Shown here: positions 1 through 64,000 of the stretch, in pieces
How positions within the stretch are numbered: position 1 is the stretch's first letter
Layout: every line of letters begins with the position of its first letter
Source: Prevotella sp.
GTDB taxonomy: Bacteria > Bacteroidota > Bacteroidia > Bacteroidales > Bacteroidaceae
Direction: 5' to 3'
DNA length: 64,000 nucleotides
Assembly: GCA_017619755.1 (NCBI GenBank)
Contig: JAFZRU010000065.1
Span: 1-64,000 of the forward strand
Translations under genes and position numbers: made by a program
The notes under the pieces: model-generated
The model's database searches: none
Told to the model about the DNA's origin: nothing
Seen by the model: the letters and a program-made list of their open reading frames with translations, nothing else

Positions 1-2257
1 CCACGGTCTCCAAACTGGCGTTGAAGGGACCGTCGCTCGGTTGCTTGCCGAAGGTCATTGCGTTGGGCGTGATGCCGATGGAGTCGTTCACTCCGATGGC
101 GTCCTCGGCAGCGTCGGGGTTGCGCATAGAGGTGTCGCCGATGTTGTAGCCTAAGTTGAGGCTCTCCCAAGTCATCACCTGACCGATGGACTTGCAGACC
201 CAGTCGCCACCGACGAGGGTCTCAGGCGGCAGCGGGTTGTAGATGATGGAGTCCTGACCCTCGGAACCCACGACCACCTCCTTGATGGAGTTGGTGTCGT
301 AGTAGAGGCCGGCGCTCTTGCCCCAGGTGAAGAGGTAGTTGGCATTGATGATTTCACCGGCGTCGTTGGTCTGCTGGCCCTTGCCCTTCCAGTCGTCAGC
401 GTTGGCGTCGAAGTGAGCCATAACGTCCCAGCGCACGGTGTTGGCGTCGAAGCCATCGACACCCACGAACTTGCCGACGACCGCGGAGGTGAGGAAGTCA
501 TCGCTGGCGGCGAAGGCATAGATGGTGGCCGGTTCGGTGAGAACCACCGGTTCGGCGTATTGCTTGGCCTCCGTGAGGGTGGTGGTGTTGTGGAAGCTGT
601 AATAGACGTTGGCACCCTCCGTCGGGCATGTGATGGTGACGGTGGACTGACCAGCCTCCCTTGCCACGGCGATGACAGGAGCAGCAGCCTTTCCCATGAT
701 GGTGACGGCAGCCTCTGCGATCTCGCTGTCAAGGTATCCGTCGCCCACGCCGAAAGCCTTCACTGTGACAGGCTTTACTACAGCAAACGGCCCTTTGTAA
801 AGAATGCCCCCCGCCGTTGTCGGATCTGAGCCATCTGTTGTGTAGTAAATTGCAGTGGAATTAGCAGCAGTGATAGTGACAATAGTCTGTCTGTCCTGCT
901 TGTCCTGCTGGATGTTGGGCTTGCTCACGGCGACGACGTTGTTCTTGGTGGAAGCCACGGCGTAGAGCGCCTGTGAGGGAAGGCTGACAATGGCCTCCTC
1001 GGACACGGCGAGCATGTCGTCGAGGGTGAGCGGGAGGAGCATGTAAGCATTGCGCGTCTTGTTGTGGATGTGCATGGCCACGACGTCGCCGGCTTTGGCG
1101 AGGATGGCGTCGTTGGCGAAGTAGTCACCCAGTTCGACACCGGTGATGCCCCCAGCGGTGAGCAGTTCGATGCCCGCAGCGACGTCGAAGTTCTCAAAGA
1201 CCGCGCTGGCCGGGTCGGTGACGGTGAGGGTGGTGGTTTCCGTCTTCACCGCCTTTCCATATCCGAGAGCCTCATAGAGGTTGGGGTTGAGGTTGAGCAC
1301 CGGCACGAAAGCGATGGCCTGCTTGATGACGGGCAGGTAAGCGTTGTCGGCAGCGATGGTGGGGCTGATGACGATGGCGTCGTAAGCCTGCAGTTCAGCC
1401 GCCGTGGGCTGTGTGGCAGCCACGTCGATGTCGGTGACATTGAACTTGCTGTCACCACTGATGAACGCATAGACCAGGTCGTCGGCGTTGCTGCCACTGA
1501 AGAGGTAGCCGATATTCTTGGCATCCTGCACTTGCGGCTCGTCGCCGTCACCCACGGTGATGTAGTAGATGTGGCATCCGTTGGTGTTGTAGATCTGGAT
1601 GTTGTAGGTGCCGTCGTCGTTGGGCGTATCGGGTGCATCGGTAGGCACCAACCACTCCTGTTCGGTATAGGCTGTCGGTGCAGACACGCTGTTGCCCTCG
1701 GGGTCTTTGAGCTGTGTGCCGGAGGTGCCGAAGCCGAGATAAAGGTTCACACCACGGGCATCGGTCACCTTGTGCGACTCCACACCCATCTTGATGATGG
1801 TTCCCGGAGCCACGTGAGGGATGACGAAGTAGTTCTTCTTCGAACCACCCAACCACAGGTAGGAGGCTCCTTGGTATGGGCCGAAACTGCTGGCGGCATT
1901 GGGCTCTTGATAGTTGACGGCGATGGCCAGCGAACGGTCGGTGGTGTTGGTGTAGAGGAGTCCTTCCAACTCGGCAATCGTCTCTCCGTTGGCTTGGAGG
2001 GTGGCACCTTCAGCTGTTCCCTGGTGGGTCACCTCCCAGAAACAGTTGTCCTTGGAGACCTCGGTGGGTTCTGTGGCGTCTTTCTTCTCCACGTCGGACC
2101 AAGCGCCCGTCGAGGGACCCTTGGCGGACTCCGCCTTGAGGTTTTCCACAGTCTTGGCGCTCCACTTGGTGAAGTCCCACGACTTACGATACGTCTCCTG
2201 CGCACTGACACAGAGGGTCAGGGCAAGGAGAAGGTTTAAAGTAAAGATTTTTTTCAT
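1..2257 (-). CDS. Secreted protein with chitobiase C-terminal-like (CHB_HEX_C) repeats, partial
   Basis: The frame is open from an ATG at 2257 to the window edge, giving at least 752 residues with the C-terminus missing. Residues 1-20 form a clear signal peptide ending in SAQ. After a TYRKSWDFTKWS segment, typical of large Bacteroidales secreted proteins, comes a beta-rich region. Around residues 465-530 there is a CHB_HEX_C-type module with the motif AIYYTTDGSDPT followed by LYKGPF and VKAF, and a second, weaker copy follows (VYYSFHNTTTL...IYAFAASD). These modules are accessory beta-sandwiches in carbohydrate-acting or surface proteins. No catalytic motif is visible in the part present. It is the last seen gene of the FAS1/SusCD unit, 145 bp after the SusD gene, and the gap holds a 9-bp tandem array. 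A role in surface glycan or protein binding is inference. Confidence 0.75.
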   Translation of the reverse strand, partial: MKKIFTLNLLLALTLCVSAQETYRKSWDFTKWSAKTVENLKAESAKGPSTGAWSDVEKKDATEPTEVSKDNCFWEVTHQGTAEGATLQANGETIAELEGLLYTNTTDRSLAIAVNYQEPNAASSFGPYQGASYLWLGGSKKNYFVIPHVAPGTIIKMGVESHKVTDARGVNLYLGFGTSGTQLKDPEGNSVSAPTAYTEQEWLVPTDAPDTPNDDGTYNIQIYNTNGCHIYYITVGDGDEPQVQDAKNIGYLFSGSNADDLVYAFISGDSKFNVTDIDVAATQPTAAELQAYDAIVISPTIAADNAYLPVIKQAIAFVPVLNLNPNLYEALGYGKAVKTETTTLTVTDPASAVFENFDVAAGIELLTAGGITGVELGDYFANDAILAKAGDVVAMHIHNKTRNAYMLLPLTLDDMLAVSEEAIVSLPSQALYAVASTKNNVVAVSKPNIQQDKQDRQTIVTITAANSTAIYYTTDGSDPTTAGGILYKGPFAVVKPVTVKAFGVGDGYLDSEIAEAAVTIMGKAAAPVIAVAREAGQSTVTITCPTEGANVYYSFHNTTTLTEAKQYAEPVVLTEPATIYAFAASDDFLTSAVVGKFVGVDGFDANTVRWDVMAHFDANADDWKGKGQQTNDAGEIINANYLFTWGKSAGLYYDTNSIKEVVVGSEGQDSIIYNPLPPETLVGGDWVCKSIGQVMTWESLNLGYNIGDTSMRNPDAAEDAIGVNDSIGITPNAMTFGKQPSDGPFNASLETV

Positions 2258-2311
2258 AATGGTATAAATTAAAATAATGGTGAATAGTCTTTTTTGGGGG
2301 GAGGATAGGGG

Positions 2312-2392
2312 CTAGAGAATCTAGAGTATCTAGAGAATCTAGAGAAACTAGAGCATCTAGAGAAACTAGAAAATCTAGAGAATCTACAGCCC
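2312..2392. repeat. Nine-unit 9-bp tandem array (CTAGAGAAT type)
   Basis: CTAGAG or a near variant recurs exactly every 9 bp at 2312, 2321, 2330, 2339, 2348, 2357, 2366, 2375 and 2384. Units vary mainly at positions 6-9. The array starts about 10 nt after the SusD stop codon (2403-2405, minus strand) and lies between that gene and the CHB_HEX_C gene. The TCTAGA core is palindromic, so both strands carry a TAG in most units. The same unit recurs at 52382-52435. Confidence 0.9.
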
Positions 2393-2402
2393 CCTACCCT
2401 CT

Positions 2403-4148
2403 CTATTGAAACTGGAGGTCGAAGGGGACCCAGTTGGCGCCGGACATGATTTTGGAGCGGACGGCGGCGGCGAGCGCGGCGTCGGAGTATTTGGCGCAGA
2501 CGCGGTCGGCGACGATGGCCGGGTCGTTGTATCTGACGGCCATCCTGTTCATGAGCGGATAGACTTTGCCCTCAGCGGCGAACTCAAGCATGGCCTCGTC
2601 GAGGATGGCCATGTCGTTGAACCTGAAGGTGCCGGTCTCTCCCAGTTCGTGGGTGTTCTCCTTCACATCCCTTGGCACGAGGCCGGTGAAGCATCCCCTG
2701 ATGCCCATGGAGGGGTATCTCCTTGTTCCCCAGTTGGCCGTACCCGTCCAATCGCACTTGGTGGGGTCGATGGTGCTTGCGAATCCCTCCCATTCCGGCA
2801 TGCCGGTGTGGAAGCAGTTGTCTGCCTCTCCCGCCTTCACGCCAGAGTTGAAGACGGCGTTCATGGCGATGAAACGCTTGAGGTGGTTGAGTGCCTCGCA
2901 AAGCATGATATGGTATTGCGTGGCCCTGTAGAGGTAGATGTGGCAGTCGTCCTGGTAAGCGTTGACCCTTGCCGTACTTCCCACGGGTCTGAACTTGGCG
3001 ATGTAGTCCTGTCCGGAGGAGTTGCCGAAGACACACTTGTACCGTGTGTCCGACGTGGTGGCTCCCGGGTTGAAGACGGCGTCGGTGAAGCGCGCCTTGC
3101 CGTTCTCCGATGGTCTCAGGAGGTACTTGTTGGGGTACTCATTGGAGAAGTGCTTGAGGAGCGTGTTGGTCTGGTTGTTCGTGTAGTCGTAGATGATGGC
3201 AGCCACCGCCTCGTAAGGGTAAGGCTGGTTGTTGTTCCAAATGGGCGAATAGTGTCCCGGTGTGGCGGCGGAAGGCAGCCAATAGACGTTGGAGCCCGGG
3301 TCCGAGGTGACGTTGATTTGCTTTCCGAGAGCGAGGAGCAAGATGTCCGCCGCCTTCTTGTACCACGCCGTGGCATCCTGGTTGGCAGCGTCGAGTGTCG
3401 CCCCCTTCCACAGACAGAGTTCGGCATACAGTCCGGCGTAAGGCGGTGACATGTAGTTCCATTTGCGGTACTGGCTGCTGGCGAGGCTGACGCTGTGGGT
3501 GGGGTCGAGCCATTCATACCAGTCGATGTCCTTGTCGGAAGCCACCCCGTCGAATCCCTGGTCGAGCGTGGTGATGCATTTGTCGATGAGTTGTTCAAGT
3601 GGCAGCATTTGGAACTTGTCCCCCGTCTTGATGTCCGTGACCTCGGTGATGGGGTCGTCGAACCACACGGCCTTTCCGTAGATTTCGGCGAGCGTCTTGT
3701 ACGTCCACACCTTCACCCTGAGCGCCGAAGCGACGAGCGCCTCCCAAGCCTCGACGTTGACATTCGGCCTTGACTTGTATTCCCTCATGTTGCTGAGGTA
3801 GTCGTTGCATGCAATGATGACCTCGTAGTACCCTTGCGGGTTGGCGTAGGAGTTGGTTTGCAGGTTCTGGTCGTAATTGTAGAGCGCGATGAGTTCGTTG
3901 GTGGACTCGTCCGCCGGTTCGATGAGTTCACCCCTCGTCTCGGTGAGGAGGATCTCCTTGTCCCCTATTTCCTGCATCTTGGTCATGATACCCAGAAAAC
4001 CTGTGTACATTTCGGTGTTGCTGGTGAAGCCCTCCTCTCCGTTGAACTCATCCTCTGTCTCGGGGTCCCAGAAGTCGGAGCAAGCCGCGAGTGCCGCCAA
4101 GCATGCGAAGAGGCATGCGATGCGAATGAATGGATTGATATGTTTCAT
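2403..4148 (-). CDS. SusD/RagB family outer-membrane lipoprotein
   Basis: This is a 581-residue lipoprotein with a signal peptide and the lipobox LAAC, lipidated at Cys23 and followed by SDFWDPE, an acidic start that fits surface export. The length, the N-terminal ITEV and TYKTLAEIYGKAVW helical region (TPR-like) and the C-terminal NRMAVRYNDPAIVADRV stretch fit the SusD/RagB fold. SusD proteins cap a SusC barrel and help capture ligand at the cell surface. The gene follows the divergent SusC at 4170-7307 by 21 bp on the same strand, so the two should form a pair. The ligand is unknown. Family assignment is firm; substrate cannot be read from the sequence. Confidence 0.88.
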   Translation of the reverse strand: MKHINPFIRIACLFACLAALAACSDFWDPETEDEFNGEEGFTSNTEMYTGFLGIMTKMQEIGDKEILLTETRGELIEPADESTNELIALYNYDQNLQTNSYANPQGYYEVIIACNDYLSNMREYKSRPNVNVEAWEALVASALRVKVWTYKTLAEIYGKAVWFDDPITEVTDIKTGDKFQMLPLEQLIDKCITTLDQGFDGVASDKDIDWYEWLDPTHSVSLASSQYRKWNYMSPPYAGLYAELCLWKGATLDAANQDATAWYKKAADILLLALGKQINVTSDPGSNVYWLPSAATPGHYSPIWNNNQPYPYEAVAAIIYDYTNNQTNTLLKHFSNEYPNKYLLRPSENGKARFTDAVFNPGATTSDTRYKCVFGNSSGQDYIAKFRPVGSTARVNAYQDDCHIYLYRATQYHIMLCEALNHLKRFIAMNAVFNSGVKAGEADNCFHTGMPEWEGFASTIDPTKCDWTGTANWGTRRYPSMGIRGCFTGLVPRDVKENTHELGETGTFRFNDMAILDEAMLEFAAEGKVYPLMNRMAVRYNDPAIVADRVCAKYSDAALAAAVRSKIMSGANWVPFDLQFQ

Positions 4149-4169
4149 GTCTTTTTCTTTTTTCTGTGA

Positions 4170-7100
4170 TTAGAATCTGAGGTTGACTCCCAGTTTGACC
4201 GCCCTTGGCGCCGTGGCCTTTGCGTAATCGACGCCTTGCATGAGGGGGCTGTAAGAATAGGAAAATTCGGGGTCGAGTCCGAGGTAGTCGGTGATGCAGA
4301 AGAGGTTTTGCCCTGTGACGAAGATGGTCCCACCCTGGATGAAATTCCACAGCGGCTTGTTCCAGTCATAGCTGAAAGTGATGTCACGCAACTTGATGTA
4401 GCTGGCATCCTCTATCCACCTGTCACTGAAGGCGTTGTTTCCCACGCGGTCGTTGTACCTGACACGTGGGATGTCGGTGTCCTGCCCTTCCATGAGCCAT
4501 CTGCGGTTGAGGGAAGTGGCCTGGTTGGAGAAGTCGCTTCCCGACTCCGTGACCCTTCTGACTGCGTTGTATGCGTCGTTTCCGTTAGAGAAGGCGAAAG
4601 TGAGGTCGAGCGCGAAGTTCTTGTACTCGAATCGGGTGAAGAGCGAACCGAAGATGTCGGGCGTGGCCGAACCTATGACGACGCGGTCGTCGCTGTCGAT
4701 AACACCATCGTTGTTGGCATCGTAGTAATGAATGTCACCGGCCTGGAATTTCTGTCCGTTGGCCGTGAGGTTGGCGGCTTCCGCCTCGGCGGTCGTCTTG
4801 AACACCCCGAGGGACTTGAGGCCGTAGAATGCGTAGGGGTTCTCCCCCACCCTCGTGATGACCTGTGCGTCATCGTTGAGCGTGGTGACTATCTCGTTGA
4901 GCGTTCCGAGGGAGTTGACCTTGTTGTCGAGCGTGGAGAGCGTTCCACCGATGGTCCATCTGAAGTCCTTGGTGTAAATGGGCGAGACGGCAAGCGTGAA
5001 TTCCAATCCCTTCGACTGGAGTTCCGCCTCGTTGTTGTAGTAGAGGCTTGAACCGAGGATGGGCGAGCGGTTTCCGGAAATCAACACGTCGGTGGCCTTG
5101 GTGGTGTAGTAGCCGGCGCCGAGGATGATGCGGTGGTGGAGGAGTGCTGCTTCGAGGCCGAAGTTGAGCGTCTGGTCCTTCTCCGCCTTGATGGCGGTGC
5201 TTGGCACGTTCGCCCTCACGATGCCGGAAATGGTCTGGTAGGGGTTGGACGTGTAGTAATACTTTCCGAACTTGGACGAGAAACGGCTGTTGCCCGTCAT
5301 GGTGATGTTGGCGTGGAGGTTGAGTTTGTCAAGCCATTCCACGGTGCTCAGCGCGGCGAGGTTCTTGGCCATCAGCACGACGTCGGCCGCCGGATAGAGC
5401 GTCATCCTGGTGGCGTCCTTGCCCACCGACGATGCTCCGTCGAAGGAGGCAGTCAGCCCCACTTTCACGAGGTTTTGGAATGTCCAGTCAGCGTGTGCGT
5501 AGATGTTCATCCAATTCCACTTGTTGTTGTAGCCGGAGAAGTATCTTCCGAGGCTCTGTGCGTCACCAAGTGTCTGGTAGAAGTCGTTGTTGGAATTGCG
5601 CCCGAAGCCCGCGTCATACTCGTAAGAGGTGGTGACGGCCTGCCATCCGGCGTTGAAATTGAACTTGTGCTGTTCTCCCACGTCGAGGCGGTAGGCGGCG
5701 TTGGCGTTGTAATACATATTGAAGGTGTGGTTGGTGCCCACCCGGATGGTGTTGTCAGCCTGTCCGTACTGGTCGAAGAGTGGTACGATGTCCTGGTTGT
5801 TGATGCCCGGAATAAAGGCCTCCTCCTGGTTGTAGTTGTAGTACATACCCACGATGCCGTTGATGGTGAGGTTTTTGACGGGGTTGTAGATGAGCTGTAT
5901 CTTGAGGTTCATGTCATACTGCCTGTTCTTTCCCGTCATGGTGTTGACGAGCGAGAGCGGGTTGCTGACGATGAAGTCCTCGTTCTCAATGGCCCCGAAC
6001 CAGTAGCTGGCGTAGGTGTTGATGAGGTTGCCATACATGTCGCTCTTGTAGGGACTGAGGAGCGGCGCCCGTCTGTATGCGGCGAGCAAGGGGTTGGTTT
6101 CGAGTGACAGCCCTTGCTCCTGGTACTGTCCCTTGAGGTAAGCCGTGTTGATGTTGGCCCTGATTTCAAATTTCTTGCTGACGAGGACGGAGGCGTTGAT
6201 TTGCGCGTTGTACCGGTCGCTGTTGGTGTTTTTGATGGTTCCCTGGTCGCCCATGTATCCGAGGGAGATGTTGTATTTGGCGATGTTGTCGCCACCCTCC
6301 ACACGGAAGAGGTAGTCCATGGTGCTGCTGTTCCTGTAGATTTCGTCCTGCCAGTCGGTGTCATACTGGTAGAGGTACGACTTGTTGGCGTCGGGGTCGG
6401 AGAGGAAGTTGAAGTCAGCGAAGAAAGCCTCCATGTTGGGGTAGTAAGTCAGTCCGATGTCGCTGAGGTAGTTTTTGTATTCGGCTGCTTTCATGAGCGG
6501 CACGCGCTTGGAGTTCCAGTTCATGCCGGCGATGGCGGAGAAGGAGATGCGGGTGTTCATGTCCGACGAACTCGCCTGGTCGGTCTCGATCATGATGACC
6601 CCGTTGGCCCCCATCGACCCATAGGCCGCCGCCTCCGCTCCCTTCAGCACGGTGATGTTTCTGATGTCGAGGCTGTTGAGCGCCTGGAAGAAGGAGCGTG
6701 AATACCCTCCGATGATTTGGCTGAGGTTGGCGTCGGGCATGTAAGGCACTCCGTTGATGACGATGAGCGGTGCGTTCTCCGCCACGAGCGAACGCACACC
6801 CCTCAGTTGCAGGAAGGCCCCCTCTCCTGTCATTCCACTCTTGTTGGTGACCTGCAGTCCCGCCACCTCGCCCTTGAGGGCGTTGTCGATGGACAATGCT
6901 CCGAGGGCGAAGTCCTTGCGGTTGATGTTGGCCATGTCGGAGGCCGCCGGGTCTCCCTGCGTGGTGGCGAAGGGCGTGACGTTGGTTTCATTGTAGCGCG
7001 TCTTGCTCTCTTCGACGAGGAACACCTTGAGGTCACGGATGTTGTTGTCGTTGACATAGAGCATCCTCTGGTAGAAGCCATCGTGCCAGATGGTGACGGG

Positions 7101-7307
7101 TGCTCCCTTTTTCACTCCCTCGATGCTGAAGCTCCCGTCGTCGGCAGTCCTGACCGCTGTGCATCCCGGCGACGTGACGATGGCGTCGGCCACGGGCTGG
7201 TTGGTGGATGAGAGCACATGTCCGTTGACTTTCTGCGCCTGTGCGCCCACCGCCGCCATGAGCGTCCATGCGAGGCACAGGATGAGTTTCTTGATGTTAT
7301 AGGTCAT
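4170..7307 (-). CDS. SusC/RagA-type TonB-dependent outer-membrane transporter, divergent
   Basis: A 1045-residue outer-membrane transporter. Residues 1-25 are a signal peptide (GAQAQ). Residues 26-100 are a carboxypeptidase-regulatory-like beta sandwich (KVNGHVLSSTNQPVADAIV). The plug shows the SusC hallmarks LIVINGVPYMP near residue 181 and ITVLKGAEAAAYGSMGANG near 218. A long barrel follows, ending in aromatic LRF. It is divergent: the usual DEVVVTG-type TonB-box region is replaced by ETNVTPFATTQGD. It should import a ligand captured by its SusD partner (2403-4148), using TonB energy. Its upstream neighbours are two FAS1 lipoproteins, 22 bp away, which points to one transcript and possibly one surface complex. 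Confidence 0.9.
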   Translation of the reverse strand: MTYNIKKLILCLAWTLMAAVGAQAQKVNGHVLSSTNQPVADAIVTSPGCTAVRTADDGSFSIEGVKKGAPVTIWHDGFYQRMLYVNDNNIRDLKVFLVEESKTRYNETNVTPFATTQGDPAASDMANINRKDFALGALSIDNALKGEVAGLQVTNKSGMTGEGAFLQLRGVRSLVAENAPLIVINGVPYMPDANLSQIIGGYSRSFFQALNSLDIRNITVLKGAEAAAYGSMGANGVIMIETDQASSSDMNTRISFSAIAGMNWNSKRVPLMKAAEYKNYLSDIGLTYYPNMEAFFADFNFLSDPDANKSYLYQYDTDWQDEIYRNSSTMDYLFRVEGGDNIAKYNISLGYMGDQGTIKNTNSDRYNAQINASVLVSKKFEIRANINTAYLKGQYQEQGLSLETNPLLAAYRRAPLLSPYKSDMYGNLINTYASYWFGAIENEDFIVSNPLSLVNTMTGKNRQYDMNLKIQLIYNPVKNLTINGIVGMYYNYNQEEAFIPGINNQDIVPLFDQYGQADNTIRVGTNHTFNMYYNANAAYRLDVGEQHKFNFNAGWQAVTTSYEYDAGFGRNSNNDFYQTLGDAQSLGRYFSGYNNKWNWMNIYAHADWTFQNLVKVGLTASFDGASSVGKDATRMTLYPAADVVLMAKNLAALSTVEWLDKLNLHANITMTGNSRFSSKFGKYYYTSNPYQTISGIVRANVPSTAIKAEKDQTLNFGLEAALLHHRIILGAGYYTTKATDVLISGNRSPILGSSLYYNNEAELQSKGLEFTLAVSPIYTKDFRWTIGGTLSTLDNKVNSLGTLNEIVTTLNDDAQVITRVGENPYAFYGLKSLGVFKTTAEAEAANLTANGQKFQAGDIHYYDANNDGVIDSDDRVVIGSATPDIFGSLFTRFEYKNFALDLTFAFSNGNDAYNAVRRVTESGSDFSNQATSLNRRWLMEGQDTDIPRVRYNDRVGNNAFSDRWIEDASYIKLRDITFSYDWNKPLWNFIQGGTIFVTGQNLFCITDYLGLDPEFSYSYSPLMQGVDYAKATAPRAVKLGVNLRF

Positions 7308-7328
7308 GTCTTATGGAAATTCAAAGGA

Positions 7329-9035
7329 TTAATAATTGTTAGCTGTAGGCCTGAGGCACCAGTGATGGAATTTCACATTGGTCTTGCCCGCCCACGTGGC
7401 ACAGCTGATTCTCATGACGATTCTCACGGGCGACCCGTCCCCCTTGATGTCGGGAATGACGAGTTCGTCTATCATCTGTCCGCCGTCGGTGTCGTAGTTG
7501 GCCGCCTTGCTGTTGCCTCCCACTTCCCTGACGTAGGTGGCATCGTACCCCTCGGGGTGCGTGTTGGACAGCGTGGTTCCCCTGTCGTAGTGGAACTCCG
7601 TGGAAGAGCCCCATGTGATGGTTCTCGACTTGTCGATTTCCTGTCCGTCAGCGAAGACGGTGACGACGACATCAAGTCCCTGGTTTTGCACGGAGCCCAT
7701 GGCAAAGCGGTAGGCTCCCGGTGGGAAGAGCCATGGCCTGACGGTGCCGTCGTCGTTGAGTTTGACAGGCGTGAAGTCCAGTTGGAAACCGTCGTCATCG
7801 GCGATTTCCGATGGCTTGTCAAAGCGGATGATGCGGTTCTCATGGTAGGGCCACACACCCGGCAGCGGCGACCAGGCAGCCACCTCCGTGTTGCACTCCT
7901 TGAAATTGAGGTTCACCCCCTTGAAATAGTTGGCCTTCTGCTCGTCGGTGCAGTTCTCGTAGTAGTAGAAGAAGTCCTTGAGCCTGTACATGAGGAGGTT
8001 GTTGGGGAGGTGCATCTTTTTCACCTTATAGACGATGCCGTTGGAGAGTTCGATGGGTTCCGAAGTGTCCACCTGCTGCACGTTGGTCCTCCACTGGGTG
8101 CTGAAGATGCTCTTGAGGTCCTGCTGGTCGGTAGTTTGCATCTGAGCCGGCGTGTATCTTTTTGAGAAGAAGGAAGTCTTGAGTATCCAGTCCTTCATGA
8201 TGCTGTCGCTCCTGGTCATCTCCCATGCGTCCAATCTCTGGTGCGCGTCTGCGAGGGCGTCGTTGATGACGTTGTTGGAGGGCAGCAGCATGGTGGCGGT
8301 GAGCGATTCGGAATTCATGTCGAAATTGACGTTCTCGAAGAAGGTGTTCCGGTAGATGAAGATGGAGTCATAGACGGTGTTCCCCTGGTCGTTGACCCCG
8401 ATGGCCTTGCTGTTCGCCCTGTCGAACTCCTTCCCTCCCGATGCGAGCACCATCTCGCGGAAGATGGAATAGTCGTCACCCAGGTCGTTGATGAAGTCGT
8501 AGAGCGACGTCGGCGTCTCAATCATCTCGGAGATGACATACACATATCCCGTGGATGTCTTGACCACTTCCTTGACCGCTCCGTTGTTGAAGAGGATGTG
8601 GTCGATGATGTTTCCCTCCAGTCCGATGGAGTCGATGGAGACGTTGACATACTTGCCGTGCCACATCATGAGCCGCGTGCCGTTTTCGAGGTTGGCGGGC
8701 GAGATGGAGATGTCGCTGACGTGCGAGCGGGTGACGAAGTCCGTTTTCTCCTGCGGCGCCTTGAAATGGTCGTTGGTGACGACGAGCATGGTGCTCAACT
8801 GCCCCTTTTGCTTCAGTTCGTCGTAGATGCCCTGCGCCTCGAAGAGTTGGTCCATATTAGAGAGGTCACTTCGGCTCTTGATGTACTCAGCCGAAGAGAT
8901 GTTGACGATTTTCAACTCGTTGTTGGAGATGACGGTGTCGGAATTGCCATAATGGTCGTCATCCTCGAGTTCTGAACATGCTGCCGGTATGCCGATGGCA
9001 AGGAGCATGAGGAATGTTTTGATGATGGTCTTCAT
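7329..9035 (-). CDS. Fasciclin (FAS1)-like surface lipoprotein
   Basis: A 568-residue lipoprotein with the lipobox PAAC (Cys20) followed by SELEDDDHY, an acidic export-type signal. Residues about 45-200 resemble a FAS1 domain: IYDELKQKGQLSTMLVVTNDHF, then NIIDHILFNNGAVKEVVKTSTGYVYVI. A second FAS1-like stretch (DFINDLGDDYSIFREMVLASGG) follows, and the last 180 residues look like a beta-sandwich ending in VKFHHWCLRP. FAS1 domains mediate adhesion or ligand binding and have no enzymatic role in general. The gene lies 18 bp after another FAS1 gene and 22 bp before a SusC gene, so it is probably a surface accessory of that transporter. The FAS1 call rests on pattern and context and is moderately sure. 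Confidence 0.72.
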   Translation of the reverse strand: MKTIIKTFLMLLAIGIPAACSELEDDDHYGNSDTVISNNELKIVNISSAEYIKSRSDLSNMDQLFEAQGIYDELKQKGQLSTMLVVTNDHFKAPQEKTDFVTRSHVSDISISPANLENGTRLMMWHGKYVNVSIDSIGLEGNIIDHILFNNGAVKEVVKTSTGYVYVISEMIETPTSLYDFINDLGDDYSIFREMVLASGGKEFDRANSKAIGVNDQGNTVYDSIFIYRNTFFENVNFDMNSESLTATMLLPSNNVINDALADAHQRLDAWEMTRSDSIMKDWILKTSFFSKRYTPAQMQTTDQQDLKSIFSTQWRTNVQQVDTSEPIELSNGIVYKVKKMHLPNNLLMYRLKDFFYYYENCTDEQKANYFKGVNLNFKECNTEVAAWSPLPGVWPYHENRIIRFDKPSEIADDDGFQLDFTPVKLNDDGTVRPWLFPPGAYRFAMGSVQNQGLDVVVTVFADGQEIDKSRTITWGSSTEFHYDRGTTLSNTHPEGYDATYVREVGGNSKAANYDTDGGQMIDELVIPDIKGDGSPVRIVMRISCATWAGKTNVKFHHWCLRPTANNY

Positions 9036-9053
9036 ATCTATTCGGTCTGATGG

Positions 9054-10766
9054 TTATTCGATGGGTGTGAACTTGATGCAGTCGAACTGCAGGCTGAAAT
9101 TGCTGTTGGTGCTTGCCGCAGGGTCGAGGACGATGAAGCTGAAGTTGTGCGACGCCGTTTCGGGGAACTCGATTTCCTCATAGATGGTGCTGGTATAGAC
9201 ACCGGGCATGGCACTGGTGACCTTCGTGTAAGGCGCGTTGAAGACGGTGTATTCCTCCTTGTCGTCGAAGGCCATCTTGAGCATTCCTCCATTGCCGTCG
9301 CTCTGCTGCCTCATGAAGTTGTTGCCGGTCATGAAGATAATGGTCAACTCCACCTTGTATTTCCCCCTGACGATGGTGGGCGTGCGCATGGAAGCCTTTC
9401 CCATGTATCCGAGGTTGAAGACGATGCGGTCGTGGTTGTTGGCCTCCTTCATGTTGCTTCGGCAAGTGACGTAGTCGATGTCGCTATAGTTGCGGTTCTT
9501 GGTTCCGGCCTCCCCCATCTCATATTCGAAGCAAGCGGCGGTGGCCACGCGGAAGCGCTGCTCCGAAGCGGTAGGCTCCGCCGGCTGGTAGTACTCCGGA
9601 TCGACCATGTTCTTGATTTCCGTGTAGTCGGCCAGGTCCCAGAGGACGGTGGCCTGCTTGGGCTCCCAGACGGGCATCCAAGCGTCGATGGTGTGGAGGT
9701 ATCCGTTCTTGCAGAGGATGTTAGACTGCGCCGGAATGAAGCGGGCGGGTACGCCGGAGTTGTTGATGACATACTTGTCGGCCTCCGTCGTGGCGAGGCT
9801 GTCGTAGGTGACAGTAAACACCTGGTTGGCGGCTGAAGAGCTCCATATTCTCGTCACCTCGGAACCCGTCATGGCCCCCATCTCATCGGTGGTGTACTGG
9901 TTGGTGAGGATGTGGTAGCCCACGTATTTCCTGAGCAGGGAGTCCTCGCTCAACCCCTCCTCGTCGGCGGCCTTGAGCTGACTTCTGAGTTGGCTGAGTG
10001 AACTGATGCCCGCCTTGGCAAAGGTGGCGTCGGTGACGTTCAGCAGGGTGAAATAATAATGTGTGACCACTTTCTGCCGTTCCTCGTTGAGCGTGGTGTC
10101 CTGGACGACGGCGAGACGCCTCGCCCATCCCGTGGCTTCGAGGGCCTCGGCCATGATGGCGGACCCACCCTCCTGCACCACGCGGTCATAGACGGTTTCC
10201 ACGAGCGGTGTCATGGCCTTTGACAGCACATACACCTTTCCGTTGTAGGCGCTGAGTCCCATCTCCACGACATGCCCCTCCTCATTGAGGATGGCCTGTC
10301 CGGCGTGGAGCGAGTCGATGCGTATGTTGATGACATCGCCGCTGAGGTTCTGCACAGACTTCTTCTGGACGAAGGATTCGGGCAGGATGGAGTCCTTGAC
10401 GGTGTGGTAGAGGATGAACGCCCTGGCATATTCCGGTGTGAGTTGCTGCAAGCTATCCACTCCCCTTCTCTTATAAAACTCCCTCATGGCGTCGTCGGTA
10501 GGCACGAAAGCAGTGAAACTTGTTCCCGAAGACGACTGGTTGAGGGCGTTGAACATATTGGCGTAGTTGAGCATCTTGACATACTCCCCATACCCCTCTT
10601 GCTCCGCGAGGAAGGTGGAGATGGGTGACATGAGCGTGGTGTTATAGACCTCGTCCTTGAAGGGGTCGGTGTTGATGTCGAAGACATCCTTGTCGCAAGC
10701 GGTGAGGAGCATGGCAGCCGCTGCGATGCAGACGATGTTTCTTGTGTTGAATTTGAAGAGTTGCAT
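9054..10766 (-). CDS. Fasciclin (FAS1)-like surface lipoprotein
   Basis: A 570-residue lipoprotein with the lipobox LTAC (Cys24) and acidic DKDVFD after it. Residues about 45-185 carry a good FAS1 pattern: SFTAFVPTDDAMREFYKRRG, then ARAFILYHTVKD and NEEGHVVEMGLSAYNGKVYVL. A second FAS1-like unit spans about 190-360 (IMAEALEATGWARRLAVVQD to KNGYLHTIDAWMPVWEP). The C-terminal 190 residues look like a jelly-roll or beta-sandwich (RGKYKVELTIIFMTGNN). It sits between the SusD at 10782-12362 (15 bp) and the second FAS1 gene. The phrase FVPTDDAM makes this the clearest FAS1 match of the three; the ligand is unknown. Confidence 0.8.
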   Translation of the reverse strand: MQLFKFNTRNIVCIAAAAMLLTACDKDVFDINTDPFKDEVYNTTLMSPISTFLAEQEGYGEYVKMLNYANMFNALNQSSSGTSFTAFVPTDDAMREFYKRRGVDSLQQLTPEYARAFILYHTVKDSILPESFVQKKSVQNLSGDVINIRIDSLHAGQAILNEEGHVVEMGLSAYNGKVYVLSKAMTPLVETVYDRVVQEGGSAIMAEALEATGWARRLAVVQDTTLNEERQKVVTHYYFTLLNVTDATFAKAGISSLSQLRSQLKAADEEGLSEDSLLRKYVGYHILTNQYTTDEMGAMTGSEVTRIWSSSAANQVFTVTYDSLATTEADKYVINNSGVPARFIPAQSNILCKNGYLHTIDAWMPVWEPKQATVLWDLADYTEIKNMVDPEYYQPAEPTASEQRFRVATAACFEYEMGEAGTKNRNYSDIDYVTCRSNMKEANNHDRIVFNLGYMGKASMRTPTIVRGKYKVELTIIFMTGNNFMRQQSDGNGGMLKMAFDDKEEYTVFNAPYTKVTSAMPGVYTSTIYEEIEFPETASHNFSFIVLDPAASTNSNFSLQFDCIKFTPIE

Positions 10767-10781
10767 GCTTTGTTCCTTTCC

Positions 10782-12362
10782 TTACTTGGTTGATGAATAA
10801 TATGGGTTTTGTTCGAGGAGTTTGTTATGCTCGATGTCCGCCTGCGGAATGGGCATGTACCATGCGTTCTCATCCTGCAAGACGGAGCGTATCCACTGCT
10901 GGTTGGTGGTCTGGTTGCCTTCGACGACTTTGTTGATGAACTGGTTCTTGTACTTTCCTCCCGCCACTCTTCCGAGCCAGAGGAGGTCGTACCATCGTTT
11001 GGCTTCCGCCATAAACTCCATCTCCCTTTGGTCGAGGATTTCCTCGATGAGCGTCATCTCGTCGAGTTGGGAGATTTGCGCGGCAGCCTCCGGCGTGGCC
11101 GTGTCGATGTCCTTGAAATTGCCGAGCATGGCCCTGTTGCGCACCCTGTTGATGAGGCTGACGGCCTCCGCCCAAGCACCCTGCCCTTTCATGGTGAGGG
11201 CGAGCGCCTTCATGAGCATGACGTCAGCGACACGGTAGATGATGAAGTTGGCGTCCTGGTGCGCCCTTGCGCCGCCGGTGATGTCCGGGACGTCGGTGCC
11301 GTAGTATTTCCAGATGTAGTATTGGTTGGAAGCGGCCCATGCGTTCACCTGTCCGTTGTCAGGCACGTAGGTGGCCATGAGCATGCGCCCCATTCGTCCG
11401 TCCTCGGTAAGCCCTTCGTCCTTGAGGGTCTGTGTCTCCTCCTTCATCCGCTCGGTAGCCCTTGACGTGGGTCTCAGGGGTGTGGAGGCCGTGAGGGTGA
11501 AGAGCGAGTTGAAGTTGTTGGTCTGGTTGAAGGAATAGTCCCAGTTGAGTTCGAAGATGGACTCGTTGCTGTTGCCCGGATAGAACATGGTGTACCAATC
11601 GTTGGTGTTTGTCATGAAGACGGGTCGGAAAGCGTCAGTGGCATTGAGTATCAAGTTGCAATACTCGATGCACTGGTCGTAGTCCTCGCTCCAGAGGCAA
11701 GCGTCGGCCATGAGGGCATAGAGCGCCCACTTGGTGGCCCTTCCCTTGGTGGCCCATTCCTCCTCGTAGGTGCCCTTCGCCGCTCCTGTGGCGAGGGCGG
11801 TCTTGACATCCTCCTTCACCTGTGCGACAATTTCCTTTTCGGTAGATTTGGCCAGGTCGAAGCTGGCGTTGTCGTTGACGTAAGCCTGCATAACAAGCGG
11901 TGCCTCCCTGTAATTCTTGGCGAGCAGGAGGTAGCAGTATGCCCTGAGGAAATAGGCTTCCGAGAGATGTGAATTGAGAATGGATTCGTAGTAGGTGTCG
12001 TCCTTGACGTCGGGTGCGTAGAGAATGACAGAGTTGGCCATTCCAATCACTTTGTAGATGTTCGACCAGTCGCAAAGGGAGTGGTTGGGTGTCATATTGA
12101 AGTCCTGCAATTTAGCGTCGCTCGTATTGGTGGTGTAGATGGCCCCACCCCTCAACTCACCCCACTTAATGAACGTGGGTGCGCACTGCCGCATGTAGTA
12201 GTAACCGGATGCGATGACAGCCTCGACATCCTCTTTCGACTTCCAGTAGTCGTCGGTCACCTGCTCGTTGTTGGGCAGCACGTCGAGCCAGTCGTTGCAA
12301 GACGTGGCGGTGGTGATGGCGAGTGCGCCGATAACCAGGGTGTATAGTATGTTCTTCTTCAT
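10782..12362 (-). CDS. SusD/RagB family outer-membrane lipoprotein
   Basis: The frame extends upstream to 12560, but the start at 12362 is chosen because it begins a lipoprotein signal (MKKNILYTLVIGALAITT, lipobox ATSC, Cys22) and lies 11 bp after the preceding SusC stop. The 526-residue product has the classic SusD pattern: CNDWLDVLPNNEQVTDDYWKS, then SEAYFLRAYCYLLLAKNY (TPR-like helices), INRVRNRAM, and a C-terminal REMEFMAEAKRWYDLLWLGR. It should lid the SusC encoded directly upstream (12374-15637) and bind the same ligand at the surface. This is the more canonical of the two SusD proteins in the operon. Confidence 0.93.
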   Translation of the reverse strand: MKKNILYTLVIGALAITTATSCNDWLDVLPNNEQVTDDYWKSKEDVEAVIASGYYYMRQCAPTFIKWGELRGGAIYTTNTSDAKLQDFNMTPNHSLCDWSNIYKVIGMANSVILYAPDVKDDTYYESILNSHLSEAYFLRAYCYLLLAKNYREAPLVMQAYVNDNASFDLAKSTEKEIVAQVKEDVKTALATGAAKGTYEEEWATKGRATKWALYALMADACLWSEDYDQCIEYCNLILNATDAFRPVFMTNTNDWYTMFYPGNSNESIFELNWDYSFNQTNNFNSLFTLTASTPLRPTSRATERMKEETQTLKDEGLTEDGRMGRMLMATYVPDNGQVNAWAASNQYYIWKYYGTDVPDITGGARAHQDANFIIYRVADVMLMKALALTMKGQGAWAEAVSLINRVRNRAMLGNFKDIDTATPEAAAQISQLDEMTLIEEILDQREMEFMAEAKRWYDLLWLGRVAGGKYKNQFINKVVEGNQTTNQQWIRSVLQDENAWYMPIPQADIEHNKLLEQNPYYSSTK

Positions 12363-12373
12363 GATCTTATCAG

Positions 12374-15300
12374 TTAAAAGTCGAGGTTGATACCAATGGC
12401 GAAACGCCGAGAGACAGGCGTGGTGGCGTTGTCTCTGACGAGGCTGGTGGCGGATGGCATGGAGACCTCCGGGTCCTGTCCCTTGTACTTGGTCCATGTG
12501 AAGAGGTCGTATCCCGTGGCGAAGATGTTGAGTTTGCTGATGCCCCAGTTCTTGAGCCATTTCTTGGGCAGGTTGTAGCTCAGGGAGAGCGTCTTGAGAC
12601 GTATGAAGGAGGCATCCTCCACGAAGCGGTCGCTACCGAGGTAGTTGTAGCCCATGCCGTAGAGCGCCCGTGGGATGTCGGTCTGGTCGCCCTCTGCCCG
12701 CCATCTGTGCAACACGGCGGTACTTTGGTTGTTCTTGCCGTACATGTTTTCGAGGGAGATGCGGGCGCCGTTGATGACCTTCTGTCCGTAGCGTCCATAG
12801 AAGAAGGTGGTGAGCGTGAGGTCCTTCCATCTCACCTGGAAGCCGCCGCCTCCGAAAAACTTGGGGTTGGCGTTTCCGAGATAGACAATGTCGTTTTCAT
12901 TGATGACACCGTCGTGGTTGATGTCCTCATACTTGGCATCGCCCGGATAGGTCTGCACGGTGCCGTTCTTCATGGTGATGACGTTGCCCTGCCAGTCGTA
13001 CATGATGTTTCCCTGTGCGTCGCGGGCGTAGGTCTCCGCCGTGTTCTGATACACTCCGAGGTACTTGTAACCGTAGAAGGAGCCGACGGGGGCGTTCTCC
13101 ACGATGCGGAGGGCATAGTTGCCGTTTCCGAAGGAGTAGTTGTCCATCACCCATGTGCTGGGCAGTTCCTTCACCTTGTTGACATTGCGGCTGACGTTGG
13201 CGTTGGCGGAGATGGTCCACACCTTGTTTCTGAGGATGGTGTATTCAAACCTGAGCTCCACACCCTTGTTGCTCATCTTTCCGGAGTTGATGTATTTCAC
13301 GGAATTGTAGCCAGTGGAAGCCGGCAGTTTGGTGTCCTTGAGGAGCATGTCGCTGGTCTGCTTGTCGTAGTAGTCGAAGGTGAACGACAGTCTGTTGAAG
13401 AGCCTGAAGTCCATACCGAGGTCCATCTCCCTTGTCGTCTCCCACTTGAGGTTGTCGAGCTGCATGCGGTCGGGTGTGATGGCCGCCATGTCCATGTACT
13501 GTCCGAGGCTCTTGTAGGCGCCGAGGTAGATGGAGGCTCCCGAAGGCGAGGTGCCCGACCATCCGTAACCGAAGCGCACCTTTCCTTCGTTGAACCATTT
13601 CTTGAAGCTGTCACTCCAGAAATGCTCCTGCTCGATGTTCCATGCCACACCGAAGGCGGGGAAGGTGCCCCATCTTTTCTCCTTGCCCATGGTGGAGTTG
13701 CCCTCGTGGTTGATGGTTCCCCTGAGGATGTATCTGTTGTCGTAGGAATAGACGGCTTGTCCAATCATGGAGATGGAGCGGCGCTCGGAGTTGCCGGAGC
13801 CGGAGGAGGCGACGACACTTCCCACGACGGGATCGCTAAGGTTGGCCGAGGCATTGCCGTATGTGCTGCTGGTGTAACTGAAGCTCTCGTTGTCGGAGGT
13901 CTTCACCAAGGCGGTTGCGATGATGTTGTGCTTCTCGGCGAAGGTGTTGTTGTAGATGAGTTTGTTTTCCGTCTGGAGGGAGAAGGCGTCGGTGGAGGCA
14001 TCGACACTACGGTTGGCGTAGGAACTGGTCCACAGCACGCCGGTGGCCTCCTGTGGCAGGAACTGCTTGTTTTTCGTGGTGCGCATGTTGAGCGAGACCC
14101 ATCCTTGGTACTGCAGGTGGAAGGGGAAGTCGTATTGCAGGGTGATGGTCATCTTCTCGTCGCGCTGCGTGGTCTTGTTGTAGCCTTCCTTCACCATGGC
14201 CACGGGGTTGTAGTTGGCCGAACTGACATTCGAACTGCCGGTGCTGGTGAAGGACCCTTGGAAGTCCTCGTCGCGTGAGAAATAGACATCGGTGGGCTTT
14301 CCCGTGGCGTCGTCAATCCAATAGGGGCTGAGGTTGGGCATCTTCTGCATGGCGATGCTTCTCACGGAAGAGAGCGCGTTGGCGTCCTTGTTGGTGTTGG
14401 AGAAGGAGAAGTCGGTGCGCACACGCAGGCGGTCGCTGAAGTTGTAGGTGATTTTCATGCCGGCGGAGAGTCGCTGCACACCCGTTCCCTTGGTGGTTCC
14501 CTGTTCGTCGTAGTAGCCGAGGTTGAGCTTATAGACAGCCTTCTCACCACCACCCGTCATGGAGAAGTTGTTGTCGGTGATGATGGCGTCCTGCTTGACG
14601 GCTTCGAGCCAGTCGGTATCGACGTTGTACTCGTCGTAGTATCGATATTGCGGGTCGTAGTTGATCTCGGGGTTGTTGAAGAGCATGTTCATCTCGTTGG
14701 TGGCGTTGCTGATGCCCTTGGCATTGGCGGCGTTCCAGATGGCATCCTGCATGAGGGAGACATACTGTGCCCCGTTGAGGAGGGGAATGCTCTCCGGCTC
14801 CTTCTTGGCGGTGAACTTGGAAGAGAAGGAGAACTTGGTCTTTCCCATAGAGCCGCGCTTGGTGTTGATGAGCAACACGCCGTTGGCGCCCTTGGTGCCG
14901 TAGATGGCGGTGGCGGAGGCGTCCTTCAGCACCTCGATGCTCTCGATGTTGGCCGGTGCGATGTTGAGCAAGGCTCCAAAGTCCTCCTCGTTGGCGGTGG
15001 AGAAGTTGAAGTCGTCGGTGATGTCCACATCCTGCGGCACGCCGTCGATGACGATGAGCGGCTCGTTGGAAGCGCTGAGCGAACTGGTTCCACGAATGCG
15101 AATGCTGCTCCTGGCTCCCGGGTCTCCTCCGAGGTTGATGTCAAGGCCGGCGATTTGTCCTTGCAATGCCTCCTCCACGGAAGTGACAGGTGCCGTTTCG
15201 ACGATAGAAGCGAGGTCCACCTTCTGCACGGCGGAGGTTTGTTCGAGCCTGGAGATGCCCATTCCGTCCCTTCCGCCACGTGTGCCGGTGACGGTGACCT

Positions 15301-15637
15301 CATCGAGCATGGCCTCGTTTTCCATGGAGAAGTTGATTTCAGTCTGTCCGTTGTAATTGACGGTGATGGTTTTCATGCCGATGTAGGTGGCCCTTACCTT
15401 GAGGTTCTTGGCATCCGACGGCACTTGCAGCATGTAGTTGCCGTCGAAGTCGGTGACCGCTCCCTTGATGTAACGGTTTTGGCTGTTGACAAGCACGACG
15501 TTGGCTCCAATGATGGGATCTCCCGTACCGTTGTCGAGCTTCTCTATCACCTTTCCGGTGAGCACTTTCTCCTGTGCTGCGGTAGCAAGGGTGCACAGGA
15601 GCATGAGCAGTAGGATGAATATCTTATTCTGTTTCAT
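12374..15637 (-). CDS. SusC/RagA-type TonB-dependent outer-membrane transporter
   Basis: The frame runs upstream to 15703, but the ATG at 15637 begins a proper signal peptide (MKQNKIFILLLMLLCTLATA) and lies 11 bp after the preceding FAS1 stop. The 1087-residue product has a carboxypeptidase-regulatory-like domain at about 25-105 (LTGKVIEKLDNGTGDPIIGA), DEVTVTGTRGG at about 112 as the usual SusC linker, the plug motif PLIVIDGVPQDVD near 205, and IEVLKDASATAIYGTKGANG. The barrel ends in RRFAIGINLDF. It is a canonical SusC, pairing with the SusD at 10782-12362, for TonB-driven uptake of an unknown ligand, probably an oligosaccharide or glycopeptide. Confidence 0.95.
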   Translation of the reverse strand: MKQNKIFILLLMLLCTLATAAQEKVLTGKVIEKLDNGTGDPIIGANVVLVNSQNRYIKGAVTDFDGNYMLQVPSDAKNLKVRATYIGMKTITVNYNGQTEINFSMENEAMLDEVTVTGTRGGRDGMGISRLEQTSAVQKVDLASIVETAPVTSVEEALQGQIAGLDINLGGDPGARSSIRIRGTSSLSASNEPLIVIDGVPQDVDITDDFNFSTANEEDFGALLNIAPANIESIEVLKDASATAIYGTKGANGVLLINTKRGSMGKTKFSFSSKFTAKKEPESIPLLNGAQYVSLMQDAIWNAANAKGISNATNEMNMLFNNPEINYDPQYRYYDEYNVDTDWLEAVKQDAIITDNNFSMTGGGEKAVYKLNLGYYDEQGTTKGTGVQRLSAGMKITYNFSDRLRVRTDFSFSNTNKDANALSSVRSIAMQKMPNLSPYWIDDATGKPTDVYFSRDEDFQGSFTSTGSSNVSSANYNPVAMVKEGYNKTTQRDEKMTITLQYDFPFHLQYQGWVSLNMRTTKNKQFLPQEATGVLWTSSYANRSVDASTDAFSLQTENKLIYNNTFAEKHNIIATALVKTSDNESFSYTSSTYGNASANLSDPVVGSVVASSGSGNSERRSISMIGQAVYSYDNRYILRGTINHEGNSTMGKEKRWGTFPAFGVAWNIEQEHFWSDSFKKWFNEGKVRFGYGWSGTSPSGASIYLGAYKSLGQYMDMAAITPDRMQLDNLKWETTREMDLGMDFRLFNRLSFTFDYYDKQTSDMLLKDTKLPASTGYNSVKYINSGKMSNKGVELRFEYTILRNKVWTISANANVSRNVNKVKELPSTWVMDNYSFGNGNYALRIVENAPVGSFYGYKYLGVYQNTAETYARDAQGNIMYDWQGNVITMKNGTVQTYPGDAKYEDINHDGVINENDIVYLGNANPKFFGGGGFQVRWKDLTLTTFFYGRYGQKVINGARISLENMYGKNNQSTAVLHRWRAEGDQTDIPRALYGMGYNYLGSDRFVEDASFIRLKTLSLSYNLPKKWLKNWGISKLNIFATGYDLFTWTKYKGQDPEVSMPSATSLVRDNATTPVSRRFAIGINLDF

Positions 15638-15648
15638 AGCGGTCAATA

Positions 15649-17952
15649 TTAATAGGTAGTGCCGTCGGTGGGTTGCGGCAGTGTGTCGATGAACTGCATG
15701 CACCCATCAGCGAATGCGAAGGGCAGGCCATGGTATTTCTGACTAACGGTCGCAGCGGTGTTGTTTCCAAATCCGACGACGAGTTGCCCGTTCACCTCGT
15801 TGATGACCACCGGCTCCGTACCCATGGAATTGAAGGTACCCTTGCACGTCGAGCCAGGATAAGGATAACTGGTGATGGTGTTCATCAGCGACGAGACGAA
15901 ATAGTTGCGCAGGTAGTTGGCCAAAAGCGTCTTGTTGGTGGTGGAGAGATTTCCCGTGATGGTGTAGTCGTCGGCGATGGTGAGTTGCGAGCACCCGGGA
16001 ATAGTGGCGATGCCAGCCTTGATGGCCTCGTTGGTCGGCACGAAGACGATATAGCGTGTGTCCTCGCTGGTGAGGGATGGCATTCCTCCGTTCTGGACAA
16101 GTCCCGCCTTCTGCAGCAGCTGTGCGAAGAGGTAGTACTCGTAGTTTTTGTCATTTCCCACGGCGAGCCGGTGTGTCAGTCCGTCACCCGATGCCTCCGC
16201 GAAGAGCATGGGGTAGTCGTAAGCGTATGCCCTTCCGTTGCTCCACGGCATTCCGTTGTTGGTGATTTCGTGGAACTCGACGAAGGGGTCTCCCTGATAG
16301 GAAGGATTAAGTTGCTCGTTGAAGAGTGCGCTGGTGGTGATGCGGCCGTTGTTGACATACCAGTAGTTGAAGGCGGTGTTGGTCTCCACCACCTGTATGC
16401 CGCTTGTGCGCAGTTGGGAGATATTGGAGGCGGTGTGCATGTTGACGATGCTCCGAGCCTGCCCCGAACCCATGTTGGCGAAGTTGCCGTCCACGTCGCT
16501 ATACACCTCAAGGTTCCTACCGGCTGTGGTGGAGTTGAGGCGCATCTGCGGCTCGTTTTGGTTGAATTGGAGGTTGGACGGCACGAGGGTGACAAACTCC
16601 GACTTGTCGGAAGCGAGGGACAATACGAGGTCGCTCTTGTCGAGTGCGTACATGAAACACTGGTAGGTGGTGTCCCTGAACGCCGGTCCCACGACAGACG
16701 AGAAGATGGCTGGAGCCTCCATGTCGTTCATACCATACACGATACCGTTCTCGCAGAAGAGGCGGTCGTCCACCGCTGCGGTGTTGATGTTGACGGGCGT
16801 GCCGTAAGCCGTCTCCACCAATCCCTTGTCTATTTCCTCGGGGAAGACGGGTGTCGTCTCGTTGGCGAACGACTGCATGATGAAATACTGGAGGATGAGA
16901 GGGTCGAGGTCTTCGAGCGAGCGGTAGCCGCTCTCCGGTTTCCAGTAGTTGGTGAAGAACTTGGCGATGGCTTGGTTGGATGGTGCGAAGATGTTGTATG
17001 CCACCCTGTCGAGTTGCTCCATGGCCATCCAACTGTTGACGGGCCACTCGCAAGCGATGCTTGGCAGTGCTCCGTGGCTGACGGTATATACCACCTTCCC
17101 CACGGAAGTGCTGATGTCCTCGGAGGCGGGGGTGAACTCAGCGTAGGTGTCGTAGAGGCTGATGAAGTCGCTGTAGTTGGGGTTGGCCTTCAGCGTGGCG
17201 TGTATGGTCTCCAAGGGCGCCACCACCTGGTTGACGTGGTAGAGGTAACCGTTGTCGGTGACGACGGCCTCCTGGTCGGTGACGGAAGCGTTGGAGACAT
17301 TGAAGCCGTTGGCTCCCCCACCCCATTGGCTGCCCGGGTAGAAATATTCGTAGTTGGTTTTGGCATCGATGCCCTTTGTGGCGAAGAGCAAGTGGCTGAG
17401 CACGGGCAGGTATCGCTCATAGTGATAGACGGTGACGGTGGTATCGACGCCGTTGAGTTTTCCGCGCATCTGCTCCATGTCGTCGGAGCTTCGAGTACGA
17501 TGCTTGTAATAGAGGCCGGCATTGACCTGCTTTTGCTCCTCGGTGGCTCCGTCGCCCTCTGTGGGTCTGAAATTGACCATCTTCGCCCAGTCGTAGGCGT
17601 AGTACATCAGGTGGTAGCCCACGGTTTTCCGTAGTTCCGCCGGTGCTTTTGCGTGCATGTCCTCCACCGAAGAGAAGCCTTTTTGTTGGAGGAACGCCCT
17701 CCACGCTTCATCATCGGGTGCCATGACGGTCATCACGCTCTGCCCATTGACAACGGGCTTGTAGCCGGTCAGTTCGATGGCTTGCAGGAAAAGGGTGTGG
17801 TTTCCCTCCTTCTCCATCACCTCCCATGCGTTGCCCTTGAGCCATGACGGCGACTTGTAATGGTCGTCGTCGGCAATGTCATGGCATGCCGTGGTGAAGA
17901 CGCTTGCAAGCACGATGCAGAGCATTGTCTTAATTGAACTTCTTCTTGTCAT
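15649..17952 (-). CDS. Multi-domain fasciclin (FAS1) surface lipoprotein, first gene of the operon
   Basis: A 767-residue lipoprotein with the lipobox TTAC (Cys23) and then HDIADDDHY, sharing DDDHY with the FAS1 protein at 7329-9035. Up to four FAS1-like units can be followed: about 45-250 (TLFLQAIELTGY, SVMTVMAPDDEAWRAFLQ), 270-440 (YNIFAPSNQAIAKFF), 440-590 (FVTLVPSNLQFN), and 610-755 (YYLFAQLLQKAG, YIVFVPTNEAIKAG). FAS1 domains mediate binding, so a surface ligand-binding or adhesion role is likely. It is promoter-proximal, with a good TAnnTTTG promoter about 100 bp upstream, and is followed 11 bp later by the canonical SusC. The number of domains is a manual estimate. Confidence 0.82.
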   Translation of the reverse strand: MTRRSSIKTMLCIVLASVFTTACHDIADDDHYKSPSWLKGNAWEVMEKEGNHTLFLQAIELTGYKPVVNGQSVMTVMAPDDEAWRAFLQQKGFSSVEDMHAKAPAELRKTVGYHLMYYAYDWAKMVNFRPTEGDGATEEQKQVNAGLYYKHRTRSSDDMEQMRGKLNGVDTTVTVYHYERYLPVLSHLLFATKGIDAKTNYEYFYPGSQWGGGANGFNVSNASVTDQEAVVTDNGYLYHVNQVVAPLETIHATLKANPNYSDFISLYDTYAEFTPASEDISTSVGKVVYTVSHGALPSIACEWPVNSWMAMEQLDRVAYNIFAPSNQAIAKFFTNYWKPESGYRSLEDLDPLILQYFIMQSFANETTPVFPEEIDKGLVETAYGTPVNINTAAVDDRLFCENGIVYGMNDMEAPAIFSSVVGPAFRDTTYQCFMYALDKSDLVLSLASDKSEFVTLVPSNLQFNQNEPQMRLNSTTAGRNLEVYSDVDGNFANMGSGQARSIVNMHTASNISQLRTSGIQVVETNTAFNYWYVNNGRITTSALFNEQLNPSYQGDPFVEFHEITNNGMPWSNGRAYAYDYPMLFAEASGDGLTHRLAVGNDKNYEYYLFAQLLQKAGLVQNGGMPSLTSEDTRYIVFVPTNEAIKAGIATIPGCSQLTIADDYTITGNLSTTNKTLLANYLRNYFVSSLMNTITSYPYPGSTCKGTFNSMGTEPVVINEVNGQLVVGFGNNTAATVSQKYHGLPFAFADGCMQFIDTLPQPTDGTTY

Positions 17953-18058
17953 TTAGGTTATTAATTGGTTTTTTGATTCATCAGAACAGGGGCAGGGTCC
18001 AGTAAGGTTTCTTGCCCACAAATAAAGCAGATTGTCTTTAACAACATCATTAATTTTG

Positions 18059-18090
18059 CAAAGTTAATATCTTTTTTTGATTTTTCAACA
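18059..18090 (-). promoter_or_regulatory. Predicted Bacteroidota promoter of the FAS1/SusCD operon
   Basis: On the minus strand TAACTTTG (18066-18059) matches the TAnnTTTG -7 box, and TGTTG at 18090-18086 provides the -33 element with a 19-bp spacer. The predicted start leaves a leader of about 100 nt before the ATG at 17952. Confidence 0.6.
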
Positions 18091-18189
18091 TTTGGGGCGA
18101 AGTTTAACAATAATAATTGGTGTTTGTCATTTATTCAAGGTATTTTATCATTACCGGTTTGTCGTGTAACAGGTCGTCTTTGCACAAAA

Positions 18190-18456
18190 TCCATCTGCAC
18201 AGAAGAAAAAAAACCGCTTCGCGATAAAAATAATAAGACGAATAAAAAGGGTCTCTGCAAATGAATTGAAACGCTCACGCTTGATAATAACGCCCAAGGG
18301 CGTGGAAAAAAAAGATATAAAAATTTTTCATAATGAGACAGGAGGACAGTGTTCACGTAGTGCATTACTTTATGTAATGCCTAAAGCCACAGATAGTTAG
18401 ACTATGAACAAAGGCCGCTTCACAATCTTTGTGTGAAGCGGCCTCTTGGCGTTAGG
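18190..18456 (-). ncRNA. Structured repeat, copy B1: branched hairpin element with terminators
   Basis: Read on the minus strand, the element begins with CCTAACGCCAAGAGG (18456-18442) and a 12-bp stem (18413-18424 with 18432-18443, 7-nt loop). Next is a hairpin with loop ATAAA and 7-bp stem GCATTAC/GTAATGC (18362-18380). CTACGTGAACAC and a T-rich run follow, then a hairpin at 18290-18303 (ACGCCC/GGGCGT), and finally ATTTGCAGAGACC with a T-run (18262-18241). The header and the ATAAA hairpin align with the copies at 24148 and 32180. The 3' part, including the T-runs and ATTTGCAGA, aligns with the copy at 32040. It fills most of the 565-bp gap between two minus-strand operons. A function as terminator or as a separate RNA is inference. 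Confidence 0.55.
18412..18444 (-). terminator. Strong hairpin terminator after the TPR-like gene
   Basis: AGGCCGCTTCACA pairs perfectly with TGTGAAGCGGCCT (13 bp, 7-nt loop). On the minus strand it is followed by TTTGTT. It lies about 75 nt beyond the stop of the 18518-19048 gene and forms the first hairpin of the B1 repeat. Confidence 0.65.
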
Positions 18457-18517
18457 AATTATATGAAATAATTCCCTACGGTTATGATGGGCCTCTTGGT
18501 AAAAACATCGATGCCGA

Positions 18518-19048
18518 CTACTTTCCCACGGCCTGTTGCATTCCTTCGAAGAATTTTTCTTGCAGCTGGCGGGCGAGGTGGTTGTTGGGATTGATTTTCA
18601 GGGCTTTCTCATAATTTTGCATCACATCGAGGTAATAGCGCTGGCCATTTTTTGCAGGGTCCTGGACGATGCGCACCATGTAGAGGAAGCCTGTCAAGGT
18701 GCAGATGTCGGAGGGGTCGGCATTCTTCATCTTCTCCATTTGTGCGATGGTTTGCTGCGCTTCCATCATGACGTTCTCCGTCTGCTCGTGGTGCGGGTTC
18801 GTCACAGAGAAGCTGAGGCATTGCAAGGCCATTTGGTATTTCGGCTGAATGCTGTCGGGGAACATCGCGTCGATGCGTTTCAGTTCGGCAATGCAGTTGA
18901 GGCAAGCCTCGGGAGTGGGTTGGGTCAGTTTGCCAAGGGACTTCGCCATGAGTTCGTTCATGGAAGATTCCTGTGCGTTTGCGGTGGCCATGGCCATGCA
19001 GAACAATGCGACGGCCACCAGACGATTTTTAAAAATTCGAGATGTCAT
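18518..19048 (-). CDS. Small periplasmic TPR-like protein coupled to a TonB-dependent receptor
   Basis: The ATG at 19048 is chosen over one at 19075 because it starts a signal peptide (MTSRIFKNRLVAVALFCMAMATANAQ) and because it overlaps the receptor gene's end by 20 bp, which suggests translational coupling. The mature protein, about 150 residues, is helical. It has CLNCIAELKRIDAMFPDSIQPKYQMALQCL and a C-terminal YYLDVMQNYEKALKINPNNHLARQLQEKFF, whose ALKINPNNHLA matches a TPR helix pair. A CxxC (CLNC) sits near residue 48. No enzymatic motif is seen. Its job is probably tied to the receptor encoded upstream, in the periplasm. The exact function is unknown. Confidence 0.78.
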   Translation of the reverse strand: MTSRIFKNRLVAVALFCMAMATANAQESSMNELMAKSLGKLTQPTPEACLNCIAELKRIDAMFPDSIQPKYQMALQCLSFSVTNPHHEQTENVMMEAQQTIAQMEKMKNADPSDICTLTGFLYMVRIVQDPAKNGQRYYLDVMQNYEKALKINPNNHLARQLQEKFFEGMQQAVGK

Positions 19049-21080
19049 AAGCTTTAGTATTTTTAAGTGAAACAAAAATTCCGATGTAGAAAAAGCGGTC
19101 TCTTGATGCCGTGACGGGCCTTCCCTTGTCGTCGTAGCGGAAGACGTTGGTGCGTCCGAGAATGTTGCTCAACGAGGCATAGACGATGACTTTCGGGTGC
19201 AGCAGATGGGTGACGCATACGTCCACGCTGTTGTAAGGAGGGGTGTCGGCTAAGGTGAACCGTCTCCCGGAAGCATACGATTCCGACAGGGAGAAGATGG
19301 TCTTTCCAATGGCGTATTTCGCCGTCACTCTCAGGTTGTGACGTGAGACGAAGTCGGGCGTGCTGGGCCGGTCATAGTCAAGGTAGAGACGCTCGGAGTC
19401 ATTGAAAGAGTAAGAGAGTGTGGTAGAGAGGTTTTGGAAAAGAGAATGGTTTTCCAAGAACAGGTCCACTCCCCTGCTTTTCCCATATCCATGAGGTTGG
19501 TAAAGGCCGTTCTCCCACAGGGGCAGTCGGCGGTATTTCTTCCAGTAAGGCTCTAAACGGAGGAGGGTTTCCGATGTCTTGTATTGGATGGAGAGAATGG
19601 CATGGTCTGCTGTGCCTTGTCCGAGCGTGTGGCCACCCTGCATCAAATACTCGTCGGATGCCACTTGACTGTATCTTCCTGTCACAAAGGAGCATTGGAG
19701 CCGTTTGTTGGGAAGGAAGGTCAGGGTGGCCCTTGGCATCATCAGCCAGTCGCCCCTCATCATTTCCGCCCTGACGGAGAGATGCAGGAACAACCGTGGC
19801 ATAATACGCCACCGTGTGTCGGCGTGAGCGGCGAAGATGTTGTAATGCAACGGGCTTTGGAGGGTGTCGTATCTCAACTTGCTGTATCGGAGATAGTCCT
19901 CCACTCCCGCCGACATTTTTAAGCTTTGAGAACAGCCCTTTCTCATTTCGGCCTTCCAGTGAACCTCGTTCCTGAAATTGCGGTAATGGTCGCCGGCCAC
20001 CCGTGCGCCGTCGATGTCATTAAAGACGGAAGAGTTGGCCACGCCCATAAAAAGCGAGCATCCTTTGGGGAGAGACTTCTTGCACGTGATGTTGGCGTAT
20101 GCGTTATGCTCCTTGAAAGAAAGATTTCTTCCTTCCACTTGCTGGCCCACGGATGTCAAGTCATAGCCGATGTAGGATTTCAGGATGGTCGAAGTGGAAA
20201 ATTCCCTCTTGTACTGCGCCTCGCCGGAGAGTTTGGCGTATGGGCGTACATAGTCATTTCGCTCGGAGAAAAGGCGGTTGTAAAGGTGCATGCTCGTCAG
20301 TGCGGCATTGGCAGAGAGGCTGCCGTTTTCAAAAGCCTTGGTGCCACCGGCGTTCCAGTCCACCAACGACGCACTCACTCCGTATTTGTCGCTCACGGCC
20401 ATGTCGGTGGTCTCCATGGGAAGCACGGATGAAAGCGCCTGTCCATACTCCCCGTCGTAGCCTCCCAAGGAGAAATTGATGCCCTTGAAGAGGAAAGGTG
20501 AGAACCTTCCCCTGACGGCATTGTTCTCTGTGTTGGAAGAATAAGGCATCAGCACGTGCATCCCGTTGACGAAAGTCTGGCATTCCCCGCTATCTCCGCC
20601 ACGGACATACAGTTTCCCGTCCTCCCCCACCTTCTGCGTTCCCGGGAGCGTCTGCAAGGCCGCCACGATGTCACCGCAGGAGTTGCCGGCCATCACCACG
20701 TCGAGGGCATCCATCGTCTGGTAATTCGAGGTCTTTCCGAAACTGAACGTGCTGGCGGTGACCACCACCTCGTCGATGGTCGTGGCTCGCTCGTGCATGC
20801 GGATGGAGAGATGGTTCATATTGCCGACATTAGCCGTCAAGGTTACTTCATCATATCCGATGCAAGTGACCTTGAGGGTGGCCTCACCCTTCTTGTCGGT
20901 GGTGAAGGTGAACCTTCCGAGCGAATCGGCAAGGCACCCGTCGATGGTGCCCATGATGAATACGTTGGCACCCGTGATGGGCTGCCTTCCGTCGGTGACG
21001 GTGCCGGAAACGAGGGTCTGGGCCGCCAGTGTGTTGATGGTCATCCATAAGAGGACGAGGTATGTGAGTCGCTGTTTCAT
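19029..21080 (-). CDS. TonB-dependent outer-membrane receptor with carboxypeptidase-regulatory N-domain
   Basis: A 683-residue protein, shorter than SusC. It has a signal peptide (LAAQ end), a CarboxypepD_reg-like domain at about 22-95 (LVSGTVTDGRQPITGANVFI), TTIDEVVVTAS as the TonB-box region near residue 105, and a plug with SCGDIVAALQTLPGTQKVGEDGKLYVRGG. A roughly 22-strand barrel follows. Receptors of this size usually import metal chelates or small ligands. No SusD partner is nearby. The gene overlaps the next gene by 20 bp. The predicted promoter is so close that the transcript would start at the ATG. The substrate cannot be inferred. Confidence 0.9.
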   Translation of the reverse strand: MKQRLTYLVLLWMTINTLAAQTLVSGTVTDGRQPITGANVFIMGTIDGCLADSLGRFTFTTDKKGEATLKVTCIGYDEVTLTANVGNMNHLSIRMHERATTIDEVVVTASTFSFGKTSNYQTMDALDVVMAGNSCGDIVAALQTLPGTQKVGEDGKLYVRGGDSGECQTFVNGMHVLMPYSSNTENNAVRGRFSPFLFKGINFSLGGYDGEYGQALSSVLPMETTDMAVSDKYGVSASLVDWNAGGTKAFENGSLSANAALTSMHLYNRLFSERNDYVRPYAKLSGEAQYKREFSTSTILKSYIGYDLTSVGQQVEGRNLSFKEHNAYANITCKKSLPKGCSLFMGVANSSVFNDIDGARVAGDHYRNFRNEVHWKAEMRKGCSQSLKMSAGVEDYLRYSKLRYDTLQSPLHYNIFAAHADTRWRIMPRLFLHLSVRAEMMRGDWLMMPRATLTFLPNKRLQCSFVTGRYSQVASDEYLMQGGHTLGQGTADHAILSIQYKTSETLLRLEPYWKKYRRLPLWENGLYQPHGYGKSRGVDLFLENHSLFQNLSTTLSYSFNDSERLYLDYDRPSTPDFVSRHNLRVTAKYAIGKTIFSLSESYASGRRFTLADTPPYNSVDVCVTHLLHPKVIVYASLSNILGRTNVFRYDDKGRPVTASRDRFFYIGIFVSLKNTKAYDISNF

Positions 21081-21084
21081 GCCG

Positions 21085-21116
21085 CAAAGATACGACAGGA
21101 AACCATAGCCTCCAAA
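21085..21116 (-). promoter_or_regulatory. Predicted promoter of the TonB receptor gene, leaderless layout
   Basis: On the minus strand TTTG (21116-21113), a 20-bp spacer and TATCTTTG (21092-21085) match the Bacteroidota consensus. Only 4 bases separate the box from the ATG at 21080, so transcription should start at or next to the first codon. Confidence 0.6.
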
Positions 21117-21123
21117 TTCCCGT

Positions 21124-21478
21124 GACAGACAGCTACATCCTCTGACAGACAGCTAATTCAAAGTGCGAATGACTAAGAAAAATGACGAATGACTAAGCCA
21201 TAAAAGCCTTTTTTCCATCCTCGTTTTCCATGCATGCGCACGCGTTTGTGGGGTTATTTTTTATTTTTTCTTCTTTAGGGGGTGCAGGGGGATTTTCTTC
21301 TTTTTTCTTTTTTAGCCATACAAAGACATTTTTTCAAGTTGTTGAAAATCAATGGATTTCGTATCACAAAATGTGAAAACTTCGCAAGAGGGAGTGAAAA
21401 ATTCGCATTTGGAACAATTTTCTTGTCACATTATACTTGGTACCTATTGCTTGTCACATTTTGCTTGGTATCTATTGA
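21124..21478. repeat. Series of imperfect direct-repeat doublets in the 21081-21640 gap
   Basis: Four successive doublets are visible: GACAGACAGCTA twice (from 21124), CGAATGACTAAG twice (from about 21164), GTGAAAA(C/A)TTCGCA twice with a 21-bp period (from about 21374), and a 28-bp tandem starting TTGTCACATT at 21423 and 21451. The rest of the gap is AT-rich with no convincing gene. The promoter for the next gene is at its right end. Confidence 0.7.
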
Positions 21479-21562
21479 AGCACAGAGTGATAGAAACAAC
21501 ATATTAGTCACCTCAATTAATACACATAAAAAAAACTTTTTGCGTAAAAATTACACAAAAAG

Positions 21563-21594
21563 TTTGGAGGTTTCAAAAATAGTTCGTAATTTTG
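21563..21594 (+). promoter_or_regulatory. Predicted promoter of the ADP-ribosylglycohydrolase fusion gene
   Basis: TTTG (21563-21566), a 20-bp spacer and TAATTTTG (21587-21594) match the Bacteroidota promoter consensus. They are followed by a short leader of roughly 40 nt to the ATG at 21641. Confidence 0.65.
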
Positions 21595-21640
21595 CAAAGG
21601 AAACACGACGAATATAATAAAAGGAGAAAGGAATACGACT

Positions 21641-24136
21641 ATGTTAGGTGCAATCATTGGTGATATTGTTGGGTCAACGAGAGAGTGGCACAACATCAAG
21701 ACAGAAGATTTTGAATTAGTTCCCAAAGGAAGTCGCTTTACAGATGACACCGTGATGACGTTGGCTGTGGCCAAGTGGCTGATGGATGACCCGTTACATG
21801 AAGTAGGCAGTCTTGTCAGGATCATGCAGGACTTGGGACGCAAATACCCTTATGCAGGATATGGCGGTATGTTCCGCAAATGGTTGAAATCCAACAACCC
21901 TCAGCCCTACAACAGTTATGGCAACGGCTCTGCCATGCGAGTAAGTCCTGTGGGATTATATGCCAAAACCCTTCGAGAGGCATTGGAACTGGCACGCATC
22001 ACAGCAATTGTAAGCCACAACCACCCAGAGGGAATCAAGGGTGCGCAAGCCATTGCCGCCTGTGTATTCATGCAGAAGAATGAAAGGTGGAACGCAAAAG
22101 ACCGTATAAAACAATTCATACAGGATGCTTTCGGCTACAAACTTGATATTGACCTGAAGGACATACGCAATCAATACAAGTTTGACTCCAGCTGCCAGGG
22201 CAGTGTACCCATAGCCATCATGGCGTATCTGCAAGGAGGGAATGCGATGGGTGCGTTGCGGTTGGCCATTTCGATGGGAGGAGATTCCGACACCATTGGC
22301 GCCATGACAGCCTCCATAGCGAATGCGGAACCACCATTTCGCTACCCACAGGATAATTATCCGGGAGACTTGATAGAGAGATGTCGGCAACTGCTCCCCC
22401 AGGAGTTGCTTGACATCAACGACCGTTTTGAGGCATTCGTCAGCCGACCACTCTACCAATCTTTTTATATAGGTTCCGGTCAAGTATTCGCCGGAGAGTA
22501 CCCGGGTGACAAGAATGGAGAAAGAGCCAAGGACAAGATACGGCACATGCTTCATTTCGGCGTGCGCCATTTCATCGACCTGACCGAGGAGGGCGAGCTG
22601 CGTCCCTACGCCCATTTGCTGCCGGAAGACGCCACCTACGACCGCTTCCCCATCCGCGACGTGAGCATCCCCAAGAACGTGGACGACGTGCATAGGCTTG
22701 TTGACAGGGTCTTTGAATTGTCGAAACGCGACGACGGTTATGTCTATATCCACTGCTGGGGAGGTGTGGGGCGCACAGGAACCATTGTAGCCTGCCTATT
22801 GGCTGAAAGCATGGAAGAACCAACATGCGAGAATGCCCTAAAGTGTCTGCGCTACCAATTTTCAGAAATGCCCAAGTCCAGTCATCGTGTAACCCCTGAG
22901 ACGAGAGAACAAGAGAGATTTATCAACCAATATGTCGAGAGTATTTTCAGTAGAAGGAAAGAACGCGAAGAGCGAATAAAGGACTGTATCAGAGGTAGTT
23001 TGATGGCGGGCGCTGCCGGCGACGCTCTTGGCTATCCCGTGGAATTCATGAGTCGCTCGGCCATCCTCCATCAATACGGCAAACAGGGGATCACACAGTT
23101 TGAAATAGACAGGCACATCGGCAAAGCACTGGTCAGCGACGACACACAGATGACACTCTTTACTGCCAACGGCATACTGATGGGGGTGACAAGAGGTTGT
23201 ATGCGGGGCATTGGCGGACAGCCTGAGAACTATGTGGACGGAGCCTATTTGGACTGGTATTTTACGCAAACAGGCCGCAAGCGTGAAATCCTCATAGATG
23301 ATTTCCACTTCACCTGGTTGCGCGACCTTCCAGAACTGGCGCATCGCCGTGCGCCCGGGACCACCTGCATGAGTGCTTGTGAAGCCCTTCTCAACCAAAA
23401 TCAACCTCAGAACAACAGCAAAGGTTGTGGTGGCATCATGCGAGTGGCGCCGATGGGGTTGTTTGATGCCGCACATGGTTGCTACCACGCATCCCGTCTC
23501 GCCGAAGCCGGGGCCAAGATAGCGAAGGTCACCCACTTGCATCCCTTGGGATACCTGCCCGCCGCGCTTATGACCTTGCTCCTGTCGCGCATCACCCTAC
23601 TTACCCCAAAAGAAGCCAAGGAGTCCATCAAGGAATTCGTAAACGACGGCATTGATGTCATGATGAAAATGGACGAACCCCAGAAAGACAAGGAGTTTCT
23701 GAAGAACCTCACATTAACGGCTGTTCATCTTGCGGAGAGCGACATCCCCGACGCGGAAGCCATTCGACAGTTGGGGGAAGGCTGGACGGCTGAGGAAGCA
23801 TGGGCCATCTCGCTCTATTGTGCCATCCGCCATATCGACAACATGCAGGAAGCCATCATCGCAGCGGTCAACCATGACGGCGACAGCGATTCCACAGGTT
23901 CCATTACCGGCAATATCATGGGTGCCATTTACGGGTATGAAGCCATCAAGAAAGAGCGGATGTTCTGTCCGAAAGACAGAGAGTTTGAGGACACGATGGA
24001 ATTGGCCAACATCATCCTTGCACTTGCAGATGACTTATATACGGGTTGCATCATCTCTGAATATGACCCAATTGAAACACCTGAAAAGAAACAATGGTAT
24101 GAACGATATTGCCATATGAAACCCGTGGGGATTTAA
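21641..24136 (+). CDS. ADP-ribosylglycohydrolase / protein phosphatase / ADP-ribosylglycohydrolase fusion
   Basis: An 831-residue soluble protein with three modules. Residues 1-260 are an ADP-ribosylglycohydrolase (DraG/ARH-like) domain with GAIIGDIVGS, the metal-binding T34-D-D-T37 and G214-DSDT. Residues about 265-430 are a dual-specificity/tyrosine-type phosphatase with the active-site loop H371-C-W-G-G-V-G-R-T (Cys372, Arg378) and a candidate general acid in IRDVS. Residues about 445-815 are a second ARH domain with AGAAGDALGYPVE, S499-DDT502 and G747-DSDST. All three active sites look intact, so it could remove ADP-ribose (or a related mark) and phosphate from one target, or act on a nucleotide-linked phosphate. 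It is monocistronic with its own promoter and a branched terminator. The substrates are unknown. Confidence 0.9.
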   Translation: MLGAIIGDIVGSTREWHNIKTEDFELVPKGSRFTDDTVMTLAVAKWLMDDPLHEVGSLVRIMQDLGRKYPYAGYGGMFRKWLKSNNPQPYNSYGNGSAMRVSPVGLYAKTLREALELARITAIVSHNHPEGIKGAQAIAACVFMQKNERWNAKDRIKQFIQDAFGYKLDIDLKDIRNQYKFDSSCQGSVPIAIMAYLQGGNAMGALRLAISMGGDSDTIGAMTASIANAEPPFRYPQDNYPGDLIERCRQLLPQELLDINDRFEAFVSRPLYQSFYIGSGQVFAGEYPGDKNGERAKDKIRHMLHFGVRHFIDLTEEGELRPYAHLLPEDATYDRFPIRDVSIPKNVDDVHRLVDRVFELSKRDDGYVYIHCWGGVGRTGTIVACLLAESMEEPTCENALKCLRYQFSEMPKSSHRVTPETREQERFINQYVESIFSRRKEREERIKDCIRGSLMAGAAGDALGYPVEFMSRSAILHQYGKQGITQFEIDRHIGKALVSDDTQMTLFTANGILMGVTRGCMRGIGGQPENYVDGAYLDWYFTQTGRKREILIDDFHFTWLRDLPELAHRRAPGTTCMSACEALLNQNQPQNNSKGCGGIMRVAPMGLFDAAHGCYHASRLAEAGAKIAKVTHLHPLGYLPAALMTLLLSRITLLTPKEAKESIKEFVNDGIDVMMKMDEPQKDKEFLKNLTLTAVHLAESDIPDAEAIRQLGEGWTAEEAWAISLYCAIRHIDNMQEAIIAAVNHDGDSDSTGSITGNIMGAIYGYEAIKKERMFCPKDREFEDTMELANIILALADDLYTGCIISEYDPIETPEKKQWYERYCHMKPVGI

Positions 24137-24147
24137 TCAGAAATCTT

Positions 24148-24250
24148 CCTAACGCCAAGAGGCCGTGTGCCAAACATTCGCCCTTTCGGGCGAGCGGATG
24201 GACATAAAGTCCACCCCTACAGCAACACCGCCCTCTTGGCGTTTTTGGGA
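24148..24250 (+). ncRNA. Structured repeat, copy A1: branched terminator-like element
   Basis: An outer 12-bp stem (24151-24162 with 24232-24243) encloses two hairpins. The first is CGCCC-TTTC-GGGCG (24179-24192); the second is TGGAC-ATAAA-GTCCA (24199-24213). TTTTT follows at 24242-24246. It starts 12 nt after the fusion gene's stop, so it fits a terminator. A copy differing at about three positions lies at 32180-32283, and a divergent copy lies on the other strand at 18.2-18.46 kb. The rest of the gap to 24446 shows only an AT-rich tract and a weak hairpin near 24391-24406. Confidence 0.65.
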
Positions 24251-24446
24251 ATCACATACGGAAAGATGCGGATAATCATATTTTATTTTTTCATTTCTCG
24301 CATCCCACACTCCGCAATTATGAAGGACAGAGTTGCCATAGCCATCCTGCTCGACGGTTAAGGAACGTTAATGTGGTAGGATTTTCACATCCTTTAATTG
24401 TATTTGGATATGAAAACAGGTTTTGAATCGTTTAAAATACGAAGAC

Positions 24447-26339
24447 ATGAGAATTTGGTTGGCCATATTAATCCTTGCCCTATCCGCCATATCTGCGACA
24501 GCACAAACCGTCTCTCGCAGATACGATGGCGTATCGATGGCGGAGGCCCTTGCAGACATTGCCAAATCCTCTGACTACTACAAAATCAATTTCATCTATG
24601 ATGAATTGGATGAATTCCCCGTCAACTGCCACTTTAACCAACGAAATATCATAGATGCCATCATATCGGTCATCGGCCATTATCCGGTCAAGGTGACCAT
24701 TCGAGGGCAGTACATCTTCGTGGAGTGTGTGGAAAAGAGACAGACCAAAGTCAGAGGCAGGGTATTGGGTGCAAGGTCGGCTCCATTGCCCAATGCCAAC
24801 ATCACCATCTTCGATGCCCGCACGGGTGAGAGAATTTGTTTCGGTGTCAGCAACGAGGGTGGCGAGTTTTCCATACCTTGCGATTCCATACGCATCCGTG
24901 TCAAAATCAGCCATGTGGGGTACAAGACGTTCTTCAAGACTTGTCAGGCTGGCAAGTTGGGCGTCATTCAGTTGCACTTCACCAATCAAGAGTTGCAAAA
25001 TGTCAATGTCACCCCCACCACCCATCGGAATCAGTCAATGGAAAAAACAAGTTACAAAAAGAAAGCCGACAAGATAAGGAAACAAATATGGAGCGACACC
25101 GACTCGGCGTTCACACAAACCAGTTTGGACGACAGCCTTCTTCATTATTCCTCCGTGACACTGGCCGAATCCTTCAAAGGTGAATATGATCGTCACCACT
25201 CATGGAATCCATTGCATTTGCTCACCAACCTCTTTTTCAGTGGAACAAATTCCTATCACACCACATCACGCCAAATCGTGCGACGAAGAGTGATGCTGAA
25301 CGATTCCGCCGCCGTGGAAAGATTCTCTATGTTGGACTATCCGAAAGACTTGTTGTTGGAGGGAAACAAGAACCTCAACGTGGTGATGGGGGTAAGAGTC
25401 ATCAGTCCGGAAGGCGACATTTGCGAGATTGACACCGACCCTTTCACACTACCACTTTTGTATGTCGGCGAGCAACGCCCCGACAAGATTTACATCCCTC
25501 AACTTACTGAGGGGTGCATCATTGATTATTTCACATGGTCGGAGCAAAAGACATCAGGTATCCATCCACCTCCCTTCTTCATTCAAGCAACAGACGATTT
25601 CCCTGTTTTACATTCCCAAATCAATGTGACAACAGACAAGAACCTTTCCATCCAATATCGCCATTCAGGCAACACACCCAAATTGTCAGTGAGAGACGAC
25701 AAGAACAACGGTCTATGCCTGTTTAGTCAAGTCAGTGCAACACCTTTCTGCAGCAGCGATACAACAATGGCATACGCTGTTTATGTTCGTGATCCACAGA
25801 TGAACATCAACAGACCTCTAAATGCACTCAAACGACACGTCATAGAAAACCCCACTATTGATGACATCCTGAACACCACATCCCATCTTTACAAGCAAAT
25901 ATGTTCTAAAGTTTCTTCCAAGCAATGGGCTTCAGCCTACTGGAATAAAACAGACACGACAATCATCGGCTTGAAAGTGGACAATCTATGTCAGACATCC
26001 GCCTCGCGCCCCATGCTGGAGCAACATCTGTATGAGATGGTGATGAGCGACCCACCATTTTATGTTTGGCAGACCACACCCATGGGATTCAACAGGGTGT
26101 ACACCGAGAAATTGGCCTATACATTTGACAGAGCCGGCCTTCCTTATCAATTGGCTATGTCCACACGTTCCGACAGGGAAGACATCCTTGAATTGATGGA
26201 TGAAGAGAACATCGTGTGGATGTTGGTCACCGATGATGGCAAATGTTTCATCCCATTCCCAAAAGAGGAAATGTCCGACAATATGATTGGCAGGAAAGCT
26301 GCCACAACGGATTTCAAAAACACATTCATTATACAATAA
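24447..26339 (+). CDS. Secreted protein with STN-like, CarboxypepD_reg-like and DUF3857-like regions
   Basis: The ATG at 24447 starts a signal peptide (MRIWLAILILALSAISATAQ); an ATG at 24423 would add eight residues. Residues about 20-100 resemble an STN/secretin-N domain (YDGVSMAEALADIAKSSDYYKINFIYDELD, VKVTIRGQYIFVE). Residues about 105-185 are a carboxypeptidase-regulatory beta sandwich (RGRVLGARSAPLPNANITIFD). The rest contains a DUF3857-like region (YIPQLTEGCIIDYFTWSEQ, DDFPVLHSQINV) and has no TonB plug or barrel. STN domains normally pass signals from TonB receptors to FecR-type anti-sigma factors. Such a pair is encoded at the end of this operon, so a sensor role is plausible. It is the first of six tightly spaced genes. 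Confidence 0.72.
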   Translation: MRIWLAILILALSAISATAQTVSRRYDGVSMAEALADIAKSSDYYKINFIYDELDEFPVNCHFNQRNIIDAIISVIGHYPVKVTIRGQYIFVECVEKRQTKVRGRVLGARSAPLPNANITIFDARTGERICFGVSNEGGEFSIPCDSIRIRVKISHVGYKTFFKTCQAGKLGVIQLHFTNQELQNVNVTPTTHRNQSMEKTSYKKKADKIRKQIWSDTDSAFTQTSLDDSLLHYSSVTLAESFKGEYDRHHSWNPLHLLTNLFFSGTNSYHTTSRQIVRRRVMLNDSAAVERFSMLDYPKDLLLEGNKNLNVVMGVRVISPEGDICEIDTDPFTLPLLYVGEQRPDKIYIPQLTEGCIIDYFTWSEQKTSGIHPPPFFIQATDDFPVLHSQINVTTDKNLSIQYRHSGNTPKLSVRDDKNNGLCLFSQVSATPFCSSDTTMAYAVYVRDPQMNINRPLNALKRHVIENPTIDDILNTTSHLYKQICSKVSSKQWASAYWNKTDTTIIGLKVDNLCQTSASRPMLEQHLYEMVMSDPPFYVWQTTPMGFNRVYTEKLAYTFDRAGLPYQLAMSTRSDREDILELMDEENIVWMLVTDDGKCFIPFPKEEMSDNMIGRKAATTDFKNTFIIQ

Positions 26340-26343
26340 CGTT

Positions 26344-26949
26344 ATGAATTACAGAAGTATTTTGTTTCTTTCCATCCTGACTTTCGCATTGTCCGTCCAA
26401 GCACAAGAAGGCGACAATACACGTAGCACCAATACTGTCAAACCAAAAACCTCCACTCAAACCTTATCGTTTGATGTGGGGCCGGCATGGATTACATCAA
26501 GGATGTACACCCCTGGAGGAGACTACACATGGACGAACGGCATAGAGATTGGGCTTGATTACTCTTGTGTATTTTCAAAAGGATATGGATTTGGTTTCTC
26601 AATTCTTCACAACTCTACAAGTTATCCTAAAGCTAAAGTCAAGTTGGAGTACGCCGGCCCATCGTTTGTCTATGCTGGTTTTCTCTCAAGCAGATGGCGT
26701 GGAATGGCAGAGATAGGCATGGGGCTTTCCCTTTTCCATGATCAAGGATTTTCAAATGAAACTGGGTTAGGACTCAAGTATTCCACCAGCTTGGAATACT
26801 TGTTGACCAAGGATATTGGAATCAACATGAAACTACAGAGTGTAACCGTCTATTTTGGCGGAAAACAAAAACACTATGGTGGAGATGATGATGAGGTAAA
26901 CGGGGTGGCTCGCGTAGCTTTCCAGTTAGGTGCATGCTTCCATTTCTAA
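26344..26949 (+). CDS. Outer-membrane beta-barrel protein, unknown function
   Basis: The start at 26344 is chosen because it opens a signal peptide (MNYRSILFLSILTFALSVQAQ) four bases after the previous stop. The 201-residue product then alternates aromatic and small residues in short strands (YTWTNGIEIGLDYSCVF, GYGFGFSILHNST, GLGLKYSTSLEYLL, INMKLQSVTVYFGG) and ends ARVAFQLGACFHF. The terminal Phe is typical of outer-membrane barrels. It is likely an 8-strand barrel. No enzymatic motif is seen. It is the second gene in the sigma-factor operon and probably a surface or envelope component regulated with it. Confidence 0.72.
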   Translation: MNYRSILFLSILTFALSVQAQEGDNTRSTNTVKPKTSTQTLSFDVGPAWITSRMYTPGGDYTWTNGIEIGLDYSCVFSKGYGFGFSILHNSTSYPKAKVKLEYAGPSFVYAGFLSSRWRGMAEIGMGLSLFHDQGFSNETGLGLKYSTSLEYLLTKDIGINMKLQSVTVYFGGKQKHYGGDDDEVNGVARVAFQLGACFHF

Positions 26950-26989
26950 TCATTTTCAGTTTTACACTAAGACGGAAATTCAGACTATT

Positions 26990-28039
26990 ATGAGTATATT
27001 CAGTTTAAAAAGGATAAATGGGGGCATACTTGCCATATATGTATGTTTAAGTTTGATGTCTTGCAGAAATGTGTCGGACCATTATATTCTGCCAAATTTC
27101 CTTGAGAGAGTTTTAAATTACGAAACAAACAGTAATATTGATGATTTTAGCATTAACATAATTACCCATAGGCCATCATCATTCTCTTTTTTTTGGGTGG
27201 ATTTATCATTTGAAAGTGATAGTTGCTTTGAAATTAACGAGCATGACATATGTGCGACAATCGGAAAGGATACGCTAAAAATTCATTCATGGGCACTCTT
27301 CTTTAACAAAGATAACACTTATAATGGGAAGTTGTTAAGAACGCCATCATTTGGCCGATATGATAGTTGGGATTCGATATATTTCCCTATGGTACCACAA
27401 TTGAAAGTGCCTATGGGAAAAAACACCTTGCGTTTTGGTACTCATCAATATCATCCATTTTCATTACCCCTTAGGATATCTGTCATTTTAAGTGGAGTGC
27501 AAACGACTCCTGTTGTCTTGGAGTTGAAACCAGAAAAGGCCATCATGTACAGTCAAGATATAAAACTTGTGAAATGGGATGAGACCAAAATAATTTGTGA
27601 AAATGACAGTGTAAATGTATATTTATCAAGACAACCATTGAAAAAAGATTCTTGCGAATTTCTTTGCTTGTTGTATTTTGATATGTTAGACAATGTAATT
27701 CTAAATAAAGGTAAGACAGTGGAAAATAAGAAGGAGTTGCCCATATCTTATATAGACTTTAATTTAGATGACATTGATTTGCGTCTCTCTGACACCTCCT
27801 ATTGTGTTGAGGTCTTGGATGATATTCCATTTGATTTTTTCAATCCGTTTATCAGTAAAAAAGAAAGCCTGTCACAGGCTTGCATCCCTTTCAAAATAAG
27901 GCGTAAGGACGGAAGACCTGTTGACTACATCCCGGACCTAATCCTCCCTCCAGGCAATCTCTTACTCAAGGATGGGAAGCCGCTCTTGGTTGATACTATT
28001 GTATTTAAAGGCACCCTATCTCCTATTATCACCCCATAA
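26990..28039 (+). CDS. Hypothetical lipoprotein, AT-rich
   Basis: The ATG at 26990 opens a lipoprotein signal (MSIFSLKRINGGILAIYVC) with the lipobox LMSC (Cys25); a longer frame from 26930 overlaps the upstream gene and lacks a signal. The 349-residue protein is beta-rich with no motif I recognise; it ends PPGNLLLKDGKPLLVDTIVFKG. Its base use is clearly more AT-rich than the flanking envelope genes (many TTT, AAA and ATA codons), which suggests a separate origin within the operon. Spacing is 40 bp to the gene before and 21 bp to the gene after. The function is unknown. Confidence 0.7.
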   Translation: MSIFSLKRINGGILAIYVCLSLMSCRNVSDHYILPNFLERVLNYETNSNIDDFSINIITHRPSSFSFFWVDLSFESDSCFEINEHDICATIGKDTLKIHSWALFFNKDNTYNGKLLRTPSFGRYDSWDSIYFPMVPQLKVPMGKNTLRFGTHQYHPFSLPLRISVILSGVQTTPVVLELKPEKAIMYSQDIKLVKWDETKIICENDSVNVYLSRQPLKKDSCEFLCLLYFDMLDNVILNKGKTVENKKELPISYIDFNLDDIDLRLSDTSYCVEVLDDIPFDFFNPFISKKESLSQACIPFKIRRKDGRPVDYIPDLILPPGNLLLKDGKPLLVDTIVFKGTLSPIITP

Positions 28040-28060
28040 TAACAGAAGTGAATAATAAAA

Positions 28061-28720
28061 ATGAATCTTATGAAGCCTTTCATCTTTTTCATTCTGGCGG
28101 TTTTCTCACTCCAAACGGAAGCACAATGCAGATATTGCAACAGTTATGAGGACTACAAGACAGACAACTGGAAGGAACTGCCTTCCATTGACATCAAACA
28201 TTATTCCAATTCGAAACAACTATGGACAAATAAACATGAGTATCAATTAAAAACAGACCTCAAGTCAACCAAAAAGATGTTGAGCAAGGAGGCTCTTATC
28301 ATTCAGAAAGGAGACACGATGTATGTCAACCTACGCTATTTGAGATGTGAAAAGGAGAATTTCGGCAAAGGTCTTGCCTATGGCATCCCCCTCATAGGCA
28401 AAAAGATTCTCTTCATCAGCAAACGTGTGGACAAAAAGTCTTCCAACAATCAATTGTTCTCATATCTTTTGTTTGGGGTGATGGGGAGTCTGATATCCTC
28501 ATCGTTGAATATCAAAAACAATGCCTGCTACATACTGGACACAGGCCGCAATGGAAAATACACCGACGTACTGATCATAGATGACGAGGTGATGAAAAAA
28601 TTGCTTGTTAACGACAAGGAATTGCTTGACAAATATTTCATGATTGCAGACCAGAACGAGCGCGAGACACCCTCCAACATCCTGCCCCTGCTGAAGGAGA
28701 AAGGACTCATCGAACAATAA
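28061..28720 (+). CDS. Hypothetical secreted protein
   Basis: A 219-residue protein with a signal peptide (MNLMKPFIFFILAVFSLQTEA) and then CRYCNSYEDYKTDNWKELP. A hydrophobic segment at about 130-150 (LFSYLLFGVMGSLISSSLNI) could be membrane-associated or buried. The region MLSKEALIIQKGDTMYVNLRYLRCEKENFGKGLAYG resembles small Bacteroidales secreted proteins of unknown function. No catalytic residues are recognisable. It lies 21 bp after the AT-rich lipoprotein and 3 bp before the sigma factor gene, so it is certainly co-transcribed with the sigma factor. Confidence 0.65.
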   Translation: MNLMKPFIFFILAVFSLQTEAQCRYCNSYEDYKTDNWKELPSIDIKHYSNSKQLWTNKHEYQLKTDLKSTKKMLSKEALIIQKGDTMYVNLRYLRCEKENFGKGLAYGIPLIGKKILFISKRVDKKSSNNQLFSYLLFGVMGSLISSSLNIKNNACYILDTGRNGKYTDVLIIDDEVMKKLLVNDKELLDKYFMIADQNERETPSNILPLLKEKGLIEQ

Positions 28721-28723
28721 CCT

Positions 28724-29206
28724 ATGGACGACAAGGAGCTTGCTTCTCTCTACAAGCGGCACTATGCCGAAATGCTGAACCACGCAAGGACGTTACTCTA
28801 CGACGAAGAGGAGAGCCGTGACGTCGTAGCCGAAGTATTTGCAGCCATAGCCCATGAAGACACCGTCATCCATACTGCGACGGAAAGGACGTTCCTGCTG
28901 AGATGTGTGAAAAACCGCTGCATCAACATCATCAACAGGATGAATACGCGGCAACGCGTGTCACGATTGTTCACCATGCGCACCTTGGAAGAAGGGGATG
29001 AGGACGAAGGAGAGAATGCAGAAAGGCTGAAACTGTTCATGGAACAATGGTTGAGCAAACGCGCCATCGACATCCTCCACATGAGATTCGTCGAAGGAAT
29101 GAAATACCAGGAGATAGCGGAAAGCCTGCACATCAGCGAAGCTGCCGTTTATAAATACCTCTCACAGTCACTGACTACGATACGCCAACATTTCAAAGCA
29201 AAATAA
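28724..29206 (+). CDS. ECF-type RNA polymerase sigma factor
   Basis: A 160-residue protein. Residues 1-85 are sigma region 2 (LYKRHYAEMLNHARTLLYDEEESRDVVAEVFAAI, then FLLRCVKNRCINIINR). Residues 100-155 are region 4 with a helix-turn-helix (ILHMRFVEGMKYQEIAESLHISEAAVYKYLSQSL). Size and layout fit extracytoplasmic-function sigma factors. An anti-sigma gene follows after 10 bp. In Bacteroidales such pairs usually precede a SusC/D pair and respond to its ligand. Here they close an operon of secreted proteins instead, so the regulated genes are probably upstream or elsewhere. Confidence 0.93.
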   Translation: MDDKELASLYKRHYAEMLNHARTLLYDEEESRDVVAEVFAAIAHEDTVIHTATERTFLLRCVKNRCINIINRMNTRQRVSRLFTMRTLEEGDEDEGENAERLKLFMEQWLSKRAIDILHMRFVEGMKYQEIAESLHISEAAVYKYLSQSLTTIRQHFKAK

Positions 29207-29216
29207 CCCCACGAAC

Positions 29217-29807
29217 ATGAATGAAGACAAAATGAAATCCTTGCTCGACATAATCGACCATGTGGAACAATTTTCAGACGCCGAGATGGAGCGTGTCCTG
29301 CGCGACAAGGAAACCTTGGCTTTCTACGAGACCATCGTCATGGTGAGACAGGCCCTACAATCCAAGGAAGTTCGAGGGAAGAACCTTTTGCTGCACCAAG
29401 GCTTTTTTTGGAAAGCGGCTTCCGTCATCATCATCCTGTTTGTCGTGGGAGCACTTGGCTATGCTGCATTCCACTTCATCGGTGGTCAGCCACGCGAAGA
29501 GCCGACCATCACCTCCACGTCCGTTTCCAACAGTTATTCAGAGGAAGGGTTGGCAGACAAGGAAATGGAAAAAGCTCCCATGGCAAAAACCGTTTTGTTT
29601 GAGAACAAGACGTTGCGTGAGGTGCTGGACAATGTATCCAAAGCCTACAAAGTGAAAGTCAAATACGAAAAGGTGGAAATTGCCAACCTGCGCCTATATT
29701 TCAATTGGGACACTTCTGTGGATATCCATGAGGTGTTGAACATACTCAACAGTTTCGATCATTTCCATCTGGAACTCGAAGGTAACACCATCGTCGTAAG
29801 CAAGTAA
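29217..29807 (+). CDS. FecR/DUF4974-type anti-sigma factor
   Basis: A 196-residue single-pass membrane protein. Residues 1-60 are cytoplasmic and should hold the sigma factor. A transmembrane segment spans about 65-87 (KAASVIIILFVVGALGYAAFHF). The periplasmic part ends in a DUF4974/STN-like domain (VLFENKTLREVLDNVSKAYKVKVKYE, LNSFDHFHLELEGNTIVVSK). The central FecR domain of full-length anti-sigma factors (about 320 residues) is missing, so this is a short version. It presumably senses a periplasmic partner, perhaps the STN protein at 24447-26339, and releases the sigma factor encoded just upstream. Confidence 0.85.
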   Translation: MNEDKMKSLLDIIDHVEQFSDAEMERVLRDKETLAFYETIVMVRQALQSKEVRGKNLLLHQGFFWKAASVIIILFVVGALGYAAFHFIGGQPREEPTITSTSVSNSYSEEGLADKEMEKAPMAKTVLFENKTLREVLDNVSKAYKVKVKYEKVEIANLRLYFNWDTSVDIHEVLNILNSFDHFHLELEGNTIVVSK

Positions 29808-29887
29808 CATAATCATTCTGGAAATATGTAAATAAATTGTACAGTTTTCAAGTTTAAAAATGGAACACTTAATGTATGTAAGAATTT

Positions 29888-30166
29888 ATGAAATCTAATA
29901 GGAATCCTACGGAAGAAGAGAAACTAATCATAAGTTTCTTGGCTACTAAAGCCAATTATTCACATAATAATTGGGAGAAAGACCTAAAAGTTGCCGAGAT
30001 GAATGATGGCGGTATGGGTAATCTGCTCCTGATGCCAGTGGGTCAAGTCAATACAAAACGACTATTTAAAGCACTAATCAGTTAAGGCCGACCTTTGAAT
30101 GATGACAGAGTTGTTACTATTGGGTTAAATAAATGGAAAAAAAAACATAAAATGCAATTTGAATGA
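29888..30166 (+). pseudogene. Probable DUF6984-like gene broken by an in-frame stop
   Basis: The first 65 codons (29888-30085) read RNPTEEEKLIISFLATKA and then AEMNDGGMGNLLL, which resembles DUF6984 proteins of about 100 residues. The frame stops with TAA after FKALIS. Downstream in the same frame, GRPLNDDRVVTIGLNKWKKKH looks like the missing C-terminal half up to a TGA at 30166. The gene therefore seems truncated, though a short functional product of 65 residues is possible. The region is AT-rich and lies at the edge of the ATPase/TOPRIM-like module. The family comparison is from memory. Confidence 0.4.
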
Positions 30167-30177
30167 AGAGAATTTAC

Positions 30178-30185
30178 TAATTTTG
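30178..30185 (+). promoter_or_regulatory. Candidate -7 box of the ATPase/TOPRIM-like module
   Basis: TAATTTTG matches TAnnTTTG, 32 bp before the ATG at 30217. TTTG at 30158-30161 is only 16 bp away, shorter than usual, so the promoter is uncertain. Confidence 0.4.
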
Positions 30186-30216
30186 CACTGACAATGTTGT
30201 TTGAAATGTAAGAAGT

Positions 30217-31281
30217 ATGATTGACAAGATAGACATAAAGAATTTCAAGTCGATAGCTCAAGCAAGTATGACTCTGGGTCGCGTTAATTTGTTTATTGGC
30301 GCAAACGGCTCCGGTAAGTCAAATATTCTTGAGGCAGTGGGTATGGCTGCCGCTATACGGAATAAGGAGGTGGCACTTGACAGCCTTGTGCAACGTGGCG
30401 TGAGAATCGCACGGCCCGAGCTAATGACAAACTCGTTTTTTGGTCAGTCTTCGTCAAAGCTCATCCGCATCAGCTTCTACGAAGGTGAAACGATGGCAAG
30501 CTATGATATAGAACGTCTGAAGAGTTCGGATATTTATGCTCCATGGAAGGTGAGTGAAATGTCGTTTCATCAAGAGGAAGAGAATTTGAAGAACCTTCAG
30601 GAAATGATCTTCCGCTATGCTATTTATTCTCCAGACATTGATGCATTGCGAGGACTGACGTCAGGAGCAACCCTCTATCCGTTAGGCCTGCATGGAGAAG
30701 GACTCGATGTGTTGCTTGGTCAGTTGCCCAAAGAGGAATTGGGAATTATCAAGGATACGGTGAAACGATTTGTCTCATGGGTGGATGATATGACCTTTGA
30801 CTTTGAGGGCATGTATAAGTTCCAAGGATATAAGTTGGGACGTAGCAAGTCAGACTTGTATTTCCGTGACTCATTCATGCAAAAGAAGAATAACCTTTTC
30901 TCTGCGGAGAATGCCAATGAGGGTGTGCTGGTATTGCTGTTCTATTTGGCTCTGCTCGTGAGCAAGAGCACACCAAAGTTCTTCGCCATTGATAATATAG
31001 ACACGGCACTGAATCCGCGTCTTTGCAGGTATCTGATGAAAGTGATAGGGAAGTTGGCGGCACAATACGACAAACAGTTGCTGATAACCACTCACAACCC
31101 TGCCATTCTGGATGGTATCACCCTGAATGGAGACGGAACTCATCTTTTCATTGTAGAGCGTAGCGATGAGGGTGACACCCGTATCAACGAGTTGAAGATA
31201 AAGCCCGCTACGGAACGAAGGATGAAATTGTCTGAAATGTGGATGAACGGATTGATAGGTGGTATCCCTGAGGAGTTCTAA
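30217..31281 (+). CDS. AAA (SMC/OLD-like) ATPase of a putative two-gene defence module
   Basis: A 354-residue protein starting MIDKIDIKNFKSI, the standard N-terminus of RecF/OLD/AbiL-type ATPases. Walker A is G28-ANGSGKS35. A signature region (NANEGVLVLLFYLALLVSK), a Walker-B-like FFAIDNIDTALNP and the switch LLITTHNPAIL follow. The Walker B differs from the usual DEP, having DNID. It lacks a TOPRIM domain, but the next gene, 2 bp downstream, appears to encode one. This split layout resembles AbiL (AbiLi/AbiLii) abortive-infection systems and split OLD nucleases. The defence role is inferred from architecture and from the AT-rich setting beside a tRNA gene. Confidence 0.82.
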   Translation: MIDKIDIKNFKSIAQASMTLGRVNLFIGANGSGKSNILEAVGMAAAIRNKEVALDSLVQRGVRIARPELMTNSFFGQSSSKLIRISFYEGETMASYDIERLKSSDIYAPWKVSEMSFHQEEENLKNLQEMIFRYAIYSPDIDALRGLTSGATLYPLGLHGEGLDVLLGQLPKEELGIIKDTVKRFVSWVDDMTFDFEGMYKFQGYKLGRSKSDLYFRDSFMQKKNNLFSAENANEGVLVLLFYLALLVSKSTPKFFAIDNIDTALNPRLCRYLMKVIGKLAAQYDKQLLITTHNPAILDGITLNGDGTHLFIVERSDEGDTRINELKIKPATERRMKLSEMWMNGLIGGIPEEF

Positions 31282-31283
31282 AT

Positions 31284-31997
31284 ATGAGGGTAGGAGTCAT
31301 AGCAGAGGGTTTTGCTGATGTCAATGTGATCAAGGCGATTCTGAAAAAGATAGCAGGAATCGACGGTAGTGAGGTGAGATTGCTGCGACCACAGGAGCAA
31401 CTGGACGAGACGGATTTGAACGAACTGAACTTCAGCAGCTGGCAATTGGTGTTTGAAAGTTGCAAGGACGAGGAAAAGCTTAGTGCCTTTTTTGAAGACA
31501 TTGAAGGCGAAGCCCTTTTGATAGTTCATGTTGACACTGCGGAGAGAGGTTTAAAGGGGTTTGACATACCAGAACCGCAAAGAACTGGTTCGACTGATTA
31601 TGCTGCTTATTCGGAACAAGTGAGGGTGAAGGTGATAGAAAAGCTCAAGTTTTTGCTTCCAGAGCGTTTCCATAAGAATATTGCCTATGCCATTGCCATA
31701 GAGGAGACGGATGCCTGGCTGATACCACTCTTTGAGAACAACGCGAAGGACACGGCCTCACATACGAAAGCTAAAGAGACGCTTTCTAAACTAATAGGCA
31801 AGGACAAGAAGCGCCAGAAGGAATATACTGATACGTCGAAGAAGTCCCTGAACTACAAGAACCTTGGGAAACTGTTTGCGAAGAATCTGTCACTATGCAG
31901 GACACGAAACAAAAGTTTAGACCTGTTTTGTGCGGAAATAGAGGAGAGGAAACTCCACCATCTTGACTATCCTTGTTCTCGTATGAAAAGAGTATGA
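31284..31997 (+). CDS. DUF4276/RloB-like (TOPRIM-like) protein, partner of the ATPase
   Basis: A 237-residue protein. The N-terminus VGVIAEGFADVNVIKAILK has the conserved Glu of TOPRIM-like DUF4276 proteins. LLIVHVDTAERG supplies the acidic strand-end motif, and AIAIEETDAWLIPLFE matches the EExDAWL signature seen near the C-terminal half of that family. Lys-rich residues 160-190 may bind nucleic acid. It is encoded 2 bp after the ATPase and is clearly co-expressed with it. Together they could form a nucleic-acid-targeting defence complex. Nuclease activity is not proven by sequence; some relatives may act on RNA or tRNA. Confidence 0.7.
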   Translation: MRVGVIAEGFADVNVIKAILKKIAGIDGSEVRLLRPQEQLDETDLNELNFSSWQLVFESCKDEEKLSAFFEDIEGEALLIVHVDTAERGLKGFDIPEPQRTGSTDYAAYSEQVRVKVIEKLKFLLPERFHKNIAYAIAIEETDAWLIPLFENNAKDTASHTKAKETLSKLIGKDKKRQKEYTDTSKKSLNYKNLGKLFAKNLSLCRTRNKSLDLFCAEIEERKLHHLDYPCSRMKRV

Positions 31998-32039
31998 TGT
32001 GTAACATACTTGAAAACAAGAAGATAAAAAATATAAAGC

Positions 32040-32185
32040 AATAAAAAGGTCTTCTGCAAATAATCTTAACCGCAGCCGCTTGATAAAAACACTTGACGGT
32101 GTCGCAAAAAAAATAAAAACATTCTTGGAACATGAGCCAAGAGGTCCGTTGCAACTGATAGGGACAGACTTTATGTCGTCCTAAT
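32040..32185 (-). ncRNA. Structured repeat, copy B2
   Basis: On the minus strand it opens with a bulged hairpin GGAC-A-GAC-TTTAT-GTC-GTCC (plus-strand 32062-32081, loop ATAAA when read minus). It continues with CCTATCAGTTGCAAC, CCTCTTGGC and T-runs, then the hairpin ACAC...GTGT (32089-32102), and ends with ATTTGCAGAAGACC and TTTTT (32061-32040). The 3' half aligns with copy B1 at 18241-18310. The stems differ in sequence but keep pairing. It abuts copy A2, which lies in the opposite orientation. Confidence 0.5.
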
Positions 32186-32283
32186 ACCAAGAGGCCGTGT
32201 GCCAAACATTCGCCCTTTCGGGCGAACGGATGGACATAAAGTCCACCCCTACAGCAACACCGCCCTCTTGGCGTTTTTGGGAT
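32180..32283 (+). ncRNA. Structured repeat, copy A2: branched terminator-like element
   Basis: Nearly identical over about 103 bp to copy A1 at 24148-24250; about three substitutions were seen. One of them (A for G) makes the first hairpin longer, TTCGCCC/GGGCGAA. Another pair of changes shortens the outer stem to CCAAGAGG/CCTCTTGG (32187-32194 with 32264-32271). The TTTTT tail is kept. It lies about 180 nt after the ATPase/TOPRIM-like module and 90 nt from the tRNA 3' end. The remaining part of the 31998-32618 gap holds copy B2, the tRNA and two promoters. Confidence 0.65.
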
Positions 32284-32369
32284 TTTTCAACCGCACAGCA
32301 CGGTATTTTTCGGGTTTTAGGGAAATGAAAATCGCCAAGCACTGAGGTTCAGTTGCTTGGCGTTTTAAA

Positions 32370-32443
32370 TGGTTGGGATACTCGGACTCGAACCAAGAAT
32401 GACAGGACCAGAATCTGTAGTGTTACCATTACACCATATCCCA
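32370..32443 (-). tRNA. tRNA-Gln (anticodon CUG)
   Basis: On the minus strand the acceptor TGGGATA pairs perfectly with TATCCCA. The D arm is GTGT/ACAC, and the anticodon loop is TTCTGGT with CTG at 32411-32409. The T arm is CTTGG-TTCGAGT-CCGAG. The U1-A72 pair is typical of tRNA-Gln. One A-C mismatch closes the anticodon stem (position 31-39). CCA appears to be encoded at 32372-32370. Its 3' end points towards the AT-rich ATPase module. Confidence 0.93.
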
Positions 32444-32474
32444 ATAAGTAGATGCAAATATCTCATTGCGTTTG

Positions 32475-32505
32475 CAAAGGTAGGTCTTTTTCCTGAAACA
32501 TGCAA
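32475..32505 (-). promoter_or_regulatory. Predicted promoter of tRNA-Gln
   Basis: On the minus strand TTG (32505-32503), a 20-bp spacer and TACCTTTG (32482-32475) match the consensus. The start would fall about 25 nt before the tRNA 5' end at 32443. Confidence 0.6.
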
Positions 32506-32562
32506 GTTTTTCCTTACTTTTTTTTAAAAAAAGTTGTGTTTTGCTCTTTTTGGTCATTTTTT

Positions 32563-32593
32563 TTTGCTATTAGCGCAGTTTGCAGTATCTTTG
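32563..32593 (+). promoter_or_regulatory. Predicted promoter of the rsfS-ftsH-cdsA unit
   Basis: TTTG (32563-32566), a 19-bp spacer and TATCTTTG (32586-32593) match the Bacteroidota consensus. The leader to the ATG at 32619 is short, about 20 nt. Confidence 0.7.
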
Positions 32594-32618
32594 CATATCA
32601 ATTGCAAACAATATTTGA

Positions 32619-32978
32619 ATGAACGAAGCAAAGAAATTAGTAGAAAACATTACGGAGGGCATTCAGGAGAAGAAAGGCCATGGCATCGTTGTTGCCGACA
32701 TGACGGGCGTTGAAGGAGCCATCTGTCGCTATTTCGTCATCTGCCAGGGCAACTCCCCGATGCAGGTGGAGGCCATCAGCGAGTCGGTGAGCGACACTGT
32801 TCGCGAGCGTCTTGGTGAGAAACCGGTGAAAGTGGTAGGTCTGACCCACGCCCAGTGGGTGGCGATGGACTACAGTGATGTCATCGTGCATGTCTTCCTC
32901 CCCGAGACCCGAGCCTATTACAACCTTGAGGGCCTTTGGGAAGACGCCCGTCTGACCCGTCTTCCCGACTTGGACTGA
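32619..32978 (+). CDS. rsfS: Ribosomal silencing factor RsfS
   Basis: A 119-residue protein of typical RsfS size with the conserved strand and helix pattern KGHGIVVADMTGVEGAICRYFVICQGNSPMQVEAISESV and the C-terminal signature AQWVAMDYSDVIVHVFLPETRAYYNLEGLWEDA. RsfS binds ribosomal protein uL14 and blocks subunit joining when nutrients are short. It is first in the conserved Bacteroidota order rsfS-ftsH-cdsA, directly behind a good promoter. The start at 32619 is the only one that fits the family's N-terminus. Confidence 0.97.
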   Translation: MNEAKKLVENITEGIQEKKGHGIVVADMTGVEGAICRYFVICQGNSPMQVEAISESVSDTVRERLGEKPVKVVGLTHAQWVAMDYSDVIVHVFLPETRAYYNLEGLWEDARLTRLPDLD

Positions 32979-33032
32979 CCCACCCCTCCCCAATCAGCCC
33001 CTCTCCTTCCCCAACCGACATCAACCATCATC

Positions 33033-35068
<2,036 letters not shown>

Positions 35069-35072
<4 letters not shown>

Positions 35073-35905
35073 AGAACTTCATCACACGAACCATCACCGG
35101 CGTGCTCTTCGTAGTCGTCTTGGTGGGTTGTTTCCTCAATCCCACGGCGATGGTGGTCCTTTTCGCCCTCATCACCGGGTTGACCGTCTGGGAATACAGC
35201 GGCTTGGTGAACGAATGGGACGACATCCAAGTGAACCGTTTCATCAGCACCGCCGCCGGCGTGTACCTCTTTTTGGCGATGGCCGGTTACTGCACCGGCA
35301 TGACCAACGGTACGGTATTCATCCCCTACCTCATCACATTGCTCTACCTGATCATATCAGAACTCTTCACCCAAGCCCCCAACCCCATCAACAACTGGGC
35401 GTATGCGATGCTCAGCCAGACCTACATCGCACTCCCCCTCTCCACCATCAACGTCCTGGCCTTCCAGACCGGCCCCACGGTGGAATACAACTACATCCTC
35501 CCGCTCTGCGTCTTCGTCTTCCTCTGGATCAACGACACCGGGGCCTATTGCACCGGTTCGCTTCTCGGCCGCCACAAACTCTTCCCCCGCGTCTCGCCCG
35601 GCAAGACATGGGAGGGAAGCATCGGCGGAGCCGTCTTCGTCCTTGCAGCCGCAGCCTTGGTGGGGGTGCTCACCGGCGACGACATGCACACCCTCTCCAT
35701 CCCCGTGTGGATGGGCTTAGGTCTCGTGGTGGTCGTTTTCGGCACGTTAGGTGACTTGGTTGAGTCTCTTTTCAAGCGCACGTTGGGCATCAAGGACAGC
35801 GGGAACATCCTTCCCGGCCACGGCGGCATGCTCGACCGCTTCGACTCGTCGCTCATGGCCATCCCCGCCAGCGTCATCTACATCTACTCCCTGTCCCTGT
35901 TCTGA
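35069..35905 (+). CDS. cdsA: Phosphatidate cytidylyltransferase CdsA
   Basis: A 278-residue polytopic membrane enzyme with about eight hydrophobic segments. The CDP-diglyceride synthetase signature is present near the C-terminus: TLGDLVESLFKRTLGIKDSGNILPGHGGMLDRFDS (several short motifs, with KDSG, PGHGG and DRFDS as the key parts). It makes CDP-diacylglycerol from phosphatidic acid and CTP, the branch point of phospholipid synthesis. The start codon overlaps the ftsH stop (ATGA), as expected for a coupled pair, and the next gene starts 2 bp after its stop. Confidence 0.96.
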
Positions 35906-35907
35906 GA

Positions 35908-37017
35908 ATGCGAGCCATGTTCTTCATCGTCTTCCCCCTCCTTGTCCTGTGCACCATGAGTTACGTGCTGTGGCACGTATGGTGCATCCTCCCCTTGGGC
36001 AAGGTGGTCAAGTGGTTGGTGGTGATGGCCATGGCAGCCTGTCTGATCAGTTTGTTTTTCTTCTTGGGAGGAAAGCTCGACCACATCCCCCTCGACACCG
36101 CCTCCGTGTGTTACAACGTGAGCACCTCGTCGATCATCATCCTCCTCTACCTTCTTATGACCTTCCTTGTGGCCGACGTCCTGCGTCTCGTCCGCCTGCT
36201 ACCCTCGCGGCTGCTCCATGACAGTTGGCCCGGCACTTTGTTCGTCCTTGCCCTCATGCTCGTCATCTTCATCAGCGGCAACATCCACTATCGCCACAAG
36301 GTGCGCGTACCCTTGGAACTCACCACTTCCAAACATTTGGACAAAGAATACAAGATTGTGATGGTCAGCGACCTACACTTGGGTTACCACAACCGTCGCA
36401 GCGAGTTGGCCCGATGGGTGGATTTGGTGAATGCCGAGAAACCCGACTTGGTGCTTGTCGCCGGCGACATCATCGACAACAGCGTGCGTCCGCTCTTGGA
36501 AGAGCACATGGCAGAGGAGTTTCACCGCGTGAAGGCTCCCATCTACGCCTGCCTTGGCAACCATGAGTACTACAGCCACCAACCCCGTGCGAAGGAATTC
36601 TACCAAGACGCCGGCATCCACCTGCTCATCGACCAACAAGCCGTGGTGGACAGCACCATCACCATCATCGGCCGCGACGACCGCACCAACCCGCAGCGCC
36701 ACTCGCTTGAGGAGTTGGCGAAGAATGCCGCAGACAGCACCTACACCATTGTCCTCGACCACCAACCCTACGAATTGGACAAGACCGAGGCGAGCCACAT
36801 CGACTTCCAGTTGAGCGGTCACACCCACCGTGGACAGATATGGCCCATCTCGTGGATTACCGACCACGTGTATGAGTGTTCCCACGGCCCCTGGCAACGT
36901 GGTGCGACACACTTCTACGTCAGTTCGGGCCTCGGCATCTGGGGAGGCAAATACCGAATCGGCACACAGTCGGAATACGTCGTGGCCACCCTGCGCCAAG
37001 CCAACGGAGCGCCATGA
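35908..37017 (+). CDS. Membrane-anchored calcineurin-like metallophosphoesterase
   Basis: A 369-residue protein. The first 140 residues contain about four transmembrane segments. The rest is a metallophosphoesterase with the full ligand set: SDLHLG, GDIID, LGNHEYY, VLDHQP and SGHTHRGQ. This layout matches YkuE/YaeI-like phosphodiesterases, and some relatives hydrolyse UDP-2,3-diacylglucosamine in lipid A synthesis. The placement directly after cdsA (2 bp) supports a link to lipid metabolism, but the substrate is not shown by the sequence. Confidence 0.88.
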   Translation: MRAMFFIVFPLLVLCTMSYVLWHVWCILPLGKVVKWLVVMAMAACLISLFFFLGGKLDHIPLDTASVCYNVSTSSIIILLYLLMTFLVADVLRLVRLLPSRLLHDSWPGTLFVLALMLVIFISGNIHYRHKVRVPLELTTSKHLDKEYKIVMVSDLHLGYHNRRSELARWVDLVNAEKPDLVLVAGDIIDNSVRPLLEEHMAEEFHRVKAPIYACLGNHEYYSHQPRAKEFYQDAGIHLLIDQQAVVDSTITIIGRDDRTNPQRHSLEELAKNAADSTYTIVLDHQPYELDKTEASHIDFQLSGHTHRGQIWPISWITDHVYECSHGPWQRGATHFYVSSGLGIWGGKYRIGTQSEYVVATLRQANGAP

Positions 37018-37100
37018 AACGCCCCACGCGCCAACCTTGTCCCATCAAGCATTGAAAACATAAACTACATTTATATAACCTATCAAACCCATCAACTAAA

Positions 37101-38363
37101 ATGAAAACACCAAAACGAACCATTCTTTTCGCCCTTGCAGCCGCCATAACCCTGCAAGTCGGCGCCATCGACATCAAGTTGAAGAAAGACCGTGCCACCA
37201 TCGACGGCATCACCTACGCCCTCAATGCGAAGAAGCAGTCGGCCAACGTGGTGAAAGGCCAAGAGCCTTACGTGGGCGACATCGTCATCCCCGAGAAGAT
37301 TGAGGTGGACAGCGTCACCTTCTACGTGGAGGAAATCAGTGCCAACGCCTTCAAGGACAGTCCGGGTATGACCTCCATCACCATCCCCAACTGCATCACG
37401 AAGATCGGTGCCTCTGCCTTCGAAGGCTGCGCCAGCCTGACAGAAGTCACCATCCCCTCCCGCATCCTCAACCTGCCATCACAACTCTTCAAGAACTGCA
37501 CCAGCCTGACCACCATCATCCTCCCCGACAACACCAAAAGCTTCTCCTCAGAAGTTTTCAGAGGCTGCAAGTCGCTCGTGGAGTTCGAAATCCCTCAAGG
37601 TGTCACCGAACTTCCCTCCAACCTCTTCACCGACTGCAGCGAACTGCGCCACATCACCCTTCCCTCCGGTCTGAAGAAAATCGGGAACAGTGCCTTTGAG
37701 AACTGCAACAGTTTGGAATATATTGAAATCCCCACCGGCGTGAGCAGCATTGCTGACGAAGCCTTCCAAGGCTGCACCAGCCTCAAGGAATTCCACACCC
37801 CCGCCGGCCTGAGCACCCTCTCAGCAGAGATTTTCAAAGGCTGTGTGGAACTGAAGACGATGGAGCTCTCCAACTCCATCTCGAAGATTGAGCACGACGC
37901 CTTCAACGGTTGCTGCGCCCTCGACTCCATTTTCCTCAGCAACTCCGTCACCTCTCTTGGCAGCAGCGTCTTCGAAGGATGCACCGCACTGAAAAAGGTG
38001 AGGATCCCGAACAGCATCGTAGAACTGCCTAACGACATCTTCAAGAACTGCTCCAGCCTGACAGAGTTGAATTTCCCCAACTCCCTGAAGAAGATAGGCA
38101 GCGGAGCCTTCGAGGGCTGCGCCAGCATGACTACCGTCTCTCTTCCCGTCTCGCTCATAGAGATCGGCAGCAGTGCCTTCGACAAGTGCAACAGCATCCG
38201 CGACGTTTACTGCAACAGTTCCACACCGGTAAAAATTAGCAGCAACTCCTTCAGCAAGGCCACCCAAAAGGAAGCCATCATCCATGTGAAGAAAGGAGTG
38301 ACCAACAGCTACAACCTCCACAAGCAATGGGGTAAATTCCTCAATATTGTGGGAATGGAATAA
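37101..38363 (+). CDS. Secreted BspA-like leucine-rich repeat protein
   Basis: A 420-residue protein with a signal peptide (MKTPKRTILFALAAAITLQVGA). From about residue 85 to 400 it is a run of roughly 13 LRR_5 (TpLRR/BspA) repeats of 23 residues with the phase AFEGCASL-TEVTIP. Two repeat flavours alternate, one with AF(E/K)GC(A/S)SL and one with (L/I)F(K/T)(N/D)C(S/T)SL, which hints at duplication of a two-repeat unit. No sorting domain or lipobox is visible, so it may be periplasmic or released. BspA-like proteins bind host proteins or other cells. It starts 83 bp after the phosphoesterase gene and may have its own promoter. Confidence 0.9.
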   Translation: MKTPKRTILFALAAAITLQVGAIDIKLKKDRATIDGITYALNAKKQSANVVKGQEPYVGDIVIPEKIEVDSVTFYVEEISANAFKDSPGMTSITIPNCITKIGASAFEGCASLTEVTIPSRILNLPSQLFKNCTSLTTIILPDNTKSFSSEVFRGCKSLVEFEIPQGVTELPSNLFTDCSELRHITLPSGLKKIGNSAFENCNSLEYIEIPTGVSSIADEAFQGCTSLKEFHTPAGLSTLSAEIFKGCVELKTMELSNSISKIEHDAFNGCCALDSIFLSNSVTSLGSSVFEGCTALKKVRIPNSIVELPNDIFKNCSSLTELNFPNSLKKIGSGAFEGCASMTTVSLPVSLIEIGSSAFDKCNSIRDVYCNSSTPVKISSNSFSKATQKEAIIHVKKGVTNSYNLHKQWGKFLNIVGME

Positions 38364-38368
38364 AAAGC

Positions 38369-38416
38369 CTCACCCCCAAAAGCCTCACCCCCAACCCCTC
38401 TCCAAAAGGAGAGGGG
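38369..38416 (+). terminator. C-rich repeat with perfect hairpin after the LRR gene
   Basis: CCTCACCCCCAA occurs twice with a 15-bp period. It is followed by a perfect 9-bp stem CCCCTCTCC-AAAA-GGAGAGGGG (38395-38416) with a tetraloop. Similar C-rich hairpins are widespread between Bacteroidota genes. There is no clear T-run, so a terminator or mRNA-stabiliser role is only likely. The rest of the gap to 38551 shows no recognisable site. Confidence 0.6.
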
Positions 38417-38551
38417 AGTGGTGTGAACTGCGGAAATGGGGGGATTTTGGGGGAGACGAAGGGATGAAGGAGGAATAGTTACAAAATGAAGGGGGACGCG
38501 TCTTGATTATGATCATCCACTTTATAGATTATGACAATCCCTTTTTAAGAT

Positions 38552-40015
38552 ATGGAGACGATGATGAAGAGACGTGTCATACTTTTTGCGGCGGCATGCC
38601 TTCTGCTGCTACCTGATTTGCTTTGGGCGCAGGAGCGCTACCAAGTGGGCGTATGCGACTGGATGGTGCTCAAGCGTCAGAAATTGGGGGAATTTGCACT
38701 CGCTCATGAACTTGGCTGCGACGGAGTGGAGCTCGACATGGGCTCGTTGGGCCGTCGCGACAGTTTTGAGAACAAGCTTCGCGATGCACGCGAGGCGGCC
38801 CTCTTCAAGCACACCGCCGACAGCCTCGGCGTGGCTGTGGGGGCAGTGGCGATGAGCGGCTTCTATGCCCAAGACCTGACCCAGAAACCCACTTATTTGT
38901 CGCTTGTGGAAGACTGTTTCGACACGATGGACCGCATGGGCGGCACCACGGTGGCTTTCCTCCCCCTTGGCGGCTGCGGCAACGACTGGACCACCAACAA
39001 GGACAAGCGTGCCGCCATCGTGCAACGCCTGCACGAGATAGGCGAGGCCGCCAAGGCCCGTGGCAAAGTGGTGGGCATCGACACCCCTCTTGACGCCAAG
39101 GGCAACCTCCGCCTTTTGAAAGAGGTGAAAAGCGACGGCATCCGCATCTTCTACAAATTTCAGACCATCGTGGAGCATGGTTGGGACCTGGTTTCCGACC
39201 TCCGACACCTTGGCGCCCGCAACATCTGCGCCATCCACGCCAGCAACACCGACAGCCTGTGGCTCCGCAACGACCCCGCCATCAACATGCCCGCCGTGAA
39301 AGAGGCACTCGACCAGATGGGTTGGAGCGGTTGGCTCTTCGTGGAGCGCAGCCGTGACACCAAGATGGTGAAAAACGTGAAGATGAATTACGGCAGCAAC
39401 GTCCGATACCTCAAGGAACTCTTCAACACCTACCCCACCCCCGCCGTTCCCCTGAAAAGCGAAGGACGCGATGCCGACTACGTGAGCATCATCGTCAGTC
39501 GTGCCGAGAAAGCCACCGACGCCCTCAGCATCACCTGGACACCCCGTGGTGAGAACGTTCGCAACATCATTGCCAACCGCTATTTCCAACTCAATGACAT
39601 CTACGCCGAGCGCGACTCGCTGAAGCAGCGCGACAAGCAGTTGGCCGCCGCCACCGCCGACTCCAAGCTTTACCGCTCCCATTTCGGCTTCGACGCCGAC
39701 CTCTCCACCTACCTCTCCCCCGGCGACATCATCAAGGTGAAAGACGTGATGACCTACAACGTGGTGCAAGTGACCTACGACGCCTACTGCGACATGATTC
39801 CCCGTCTCACCACCGAGGAGAAGGAACAAATCATGGCCTGGTTGGTGGAGGCCCGCGAGTTGGCCATCGATGCCGAGAGTTCCAACAAGAAGCACGAGAT
39901 CTTCAAGAAATACAAAGGCCGCATCAACAACTACCTCTCCGCCCGAGGGTACGACATCCAGAAAGAGCGCGAGGAGTGGGAGAAGCGCGTAAACGCCCGA
40001 GGCGGCAAACTCTGA
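38552..40015 (+). CDS. Secreted TIM-barrel (xylose isomerase-like) protein fused to DUF3826
   Basis: A 487-residue protein with a signal peptide ending LLWAQ (ATG 38552; 38564 is an alternative). Residues about 25-300 look like an AP-endonuclease-2/sugar phosphate isomerase-epimerase barrel: GVCDWMVLKRQKLGEFALAHELGCDGVELDMG, then GVAVGAVAMSGF, RGKVVGIDTPL, NICAIHASNTD and GWLFVERSRD. Residues about 305-485 resemble DUF3826 (SRAEKATDALSIT, RNIIANRYFQLNDIYAERDSLKQRD). It is the first gene of the plus-strand glycan cluster. It probably acts in the periplasm on a sugar or as a binding protein. The reaction is unknown. Confidence 0.78.
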   Translation: METMMKRRVILFAAACLLLLPDLLWAQERYQVGVCDWMVLKRQKLGEFALAHELGCDGVELDMGSLGRRDSFENKLRDAREAALFKHTADSLGVAVGAVAMSGFYAQDLTQKPTYLSLVEDCFDTMDRMGGTTVAFLPLGGCGNDWTTNKDKRAAIVQRLHEIGEAAKARGKVVGIDTPLDAKGNLRLLKEVKSDGIRIFYKFQTIVEHGWDLVSDLRHLGARNICAIHASNTDSLWLRNDPAINMPAVKEALDQMGWSGWLFVERSRDTKMVKNVKMNYGSNVRYLKELFNTYPTPAVPLKSEGRDADYVSIIVSRAEKATDALSITWTPRGENVRNIIANRYFQLNDIYAERDSLKQRDKQLAAATADSKLYRSHFGFDADLSTYLSPGDIIKVKDVMTYNVVQVTYDAYCDMIPRLTTEEKEQIMAWLVEARELAIDAESSNKKHEIFKKYKGRINNYLSARGYDIQKEREEWEKRVNARGGKL

Positions 40016-40025
40016 CCCCCAAGCC

Positions 40026-42104
40026 ATGAGAACCATCCTAAAAACCCTTGCAGGAGTCCTCCTGCTGCTCACCCCCACCCTCGCCAGCAGTCAAGGCACC
40101 GGCCTCAGCGCCACCCATTCCAGCCCCCATGCCGTGATGCACAGCCTCCCCCTTGACGCCACGCGTTGGTCTGGTGGTTTCTGGGGCGAGCGTTTCCAAG
40201 TCTTCAGCCACACCTCCGTCCAAAGCATGTGGGACACCTGGCAAAGTCCCGAAGGCAAGGGCTTCAACAATTTCCTCATCGCCTCCGGCGAGAAGCAAGG
40301 CGAGCATCACGGCCCCCCCTTCCACGACGGCGACATGTACAAATGGTTGGAGGCCGTCGCCTCCGTCTATGCCATCACCCACGACCCCGAGTTGGAGCAA
40401 GTGATGGACCGCTTCATCGGTTGCGTGGTGAAGTCCCAACGCGCCGACGGCTACATCCACACCCCCGTCATCATCGCCGAGTTGAACAAACGCATGGCCC
40501 AAGGCGCCAGCGACCAAGACAACACCGTGGTGGGCACCGCCACGGGGAAGAAAGACGACAGCGCCTTTGGCAATCGCCTCAATTTCGAGACCTACAACCT
40601 GGGACACCTCATCACCGCCGGCATCATCCACAAGCGCGCCACGGGGAAAAGCACCCTCTTCCAAGCCGCTGTGAAAGCTGCCGACTTCCTCTACCGCTTC
40701 TGCATGGAAGCCCCCGAGGAACTCGCCGGCAACGCCATCTGCCCCTCCCATTACATGGCCGTCGCCGAACTATACCGCGAGACCAATGACACGCGCTACT
40801 TGGAGTTGTGCAAGAAATTCATCGACATCCGGGGCATGGTGCAGAGCGGCACCGACGACAACCAAGACCGCATCCCCTTCCGCGAGCAATACAACGCCAT
40901 GGGACACGCCGTGAGAGCCAACTACCTCTACGCCGGCGTTGCCGACCTCTTCTTGGAATCCGGCGAGGCACAGCTCATGCGCAACCTCACCTCCATCTGG
41001 GACGACATCGTGACCCGCAAAATGTATATCAACGGAGCCTGCGGCGCCCTTTACGACGGCACCTCGCCCGACGGCACCGACTACACCCCCGACAACATTC
41101 AGAAAGTTCACCAAAGCTACGGCCGCCCCTACCAACTGCCCCAGTCCACCGCCCACAACGAGACGTGCGCCAACATCGGCAACATGCTCTTCAACTGGCG
41201 CATGCTGATGGCCACGGGCGACGGCAAATACGCCGACATCATGGAGAACTGCTACTACAACAGCATCCTCCCCGGCATCTCCCTCGACGGCGAAAAATAC
41301 TTCTACACCAATCCCTTGCGGTTGAGCGACGAACTGCCCTACAAGCTACGCTGGCCCAAGGAGCGGAAGAAACTCATCAGTTGCTTCTGCTGCCCGCCCA
41401 ACACCCTGCGCACCCTCTGCCAAGCCCAGGACTACGCCTACGCCGTTAGCAACGCCACCCTGTGGGTCAACCTCTACGGCTCCAGCACACTCACCGCCAC
41501 CCTCGACGGCGTGGGAGCACTCACCGTCGAACAGAGCGGCGACTACCCGTGGGATGGACACATCACCCTCCGCATCACGAAAATGAAAGGCAAGAAAGCC
41601 TTCAAGTTCAAACTCCGAAAGCCAGAATGGTGCGAAGACATGGAGGTGAAGGCCAGCAACGGCGCCACCCCCATCGCGGAGCACGGCTACCTCACCCTTG
41701 AAGGCACCTGGCAGACGGGCAGCGAGGTGAGCATCTACATGCCCATGCCCGTAAGGCTGTTGGAGGCCAACCCCTTGGTGGAGGAAGCCCGCGGCCAGGT
41801 TGCCGTTCAGCGCGGTCCCATCATCTATTGCGCCGAGAGCCAAGACCTTGGCGGAGCCGACATCGACGCCCTCCAACTCCCTCTCGACGCCACATTTACT
41901 CCTATGGAGACCCATATCGACGGCAGCCGCATCATGGCCTTGGAATGTGAAGCCGTTGTGAGAGACCAACAGCCGTGGAGCGGCACCCTCTACCGCCCCG
42001 CCGCCAATGCCAAACACCGTCAAACCATCCGCCTCATCCCCTACTATGCCTGGGGAAATCGCGGAAAAAGCGAGATGACCGTATGGATACCCGCCGCTTG
42101 GTGA
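40026..42104 (+). CDS. Glycoside hydrolase family 127 enzyme
   Basis: A 692-residue protein with a signal peptide (LLLTPTLASSQ). The alpha/alpha-barrel shows the GH127 zinc/nucleophile set: E379 and C381 in HNETCANIGN, and C455-C456 in SCFCCPPNTLR. These correspond to E338, C340, C417 and C418 of the Bifidobacterium beta-L-arabinofuranosidase HypBA1, where a Cys is the nucleophile. The C-terminal half is the usual beta-sandwich. Activities in the family include beta-L-arabinofuranosidase and, in the rhamnogalacturonan-II locus of B. thetaiotaomicron, cleavage of other side-chain sugars. It overlaps the next gene by 22 bp. Confidence 0.92.
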   Translation: MRTILKTLAGVLLLLTPTLASSQGTGLSATHSSPHAVMHSLPLDATRWSGGFWGERFQVFSHTSVQSMWDTWQSPEGKGFNNFLIASGEKQGEHHGPPFHDGDMYKWLEAVASVYAITHDPELEQVMDRFIGCVVKSQRADGYIHTPVIIAELNKRMAQGASDQDNTVVGTATGKKDDSAFGNRLNFETYNLGHLITAGIIHKRATGKSTLFQAAVKAADFLYRFCMEAPEELAGNAICPSHYMAVAELYRETNDTRYLELCKKFIDIRGMVQSGTDDNQDRIPFREQYNAMGHAVRANYLYAGVADLFLESGEAQLMRNLTSIWDDIVTRKMYINGACGALYDGTSPDGTDYTPDNIQKVHQSYGRPYQLPQSTAHNETCANIGNMLFNWRMLMATGDGKYADIMENCYYNSILPGISLDGEKYFYTNPLRLSDELPYKLRWPKERKKLISCFCCPPNTLRTLCQAQDYAYAVSNATLWVNLYGSSTLTATLDGVGALTVEQSGDYPWDGHITLRITKMKGKKAFKFKLRKPEWCEDMEVKASNGATPIAEHGYLTLEGTWQTGSEVSIYMPMPVRLLEANPLVEEARGQVAVQRGPIIYCAESQDLGGADIDALQLPLDATFTPMETHIDGSRIMALECEAVVRDQQPWSGTLYRPAANAKHRQTIRLIPYYAWGNRGKSEMTVWIPAAW

Positions 42105-43852
42105 CCATCTTGGCCACCCTCCTCCTCACCACCCCCGTCCTGTGTGCCGAGCGAGTGGAGATTGTCGTGCAGCCTGGAGAGTACACCATCGAGCAAGCCC
42201 TCCAAGCCGCCCGTCTTCGTCGTCTTCAAGGCGAAGACATTCATCCCGTGCTGCGCCTGCAAGCCGGCACCTACCGCCTCACCCAACCCATCATCCTGCG
42301 CCCCGAAGACCACCACACCACCCTGCTTGCCGACGGTCCCGTGATGGTCAGCGGCGGTGTCGTCATCAGCGATTGGCGCAAGAAAGGCCGTTTGTGGGAA
42401 GCCGATGTGCCAGAATGGAACGGCCGTCCCTTGGAGTTCCGCCAACTGTGGGTGAACGGGAAAAAAGCCATCCGCGCCCGCGACGTGTCCGACTTCGAGC
42501 AAATGCACCGCATCCTCTCCATGGACAAGAGCCTTGAGACCCTCTACGTACCCGCGAAGGCCGTGAGCAAGGTGAAAAACGCCCGTGGGTTGGAGATGGT
42601 GCTACACGAGATGTGGTGCGTGGCCAACCTCCGCGTGAAGGCCATCCGCATGATGGGCGACAGCGCCGCCGTCACCTTCCAAAACCCTGAGAGCCACATC
42701 CACTTCATGCACCCCTGGCCTTCTCCCATGACCGGCACCAACGGCCACAACTCCGCCTTCTACCTCACCAACGCCATCGAGTTGCTTGACCAACCCGGCG
42801 AGTGGCACTTAGACCCTCGTGCCGGCAAAGTCTATTACCTCCCCCGCCCTGGTGAGGACATGCGCACCGCCGTAGTGGAGGTTCCCGCCTTGGAGACCCT
42901 CCTCCGCGTGGAAGGCACCCCCGACCATCCCGTGTCGCATGTCACCCTCCGTGGCATCACCTTCCAATACGCCACGTGGCTGCGACCCTCCTTGCAAGGA
43001 CACGCCCCGCTGCAAGCCGGCATGTACATGGTGGAAGCCTACAAAATACGTCCGCAAATCCGCCGCCCCAACGGCGACCACAAGCTCGACAACCAAGGGT
43101 GGGTGGGCCGCCCTGCCGCCGCCGTGGTGGTGAACACCGCCACCGAGGTGAGTTTCGAGGGCTGCACCTTCGAGCATTGCGCCTCCACCGGCCTCGACTA
43201 CCACGCCTACACCCTTGGCGGCCATGTGAGCCGTTGCATCTTCCGCGACCTCGGCGGTTCCGGCATCCTCGCCGGAAGTTTCGGCCCCGAGGGTCACGAG
43301 GCACACCTGCCCTACCATCCTTCCGACCCCCGCACCATCTGCACCGGCCTCACCATCAGCGACTGCCTCATCGACGACGTCACCAACGAAGACTGGGGCT
43401 GCGTGGGCATCAGCGCCGGCTACGTTCGCGACATCCTCATCGAGCACAACGAAATATGCAACGTGTCGTACACCGGCATCAGTTTGGGATGGGGATGGAA
43501 CCAGCAACCCTGTGCGATGTCCAACAACCGCGTGCTTGGCAACCTCATCCACCACTACGCCCGCCACATGTACGACACCGCCGGCATCTACACCTTGGGC
43601 GCCCAGCCCCACACCACCATCTCCGGCAACGTAGTGCGTGACATCCACACCCCCGGCTACGTACACGACCCGGAGCACTGGTTCTACCTCTACACCGACG
43701 AGGGTTCCTCCTACATCACCATGCGCGACAACTGGACCCCCTCGGAGAAATTTCTCAAAAACGCCAACGGTCCCGGCAACACGTGGGAGAACAACGGCCC
43801 CATGGTGTCCGACAGCATCAAGGCTCTTGCCGGGATAAGACAACAACAATAA
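42083..43852 (+). CDS. Secreted right-handed beta-helix protein, GH141-like
   Basis: The ATG at 42083 begins a signal peptide (MDTRRLVTILATLLLTTPVLCA); the frame upstream runs inside the GH127 gene. The 589-residue product has the N-terminal pattern EIVVQPGEYTIEQALQAAR, LRLQAGTYRLTQPI and FRQLWVNGKKAIRARD seen in GH141-like proteins. A parallel beta-helix follows (VSFEGCTFEHC, SRCIFRDLGGSGI, ISDCLIDDV, VLGNLIHHYARHMYDTAGI). GH141 includes an alpha-L-fucosidase acting on rhamnogalacturonan II. The GH127-GH141 adjacency is also known from that B. thetaiotaomicron locus (from memory). The family assignment needs a profile match. Confidence 0.72.
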   Translation: MDTRRLVTILATLLLTTPVLCAERVEIVVQPGEYTIEQALQAARLRRLQGEDIHPVLRLQAGTYRLTQPIILRPEDHHTTLLADGPVMVSGGVVISDWRKKGRLWEADVPEWNGRPLEFRQLWVNGKKAIRARDVSDFEQMHRILSMDKSLETLYVPAKAVSKVKNARGLEMVLHEMWCVANLRVKAIRMMGDSAAVTFQNPESHIHFMHPWPSPMTGTNGHNSAFYLTNAIELLDQPGEWHLDPRAGKVYYLPRPGEDMRTAVVEVPALETLLRVEGTPDHPVSHVTLRGITFQYATWLRPSLQGHAPLQAGMYMVEAYKIRPQIRRPNGDHKLDNQGWVGRPAAAVVVNTATEVSFEGCTFEHCASTGLDYHAYTLGGHVSRCIFRDLGGSGILAGSFGPEGHEAHLPYHPSDPRTICTGLTISDCLIDDVTNEDWGCVGISAGYVRDILIEHNEICNVSYTGISLGWGWNQQPCAMSNNRVLGNLIHHYARHMYDTAGIYTLGAQPHTTISGNVVRDIHTPGYVHDPEHWFYLYTDEGSSYITMRDNWTPSEKFLKNANGPGNTWENNGPMVSDSIKALAGIRQQQ

Positions 43853-43862
43853 GGGAAAACAA

Positions 43863-45233
43863 ATGGAAAAGAAGAACAGCAGTCTGAAGAGCACCCTCGC
43901 CGTGTCGCTCACCAACTACCTCGACGCCGGCGCCATCGTCGCCGGTGCCAGCGGCCTCACCCTTTGGAAAGACTACTTAGGCCTGACGGAAGGCCACCTT
44001 GGTTGGCTCAACGCCATCAGCGCCAACTGCCTCGGTGCCGCCATCGGCGCCATCATCGGTGGCTTCCTTGCCGACCGCTATGGGCGCAAGGCCATCTACA
44101 CCTACAACATGCTCGTCTACATGGCCGGCGTGGCCCTCATCCTTTGTTCCGTCAACTTCCCCATGCTCCTTGCAGGCTTCTTGGTCACAGGCATCTCCGT
44201 AGGCGTGGGTGTTCCCGCCTCATGGACCTACATCTCAGAAAGTTCCGAGACTGGCAACCGCGGTCGCAACATCGGCATCTCGCAGATGGCCTGGGGCATC
44301 GGCCCCACCATCATCCTCATCCTCGGCACCCTGCTCGCCCCTCCCACCGGCGGCGCCGGCAGCGAGGGAGTGCTTTTTGGCTTTGTGAAAGGTGTCGCCT
44401 CCCTCTTCGGCGCCACGGGAGCCGGCCTTCACGTCTTCAGCAGCCGCATCGTCTTCGCCTCGCTCTTCATCGTGGCCTTCATCGCCTGGCTGTTGCAGCG
44501 TAGGTTGGAAGAGTCAAAGGAGTGGGTCAACTTGCAATCAGACACTTCCACGGACACCGAGGAACAGACATCCTCCAACAAAAGCCTCTTCGCCTCCTTC
44601 GGCGACCTGTTCACCAACCGCATCAACGTTCGCACGATGCTCTTCCTCGCCGGCATGTACCTCACCTGGAATCTCGTGAGTTCCGTCATGGGCTTCTTCC
44701 AGCAGCACATCTACGAGACCGCCGGAGGCTTGTCCAACGAGCACGCCAACCTGCTCAGCGTGGGCCAATGGCTCATCATCATCGTCACCACCTTCTTCTT
44801 CTCGATGATTGTTGACAAGGTGAACCAACGCTGGCTCTACTTCATCGGCGTGAGTTTCGCCGTCCTTGCCTGGTTGCTCATCATCACCATCGGGGTGAAC
44901 AGCATTGCCGGTCTGCTCGTCTTCACCCTCTTGTGGGGCTTGCAGGCGGGCATCTCCGTCCAGTCATTCTATGCCTTGTGGGCCTCCGAATTGTTCCCCG
45001 CCCGTTACCGTGCCGCCGCCCAAGGCGTCATGTTCTTCATCGTGCGCGGCTTGTCAGCTGTCTGGGGACTGTGCTTCGTCAACATTTACGGCGAGGAGGG
45101 CGAAGGCTTCACCATCGCCGCGTGGGTCATGCTCGCCCTGCTTCTCATCTCGCTCATCATCGGCACCGCCGGCGCCCCTGAGACCCGCGGCAAGTCATTG
45201 GAAGAAATCACCAGAGAAAGATACAACCCATGA
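43863..45233 (+). CDS. MFS sugar-porter-type transporter
   Basis: A 456-residue protein with 12 predicted transmembrane segments. It has the MFS motif A after TM2 (GGFLADRYGRKAIY), a TM4-5 motif PASWTYISESSETGNRGR, a cytoplasmic loop around residues 220-240, and the C-terminal sugar-porter signature PETRGKSLEEI. It should import a sugar or sugar acid across the inner membrane, released by the hydrolases of the same operon. It overlaps the aldolase gene by 4 bp (ATGA), so uptake and catabolism are translationally linked. Confidence 0.9.
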   Translation: MEKKNSSLKSTLAVSLTNYLDAGAIVAGASGLTLWKDYLGLTEGHLGWLNAISANCLGAAIGAIIGGFLADRYGRKAIYTYNMLVYMAGVALILCSVNFPMLLAGFLVTGISVGVGVPASWTYISESSETGNRGRNIGISQMAWGIGPTIILILGTLLAPPTGGAGSEGVLFGFVKGVASLFGATGAGLHVFSSRIVFASLFIVAFIAWLLQRRLEESKEWVNLQSDTSTDTEEQTSSNKSLFASFGDLFTNRINVRTMLFLAGMYLTWNLVSSVMGFFQQHIYETAGGLSNEHANLLSVGQWLIIIVTTFFFSMIVDKVNQRWLYFIGVSFAVLAWLLIITIGVNSIAGLLVFTLLWGLQAGISVQSFYALWASELFPARYRAAAQGVMFFIVRGLSAVWGLCFVNIYGEEGEGFTIAAWVMLALLLISLIIGTAGAPETRGKSLEEITRERYNP

Positions 45234-46159
45234 GCCATTCCCCCTTGTGCGGCATCATCCCGCCCCTTGTCACCCCCCTCATCGACAACAACACACTCGA
45301 CGTGGAGAGTCTGGAGCGTCTCATCGAGCATCTTGTCTCCGGCGGTGTTCACGGCCTGTTCATCCTCGGCACCACTGGCGAGGAGCAGAGTCTGAGTTAC
45401 TCACTACGCAAGCAGATGATCATCCGTTCCGCTCGCATCAACCGCGGACGCCTGCCGCTGCTTGTCTGCATCACCGACACCTCCATCGAGGAGAGCATCC
45501 ACCTGGCACAGGTGGCCGCCGACCAAGGCGCCGACGGCGTGGTCTCCGCCCCACCCTACTATTTCGCCCCCGGCCAGCCGGAGTTGGCACAATTTTATGA
45601 GGAATTGGTGCCGCAACTCCCCCTCCCCGTCTATCTCTACAACATGCCCTCCCACGTGAAGGTGAACTTCGCCCCCGACACCGTGCGGCGCATCGCCCGC
45701 AATCCCCAAGTGGTGGGTTTCAAGGACAGTTCCGCCAACGCCGTCTATTTCCAGTCGGTGCTTTACACGATGCGCGAGCGTCCCGACTTCGCCATGCTCG
45801 TGGGACCGGAGGAAATCACCGGCGAATGCGTGTTACTTGGCGCCCATGGCGGCATCAACGGCGGCGCCAACATGTTCCCCGAGTTGTACGTGGAGATGTA
45901 CAACGCTGCGAGGGCCGGCGACCTGAAGCGCATCGTGCAGTTGCAGCAACTCATCATGCAAATCTCCACCACCATCTACACGGTGGGCAAGCACGGTTCG
46001 AGTTACCTGAAAGGCCTGAAATGCGCCCTCTCGCTGTTGGGCATCATCAATGACGATTTCGTGGCCTCCCCCTTCTACAAGTTCAATCCCCCCGAGCGCG
46101 ACCGCATCCGCCAGGCACTGGCCGCCCTCCCCATCGAAAACGGCAAGTTGAAACTATGA
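45230..46159 (+). CDS. DapA/NanA-family class I aldolase (dihydrodipicolinate synthase-like)
   Basis: A 309-residue cytoplasmic TIM-barrel enzyme. Catalytic Y137 lies in LYNMPSH and the Schiff-base lysine K165 in VGFKDSSAN, matching Y133 and K161 of E. coli DapA. GTTGEEQSLS is the family's substrate loop. The context (two sugar transporters and glycan hydrolases) argues against lysine synthesis and for cleavage of a 2-keto-3-deoxy sugar acid or sialic/Kdo-like acid. The start overlaps the porter gene, and the end overlaps the symporter gene by 4 bp. Confidence 0.9.
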   Translation: MSHSPLCGIIPPLVTPLIDNNTLDVESLERLIEHLVSGGVHGLFILGTTGEEQSLSYSLRKQMIIRSARINRGRLPLLVCITDTSIEESIHLAQVAADQGADGVVSAPPYYFAPGQPELAQFYEELVPQLPLPVYLYNMPSHVKVNFAPDTVRRIARNPQVVGFKDSSANAVYFQSVLYTMRERPDFAMLVGPEEITGECVLLGAHGGINGGANMFPELYVEMYNAARAGDLKRIVQLQQLIMQISTTIYTVGKHGSSYLKGLKCALSLLGIINDDFVASPFYKFNPPERDRIRQALAALPIENGKLKL

Positions 46160-47628
46160 ACAACATCGACCTCGTCATCTTCTTGGTCTTCACCCTTGGC
46201 GTGGTGGTCTTCGGCTGCTCGTTCTACAAGAAAGACAACACGTCATCCGACTTCACCCAAGCCGGACGCTCACTCCCCGGATGGGTGGTGGGCATGAGCA
46301 TCTTTGCCACCTATGTATCAAGCATCAGCTACATCGGCTATCCCGGCAAGGCTTTCGCCAGCAACTGGAACGCCTTTGTCTTCTCCCTTTCCATCCCCAT
46401 CGCCAGCTATTTCGCCGCCCGCTATTTCGTACCCTTCTACCGCCGAGGCGGCAGTGTGTCGGCCTACACCTTCTTGGAGGCGAAATTCGGCCGCTGGGCC
46501 CGCCTCTACGCCTCCGCCTGCTACCTGTTGACACAGATAGCCCGCATGGGCAGCATCCTCTACCTCCTCGCCGTGCCGATGCACATCCTGATGGGTTGGA
46601 ATCTCCACATGGTCATCATCGCCACATCCCTGGCCATCATCCTCTACTCCATGCTCGGCGGTCTGAAGGCCGTCATCTGGGCCGACGCCATCCAAGGCAT
46701 CATCCTCATCGGCGGTGCCCTGCTGTGCCTGTGCATCCTCTGCTTCTCCATGCCCGAGGGGCCGGGACAGGTGTTCGACCTTGCCATTCACTCCCCCGAG
46801 GGCAACAAGTTCTCCTTGGGCGAGTTCACCTCCGACCTCACCACCTCCACCTTCTGGGTATGCCTTATCTACGGCATCTTCATCAACCTGCAGAACTACG
46901 GCATCGACCAGAACTACGTGCAACGTTACCATGCAGCGAAGACCGACGCCGACGCCCGCTTCTCAGCCCTTTTCGGCGGTTACCTGTTCATCCCCGTCTC
47001 CGCCCTCTTCTTCCTCATCGGCTCCGCCCTCTATAGCTACTACACTGCGCATCCCGGACTCCTTCCGGCCGACATCGCCGCGAAGCCCGACTACGTATTT
47101 CCTTTCTTCATCGTCAACGCCCTGCCGGTGGGCCTTCGCGGATTGCTCATCGCCTCCATCTTCGCCGCCGGCATGAGCACCGTGTCCACCAGTGTCACGT
47201 CCGCCGCCACCATCATCCTCACCGATTATTTCAAACCCTTTGTCAGCCGCTCCTCGGAGCGCACCGACGTCTTTGTACTACGCCTCTCCAGCGTCGTGGT
47301 GGGGGTGATAGGCATCGTGGTGGCCATTGCCATGCTCAGCGTAGAGAGCATCATCGATGCCTGGTGGACGCTGTCATCCATCTTCTCCGGCGGCATGCTC
47401 GGCCTCTTCCTCTTGGGCATCCTCCCCCGTCACATTGGCCGGTGGGCCGCCTTGGTCGGATGCTTAGCTGGCATTGCCGTCATCGCCTGGATTTCGCTCG
47501 CCGGTCTCTACGACCTGCCCGGCGTGCATCTCCACGAATACCTCGCCATCGTCCTCGGGACGACAACCATCTTCGTCACCGGCTTCCTGCTTTCCTACCT
47601 ATTCCGAGGCAAAAGCCAAGGACAGTAA
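46156..47628 (+). CDS. Sodium:solute symporter (SSS family)
   Basis: A 490-residue protein with about 13 transmembrane segments. The family's N-terminal signature is clear: SLPGWVVGMSIFATYVSSIS and GYPGKAF, with TYTFLEAKFGRWARLYAS in place of the usual stretch after TM3. LRGLLIASIFAAGMSTVSTSVTS carries the sodium-site region in TM8. It probably imports a sugar or sugar acid driven by sodium. It overlaps the aldolase gene by 4 bp. The operon thus codes for two inner-membrane transporters of different families, which suggests two products of one glycan. Confidence 0.92.
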   Translation: MNNIDLVIFLVFTLGVVVFGCSFYKKDNTSSDFTQAGRSLPGWVVGMSIFATYVSSISYIGYPGKAFASNWNAFVFSLSIPIASYFAARYFVPFYRRGGSVSAYTFLEAKFGRWARLYASACYLLTQIARMGSILYLLAVPMHILMGWNLHMVIIATSLAIILYSMLGGLKAVIWADAIQGIILIGGALLCLCILCFSMPEGPGQVFDLAIHSPEGNKFSLGEFTSDLTTSTFWVCLIYGIFINLQNYGIDQNYVQRYHAAKTDADARFSALFGGYLFIPVSALFFLIGSALYSYYTAHPGLLPADIAAKPDYVFPFFIVNALPVGLRGLLIASIFAAGMSTVSTSVTSAATIILTDYFKPFVSRSSERTDVFVLRLSSVVVGVIGIVVAIAMLSVESIIDAWWTLSSIFSGGMLGLFLLGILPRHIGRWAALVGCLAGIAVIAWISLAGLYDLPGVHLHEYLAIVLGTTTIFVTGFLLSYLFRGKSQGQ

Positions 47629-47664
47629 AAAAACTTCACACCATCGTTCCAAAAACATCAAGAC

Positions 47665-49677
47665 ATGAATCACCAAGCTACATGGATATGGTATCCCGGC
47701 GACTTTGAGATTTGGTTAGGCAACCGCTTCAACAACCGCCGCACGGAACGTGGTGCCATGATGCCACCATTTTGGAAGCAAGACAGCCACTGGCCCACGG
47801 TGGTGTTCACCAAGACCGTGGTGCTGCAAGAGCCCACCCGTGTGGAGATTGTCGCCGAGGGTCGCCACGTCGTCTCCATCGACGGCCAGACACAGTTTGG
47901 CATGCCCTCCCATGTCCTCCTGCCCGCCGGTGAGCATCAGTTGAACATCAAGGTGCACAACCCCGCCACACCCCCCGCCCTCTACGTCGCCGGCGGCGAG
48001 GTGTGCAGCGACAACACATGGCAAGTCACCTATGAGGACAAGATTTGGATTGACGAAGACGGCACGCCCCACGGCAGTGGCATCTATGTTCCCGCCGGCT
48101 GTTGGAACTTCACCGACCCCGACCACGGTCCCTCCACCTACGCCCTCATGCGCCGCCCGGAACAACCGGCCTCGATGAGCGAGGAAGGTCGCGGCCTTCT
48201 TGTCGATTTCGGCAAGGAGACAATGGGTTACCTCACCTTCGAAGGTCTCACAGGCGAGGGCATGATCAACATCTTCTACGGCGAGAGTCGCCAGGAGGCC
48301 CTTGACCGCGCCTTCTGCGAGACGCTCGACCAATTGGAAGTGGACAAGGAGGCCATCCTCGACCTCGCCACCAACACCGTCCACCCCCGCACCAATGACT
48401 TCACCCTCGCGGAGAGCAAAGCTTTCCGCCACGTTTACATCGAGGGAACCGGTAACCTCCGCCTCGACGGCGTATCGATGCAATACGAATACGCCCCCCT
48501 CACCACGCAACGCAAGGGATGGTTCAAATCCTCCGACGAGGAACTCAACCGCATCTGGGAGGTTTCCGCCTACACCCTCGACCTCACCACCCGTGAGTTC
48601 TTCACCGACGGCATCAAGCGCGACCGGTGGACATGGAGCGGCGACGCCATCCAGAGCTACCTGATGAACTACTACCTGCGCTATGACAACGAATGTGTGA
48701 AGCGCACCATCCGGCAGTTGCGCGGCAAAAACCCGGTGACCTCGCACATCAACACCATCATGGACTACACCTTCTATTGGTTCAAGTCCATCCTCGACTA
48801 CCACCTCTACACCGGCGACTTGGACTTCGTGCGCGAGATGTGGCCCCGCATGACCACCCTCATGGACTACTGCCTGAGTCGCACCGACGCCGAAGGAATG
48901 ATGGCCGGACAGGCCGACGACTGGGTGTTCATCGACTGGGTGGATTTCCCCATGCACAAGCGCGGCGTGGTGTGTTTCGAGCAACTCCTCTTCTGCAAGG
49001 CATTGGAAACCATACACACCTGTGCCACATTGCTCGGCATCGACAGTCCCTATGGTGAGATGGCCACCCGACTGCTCGCAAAAGTAAAAAAACTGTTCTG
49101 GAGCGACGAACGCCACGCCTTCCTACATTCCTTGGAAGACGGCAAGTTGAACGAGATGGTGACGAAATTTCCCAACATGTTCGCCATCCTCTATGGGTTC
49201 GCCGACGACAGCGAGCGCGAGGCCATCCTCCACCACGTGCTGCTCAACGACAAAGTGGAGGCCATCACCACGCCCTACATGCGCTTCTACGAACTGGAAG
49301 CCCTCTGCATGACAGGGCAACATGCCACCGTCCTGAACGAAATCAAGTCCTATTGGGGCGGCATGCTCCGCGAGGGCGCCACCACCTTCTGGGAGAAATA
49401 CAACCCCGAGGAGCGTGGCATCGAGCATTTGGCAATGTACGGCCGCCCCTACGGCAAGAGTCTCTGTCACTCATGGGGCGCCAGTCCCATCTACCTCCTT
49501 GGCCGCTATTTCCTCGGCGTGAATCCCACTGCCCCCGGCTATTCCAGCTACGAAGTCCGCCCCGTCCTCGCCGGTCTGGAGTGGATGGAGGGCGAGGTAC
49601 CCACGCCCTTTGGCTCCATCTATGTTCGCGTCACCCCTGACGAGGTGACGACACACCCCAACCTATTCAATCCCTAA
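47665..49677 (+). CDS. GH78-like alpha-L-rhamnosidase without signal peptide
   Basis: A 670-residue protein. N-terminal beta-sandwich modules lead to an (alpha/alpha)6 barrel with the GH78 motif F313-TDGIKRDRWTWSGD327, including the conserved acidic residues D315, D320 and D327. SWGASPIYLLGRYFLGV near residue 595 is also typical. Family members remove alpha-L-rhamnose from pectins and glycosides. The N-terminus (MNHQATWIWYPGDFEIWLG) has no signal peptide, and no better start lies upstream. The enzyme therefore seems cytoplasmic, unlike most Bacteroidales GH78 enzymes, and would act on imported oligosaccharides. It is 36 bp from the symporter gene. Confidence 0.88.
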   Translation: MNHQATWIWYPGDFEIWLGNRFNNRRTERGAMMPPFWKQDSHWPTVVFTKTVVLQEPTRVEIVAEGRHVVSIDGQTQFGMPSHVLLPAGEHQLNIKVHNPATPPALYVAGGEVCSDNTWQVTYEDKIWIDEDGTPHGSGIYVPAGCWNFTDPDHGPSTYALMRRPEQPASMSEEGRGLLVDFGKETMGYLTFEGLTGEGMINIFYGESRQEALDRAFCETLDQLEVDKEAILDLATNTVHPRTNDFTLAESKAFRHVYIEGTGNLRLDGVSMQYEYAPLTTQRKGWFKSSDEELNRIWEVSAYTLDLTTREFFTDGIKRDRWTWSGDAIQSYLMNYYLRYDNECVKRTIRQLRGKNPVTSHINTIMDYTFYWFKSILDYHLYTGDLDFVREMWPRMTTLMDYCLSRTDAEGMMAGQADDWVFIDWVDFPMHKRGVVCFEQLLFCKALETIHTCATLLGIDSPYGEMATRLLAKVKKLFWSDERHAFLHSLEDGKLNEMVTKFPNMFAILYGFADDSEREAILHHVLLNDKVEAITTPYMRFYELEALCMTGQHATVLNEIKSYWGGMLREGATTFWEKYNPEERGIEHLAMYGRPYGKSLCHSWGASPIYLLGRYFLGVNPTAPGYSSYEVRPVLAGLEWMEGEVPTPFGSIYVRVTPDEVTTHPNLFNP

Positions 49678-49689
49678 AAACCTACGTCT

Positions 49690-52368
49690 ATGAGAACAGC
49701 AACATGGCTTCTCTGCCTCTTGGTCGCCCTTCCCACATTTGGCAAGGTACGCATCAAAGTGAAGAGCGACACGCCACAAGCCCAATACGCCGCCACCCGC
49801 CTGTCGGGCATCAAGGGCAAATACACCATCACCATCAGCGTGAGTAACACCGGCCCCGCCGAAGGGTACACCCTGACCGTGAAAGGCAAGAAGGTGAGCA
49901 TCGTCGGCAACGACGCCAACGGCACCATCCACGGTGCCAACGGCCTGTTGGAGCAATACTTGCTCCACAACCACGCCCTCCCTCGCAGATTCAGCAGGAG
50001 CAGCGCCCCCAAGATGCTGATGCGCGGCGCCTGCGTGGGTCTGCAGAAAACCACCTACCTCCCGGGACACAAGGTGTATGAATATCCCTACACCCCCGAG
50101 AACTTCCCATGGTTCTACGACAAGCAACTGTGGCTGCGTTATCTCGACCTGTTGGCGGAGAACGACATAAACACCGTCTATCTGTGGAACGGACATCCCT
50201 TTGCCTCACTCGTCAAACTCGAAGACTATCCCTTCGCACCGGAAGTCGATGACGCCACGATGAAGAAGAACCAGGAGATGTTTGACTTTCTCACGACGGA
50301 GGCCGGTCGCCGAGGCATCCGCGTCATCCAGATGTTCTACAACATTATTGTTTCCAAACCCTTCGCCGACCATTACGGCATCAAGACGCAAGACCGCAAC
50401 CGCCCCATCACCCCCCTCATCGCCGACTACACCCGCAAGTCCATCGCCGCTTTCGTGCAGAAATATCCCGACGTGGGGTTCCTCGTCTGCTTGGGCGAGG
50501 CCATGTCGGGCATAGAGACCGACATCGAGTGGATGACCGGCACCATCATCCCCGGCATCAAGGACGGCCTTGCCGCCTCCGGGCGCACCGACACGCCACC
50601 CATCATCCTCCGCTCGCACGACACCGACGGCCCCAAGGTATTGGAGAAAGCCCTTCCCCTTTACCCCAACATCTATACGATGAGCAAATACACCGGCGAG
50701 AGCCTCACCACCTACGAGCCAGGCGGTCCCTGGGGTGAGACACACCGCCAACTGGCAGCCGCCGCACCGATACACATCGACAATGTTCACATCTTGGCCA
50801 ACTTGGAACCTTGGCGGTGGTCGTCGCCCGCCTTCGTCCAGAAAGCGGTGAATGCCATGCACAAAGTCCACCACTCCAAGGGCCTCCACCTATACCCCCA
50901 AGCCAACTATTGGGAGTGGCCCTACACCGCCGACAAGATGAGAGATGGCAGCCGACTGTTGCAAATCGACCGCGACTGGATGTGGTACAAGGCGTGGGGA
51001 CGCTATGCATGGGACGACAGCAGCGACTACAGCACCACCGGCACCGACTATTGGAAAAAGGTGCTAGCCGAGCACTATGCCACCGACGAGGAAACCGCCG
51101 GCAAGTTGCTCACCGCCTACGACGAGATGGGAGAAATCGCCCCCAAACTCATCCGTCGCTTCGGCATCACCGAGGGCAACCGCCAGACCCTCCTTTTGGG
51201 AATGAAGATGTCGCAACTCGTCAACCCCTACAAATACAACGTCTATCCGGGCTTCTACGAGAGTTGCGGCCCTCCGGGCGAGAAACTCATCGAATTTATA
51301 GAGAAAAATTTCACCGGCAAGAAGCACGTGGGAGAGCAGCCCTTGGCAATCGCCAAGAGTTGCAAGACCCACGCCGAGAATGCCGTTGGCGCCCTCTTCT
51401 CCCTTCGCCACTCCCCCATCGCCCGCAACCCGGAGTTCATACGCCTCTACAACGATGCCTGCTGCTACCTTCTCTTCACCCAGGCGTTTGAGTCGAAAGT
51501 CATCGCCGCCCAAAACGTATTAGTTTACAAATGGGACAAAAACAAATTCATCAGTGACCTCGAACACGCCGCCGATGCCCTGAAATACAGTCTGAAATGC
51601 TGGAGGCAGTTGGCGAGAATCACCGACGAGACCTACTACCACGCCAACAGCATGCAGACGGCACAGCGGCGCATCCCCGTGGGAGGCAACGACGGCAAGT
51701 ACAAGACTTGGTCGGAGATGCTGCCCGTCTATGAGGAGGAACTGGCACACTTGGAGGCCAACACCAAGAAGTTGAAGGAGGAGCGCATCCAGTCCGATAA
51801 TGACAAGCGCAGGGGCATACAGAGGACCGCCCCAAAGGTGAAACACGCCATCGCCGCCGACTTCGTCACTTTGAAGCAAGCCGGATCACCACATAGCACG
51901 AAAGCCCCTTTTGTCATCACTTTGCAGAAAGGTGCGCGCCTCTTCGAGCAGCGTGAAGAAGCCATCGACACCATCGCCCCCGAATTGGAGGGTCTGCAAG
52001 CACTCATCCTCAACCGCGACACCACGCGCATTGAAGGTACACGGGTGGTGTTCGACTGCAAACGCCCCGTGCAGATGCTCGTGGGCTTCTTCATCGACGA
52101 CGACCCGAAATGGGCCAGCCCGCCCAAATTAGAGACAGATGCCACCGGCAATGACTATGGCCAGGCGGAGCCTGTCATCAGCAATGCCATCTACATGAAG
52201 GGCATGCCCATCGTCAACATCCACTCCTATCACTTCAATGCCGGACACCATGACATCAACCTCCCCAGAGGAATCATCATGGTGGCAGGCTTCACCGCTA
52301 CTGAGCTCCAACCACGAGACGCCAACCTCCAAGGCGCCGGCGACGAGATAGACTGGCTCTTTCAATGA
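49690..52368 (+). CDS. Large secreted TIM-barrel glycosidase with GH67N/GH20b-like N-domain
   Basis: An 892-residue protein with a signal peptide (TWLLCLLVALPTFG). Residues about 20-100 resemble the GH67N/GH20b accessory fold (GYTLTVKGKKVSIVGNDANG, then TIHGANGLLEQYL). Residues about 130-480 look like a TIM barrel with YLDLLAENDINTVYLWNGHPF, RVIQMFYNI, VGFLVCLGEAMSG, MSKYTGESLTTYEP and YPQANYWEWP. Helical and beta C-terminal regions follow. The layout resembles alpha-glucuronidase or galacturonidase-type enzymes, which would fit uronic-acid-containing pectin, but I cannot name the family. It is 12 bp after the GH78 gene; a 9-bp tandem array follows its stop. Confidence 0.6.
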   Translation: MRTATWLLCLLVALPTFGKVRIKVKSDTPQAQYAATRLSGIKGKYTITISVSNTGPAEGYTLTVKGKKVSIVGNDANGTIHGANGLLEQYLLHNHALPRRFSRSSAPKMLMRGACVGLQKTTYLPGHKVYEYPYTPENFPWFYDKQLWLRYLDLLAENDINTVYLWNGHPFASLVKLEDYPFAPEVDDATMKKNQEMFDFLTTEAGRRGIRVIQMFYNIIVSKPFADHYGIKTQDRNRPITPLIADYTRKSIAAFVQKYPDVGFLVCLGEAMSGIETDIEWMTGTIIPGIKDGLAASGRTDTPPIILRSHDTDGPKVLEKALPLYPNIYTMSKYTGESLTTYEPGGPWGETHRQLAAAAPIHIDNVHILANLEPWRWSSPAFVQKAVNAMHKVHHSKGLHLYPQANYWEWPYTADKMRDGSRLLQIDRDWMWYKAWGRYAWDDSSDYSTTGTDYWKKVLAEHYATDEETAGKLLTAYDEMGEIAPKLIRRFGITEGNRQTLLLGMKMSQLVNPYKYNVYPGFYESCGPPGEKLIEFIEKNFTGKKHVGEQPLAIAKSCKTHAENAVGALFSLRHSPIARNPEFIRLYNDACCYLLFTQAFESKVIAAQNVLVYKWDKNKFISDLEHAADALKYSLKCWRQLARITDETYYHANSMQTAQRRIPVGGNDGKYKTWSEMLPVYEEELAHLEANTKKLKEERIQSDNDKRRGIQRTAPKVKHAIAADFVTLKQAGSPHSTKAPFVITLQKGARLFEQREEAIDTIAPELEGLQALILNRDTTRIEGTRVVFDCKRPVQMLVGFFIDDDPKWASPPKLETDATGNDYGQAEPVISNAIYMKGMPIVNIHSYHFNAGHHDINLPRGIIMVAGFTATELQPRDANLQGAGDEIDWLFQ

Positions 52369-52381
52369 TTGATAGGAGAAT

Positions 52382-52435
52382 CTAGAAAATCTAGAGTATC
52401 TAGAATATCTAGAGAATCTAGAAAATCTAAAAAGA
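52382..52435. repeat. Six-unit 9-bp tandem array (CTAGAGAAT type)
   Basis: CTAGA units recur exactly every 9 bp at 52382, 52391, 52400, 52409 and 52418, with a degenerate sixth at 52427. The array begins 13 nt after the stop at 52368 and ends 9 nt before the next ATG (52445). It uses the same unit as the array at 2312-2392, 50 kb away on the other operon. Confidence 0.9.
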
Positions 52436-52444
52436 CCAAAAACG

Positions 52445-55400
52445 ATGAAAAAGAGCATCCTCCTCGCCATGCTGCTGGCAGTGACATCTGCCGCCTCCTC
52501 GCAGACCGTCCCACCCTCTCGGATGCAGGCCATTTATGAGACGGCTTCCACCCCTTGGAAATATGGGTTGGTGGTGGCTCCGCAGTCGAATTTGATGAAA
52601 TACGACTGCCCCACGGTGTTTCGCGAGGGTGGAAGGTGGTGCATGACCTTCGTGTGCTATGACGGCAAGGACGGCACCGACGGACGAGGCTACACCACCT
52701 GGCTCGCCCACAGCGACGACCTGCTGCACTGGGAGGTGAAGGGGAAAGTGCTCGACCTGCCCCCCGCCGGGCAACAACCCGAGGCGTGGGACCAGAACCA
52801 ACGTGGCGGCTTCCCCGCCTTGGTGGATCCAACTTGGGGCGGCAGTTACGCCATGGAGGCTTACAAAGGCCGACACTGGATGACCTATATCGGCGGCCCT
52901 GGCACGGGCTATGAGGCGGTGAACGCCCCCCTTGACATCGGGATGGCCTCCACCATTGGGGACATCTCCACCGCCCACCCATGGACCACATCCCCCGCTC
53001 CGCTGCTTCGCCACGACGAGGCAGCTGCCCAATGGTGGGAACAGTTGACCCAATACAAAAGCACCATCTACTGGTTGAAAGACAAGTCGTGGCGCATCAA
53101 GGGCGAAGAAAAATATCCCTTCGTCATGTTCTATAACGCAGGGGGCAAGGATGCCACCCACCCCAAGGGCGAGCGCATCGGCATCGCCCTTTCCAAGGAC
53201 TTGAAGCGGTGGAAACGCTACGCCGGCAACCCCGTCTTCGCTCACGACAGCGACGGCACCATCACCGGCGACGCACAGTTGGTGCGTATGGACGACGTGT
53301 GGGTGATGTTCTACTTTTCCGCCTACAACCCCACCCGCGAATACAACGCCTACAACACCTTCGCCGCGAGCTACGACCTGGTGCATTGGACCGACTGGGA
53401 GGGTCCCGACCTCATCATCCCCTCCAAACCCTACGACGAGATGTTCGCCCATAAGAGTTGGGTGGTGGAATACGACGGCGTGGTGTATCATTTCTACTGC
53501 GCAGTGAACGATGCCGGGCAGCGCGGCATCGCCTTGGCCACCAGCAAACACTTGGGGCAGAGCGAGGTGCACTTCCCCACACCGGAACCCACCGGCCACC
53601 GCCACATCCTGTCGCTCAACGACGAATGGGAGGTGACGCATGGCGACCGCACCTTCCACAGCGACATTCCCCTCAACCTCGACGACTACCACGGTGCCCT
53701 GCAGTTGGAACACGGTAACCTTCACGGCACGGCCCTCTTCAAAAAAACCTTCATCAAGCCCACCCTCCCCGGCAAGCAGTTCTTCATCCGCTTCGAGGGT
53801 GTCGGCACCTACGCCCACATCACCCTCAACGGTCACGACCTGGGCCGCCACGACATCGGGCGCACCACGGAGACCATTGACGTGACCCGCCACCTGCGCG
53901 ACGGCAGCAACCTCTTGGAGGTGCTTGTGGAGCATCCCGCCGGCATCACCGACATGCCATGGGTGTGTGGCGGTTGCAGCAGCGAGTGGGGCTTCAGCGA
54001 GGGCAGCCAACCTTTCGGCATCTTCCGCCCCGTGACCTTGGAGGTCACCGACGTTGTGCGCATCGAGCCATTCGGCACCCACGTGTGGAACAACGCCGCA
54101 TGCGACAGCCTCTTCATCGAGACGGAGGTGCGCAACTACGGCACGGAGACGGCGAGCATCGAACTCGTCAACAAACTCTGCGAGAAAAGTGGCAAGCAAG
54201 TGGTGCGGCTCACCGACCAAGTGGAGTTGGCTCCCAACGAGACAAAGACCATCCGTCAGGCTTGCGTTATGGTCAATCCCCGCCTTTGGACATTGGAGAA
54301 GCCCTATCTCTACACCGTCAACACCATCTTGAAACGCGGCAGAAAGGCCACCGACAGCAACAACACCTCCTACGGCTTCTCTTCGCCCTCCTGGCCCCTC
54401 ACGCGGCACGACGGCGACCATCGCTTCCTGCTCAACAGCAAGCCAGTGTTCATCAACGGCACTTGCGAATACGAGCACGCACTGGGTCAGAGCCATGCCT
54501 TCTCCCCCGAACAGGTGGAAGCACGTGTGAAATTGGCCAAAGACGCCGGATTCAACGCCTGGCGCGACGCCCACCAACCCCACAACCTTCACTACCAAGA
54601 ACTCCTCGACAAGGAAGGCATGCTGTGGTGGCCACAATTCTCCGCCCATATCTGGTATGACACACCCGAATTTCGCGAGAGTTTCAAGCGCCACTTGCGA
54701 CAGTGGGTGAAGGAGCGCCGCAACTCCCCCTCCATCATCCTCTGGGGGCTTCAGAACGAGAGTACGATGCCCGCCGACTTCACCCGTGAATGCTGCGACA
54801 TCATCCGTGAGATGGACCCGCGTTGCGGCAGTCAGCGTCTCATCACCACCTGCAACGGCGGCGAGGGCGCCGACTGGAACGTGGTGCAGAACTGGAGCGG
54901 CACCTACGGCGGCGACGTGGACAATTACGGCAACGAACTGAAGCAACCCGACCAGTTGCTCAATGGGGAGTATGGTGCCTGGCGCACCCTTGGCAACCAC
55001 ACGGGGGAGGGTTATACGGAAGAGAATTTCGGCGACCTGCTGATGAAGAAAGTGACGTTGGCGGAGAGCGTGTCCGACAGCGTGTGCGGACAGTTTCACT
55101 GGCTTCTCGTGAGCCACGACAACCCCGGTCGGCGGCAACCCGACGAGGGGTTGCGTCGCGTGGACAAGGTAGGGCCATTCAACCACAAGGGACTGCTCAC
55201 CATCTGGGAACAACCCACCGATGCCTACTACCGCTATATGGAGCATTACAACCCACAGGCCATCGCACCGACGGCAAGCACCATCGACGAGGAAGTGCTG
55301 CGCCCGGCAGAGGGAATGACCTACCTCTACCGCATCAACTGCGGCGGCGACGCCTATACCGACACCCATGGCAACCGCTGGATGCAGGACAACACCCACT

Positions 55401-56239
55401 GGTCGCACTCGTGGGCGCAAGCACTCAGCGACACCTTCAACCCCTACCTCGCCTCACAGACACGCAATGCCGACTTCTCGTCGCCCCTCTTCCAAACCTC
55501 CCGTTTCGGGCGGCACCATCTCAGCTACCATTTCCCTGCACAGCCCGGCCATTACCGCTTGGAACTCTATTTCATCGAGCCATGGTACCGCCAGTCCGAC
55601 GCCGAGGGGTTGCGCCTCTTCGACGTGGCCGTCAACGACAGCACCGTCGTCCGCTACCTCGACATCTGGGCACAGTCACACTATGGCAAACCCTACAAGC
55701 GCGTGGTGGACATCATGCATCGCGGTGGCGATCTCACGGTGCATTTCCCCAAGGTGAAAGCCGGGCAGGCCATCATCTCCGCCATCGCCATCGCCACCAC
55801 AGAGAAAGGGAAAACCGCCACTATCACCCCCGACACGACACCAGCGACCCTCTGGGCCGACTTCGACAAGGACATCTTGGTGAAGACACCCGACTCCCTG
55901 CTTCCTCCCCGCACCAACATGGCATTGACTGTGGAGGGCAAGCAACGAAAGGGACGAATGGAATGGGACTTCAGCGTGGGGGTGGGCAAAGTGTATGCCC
56001 TTCGGTGGAAATACTACAACCCAGAGCAACCCCGTGTGCTGCACGTGCACATCACCGACTCCAAGGGAGTGGTTTACAAGGACGATGACATCACCTTCGT
56101 ACAGACCCAGCAAAAGAAGACCAAGCGGAAGACGACGAGCATCACCACCGGCACACAGGTGAACGCCGGCACCTACCAAGTGACACTCACCGGCGAGGGT
56201 TTGGATGCCATGGTCTTCGACCCCCTCACCGTGGAGTGA
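52445..56239 (+). CDS. GH43-like propeller / GH2 / malectin-like fusion glycosidase
   Basis: A 1264-residue secreted protein (signal peptide ending SAASSQ). Residues about 25-385 look like a five-bladed beta-propeller of the GH43/GH117 type (KYDCPTVFREGGRWCMTF, TWLAHSDDLLHWE, IGIALSKDLKRWKRYAGNPVF, GDAQLVRMDDVWVMFY). Residues about 400-980 are a GH2 enzyme with jelly-roll, Ig and TIM-barrel domains. Its acid/base candidate is E772 in WGLQNES and its nucleophile candidate E842 in NGEYGAWRT. Residues about 985-1130 are malectin-like (YRINCGGDAYTDTHGNRWMQD...RLELYFIEPWY). It would cleave two linkages of one glycan. It is the last gene of the cluster and converges with the helicase gene (9 bp). 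Confidence 0.85.
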   Translation: MKKSILLAMLLAVTSAASSQTVPPSRMQAIYETASTPWKYGLVVAPQSNLMKYDCPTVFREGGRWCMTFVCYDGKDGTDGRGYTTWLAHSDDLLHWEVKGKVLDLPPAGQQPEAWDQNQRGGFPALVDPTWGGSYAMEAYKGRHWMTYIGGPGTGYEAVNAPLDIGMASTIGDISTAHPWTTSPAPLLRHDEAAAQWWEQLTQYKSTIYWLKDKSWRIKGEEKYPFVMFYNAGGKDATHPKGERIGIALSKDLKRWKRYAGNPVFAHDSDGTITGDAQLVRMDDVWVMFYFSAYNPTREYNAYNTFAASYDLVHWTDWEGPDLIIPSKPYDEMFAHKSWVVEYDGVVYHFYCAVNDAGQRGIALATSKHLGQSEVHFPTPEPTGHRHILSLNDEWEVTHGDRTFHSDIPLNLDDYHGALQLEHGNLHGTALFKKTFIKPTLPGKQFFIRFEGVGTYAHITLNGHDLGRHDIGRTTETIDVTRHLRDGSNLLEVLVEHPAGITDMPWVCGGCSSEWGFSEGSQPFGIFRPVTLEVTDVVRIEPFGTHVWNNAACDSLFIETEVRNYGTETASIELVNKLCEKSGKQVVRLTDQVELAPNETKTIRQACVMVNPRLWTLEKPYLYTVNTILKRGRKATDSNNTSYGFSSPSWPLTRHDGDHRFLLNSKPVFINGTCEYEHALGQSHAFSPEQVEARVKLAKDAGFNAWRDAHQPHNLHYQELLDKEGMLWWPQFSAHIWYDTPEFRESFKRHLRQWVKERRNSPSIILWGLQNESTMPADFTRECCDIIREMDPRCGSQRLITTCNGGEGADWNVVQNWSGTYGGDVDNYGNELKQPDQLLNGEYGAWRTLGNHTGEGYTEENFGDLLMKKVTLAESVSDSVCGQFHWLLVSHDNPGRRQPDEGLRRVDKVGPFNHKGLLTIWEQPTDAYYRYMEHYNPQAIAPTASTIDEEVLRPAEGMTYLYRINCGGDAYTDTHGNRWMQDNTHWSHSWAQALSDTFNPYLASQTRNADFSSPLFQTSRFGRHHLSYHFPAQPGHYRLELYFIEPWYRQSDAEGLRLFDVAVNDSTVVRYLDIWAQSHYGKPYKRVVDIMHRGGDLTVHFPKVKAGQAIISAIAIATTEKGKTATITPDTTPATLWADFDKDILVKTPDSLLPPRTNMALTVEGKQRKGRMEWDFSVGVGKVYALRWKYYNPEQPRVLHVHITDSKGVVYKDDDITFVQTQQKKTKRKTTSITTGTQVNAGTYQVTLTGEGLDAMVFDPLTVE

Positions 56240-56248
56240 AAGGAAAGG

Positions 56249-58414
56249 TTATGCCTTGAGTTGCTGGAGCATGATTTTTATTTCATATAAAGTCACCTCC
56301 GGCGGGCAAAGTGCCTTGATGGGCGCCGGACCGTCACCAGTTCCCACCATGTTGATGATGCGCTTGATGGCGGCCTGATGCTCCGGTGAAACGAGGTCGT
56401 CGATTTTCACCACACCCTGCGGAATGAACTTCAGGAGATGACCGATGACGGTATTGATGGAGAGTTCCCTCTCCTTTGCCACCTGTGCCGGGGTCTTCCC
56501 GCTGAGGAACAATTTGAGCGAGATGTTCTCCGTCTTTTCCTTGGGAGCCTTGTTTTTCCGCTCTGCCGTCCGCCTTTTCGGCGTCGCCCCCCCACTGAAA
56601 CGTTCCATGGTCTCAAGCAGCGTCATCTGCTTCTGTTTCAGATAAGTGGTGATGGAGAATCCCTCCTTTTCGATGCTTTGCAGGAGGAGTGTTTTCGCCC
56701 TCACCGTCAGCATCAGTTCCGCCAGAACATTGTCCAAACGCGCCATGGCCTGCTTGTTGTTGGACTTCACCTGTTGAGAGAGACTGACGGGTTTGGTGAA
56801 TAATTCTTGAAGGGAAGTGGCGAAATAGCCGGCGCTGCGCTTCACTCGCTCCATAAAGGGTTGTGCTGTCACTGCTTGCGGCGTCATCATGGCGATGCCC
56901 TGGGTCCACTTGGCAGCCACGTCGTTCACCTTTGTCCGCAGGTCGTTTTGCGTCTTCCGCTGCAACTGTTCCAGTTGAGGATAGCTTCTTGAGAAGAACT
57001 CTATGAACACCCTGACAATCTGGTCCTGCAACCGTGTGAGCAATTGGAAGTCGAAGAGTTCGATGAGCAGGTGCTTGAAATACTCCTCCTTGAGTTGCGG
57101 CAGTCGTGCGATGCTCTGTTGCGCATTCTGCTCCTGGTGTTCGATGTAGTTGTCCACCCTTGGGTCGTTGATGATGGCCTGCTTGGAGAGTGGTGTGGCA
57201 AGCACCATTCCTTCGAGCGTCCGACATCGGCTGAGGGCCACATACACCTGTCCGGGTGCGAAGGAGAGGTTGGCGTCGATGATGGCGCGGTCGAAAGTGA
57301 GTCCCTGACTCTTGTGTATGGTGATGGCCCAAGCCAACCGCAGCGGGTACTGTGTGAAGGTGCCTTGCACCTCGGTCTCTATCTCGCGAGTGGTGGGGTT
57401 GAGGGTGTATTTGGCATTCTCCCACACGAGAGCCTCCACCTCGATGTGATGGGTCTCACCTTGGCATTGCACGAGGATTTTCTCTTCATCCACGTAGGTC
57501 ACCTTTCCAATTCTGCCGTTGTAGTACCGTTGCTGTCCGGTGGGGTCGTTTTTCACGAACATCACCTGCGTGCCGGTTTTCAGCACGAGCCTTGGGCTGG
57601 TGGGGTAAGACAATTCCGGGAAGGAGCCTTCCACCTTTGCGTCGAACGAGAACGAACGCGATGGCAGTTTGCGCAGTTCGTTCTCATTATAATGGTCGGC
57701 CATTCGGTTGTGCGTGGTGAGGCGTATGTAACCGTCGTCCTCCTTTGGGAAGAAAGCCGGTATGTATCTTCTGTTGAGTTGTTGGAGGTCGGCATCGGAG
57801 ACCTGTCCGTTGCGGATATGGTTGAGGATGTCGATGAAGGAGTTGTCTTGCTGCCGATAGACCTTTTCGAGTTGGATGGTGAGATAGTCGGTCTGTTCCA
57901 GGGCTTTCGCCCCGAAGAAATAGGGAGTGTCGTAATAGGGAGCGAGTATCCTTTCGTCCTCTGGTGTCACCACGGGAGTGAGTTGCTGGAGGTCGCCAAT
58001 CATAAGCAGCTGCACGCCGCCGAAGGGTTTGAAATGGTCGCGGAAACGCCTCAGCACATGATCGACGGCATCGAGAAGGTCGCTGCGCACCATGGAGATT
58101 TCATCGATGATGAGGAGGTCAAGCGATGCGATGATGCTCCTCTTCTCCTTGCTGAAGTCAAACCGGTTTTTGATGTTGGCGTTGGGAACGAAGGGAGTGA
58201 GCGGCAGTTGGAAGAAAGAGTGTATGGTGACTCCTCCAGCGTTGATGGCCGCCACCCCGGTGGGAGCCACGACGATGGTGCGCTTTCGAGAGCGTTCCAC
58301 CACCGTTTTGAGGAAGGTGGTCTTCCCCGTACCAGCCTTGCCGGTGAGGAAGATGCTCTTTCCCGTGTTCTCCACAAATTCCCACGCAGTGCGTAGTTGG
58401 CTGTTTCGTTCCAT
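56249..58414 (-). CDS. Pif1-like DNA helicase with C-terminal HTH domain
   Basis: A 721-residue superfamily-1 helicase. Walker A is G25-KAGTGKT32. TIVVAPTGVAAINAGG and LLIIDEISMV (Walker B) follow, then MIGDLQQLTPV, LEKVYRQQD and LAWAITIHKSQGLTFDRAIID, all typical of Pif1/RecD2-like enzymes. Residues 640-690 carry an HTH-type region (FLSGKTPAQVAKERELSINTVIGHL), as in many Bacteroidota homologues. It unwinds DNA, perhaps at G4 structures or stalled forks. It reads opposite to the glycan cluster and meets it with only 9 bp between stop codons. Confidence 0.93.
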   Translation of the reverse strand: MERNSQLRTAWEFVENTGKSIFLTGKAGTGKTTFLKTVVERSRKRTIVVAPTGVAAINAGGVTIHSFFQLPLTPFVPNANIKNRFDFSKEKRSIIASLDLLIIDEISMVRSDLLDAVDHVLRRFRDHFKPFGGVQLLMIGDLQQLTPVVTPEDERILAPYYDTPYFFGAKALEQTDYLTIQLEKVYRQQDNSFIDILNHIRNGQVSDADLQQLNRRYIPAFFPKEDDGYIRLTTHNRMADHYNENELRKLPSRSFSFDAKVEGSFPELSYPTSPRLVLKTGTQVMFVKNDPTGQQRYYNGRIGKVTYVDEEKILVQCQGETHHIEVEALVWENAKYTLNPTTREIETEVQGTFTQYPLRLAWAITIHKSQGLTFDRAIIDANLSFAPGQVYVALSRCRTLEGMVLATPLSKQAIINDPRVDNYIEHQEQNAQQSIARLPQLKEEYFKHLLIELFDFQLLTRLQDQIVRVFIEFFSRSYPQLEQLQRKTQNDLRTKVNDVAAKWTQGIAMMTPQAVTAQPFMERVKRSAGYFATSLQELFTKPVSLSQQVKSNNKQAMARLDNVLAELMLTVRAKTLLLQSIEKEGFSITTYLKQKQMTLLETMERFSGGATPKRRTAERKNKAPKEKTENISLKLFLSGKTPAQVAKERELSINTVIGHLLKFIPQGVVKIDDLVSPEHQAAIKRIINMVGTGDGPAPIKALCPPEVTLYEIKIMLQQLKA

Positions 58415-58458
58415 ATTATTCTGGATGATTGTTCTATTTTATTAAGATCTATTTATCA

Positions 58459-59904
58459 TCAAAACAAGTCATCAAGAGTGATTTGTTGGTTGACATCCTT
58501 GGAATGTACATTCTGTGTTACGCCATTTGTTGTCACCATGACCAGTTGAACGGAGTGCGTCTTTGTATGCTGCTTGCTGTTTATAAATGCTTCTATCTTG
58601 TTACCTAACTCCTTTTCGTACTGCTTGTCAATAGTAAACTCATGTTCGCTAAATTTCATTTCACAGATATAATCGGTACGCTCACCTTTCCATTCGAGCA
58701 CCAAGTCAATTTGGCAGGTATCTCCGCTTGGTGCGGCACCTCTCCAACAATAGTTGCGGTTGATGGTTGCAATACGCAATTTTTCTTTTATCTGTGGCAG
58801 ATGCTCAATGCAGAGCATTTCAAAGGTGTTTCCCGCCCAAGTGTAAAATGTGGGTGTACGCTGGATGGTTCGCCAGTTGCCGGCATCCGTTCCTTTTCCA
58901 TAGATAAAGTGCAGATAAAACAATGAGAAAAAGTCTTTCAGCTGATAGACGGTTTCCACACGTTCTTTTCCATAGCGAGGATATTCACGCGTGATACCTG
59001 ATTCATGTAAGTTGTCAAGAATCTTACTAAAGGTTCCGCCGAGTTGTATGCCAACAGCTTCCGCCAGTTCGCTGCGCGTCATACCGTAGAACTTGGTTCC
59101 AAGAGCCTTGACGATATCCACATAACGTTCTGATGTGGCATATAGTCCTGCATAGACATCCTTGAATTCCTGGTTGATGCGCTTTTCTTTGAAGAAGAAT
59201 TCGTCAATATTCTCCGATAGGTTTTTCTCGTTGTCGATACGGTCAAGATAATATGGAATACCACCGAAAGCCATGTATGCCACAGCCATCTCGTAACGAG
59301 AGAGATGGAAGCCCCGACTTTTGAAATACATTTCGCACTCTCTGAGGGTGAAAGGTAGCAGGCGTATTGTTCCCGTCAGGCGTCCATGTAGTCCTCCGTA
59401 GTCGCGGATGACATTATCGAGCATCCAACTGGTAGCAGAGCCGCACACCACAAGGACGATGTTGCGCTGACGGTCGGCCCAAGAGTTCCAAAAATAGCCC
59501 AACTCAGTAATCATTTCGGCAGACTGCGAGCCAGCAAGCCACGGCAATTCATCAAGGAAGACGACACGTCGCTTGGCCTTTTCTTTTTCCAAGCATTTTC
59601 TGAGCAGTCTGAATGCCTCGCGCCAGTTGGTAGGACGCGGCGTTTCGTCCGCCATGCCACTGTCAAGGAGACTCTCATAGAAATGGTCAAGCTGTGTCTG
59701 CCTATAAGACTTCGCATCCTTGTCTTTGATGTAGGAGCCAATAGCACGAAACACTATCTTTCCCCGATAAACCTCCTCTACGAGATAGGACTTGCCAACA
59801 CGTCTGCGACCGTAAATAGCCACAAACTCTGATTTGGGAGATTTCAAAAATCTTTCAAGTTTCTTGATTTCCTCGTTTCTTCCTATGATGCTTTGATATG
59901 CCAT
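58459..59904 (-). CDS. AAA+ ATPase of the ATPase/DUF234 type with PD-(D/E)XK-like C-terminus
   Basis: A 481-residue protein. The ATPase has Walker A G32-RRRVGKS39, Walker B VVFLDELPWL and the sensor region VLVVCGSATSWM. A winged-helix region follows (MTRSELAEAVGIQLGGTFSKILDNLHESGI). The last 100 residues carry QIDLVLEWKGERTDYICEMKF, where the D and E-x-K spacing matches a PD-(D/E)XK nuclease core. The family is abundant in Bacteroidota and archaea and its biological role is unclear. The gene has its own promoter and a 20-bp perfect inverted repeat directly upstream. Confidence 0.88.
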   Translation of the reverse strand: MAYQSIIGRNEEIKKLERFLKSPKSEFVAIYGRRRVGKSYLVEEVYRGKIVFRAIGSYIKDKDAKSYRQTQLDHFYESLLDSGMADETPRPTNWREAFRLLRKCLEKEKAKRRVVFLDELPWLAGSQSAEMITELGYFWNSWADRQRNIVLVVCGSATSWMLDNVIRDYGGLHGRLTGTIRLLPFTLRECEMYFKSRGFHLSRYEMAVAYMAFGGIPYYLDRIDNEKNLSENIDEFFFKEKRINQEFKDVYAGLYATSERYVDIVKALGTKFYGMTRSELAEAVGIQLGGTFSKILDNLHESGITREYPRYGKERVETVYQLKDFFSLFYLHFIYGKGTDAGNWRTIQRTPTFYTWAGNTFEMLCIEHLPQIKEKLRIATINRNYCWRGAAPSGDTCQIDLVLEWKGERTDYICEMKFSEHEFTIDKQYEKELGNKIEAFINSKQHTKTHSVQLVMVTTNGVTQNVHSKDVNQQITLDDLF

Positions 59905-59987
59905 AACCTTGTATTTTCATAATGTACAAACAGTGTCAACCAAACATCAAACAACTTTTCTGTTGATTCGCAACTTGTTTTGCATTG

Positions 59988-60017
59988 CAAAGGTACGAAA
60001 AAAGTCTTCAAACCCAA
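59988..60017 (-). promoter_or_regulatory. Predicted promoter of the AAA ATPase gene
   Basis: On the minus strand TTG (60017-60015), a 19-bp spacer and TACCTTTG (59995-59988) fit the consensus, giving a leader of about 80 nt before the ATG at 59904. Confidence 0.55.
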
Positions 60018-60069
60018 TCAGAAAATCAGCCATTTTCGAGATTTTTTCTGAAAATGGCTGATTTTCTGA
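60018..60069. promoter_or_regulatory. Perfect 20-bp inverted repeat abutting the -33 element
   Basis: Arms at 60018-60037 and 60050-60069 are exact reverse complements with a 12-nt spacer; the core of each arm is AATCAGCC/GGCTGATT. It lies immediately upstream of the -33 element of the AAA ATPase promoter, so it may be an operator. As RNA it would also form a strong hairpin, but the transcription start lies downstream of it. No other copy was seen in the window. Confidence 0.7.
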
Positions 60070-60129
60070 CAAGATTTTATCCAAAATCCGAAACCACAAA
60101 CAATAGAGTAGGCGAATAGTCGCCAAGGA

Positions 60130-60183
60130 CTCTAAGGTTTTTAGGGTCTTTAAGGACTTTAAGGACTTTAGGGTCTTTAAGGA
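60130..60183. repeat. Six-unit 9-bp tandem array (CTTTAAGGA type)
   Basis: Units CTCTAAGGT, TTTTAGGGT, CTTTAAGGA, CTTTAAGGA, CTTTAGGGT and CTTTAAGGA run from 60130 to 60183 with an exact 9-bp period. The array ends two bases from the stop codon of the FKBP gene (60186-60188, minus strand), so it forms the start of its 3' untranslated region. Most units carry TAA on the sense (minus) strand. Confidence 0.9.
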
Positions 60184-60185
60184 TC

Positions 60186-60698
60186 TTACTTAAGTTTCAC
60201 CACTTCGAGGAGCTTGACTTTGAAGATGAGGGCGGAGTGAGGTGGAATACCTTTTGAGCCCTCCTCGCCATATCCGAGTTGCCAGGGGATGTAAATTTCC
60301 CAGAGGGAGCCTTCGGGCATCATGGTGAGTGCGTTTTGCAGACCCGGAATGACGTTCATCACCCCCACTTCAGCGATATCCTTCCCTTGGTGTGACTCCA
60401 CGAGTTTTCCATTGGTGAGTCTGAGGTCGAAATTCATCTTCACCCTCTTGCGGAGGTTGGGTTTGTCGCCTGTACCCTCCTGTAGCACCTTGTACTGTAT
60501 GCCGTTGGCTTCAACCACTCCCTCCTTTTGCTTGTTTTCAAACATCCACTGGTCATCGGGGAAGGTGTCGCGTGGAGCCTCCAAAGTGTCCTTCACTTGC
60601 TCCTCAGCCTCCGGAGCCTCTTTCTTTTCATTTCCGCCTCCGCAAGAGACGAAAGTCGTCATGGCAGCGATGGCCATGAAAAACATCCATTTTCTCAT
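60186..60698 (-). CDS. FKBP-type peptidyl-prolyl cis-trans isomerase lipoprotein
   Basis: A 170-residue lipoprotein with a short signal and the lipobox FVSC (Cys19), then an acidic linker (EKKEAPEAEEQVKDTLEAPRD). Residues about 68-170 are one FKBP domain: GIQYKVLQEGTGDKPNLRKRVKMNF, VESHQGKDIAEVGVMNVIPGLQNAL, WEIYIPWQLGYGEEG, and IPPHSALIFKVKLLEV. The domain is a typical length for periplasmic folding helpers. Some substrate-pocket aromatics are kept (W in GSLWEIYIP). It should speed proline isomerisation in the envelope. It stands alone, with a -7 box (TAAATTTG, 60740-60733) upstream. Confidence 0.93.
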   Translation of the reverse strand: MRKWMFFMAIAAMTTFVSCGGGNEKKEAPEAEEQVKDTLEAPRDTFPDDQWMFENKQKEGVVEANGIQYKVLQEGTGDKPNLRKRVKMNFDLRLTNGKLVESHQGKDIAEVGVMNVIPGLQNALTMMPEGSLWEIYIPWQLGYGEEGSKGIPPHSALIFKVKLLEVVKLK

Positions 60699-60732
60699 AG
60701 TTTTCCTTTTTTGTCAATATGATTATTGTTTG

Positions 60733-60740
60733 CAAATTTA
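60733..60740 (-). promoter_or_regulatory. Candidate -7 box of the FKBP gene
   Basis: TAAATTTG on the minus strand matches TAnnTTTG and lies 35 bp before the ATG. No convincing -33 element was found. Confidence 0.4.
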
Positions 60741-60870
60741 GTGATTTTTCCGTTATCATCACCCATTTGTTCTGATAAAAAGTCATTTTTTTCCATCCCA
60801 TATAAATGTGAGAAAAGACGAGACATCAAAAATAATTTCATTTTTCGCTCGATAATTCGGAAAAAAGTTA

Positions 60871-60878
60871 TATATTTG
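60871..60878 (+). promoter_or_regulatory. Candidate -7 box of the gpx-trxB operon
   Basis: TATATTTG matches TAnnTTTG and lies 36 bp before the ATG at 60915. The -33 region is weak (TTTTTCG near 60841). Confidence 0.45.
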
Positions 60879-60914
60879 CAGACAATTATACCTTTATCAA
60901 TACATTTTCAAGAA

Positions 60915-61466
60915 ATGAGAACAATCTACGATTTCTCTGTCAAGGACAGAAAAGGAAACAGCGTTTCACTCAAGGAGTATTCCAACGAGGTCATCCTCAT
61001 CGTCAACACCGCCACCAAATGCGGTTTCACCCCCCAATATGAAGAGTTGGAGAAGCTCTATGAGAAGCACCACTCCGAGGGTTTCACGATTTTGGACTTC
61101 CCCTGCAACCAATTCGGCAAGCAAGCCCCCGGCACCGACGAGTCGATACACAGTTTCTGCAAGCTGAATTATGGCACAGAGTTTCCTCGCTTCAAGAAAG
61201 TGAAGGTGAACGGTCCTGATGCCGACCCCCTCTTCACCTATCTGAAAGAGCAGAAAGGTTTTTCCGGCTTCAACATGGAACACCCGATAGCCGGCATATT
61301 GGACAACATGCTTAGCGAGGCCGACCCCAACTACAAAGACAACCCCGACATCAAGTGGAATTTCACCAAGTTCCTCATCAACAAGCGCGGCCAGGTTGTG
61401 GCCCGTTTCGAACCTACCGCACCCATCGATGAAATAGAGAAAAGCATCATGGAACTCCTCAAATAG
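60915..61466 (+). CDS. Glutathione peroxidase-like (thioredoxin-type) peroxidase
   Basis: The start at 60915 is chosen because the family's N-terminus (MRTIYDFSVKDRKGNSVSL) begins there; the frame open to 60726 is AT-rich and lies over the promoter. The 183-residue protein has the peroxidatic Cys36 in NTATKCGFTPQY, Gln in FPCNQFGKQ, and WNFTKFL as the third catalytic motif. The Cys in DFPCNQFG (about residue 64) is not the usual resolving position. Cys replaces selenocysteine, so it likely uses thioredoxin. It reduces hydrogen peroxide and lipid peroxides. The trxB gene starts 1 bp after its stop. Confidence 0.94.
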   Translation: MRTIYDFSVKDRKGNSVSLKEYSNEVILIVNTATKCGFTPQYEELEKLYEKHHSEGFTILDFPCNQFGKQAPGTDESIHSFCKLNYGTEFPRFKKVKVNGPDADPLFTYLKEQKGFSGFNMEHPIAGILDNMLSEADPNYKDNPDIKWNFTKFLINKRGQVVARFEPTAPIDEIEKSIMELLK

Positions 61467-61467
61467 C

Positions 61468-62415
61468 ATGTCCATGAGCAACAAGGAACATATTCGCTGC
61501 CTCATTATCGGCAGTGGCCCGGCCGGCTACACGGCAGCCATCTACGCCAGCCGGGCCAACCTCCATCCAGTAGAATATTGCGGCCTCATCACCGGTGGCC
61601 AACTCACCCAAACCACCGTGGTGGAAAATTTCCCGGGCTACCCCGACGGTGTTGACGGGAATGAGATGATGCTCGACCTCCGCCGCCAAGCCGAGCGTCT
61701 CGGTGCCGACATCCGCGATGGAGAAATTATAAAAGCCGACCTCGGCAGCCGCCCCTACCAGTTCACCACCGACGGCGGTGTGGAGTTGGAAGCCGACACG
61801 GTGATCATCGCCACCGGTGCCTCTGCCAAATACTTGGGTTTGGATGACGAAAAGAAATACAACGGCCAGGGTGTTTCCGCCTGCGCCACCTGCGACGGTT
61901 TCTTCTACCGCAAGCGCACCGTGGCCGTCGTTGGCGGCGGCGACACGGCTTGTGAGGAGGCTCTCTACCTCGCCTCCCTTGCCAAGAAGGTTTACATGAT
62001 TGTTCGTAAACCTTTCCTCCGCGCCTCGGATGCCATGCAGCGTCGAGTGTTTGACAACGAGAAGATAGAAGTCCTCTTCGAGCATAACGCCGTGGGTCTC
62101 TACGGAGAAGACGGCGTGGAGGGCGCCCATGTGGTGAAGCGTATGGGCCAGCCCGACGAGGAACGCTATGACCTCCCCATCGACGGTTTCTTCCTCGCCA
62201 TTGGCCACAAGCCCAACAGCGACCTTTTCTCCCCGTGGTTGGAGACCGACGAGACAGGCTACATTGTCACCATCGACGGCACGCCCCGCACCGCCCTTCC
62301 CGGCGTCTTTGCCGCCGGCGACGTCGCCGACCCCCACTATCGTCAAGCCATCACCGCCGCCGCGAGCGGCTGCAAGGCCGCCATCGAGGCCGACCGATAT
62401 CTGAGAGGGGTATAG
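61468..62415 (+). CDS. trxB: Thioredoxin-disulfide reductase TrxB
   Basis: A 315-residue flavoenzyme. The FAD site is G15-SGPAG20, the redox pair C139-A-T-C142 lies in SACATCDGFFY, the NADPH site is VVGGGDTACEEAL, and the C-terminal FAD motif is GVFAAGDVADPHYRQAITAAASG. It regenerates reduced thioredoxin from NADPH. It is coupled to the peroxidase gene before it (1-bp gap), so reductant supply and peroxide removal are co-expressed. Its TAG stop is the first TAG of a 9-10 bp tandem array. Confidence 0.97.
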   Translation: MSMSNKEHIRCLIIGSGPAGYTAAIYASRANLHPVEYCGLITGGQLTQTTVVENFPGYPDGVDGNEMMLDLRRQAERLGADIRDGEIIKADLGSRPYQFTTDGGVELEADTVIIATGASAKYLGLDDEKKYNGQGVSACATCDGFFYRKRTVAVVGGGDTACEEALYLASLAKKVYMIVRKPFLRASDAMQRRVFDNEKIEVLFEHNAVGLYGEDGVEGAHVVKRMGQPDEERYDLPIDGFFLAIGHKPNSDLFSPWLETDETGYIVTIDGTPRTALPGVFAAGDVADPHYRQAITAAASGCKAAIEADRYLRGV

Positions 62416-62495
62416 GAGCTATAGGAGATTATAGGAGGTTATAGGAGATAATAGGAGATAATAGGAGATAATAGGAGGTTATAGGAGCTATAGCC
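62412..62495. repeat. Nine-to-ten-bp tandem array (ATAGGAGATT type) starting in the trxB stop codon
   Basis: ATAGGAG recurs at 62412, 62421, 62431, 62441, 62451, 62461, 62471 and 62481, spaced 9 or 10 bp apart. The TAG stop of trxB (62413-62415) lies in the first unit. ATAGC variants close the array before the convergent symporter gene ends at 62497. Every unit holds a TAG on the sense strand of trxB. Confidence 0.92.
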
Positions 62496-62496
62496 G

Positions 62497-63936
62497 CTAT
62501 AGCCTTTTTCTTCCGCTGAACAGCAGCCCGAGGAAGGTGAGGGTACCATTGAGCATGAGCAGCTCGTATCCGAAGCGGTAGGCGGTGAAATGCTGGGTGA
62601 GCTGGTCGGCGGCGAAGCACAACAATGGCGAGGCGACGGCAATGAAAGGCACCGCCTTGTCGTTGACGGCTCTTTTTGTGAAGAGGCTGAAGGCGAAGAG
62701 CCCGAGCAGCGGGCCATAGGTGTAGGAGCACATCACGTAGATGGCATCGATGACACTCGGTGAGTTGACCACGCGGAAAGCGAGGACGAGAGCCACGAAG
62801 CCTATCGCGACCGCGACATGCACGCGCCTTCTGAGCCTTTCATCGTCGGGTTTTTGCACGAGATCGACGCAGCAACTTGTGGTGAGAGCGGTGAGTGCGG
62901 AGTCAGCGCTTGAGAATGCCGCCGCCACGATGCCGAGCGTGAACAGCACCACCACAGCCTGCCCCAACCTTCCTGTTGCTGCAAACATCGGCAGCAACTC
63001 ATCTCCTGCCTGAGGCAATGCAATCCCTTGTCGTGCAGCCAGCACGGTGAGCAAGATGCCGAGAGCGAGGAAGAGCAAATTGGCGGGCAAGAACGCGAAA
63101 CCATAGCTGCACATGTCCTTTTGCGCCTCTTTTAGCGATTTGCAAGTGAGGTTTTTCTGCATCATGTCCTGGTCGAGTCCCGTCATGACGATGGTGATGA
63201 AAATCCCGGAGAGGAACTGCTTCCAGAAAAACTGCTTCGACATAGGGTCGTCGAAGACAAAGATACGGCTTTTAGAGTTGTCTGCCACTGCCTTGGCCGC
63301 CTCCGAGACAGTCATTCCCAATTGGTTGATGACGCAATAGATGATCAGCGCGAGAGCAGCAAACATACAGAAAGTTTGCAGCGTGTCGGTCCACACCAGT
63401 GTCTTGATTCCGCTGTGTCGCGTGTAGAGCCATATCAGCGCCACCATGGCAAGGACGGTGCAAGGGAACGGCACGCCAAAACCGTCGAGTACGAAGCGCT
63501 GCAATACGATGCACACCACATAGAATCTTGCCGCCGCCCCCGTAGCCTTTGAGAGAATGAAGAAGGATGCTCCTGTCTTATATGCTCTTCCTCCGAGCCT
63601 TTTTTTCAGGAAGGAGTAGATGGTGGTGAGGTTGTGCTTGTAATAGACGGGCAGCAACACGAATGCGACGGCGAAATATCCCAAGACAAAGCCCATGCAT
63701 GTCTGCATGTAGGTCATGTCGATGGCCATCACCATTCCCGGCACGCTGACGAAGGTGACGCCGGAGATGGACGCCCCCACCATGCCAAACGCCACGAGGT
63801 ACCACGGAGACTGTCTGTTCCCCCTGAAAAAGGCATCGTTGTCATGACGTACCGAGGTCAGTCGTCCCACAATGAGCAGCAGGGCGAAATAGGCCGCCAC
63901 GGTGGCGAGAATGCTGAAAGCTGCCGTGCTATGCAT
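62497..63936 (-). CDS. Sodium:solute symporter (SSS family)
   Basis: A 479-residue protein with about 13 transmembrane segments. The family pattern is present (FFRGNRQSPWYLVAFGMVGASISGVTFVS near the N-terminus and VLFTLGIVAAAFSSADSALTALTTS for the TM8 sodium site). It differs from the symporter at 46156 and is not part of the glycan cluster. It starts inside the end of the preceding gene (8-bp overlap), which suggests tight coupling. Related symporters near cell-wall recycling genes import sugars such as MurNAc, but this cannot be confirmed here. Confidence 0.92.
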   Translation of the reverse strand: MHSTAAFSILATVAAYFALLLIVGRLTSVRHDNDAFFRGNRQSPWYLVAFGMVGASISGVTFVSVPGMVMAIDMTYMQTCMGFVLGYFAVAFVLLPVYYKHNLTTIYSFLKKRLGGRAYKTGASFFILSKATGAAARFYVVCIVLQRFVLDGFGVPFPCTVLAMVALIWLYTRHSGIKTLVWTDTLQTFCMFAALALIIYCVINQLGMTVSEAAKAVADNSKSRIFVFDDPMSKQFFWKQFLSGIFITIVMTGLDQDMMQKNLTCKSLKEAQKDMCSYGFAFLPANLLFLALGILLTVLAARQGIALPQAGDELLPMFAATGRLGQAVVVLFTLGIVAAAFSSADSALTALTTSCCVDLVQKPDDERLRRRVHVAVAIGFVALVLAFRVVNSPSVIDAIYVMCSYTYGPLLGLFAFSLFTKRAVNDKAVPFIAVASPLLCFAADQLTQHFTAYRFGYELLMLNGTLTFLGLLFSGRKRL

Positions 63937-64000
63937 CTATAAGAACTTTCTCGTTGATGATCTCCCTGAGGATGGCCACCGCCTCCCTGACGGATGTCAC
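63929..64000 (-). CDS. C-terminal end of an upstream gene, partial
   Basis: The last 23 codons (VTSVREAVAILREIINEKV and LIDA) end at a TAG at 63929-63931 and enter from the right window edge. They overlap the symporter start by 8 bp. The fragment is helical and too short to identify. Confidence 0.7.
   Translation of the reverse strand: MTSVREAVAILREIINEKVLIDA

What the first reader, a model, noticed from the sequence alone, without database searches (positions are those of the whole stretch)
18190..32283. Family of branched, terminator-like RNA repeats with covarying hairpins
Four copies can be aligned by eye: 18190-18456 (-), 24148-24250 (+), 32040-32185 (-) and 32180-32283 (+). Shared parts are a CCAAGAGG header, a variable first hairpin, a second hairpin whose loop is always ATAAA, then CTAC..AACAC..CCTC(T/C)TG and a T-run. 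The second hairpin's stem is GCATTAC/GTAATGC in one copy, TGGAC/GTCCA in two, and GGAC-GAC/GTC-GTCC in the fourth, so sequence changes but pairing stays. Hairpin 1 also changes completely while pairing. The two minus-strand copies share a further hairpin (ACGCCC/GGGCGT versus ACAC/GTGT) and the tail ATTTGCAGA. The copies at 24.1 and 32.2 kb are almost identical, which suggests recent copying. All lie directly downstream of operons.
Basis: seen in the sequence. Interest (0 to 1): 0.78.

Follow-up and report, generated by a model that had tools for sequence, protein, structure and literature searches.

The report
REPIN DNA repeats, not RNA family
The matching "RNA hairpins" are copies of a short mobile DNA repeat (REP/REPIN palindromes) scattered over this bacterium's genome, where close relatives of the repeat lie beside the transposase-like genes thought to spread them; some copies sit inside a second, larger inverted-repeat element.

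Summary
The repeats are real, but they are a genome-wide DNA repeat, not four copies of a branched RNA. The 24.1 kb sequence has 41 further matches in the same genome (a floor). In the window REPs face each other in three pairs, as REPINs: 18357-18479, 24125-24220 and 32158-32252. All four Y1-transposase-like genes found in the genome have such hairpins nearby. The two most RAYT-like (RAYT: REP-associated tyrosine transposase) each carry their own stem class. Stems covary and the loop is nearly fixed, as expected for ssDNA read by a RAYT. Orientation shows no terminator bias (5 against 5); there is no Rfam match. Further, 16 of 19 own sites with a conserved terminal inverted repeat (ATGATTATCCGCAT...) carry these REPs. 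The same inverted repeat bounds multi-hairpin elements in four other genomes of the genus, some with 8-9 nt target duplications. Verdict: REPINs, a known kind, in a nested variant I did not find described. RAYT mobilisation is inferred.

The parts
18357..18381 (+). REP of pair A: GTAG + TGCATTAC-TTTAT-GTAATGCC hairpin
18382..18454 (-). Spacer of pair A, with a strong hairpin (GCCGCTTCACA..TGTGAAGCGGC) and the internal CCAAGAGG
18455..18479 (-). Second, inverted REP of pair A: GTAG + GGAATTAT-TTCAT-ATAATTCC; stem close to that of the REPs around RAYT-like gene P0002 (C3)
24125..24149 (+). Left REP of pair B: GTGG head, bulged hairpin GGGATTT/AAATCTTCC (by eye)
24150..24195 (+). Spacer of pair B: AACGCCAAGAGG arm and second hairpin TTCGCCC..GGGCGA
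24196..24220 (-). Right REP of pair B: GTAGGGGTGGAC-TTTAT-GTCCATCC, the class most often listed in the genome
24221..24255 (+). Outer arm AGCAACACCGCCCTCTTGGCGTTTTTGGGAATCAC; a CCTCTTGG/CCTCATGG arm is in 21 of 30 aligned copies
24256..24279 (-). Terminal inverted repeat end ATGATTATCCGCATCTTTCCGTAT of the enclosing element
32137..32157 (+). Left outer arm CCAAGAGGTCCGTTGCAACTG, similar to the reverse complement of the right outer arm
   Evidence: by reading
32158..32181 (+). Left REP of pair CD (head degenerated to ATAG): GGACAGAC-TTTAT-GTCGTCC
32182..32227 (+). Spacer of pair CD, CCAAGAGG arm and GCCC hairpin
32228..32252 (-). Right REP of pair CD, same as that of pair B
18225..18320 (-).
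32040..32115 (-). Second window copy of the same AT-rich module (approximate limits)

Best explanation
These are REPINs: two inverted REP palindromes with GTAG-type heads outside and a structured spacer between. The most likely mechanism is that a RAYT (a Y1, HUH-type single-strand DNA transposase) reads the GTAG strand as a folded ssDNA hairpin, holding the GTAG head, the TTTAT loop and the irregular stem. It then cuts next to it and pastes copies elsewhere, in trans. Different stem classes belong to different RAYTs, so stems differ between classes while pairing, head and loop stay. Shown here: repeat, head, hairpin, covariation, head-to-head arrangement in the window, and RAYT-like genes each beside its own stem class (P0001 with GGGGCGGAC stems, P0002 with GGAATTAC stems). 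Inferred: cutting and copying by these proteins. In some copies the REPIN lies within a second element with terminal inverted repeats, which may itself have carried it. Few copies between divergent genes is most simply tolerance of insertion away from promoters; any terminator effect would be a by-product.
For: 42 matches in the genome, itself included. Pattern GTAGG-N-CTTTATG: 42 and 129 rows against 8 and 1 for the reversed control (a minus-strand site can give up to three rows). 4 of 4 Y1_Tnp genes found in the genome have such hairpins nearby, several copies on both sides for two of them. P0001 and P0002, 66-67% identical, match NCBIfam REP_Tyr_transpos at 67.9 and 67.4 bits; a profile of them with 8 relatives has E. 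coli TnpA-REP (4er8) as best PDB hit, E = 1.3e-8. Of the best 80 of 570 loci encoding P0001 relatives, 64 have GT[AG]G hairpins in up to 1.5 kb of flank, against 0.7 in Markov controls. Covariation; its 11 rows were found letter for letter in the DNA. Copies lie between convergent genes 11 times, divergent 3 (24 judged of 30). Published TnpA-REP work (PMC8266576, passages seen) reports strand-specific ssDNA hairpin recognition through GTAG, loop and bulge.
Against: P0001 and P0002 score under the curated NCBIfam cut-off of 80 bits. A left partner was found by strict pattern in only 5 of 30 aligned copies, about 11 of 30 by eye, so many copies are single REPs. Mechanical ORFs of 70 aa or more overlap the core in 14 of 29 copies, so 'intergenic' is not established. 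The strict hairpin rule finds REPs in only 1 of the 4 own loci (bulged stems), 13 of 29 relatives' loci and 1 of 11 other Y1 loci. Genome G036 has repeated REP-like hairpins but no Y1_Tnp hit (85% complete); the Y1 genes of G049 that could be oriented carry IS200-type, not RAYT, motifs (2 of 4). The commonest class (GGGGTGGAC) sits beside only P0003 (HLN for HUH), not beside an intact RAYT, though the class around P0001 is about 90% identical to it over 59 nt. Movement was not observed.
Confidence: 0.82

Rival explanations
1. A structured RNA or orientation-specific transcription terminator family.
For: Strong predicted folds, a closing CGCCAAGAGG/CCTCTTGGCG stem followed by a short T-run at 24.1 and 32.2 kb, few copies between divergent genes, covarying stems.
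Against: No orientation bias (5 against 5; crude gene calls). CCTCTTGG/CCTCATGG arm in 21 and internal AAGAGGCC in 8 of 30 copies, so the whole branched fold is not the conserved unit. The GTAG head and near-fixed loop match a DNA recognition signal. No Rfam family; terminator scan below chance.
Confidence: 0.1
2. The dispersing unit is a TIR element (MITE) moved by an unseen DDE-type transposase, and the REPs are cargo or decoration.
For: TIR pattern 21 hits in the own genome, 0 in controls; 16 of 19 TIR sites carry REPs, one of them with a degenerate head (by reading). Same TIR in G034, G036, G049 and G059 (7, 5, 31, 42 hits; controls 0). 8-9 nt direct repeats at the borders of 5 of 15 TIR pairs with at most 3 mismatches (over all 33 pairs 6 share at least 6 nt, null mean 0.49, maximum 4 in 2000 shuffles). 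One own copy (C8, 122 nt) has both TIRs and an 8-nt repeat but no REP.
Against: Most aligned REP copies lack a TIR end (13 of 30 loci have one at either end with up to 7 mismatches; 9 of 30 copies by strict rule). No autonomous partner seen. The other own copy with both TIRs (C42) and 9 of the other 13 better pairs show no target repeat of 6 nt or more. The 261-nt own element is in none of the 99 other genomes searched.
Confidence: 0.3
3. Chance resemblance of AT-rich intergenic hairpins.
For: Short two-copy repeats are often chance matches; some parts (the tails) fold no better than shuffles.
Against: E-values down to 4.5e-45 between loci and 42 matches; pattern controls low (8 and 1 against 42 and 129; 0 against 21).
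Confidence: 0.01

Closest known systems
GTAG-tagged REPs and head-to-head REP dimers (Di Nocera 2013, PMC3733652; passages and section 16 seen)
   Same: GTAG/GTGG head, imperfect hairpin, complementary stem changes between families, head-to-head dimers (heterodimers included) with structured spacers, near RAYT genes; that paper also reports REP units joined to unrelated stem-loops as long inverted repeats around two RAYT genes in Pseudomonas
   Different: In the passages I saw, GTAG repeats are not placed in Bacteroidetes (only CGTC repeats are); here the two REPs of a pair mostly share the TTTAT-like loop but not the stem, and some lie in a TIR element whose ends recur in several genomes of one genus
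REPINs (Bertels and Rainey 2011, PMC3116915; passages seen)
   Same: REP doublets as inverted pairs with compensatory changes, tied to RAYT genes; single REPs explained there as decayed REPINs
   Different: A minority of the 30 aligned copies keep both REPs; conserved arms extend about 60 nt beyond the head in some
TnpA-REP subclass 2.4 = RAYT group 4 (Quentin 2018, PMC6006769; section 12 and passages seen)
   Same: NHIH, WQ and a Y-x-x-x-N-P motif in P0001/P0002; a double-foot REP about 860 nt from P0001; reported in Bacteroidetes
   Different: YIYMNP instead of YIxNNP; scores below the NCBIfam cut-off
Subclass 1.2 TnpA (same paper, passages)
   Same: P0004 and relatives carry the Y-x-x-x-Q-x-x-H-H signature
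   Different: The paper's table gives it no REPs and its text generally no typical terminal structures; here 22 of 27 testable loci have inverted arms, many visibly hairpin-rich (controls 1 of 60 and 0 of 60)

Membership tests
REP / REPIN | Short palindrome repeated many times in one genome | tested here: met
   42 matches, itself included
REP / REPIN | Mostly intergenic | tested here: inconclusive
   A mechanical ORF of 70 aa or more overlaps the core in 14 of 29 copies; whether these ORFs are genes was not tested
REP / REPIN | GT[AG]G at the foot of the hairpin | tested here: met
   Of six window REPs four have GTAG, one GTGG, one ATAG; genome-wide pattern
REP / REPIN | Inverted doublets with heads outside | tested here: inconclusive
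   All three in the window; 5 of 30 genome copies by strict pattern, about 11 by eye
REP / REPIN | REPs flanking a RAYT gene in the same genome | tested here: met
   P0001 (four, both sides, plus a double-foot one further out) and P0002 (five, both sides)
REP / REPIN | Mobilised by the RAYT | not testable with these tools
   needs biochemistry or strain comparison
RAYT group 4 / subclass 2.4 | NH[IFV]H and WQ motifs | tested here: met
RAYT group 4 / subclass 2.4 | YIxNNP catalytic motif | tested here: not met
   P0001 and P0002 read YIYMNP, so not filed as a plain member
RAYT (NCBIfam NF047646) | Score above curated cut-off of 80 bits | tested here: not met
   67.9 and 67.4 bits
Rfam RNA family | Match at gathering score | tested here: not met
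   Only a tRNA found in the window
MITE | Terminal inverted repeats at both ends | tested here: inconclusive
   Both ends in 2 own elements (C8, C42); otherwise one end only
MITE | Target-site duplication | tested here: inconclusive
   8-9 nt in 5 of 15 better TIR pairs, own C8 among them, C42 not

The most novel reading that the evidence does not exclude
Two single-strand-DNA transposase systems are nested in these genomes. A TIR-bounded, multi-hairpin element (often 234-277 nt), with ends found in five genomes of the genus, is the gene-less form of an element that carries a subclass-1.2 Y1 transposase at its centre. In this genome its centre has been taken over by REPINs of group-4-like RAYTs, so REPINs travel inside a second element. 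Subclass 1.2 TnpA would then have a mobile substrate after all.
Probability: 0.22. Interest if true: 0.58.

Novelty: new variant of a known kind. Interest (0 to 1): 0.38.

Why it matters
It removes a false lead (a new RNA family) and puts the repeats in a system with a testable protein partner. Two RAYT-like proteins 66-67% identical in one genome, each beside its own REP stem class with the same loop, are a ready case for asking how RAYT and REP specificity co-evolve. The REP-inside-TIR arrangement, and the inverted arms around subclass-1.2-like TnpA genes, suggest a substrate for a transposase group that the one paper I found describing it (PMC6006769) left without one.

Tried and rejected
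Rfam at gathering score: nothing but a tRNA. Plasmid and phage collections with the 24.1 kb element: no match. Full 261-nt own element in 100 related genomes, own included: own only. TIR near the four own Y1 genes and five relatives' loci: no score above the shuffle maximum; a by-eye TIR upstream of P0002 was therefore dropped. A 1.66 kb stretch between two TIR-like sites in G049 holds an AAA+-like ORF (named by eye), not a recognisable transposase; treated as coincidence. The REP-less C8 copy is not a clean empty site: its gap also removes about 16 nt outside the GTAG head, so insertion and deletion cannot be told apart (by reading). A phmmer search of P0001 alone against PDB found nothing. 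No structure prediction was run: the tool's list of admitted sequences did not plainly cover loci taken from the genome search. Papers: no held paper has REPIN, RAYT and Prevotella together. In the listings of searches (titles and starts of abstracts) I saw no description of these elements; a 2015 Porphyromonas MITE paper and a Prevotella intermedia genome paper listed there were not opened. A 2025 REP survey (PMC12306157, two passages) does not hold the word Prevotella in its main text. The library lacks most subscription journals.
Full report
What is in the window. Parsing them on both strands changes the picture. Each ATAAA hairpin, read on the opposite strand, is GTAG (once GTGG, once ATAG, over the six REPs) followed by an imperfect hairpin, with a TTTAT-like loop in five of the six. 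These units come in inverted pairs with the heads outside: 18357-18381(+) with 18455-18479(-); 24125-24149(+) with 24196-24220(-); 32158-32181(+) with 32228-32252(-). The shared ATTTGCAGA tail is a different repeat.

It is a genome-wide DNA repeat. The 24.1 kb sequence has 42 matches, itself included, in its own 3.7 Mb, 67-contig genome (40 of 100 candidates scored). Aligning 30 loci shows one universal core, CATTCGCCC..GGGCGAGCGGATGGACATAAAGTCCACCCCTAC with few changes, while arms, partner REP and outer ends are each kept in only some copies. The pattern GTAGG-N-CTTTATG gives 42 forward and 129 reverse rows against 8 and 1 for the reversed pattern. The looser GTAG pattern is weaker: 43 and 145 against 45 and 27.

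RAYT neighbourhood. Pfam Y1_Tnp finds four genes. P0001 (C63) has four REPs of the GGGGCGGAC-TTTAT-GTCCGTCC kind within about 310 nt, on both sides, and a double-foot palindrome about 860 nt out. P0002 (C3) has five GGAATTAC-TTTAT-GTAATTCC REPs on both sides, close to the left REP at 18455-18479. P0003 (C18) has a pair about 400 nt away, and P0004 (C43) a degenerate pair downstream. P0001 and P0002 are RAYT-like (67.9 and 67.4 bits, below the 80-bit cut-off), with NHIH, WQ and YIYMNP motifs. A ten-sequence profile has E. coli TnpA-REP (4er8) as best solved structure, E = 1.3e-8. P0003 has HLN for HUH. P0004 is an IS200-type protein above its cut-off (64.8 against 55 bits) with the YIINQKEHH signature of subclass 1.2. 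Around the best 80 of 570 P0001-related loci, 64 have GT[AG]G hairpins against 0.7 in Markov controls. The same strict rule gives 13 of 29 for relatives' loci, 1 of 4 for the own loci because of bulged stems, and 1 of 11 for Y1 loci of ten related genomes.

Covariation. On 11 hairpins from this genome and from G036, G049 and G059, 90.9% of cells pair; 6 of 8 pairs change on both sides; the covariation score is 0.534 against 0.186 in shuffles, 0 of 500. The rows were picked by eye as REP-like, so the paired percentage is biased upward; all were later found in the DNA. Pairing conservation cannot separate RNA from ssDNA. The head and loop favour the latter, since published TnpA-REP proteins read GTAG, loop and bulge on one strand (PMC8266576, passages).

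Terminator reading. Of 24 copies with both neighbours called (simple ORF calls), 11 lie between convergent genes, 3 between divergent ones, and 5 and 5 in the two orientations relative to same-direction genes (four of the 24 are neighbouring copies at two places). In 14 of 29 copies a mechanical ORF also overlaps the core; it was set aside. That suggests avoidance of promoters without orientation preference. The terminator scan found 11 sites against 14.9 in shuffles and none at 24.1 or 32.2 kb on the + strand, but it only scores simple hairpins.

An enclosing element. 13 of the 30 loci have, at one or both ends, ATGATTATCCGCATCTTTCCGCAAGTG or its complement with up to 7 of 27 mismatches. The shorter 24-nt pattern has 21 hits in the genome and 0 in controls, at 19 sites, 16 of them with REPs (by reading). 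Two own elements have both ends: C42 (175 nt, one REP, no target repeat) and C8 (122 nt, no REP, 8-nt repeat ATTGAAAA). In 100 genomes the pattern recurs in G034 (7), G036 (5), G049 (31) and G059 (42), with single hits in G042 and G076, controls 0. Of 60 stretches fetched from five of these genomes, 16 had both ends, 107-398 nt apart; eight hairpin-rich ones are 234-277 nt (hairpins by eye). Those of G049 and G036 have GTAG..CTA[CT] at the centre. Direct repeats of 8-9 nt flank 5 of 15 TIR pairs with at most 3 mismatches. Over all 33 pairs, spurious ones included, 6 share at least 6 nt against a null mean of 0.49 and maximum of 4. That points to classical cut-and-paste movement, not to a Y1 enzyme.

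Subclass 1.2 genes. In G059 a Y1 gene (L201; one stop listed) lies between two halves of the hairpin array seen in gene-less elements of that genome. Of 32 loci tried (30 P0004 relatives, own included, plus L199 and L201), 27 could be oriented by motif and 5 could not; L199 and L281 are the same gene. 22 of the 27 rows, hence 21 of 26 distinct loci, have inverted arms scoring above every one of 100 shuffles. The same test gives 1 of 60 at random places in the window and 0 of 60 in the loci's own flanks. PMC6006769 gives subclass 1.2 no REPs and generally no typical terminal structures (passages seen). Own P0004 has such arms but no ATGATTATCCGCAT end within 3 mismatches, so its link to the window's elements is only suggestive, and 8-9 nt duplications do not fit Y1 movement.

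Conclusion. The finding is a set of REPINs from RAYT-linked REP families: a known kind. The variant features are pairs made of two different stem classes, mostly with a common loop, and the placement of some inside a TIR element whose ends recur across the genus. RAYT movement, TIR movement and any effect on transcripts were not observed.

Noticed in passing
window 18225-18320 (-) and about 32040-32115 (-): AT-rich repeat of about 115 nt (TCTGCAAATGATCTGAAACGCTCACGCTTGATAATAACGGCAAGCCGTGG + A-run), 13 matches in the genome, with and without neighbouring REPs; function unknown.
   Followed up: partly
window about 18168-18203; L010, L023, L025, L030, L047, L193: Another interspersed repeat (CCCAGGGCGTTGCCCTGGGCTGGTATCTCGTTGGCCTTTCAGGCCGTCTTTGCACAAAAACC); similar hairpins also occur in the TIR elements of G049 and G059.
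   Followed up: partly
L038:1476-2543 (-): 355-aa Y1-like protein P0003 with HLN in place of HUH; long frames (370-487 aa) with weak similarity to P0001 in several related genomes.
   Followed up: no
L279-L308, L199, L201: Subclass-1.2-like TnpA genes across the order are flanked by long inverted arms, many hairpin-rich (22 of 27 rows; controls).
   Followed up: partly
L176 / L181 (C8:47319-47440): TIR element of 122 nt without REPs and with an 8-nt flanking repeat.
   Followed up: partly
window 2312-2400, 52380-52440, 60125-60187, 62421-62490: Short tandem repeats of 9-10 nt units (CTAGAGAAT, AAGGACTTT, ATAGGAGATT).
   Followed up: no
window 37384-38131: Repeats spaced in multiples of 69 nt within an ORF, probably leucine-rich-repeat-like (name by eye).
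   Followed up: no
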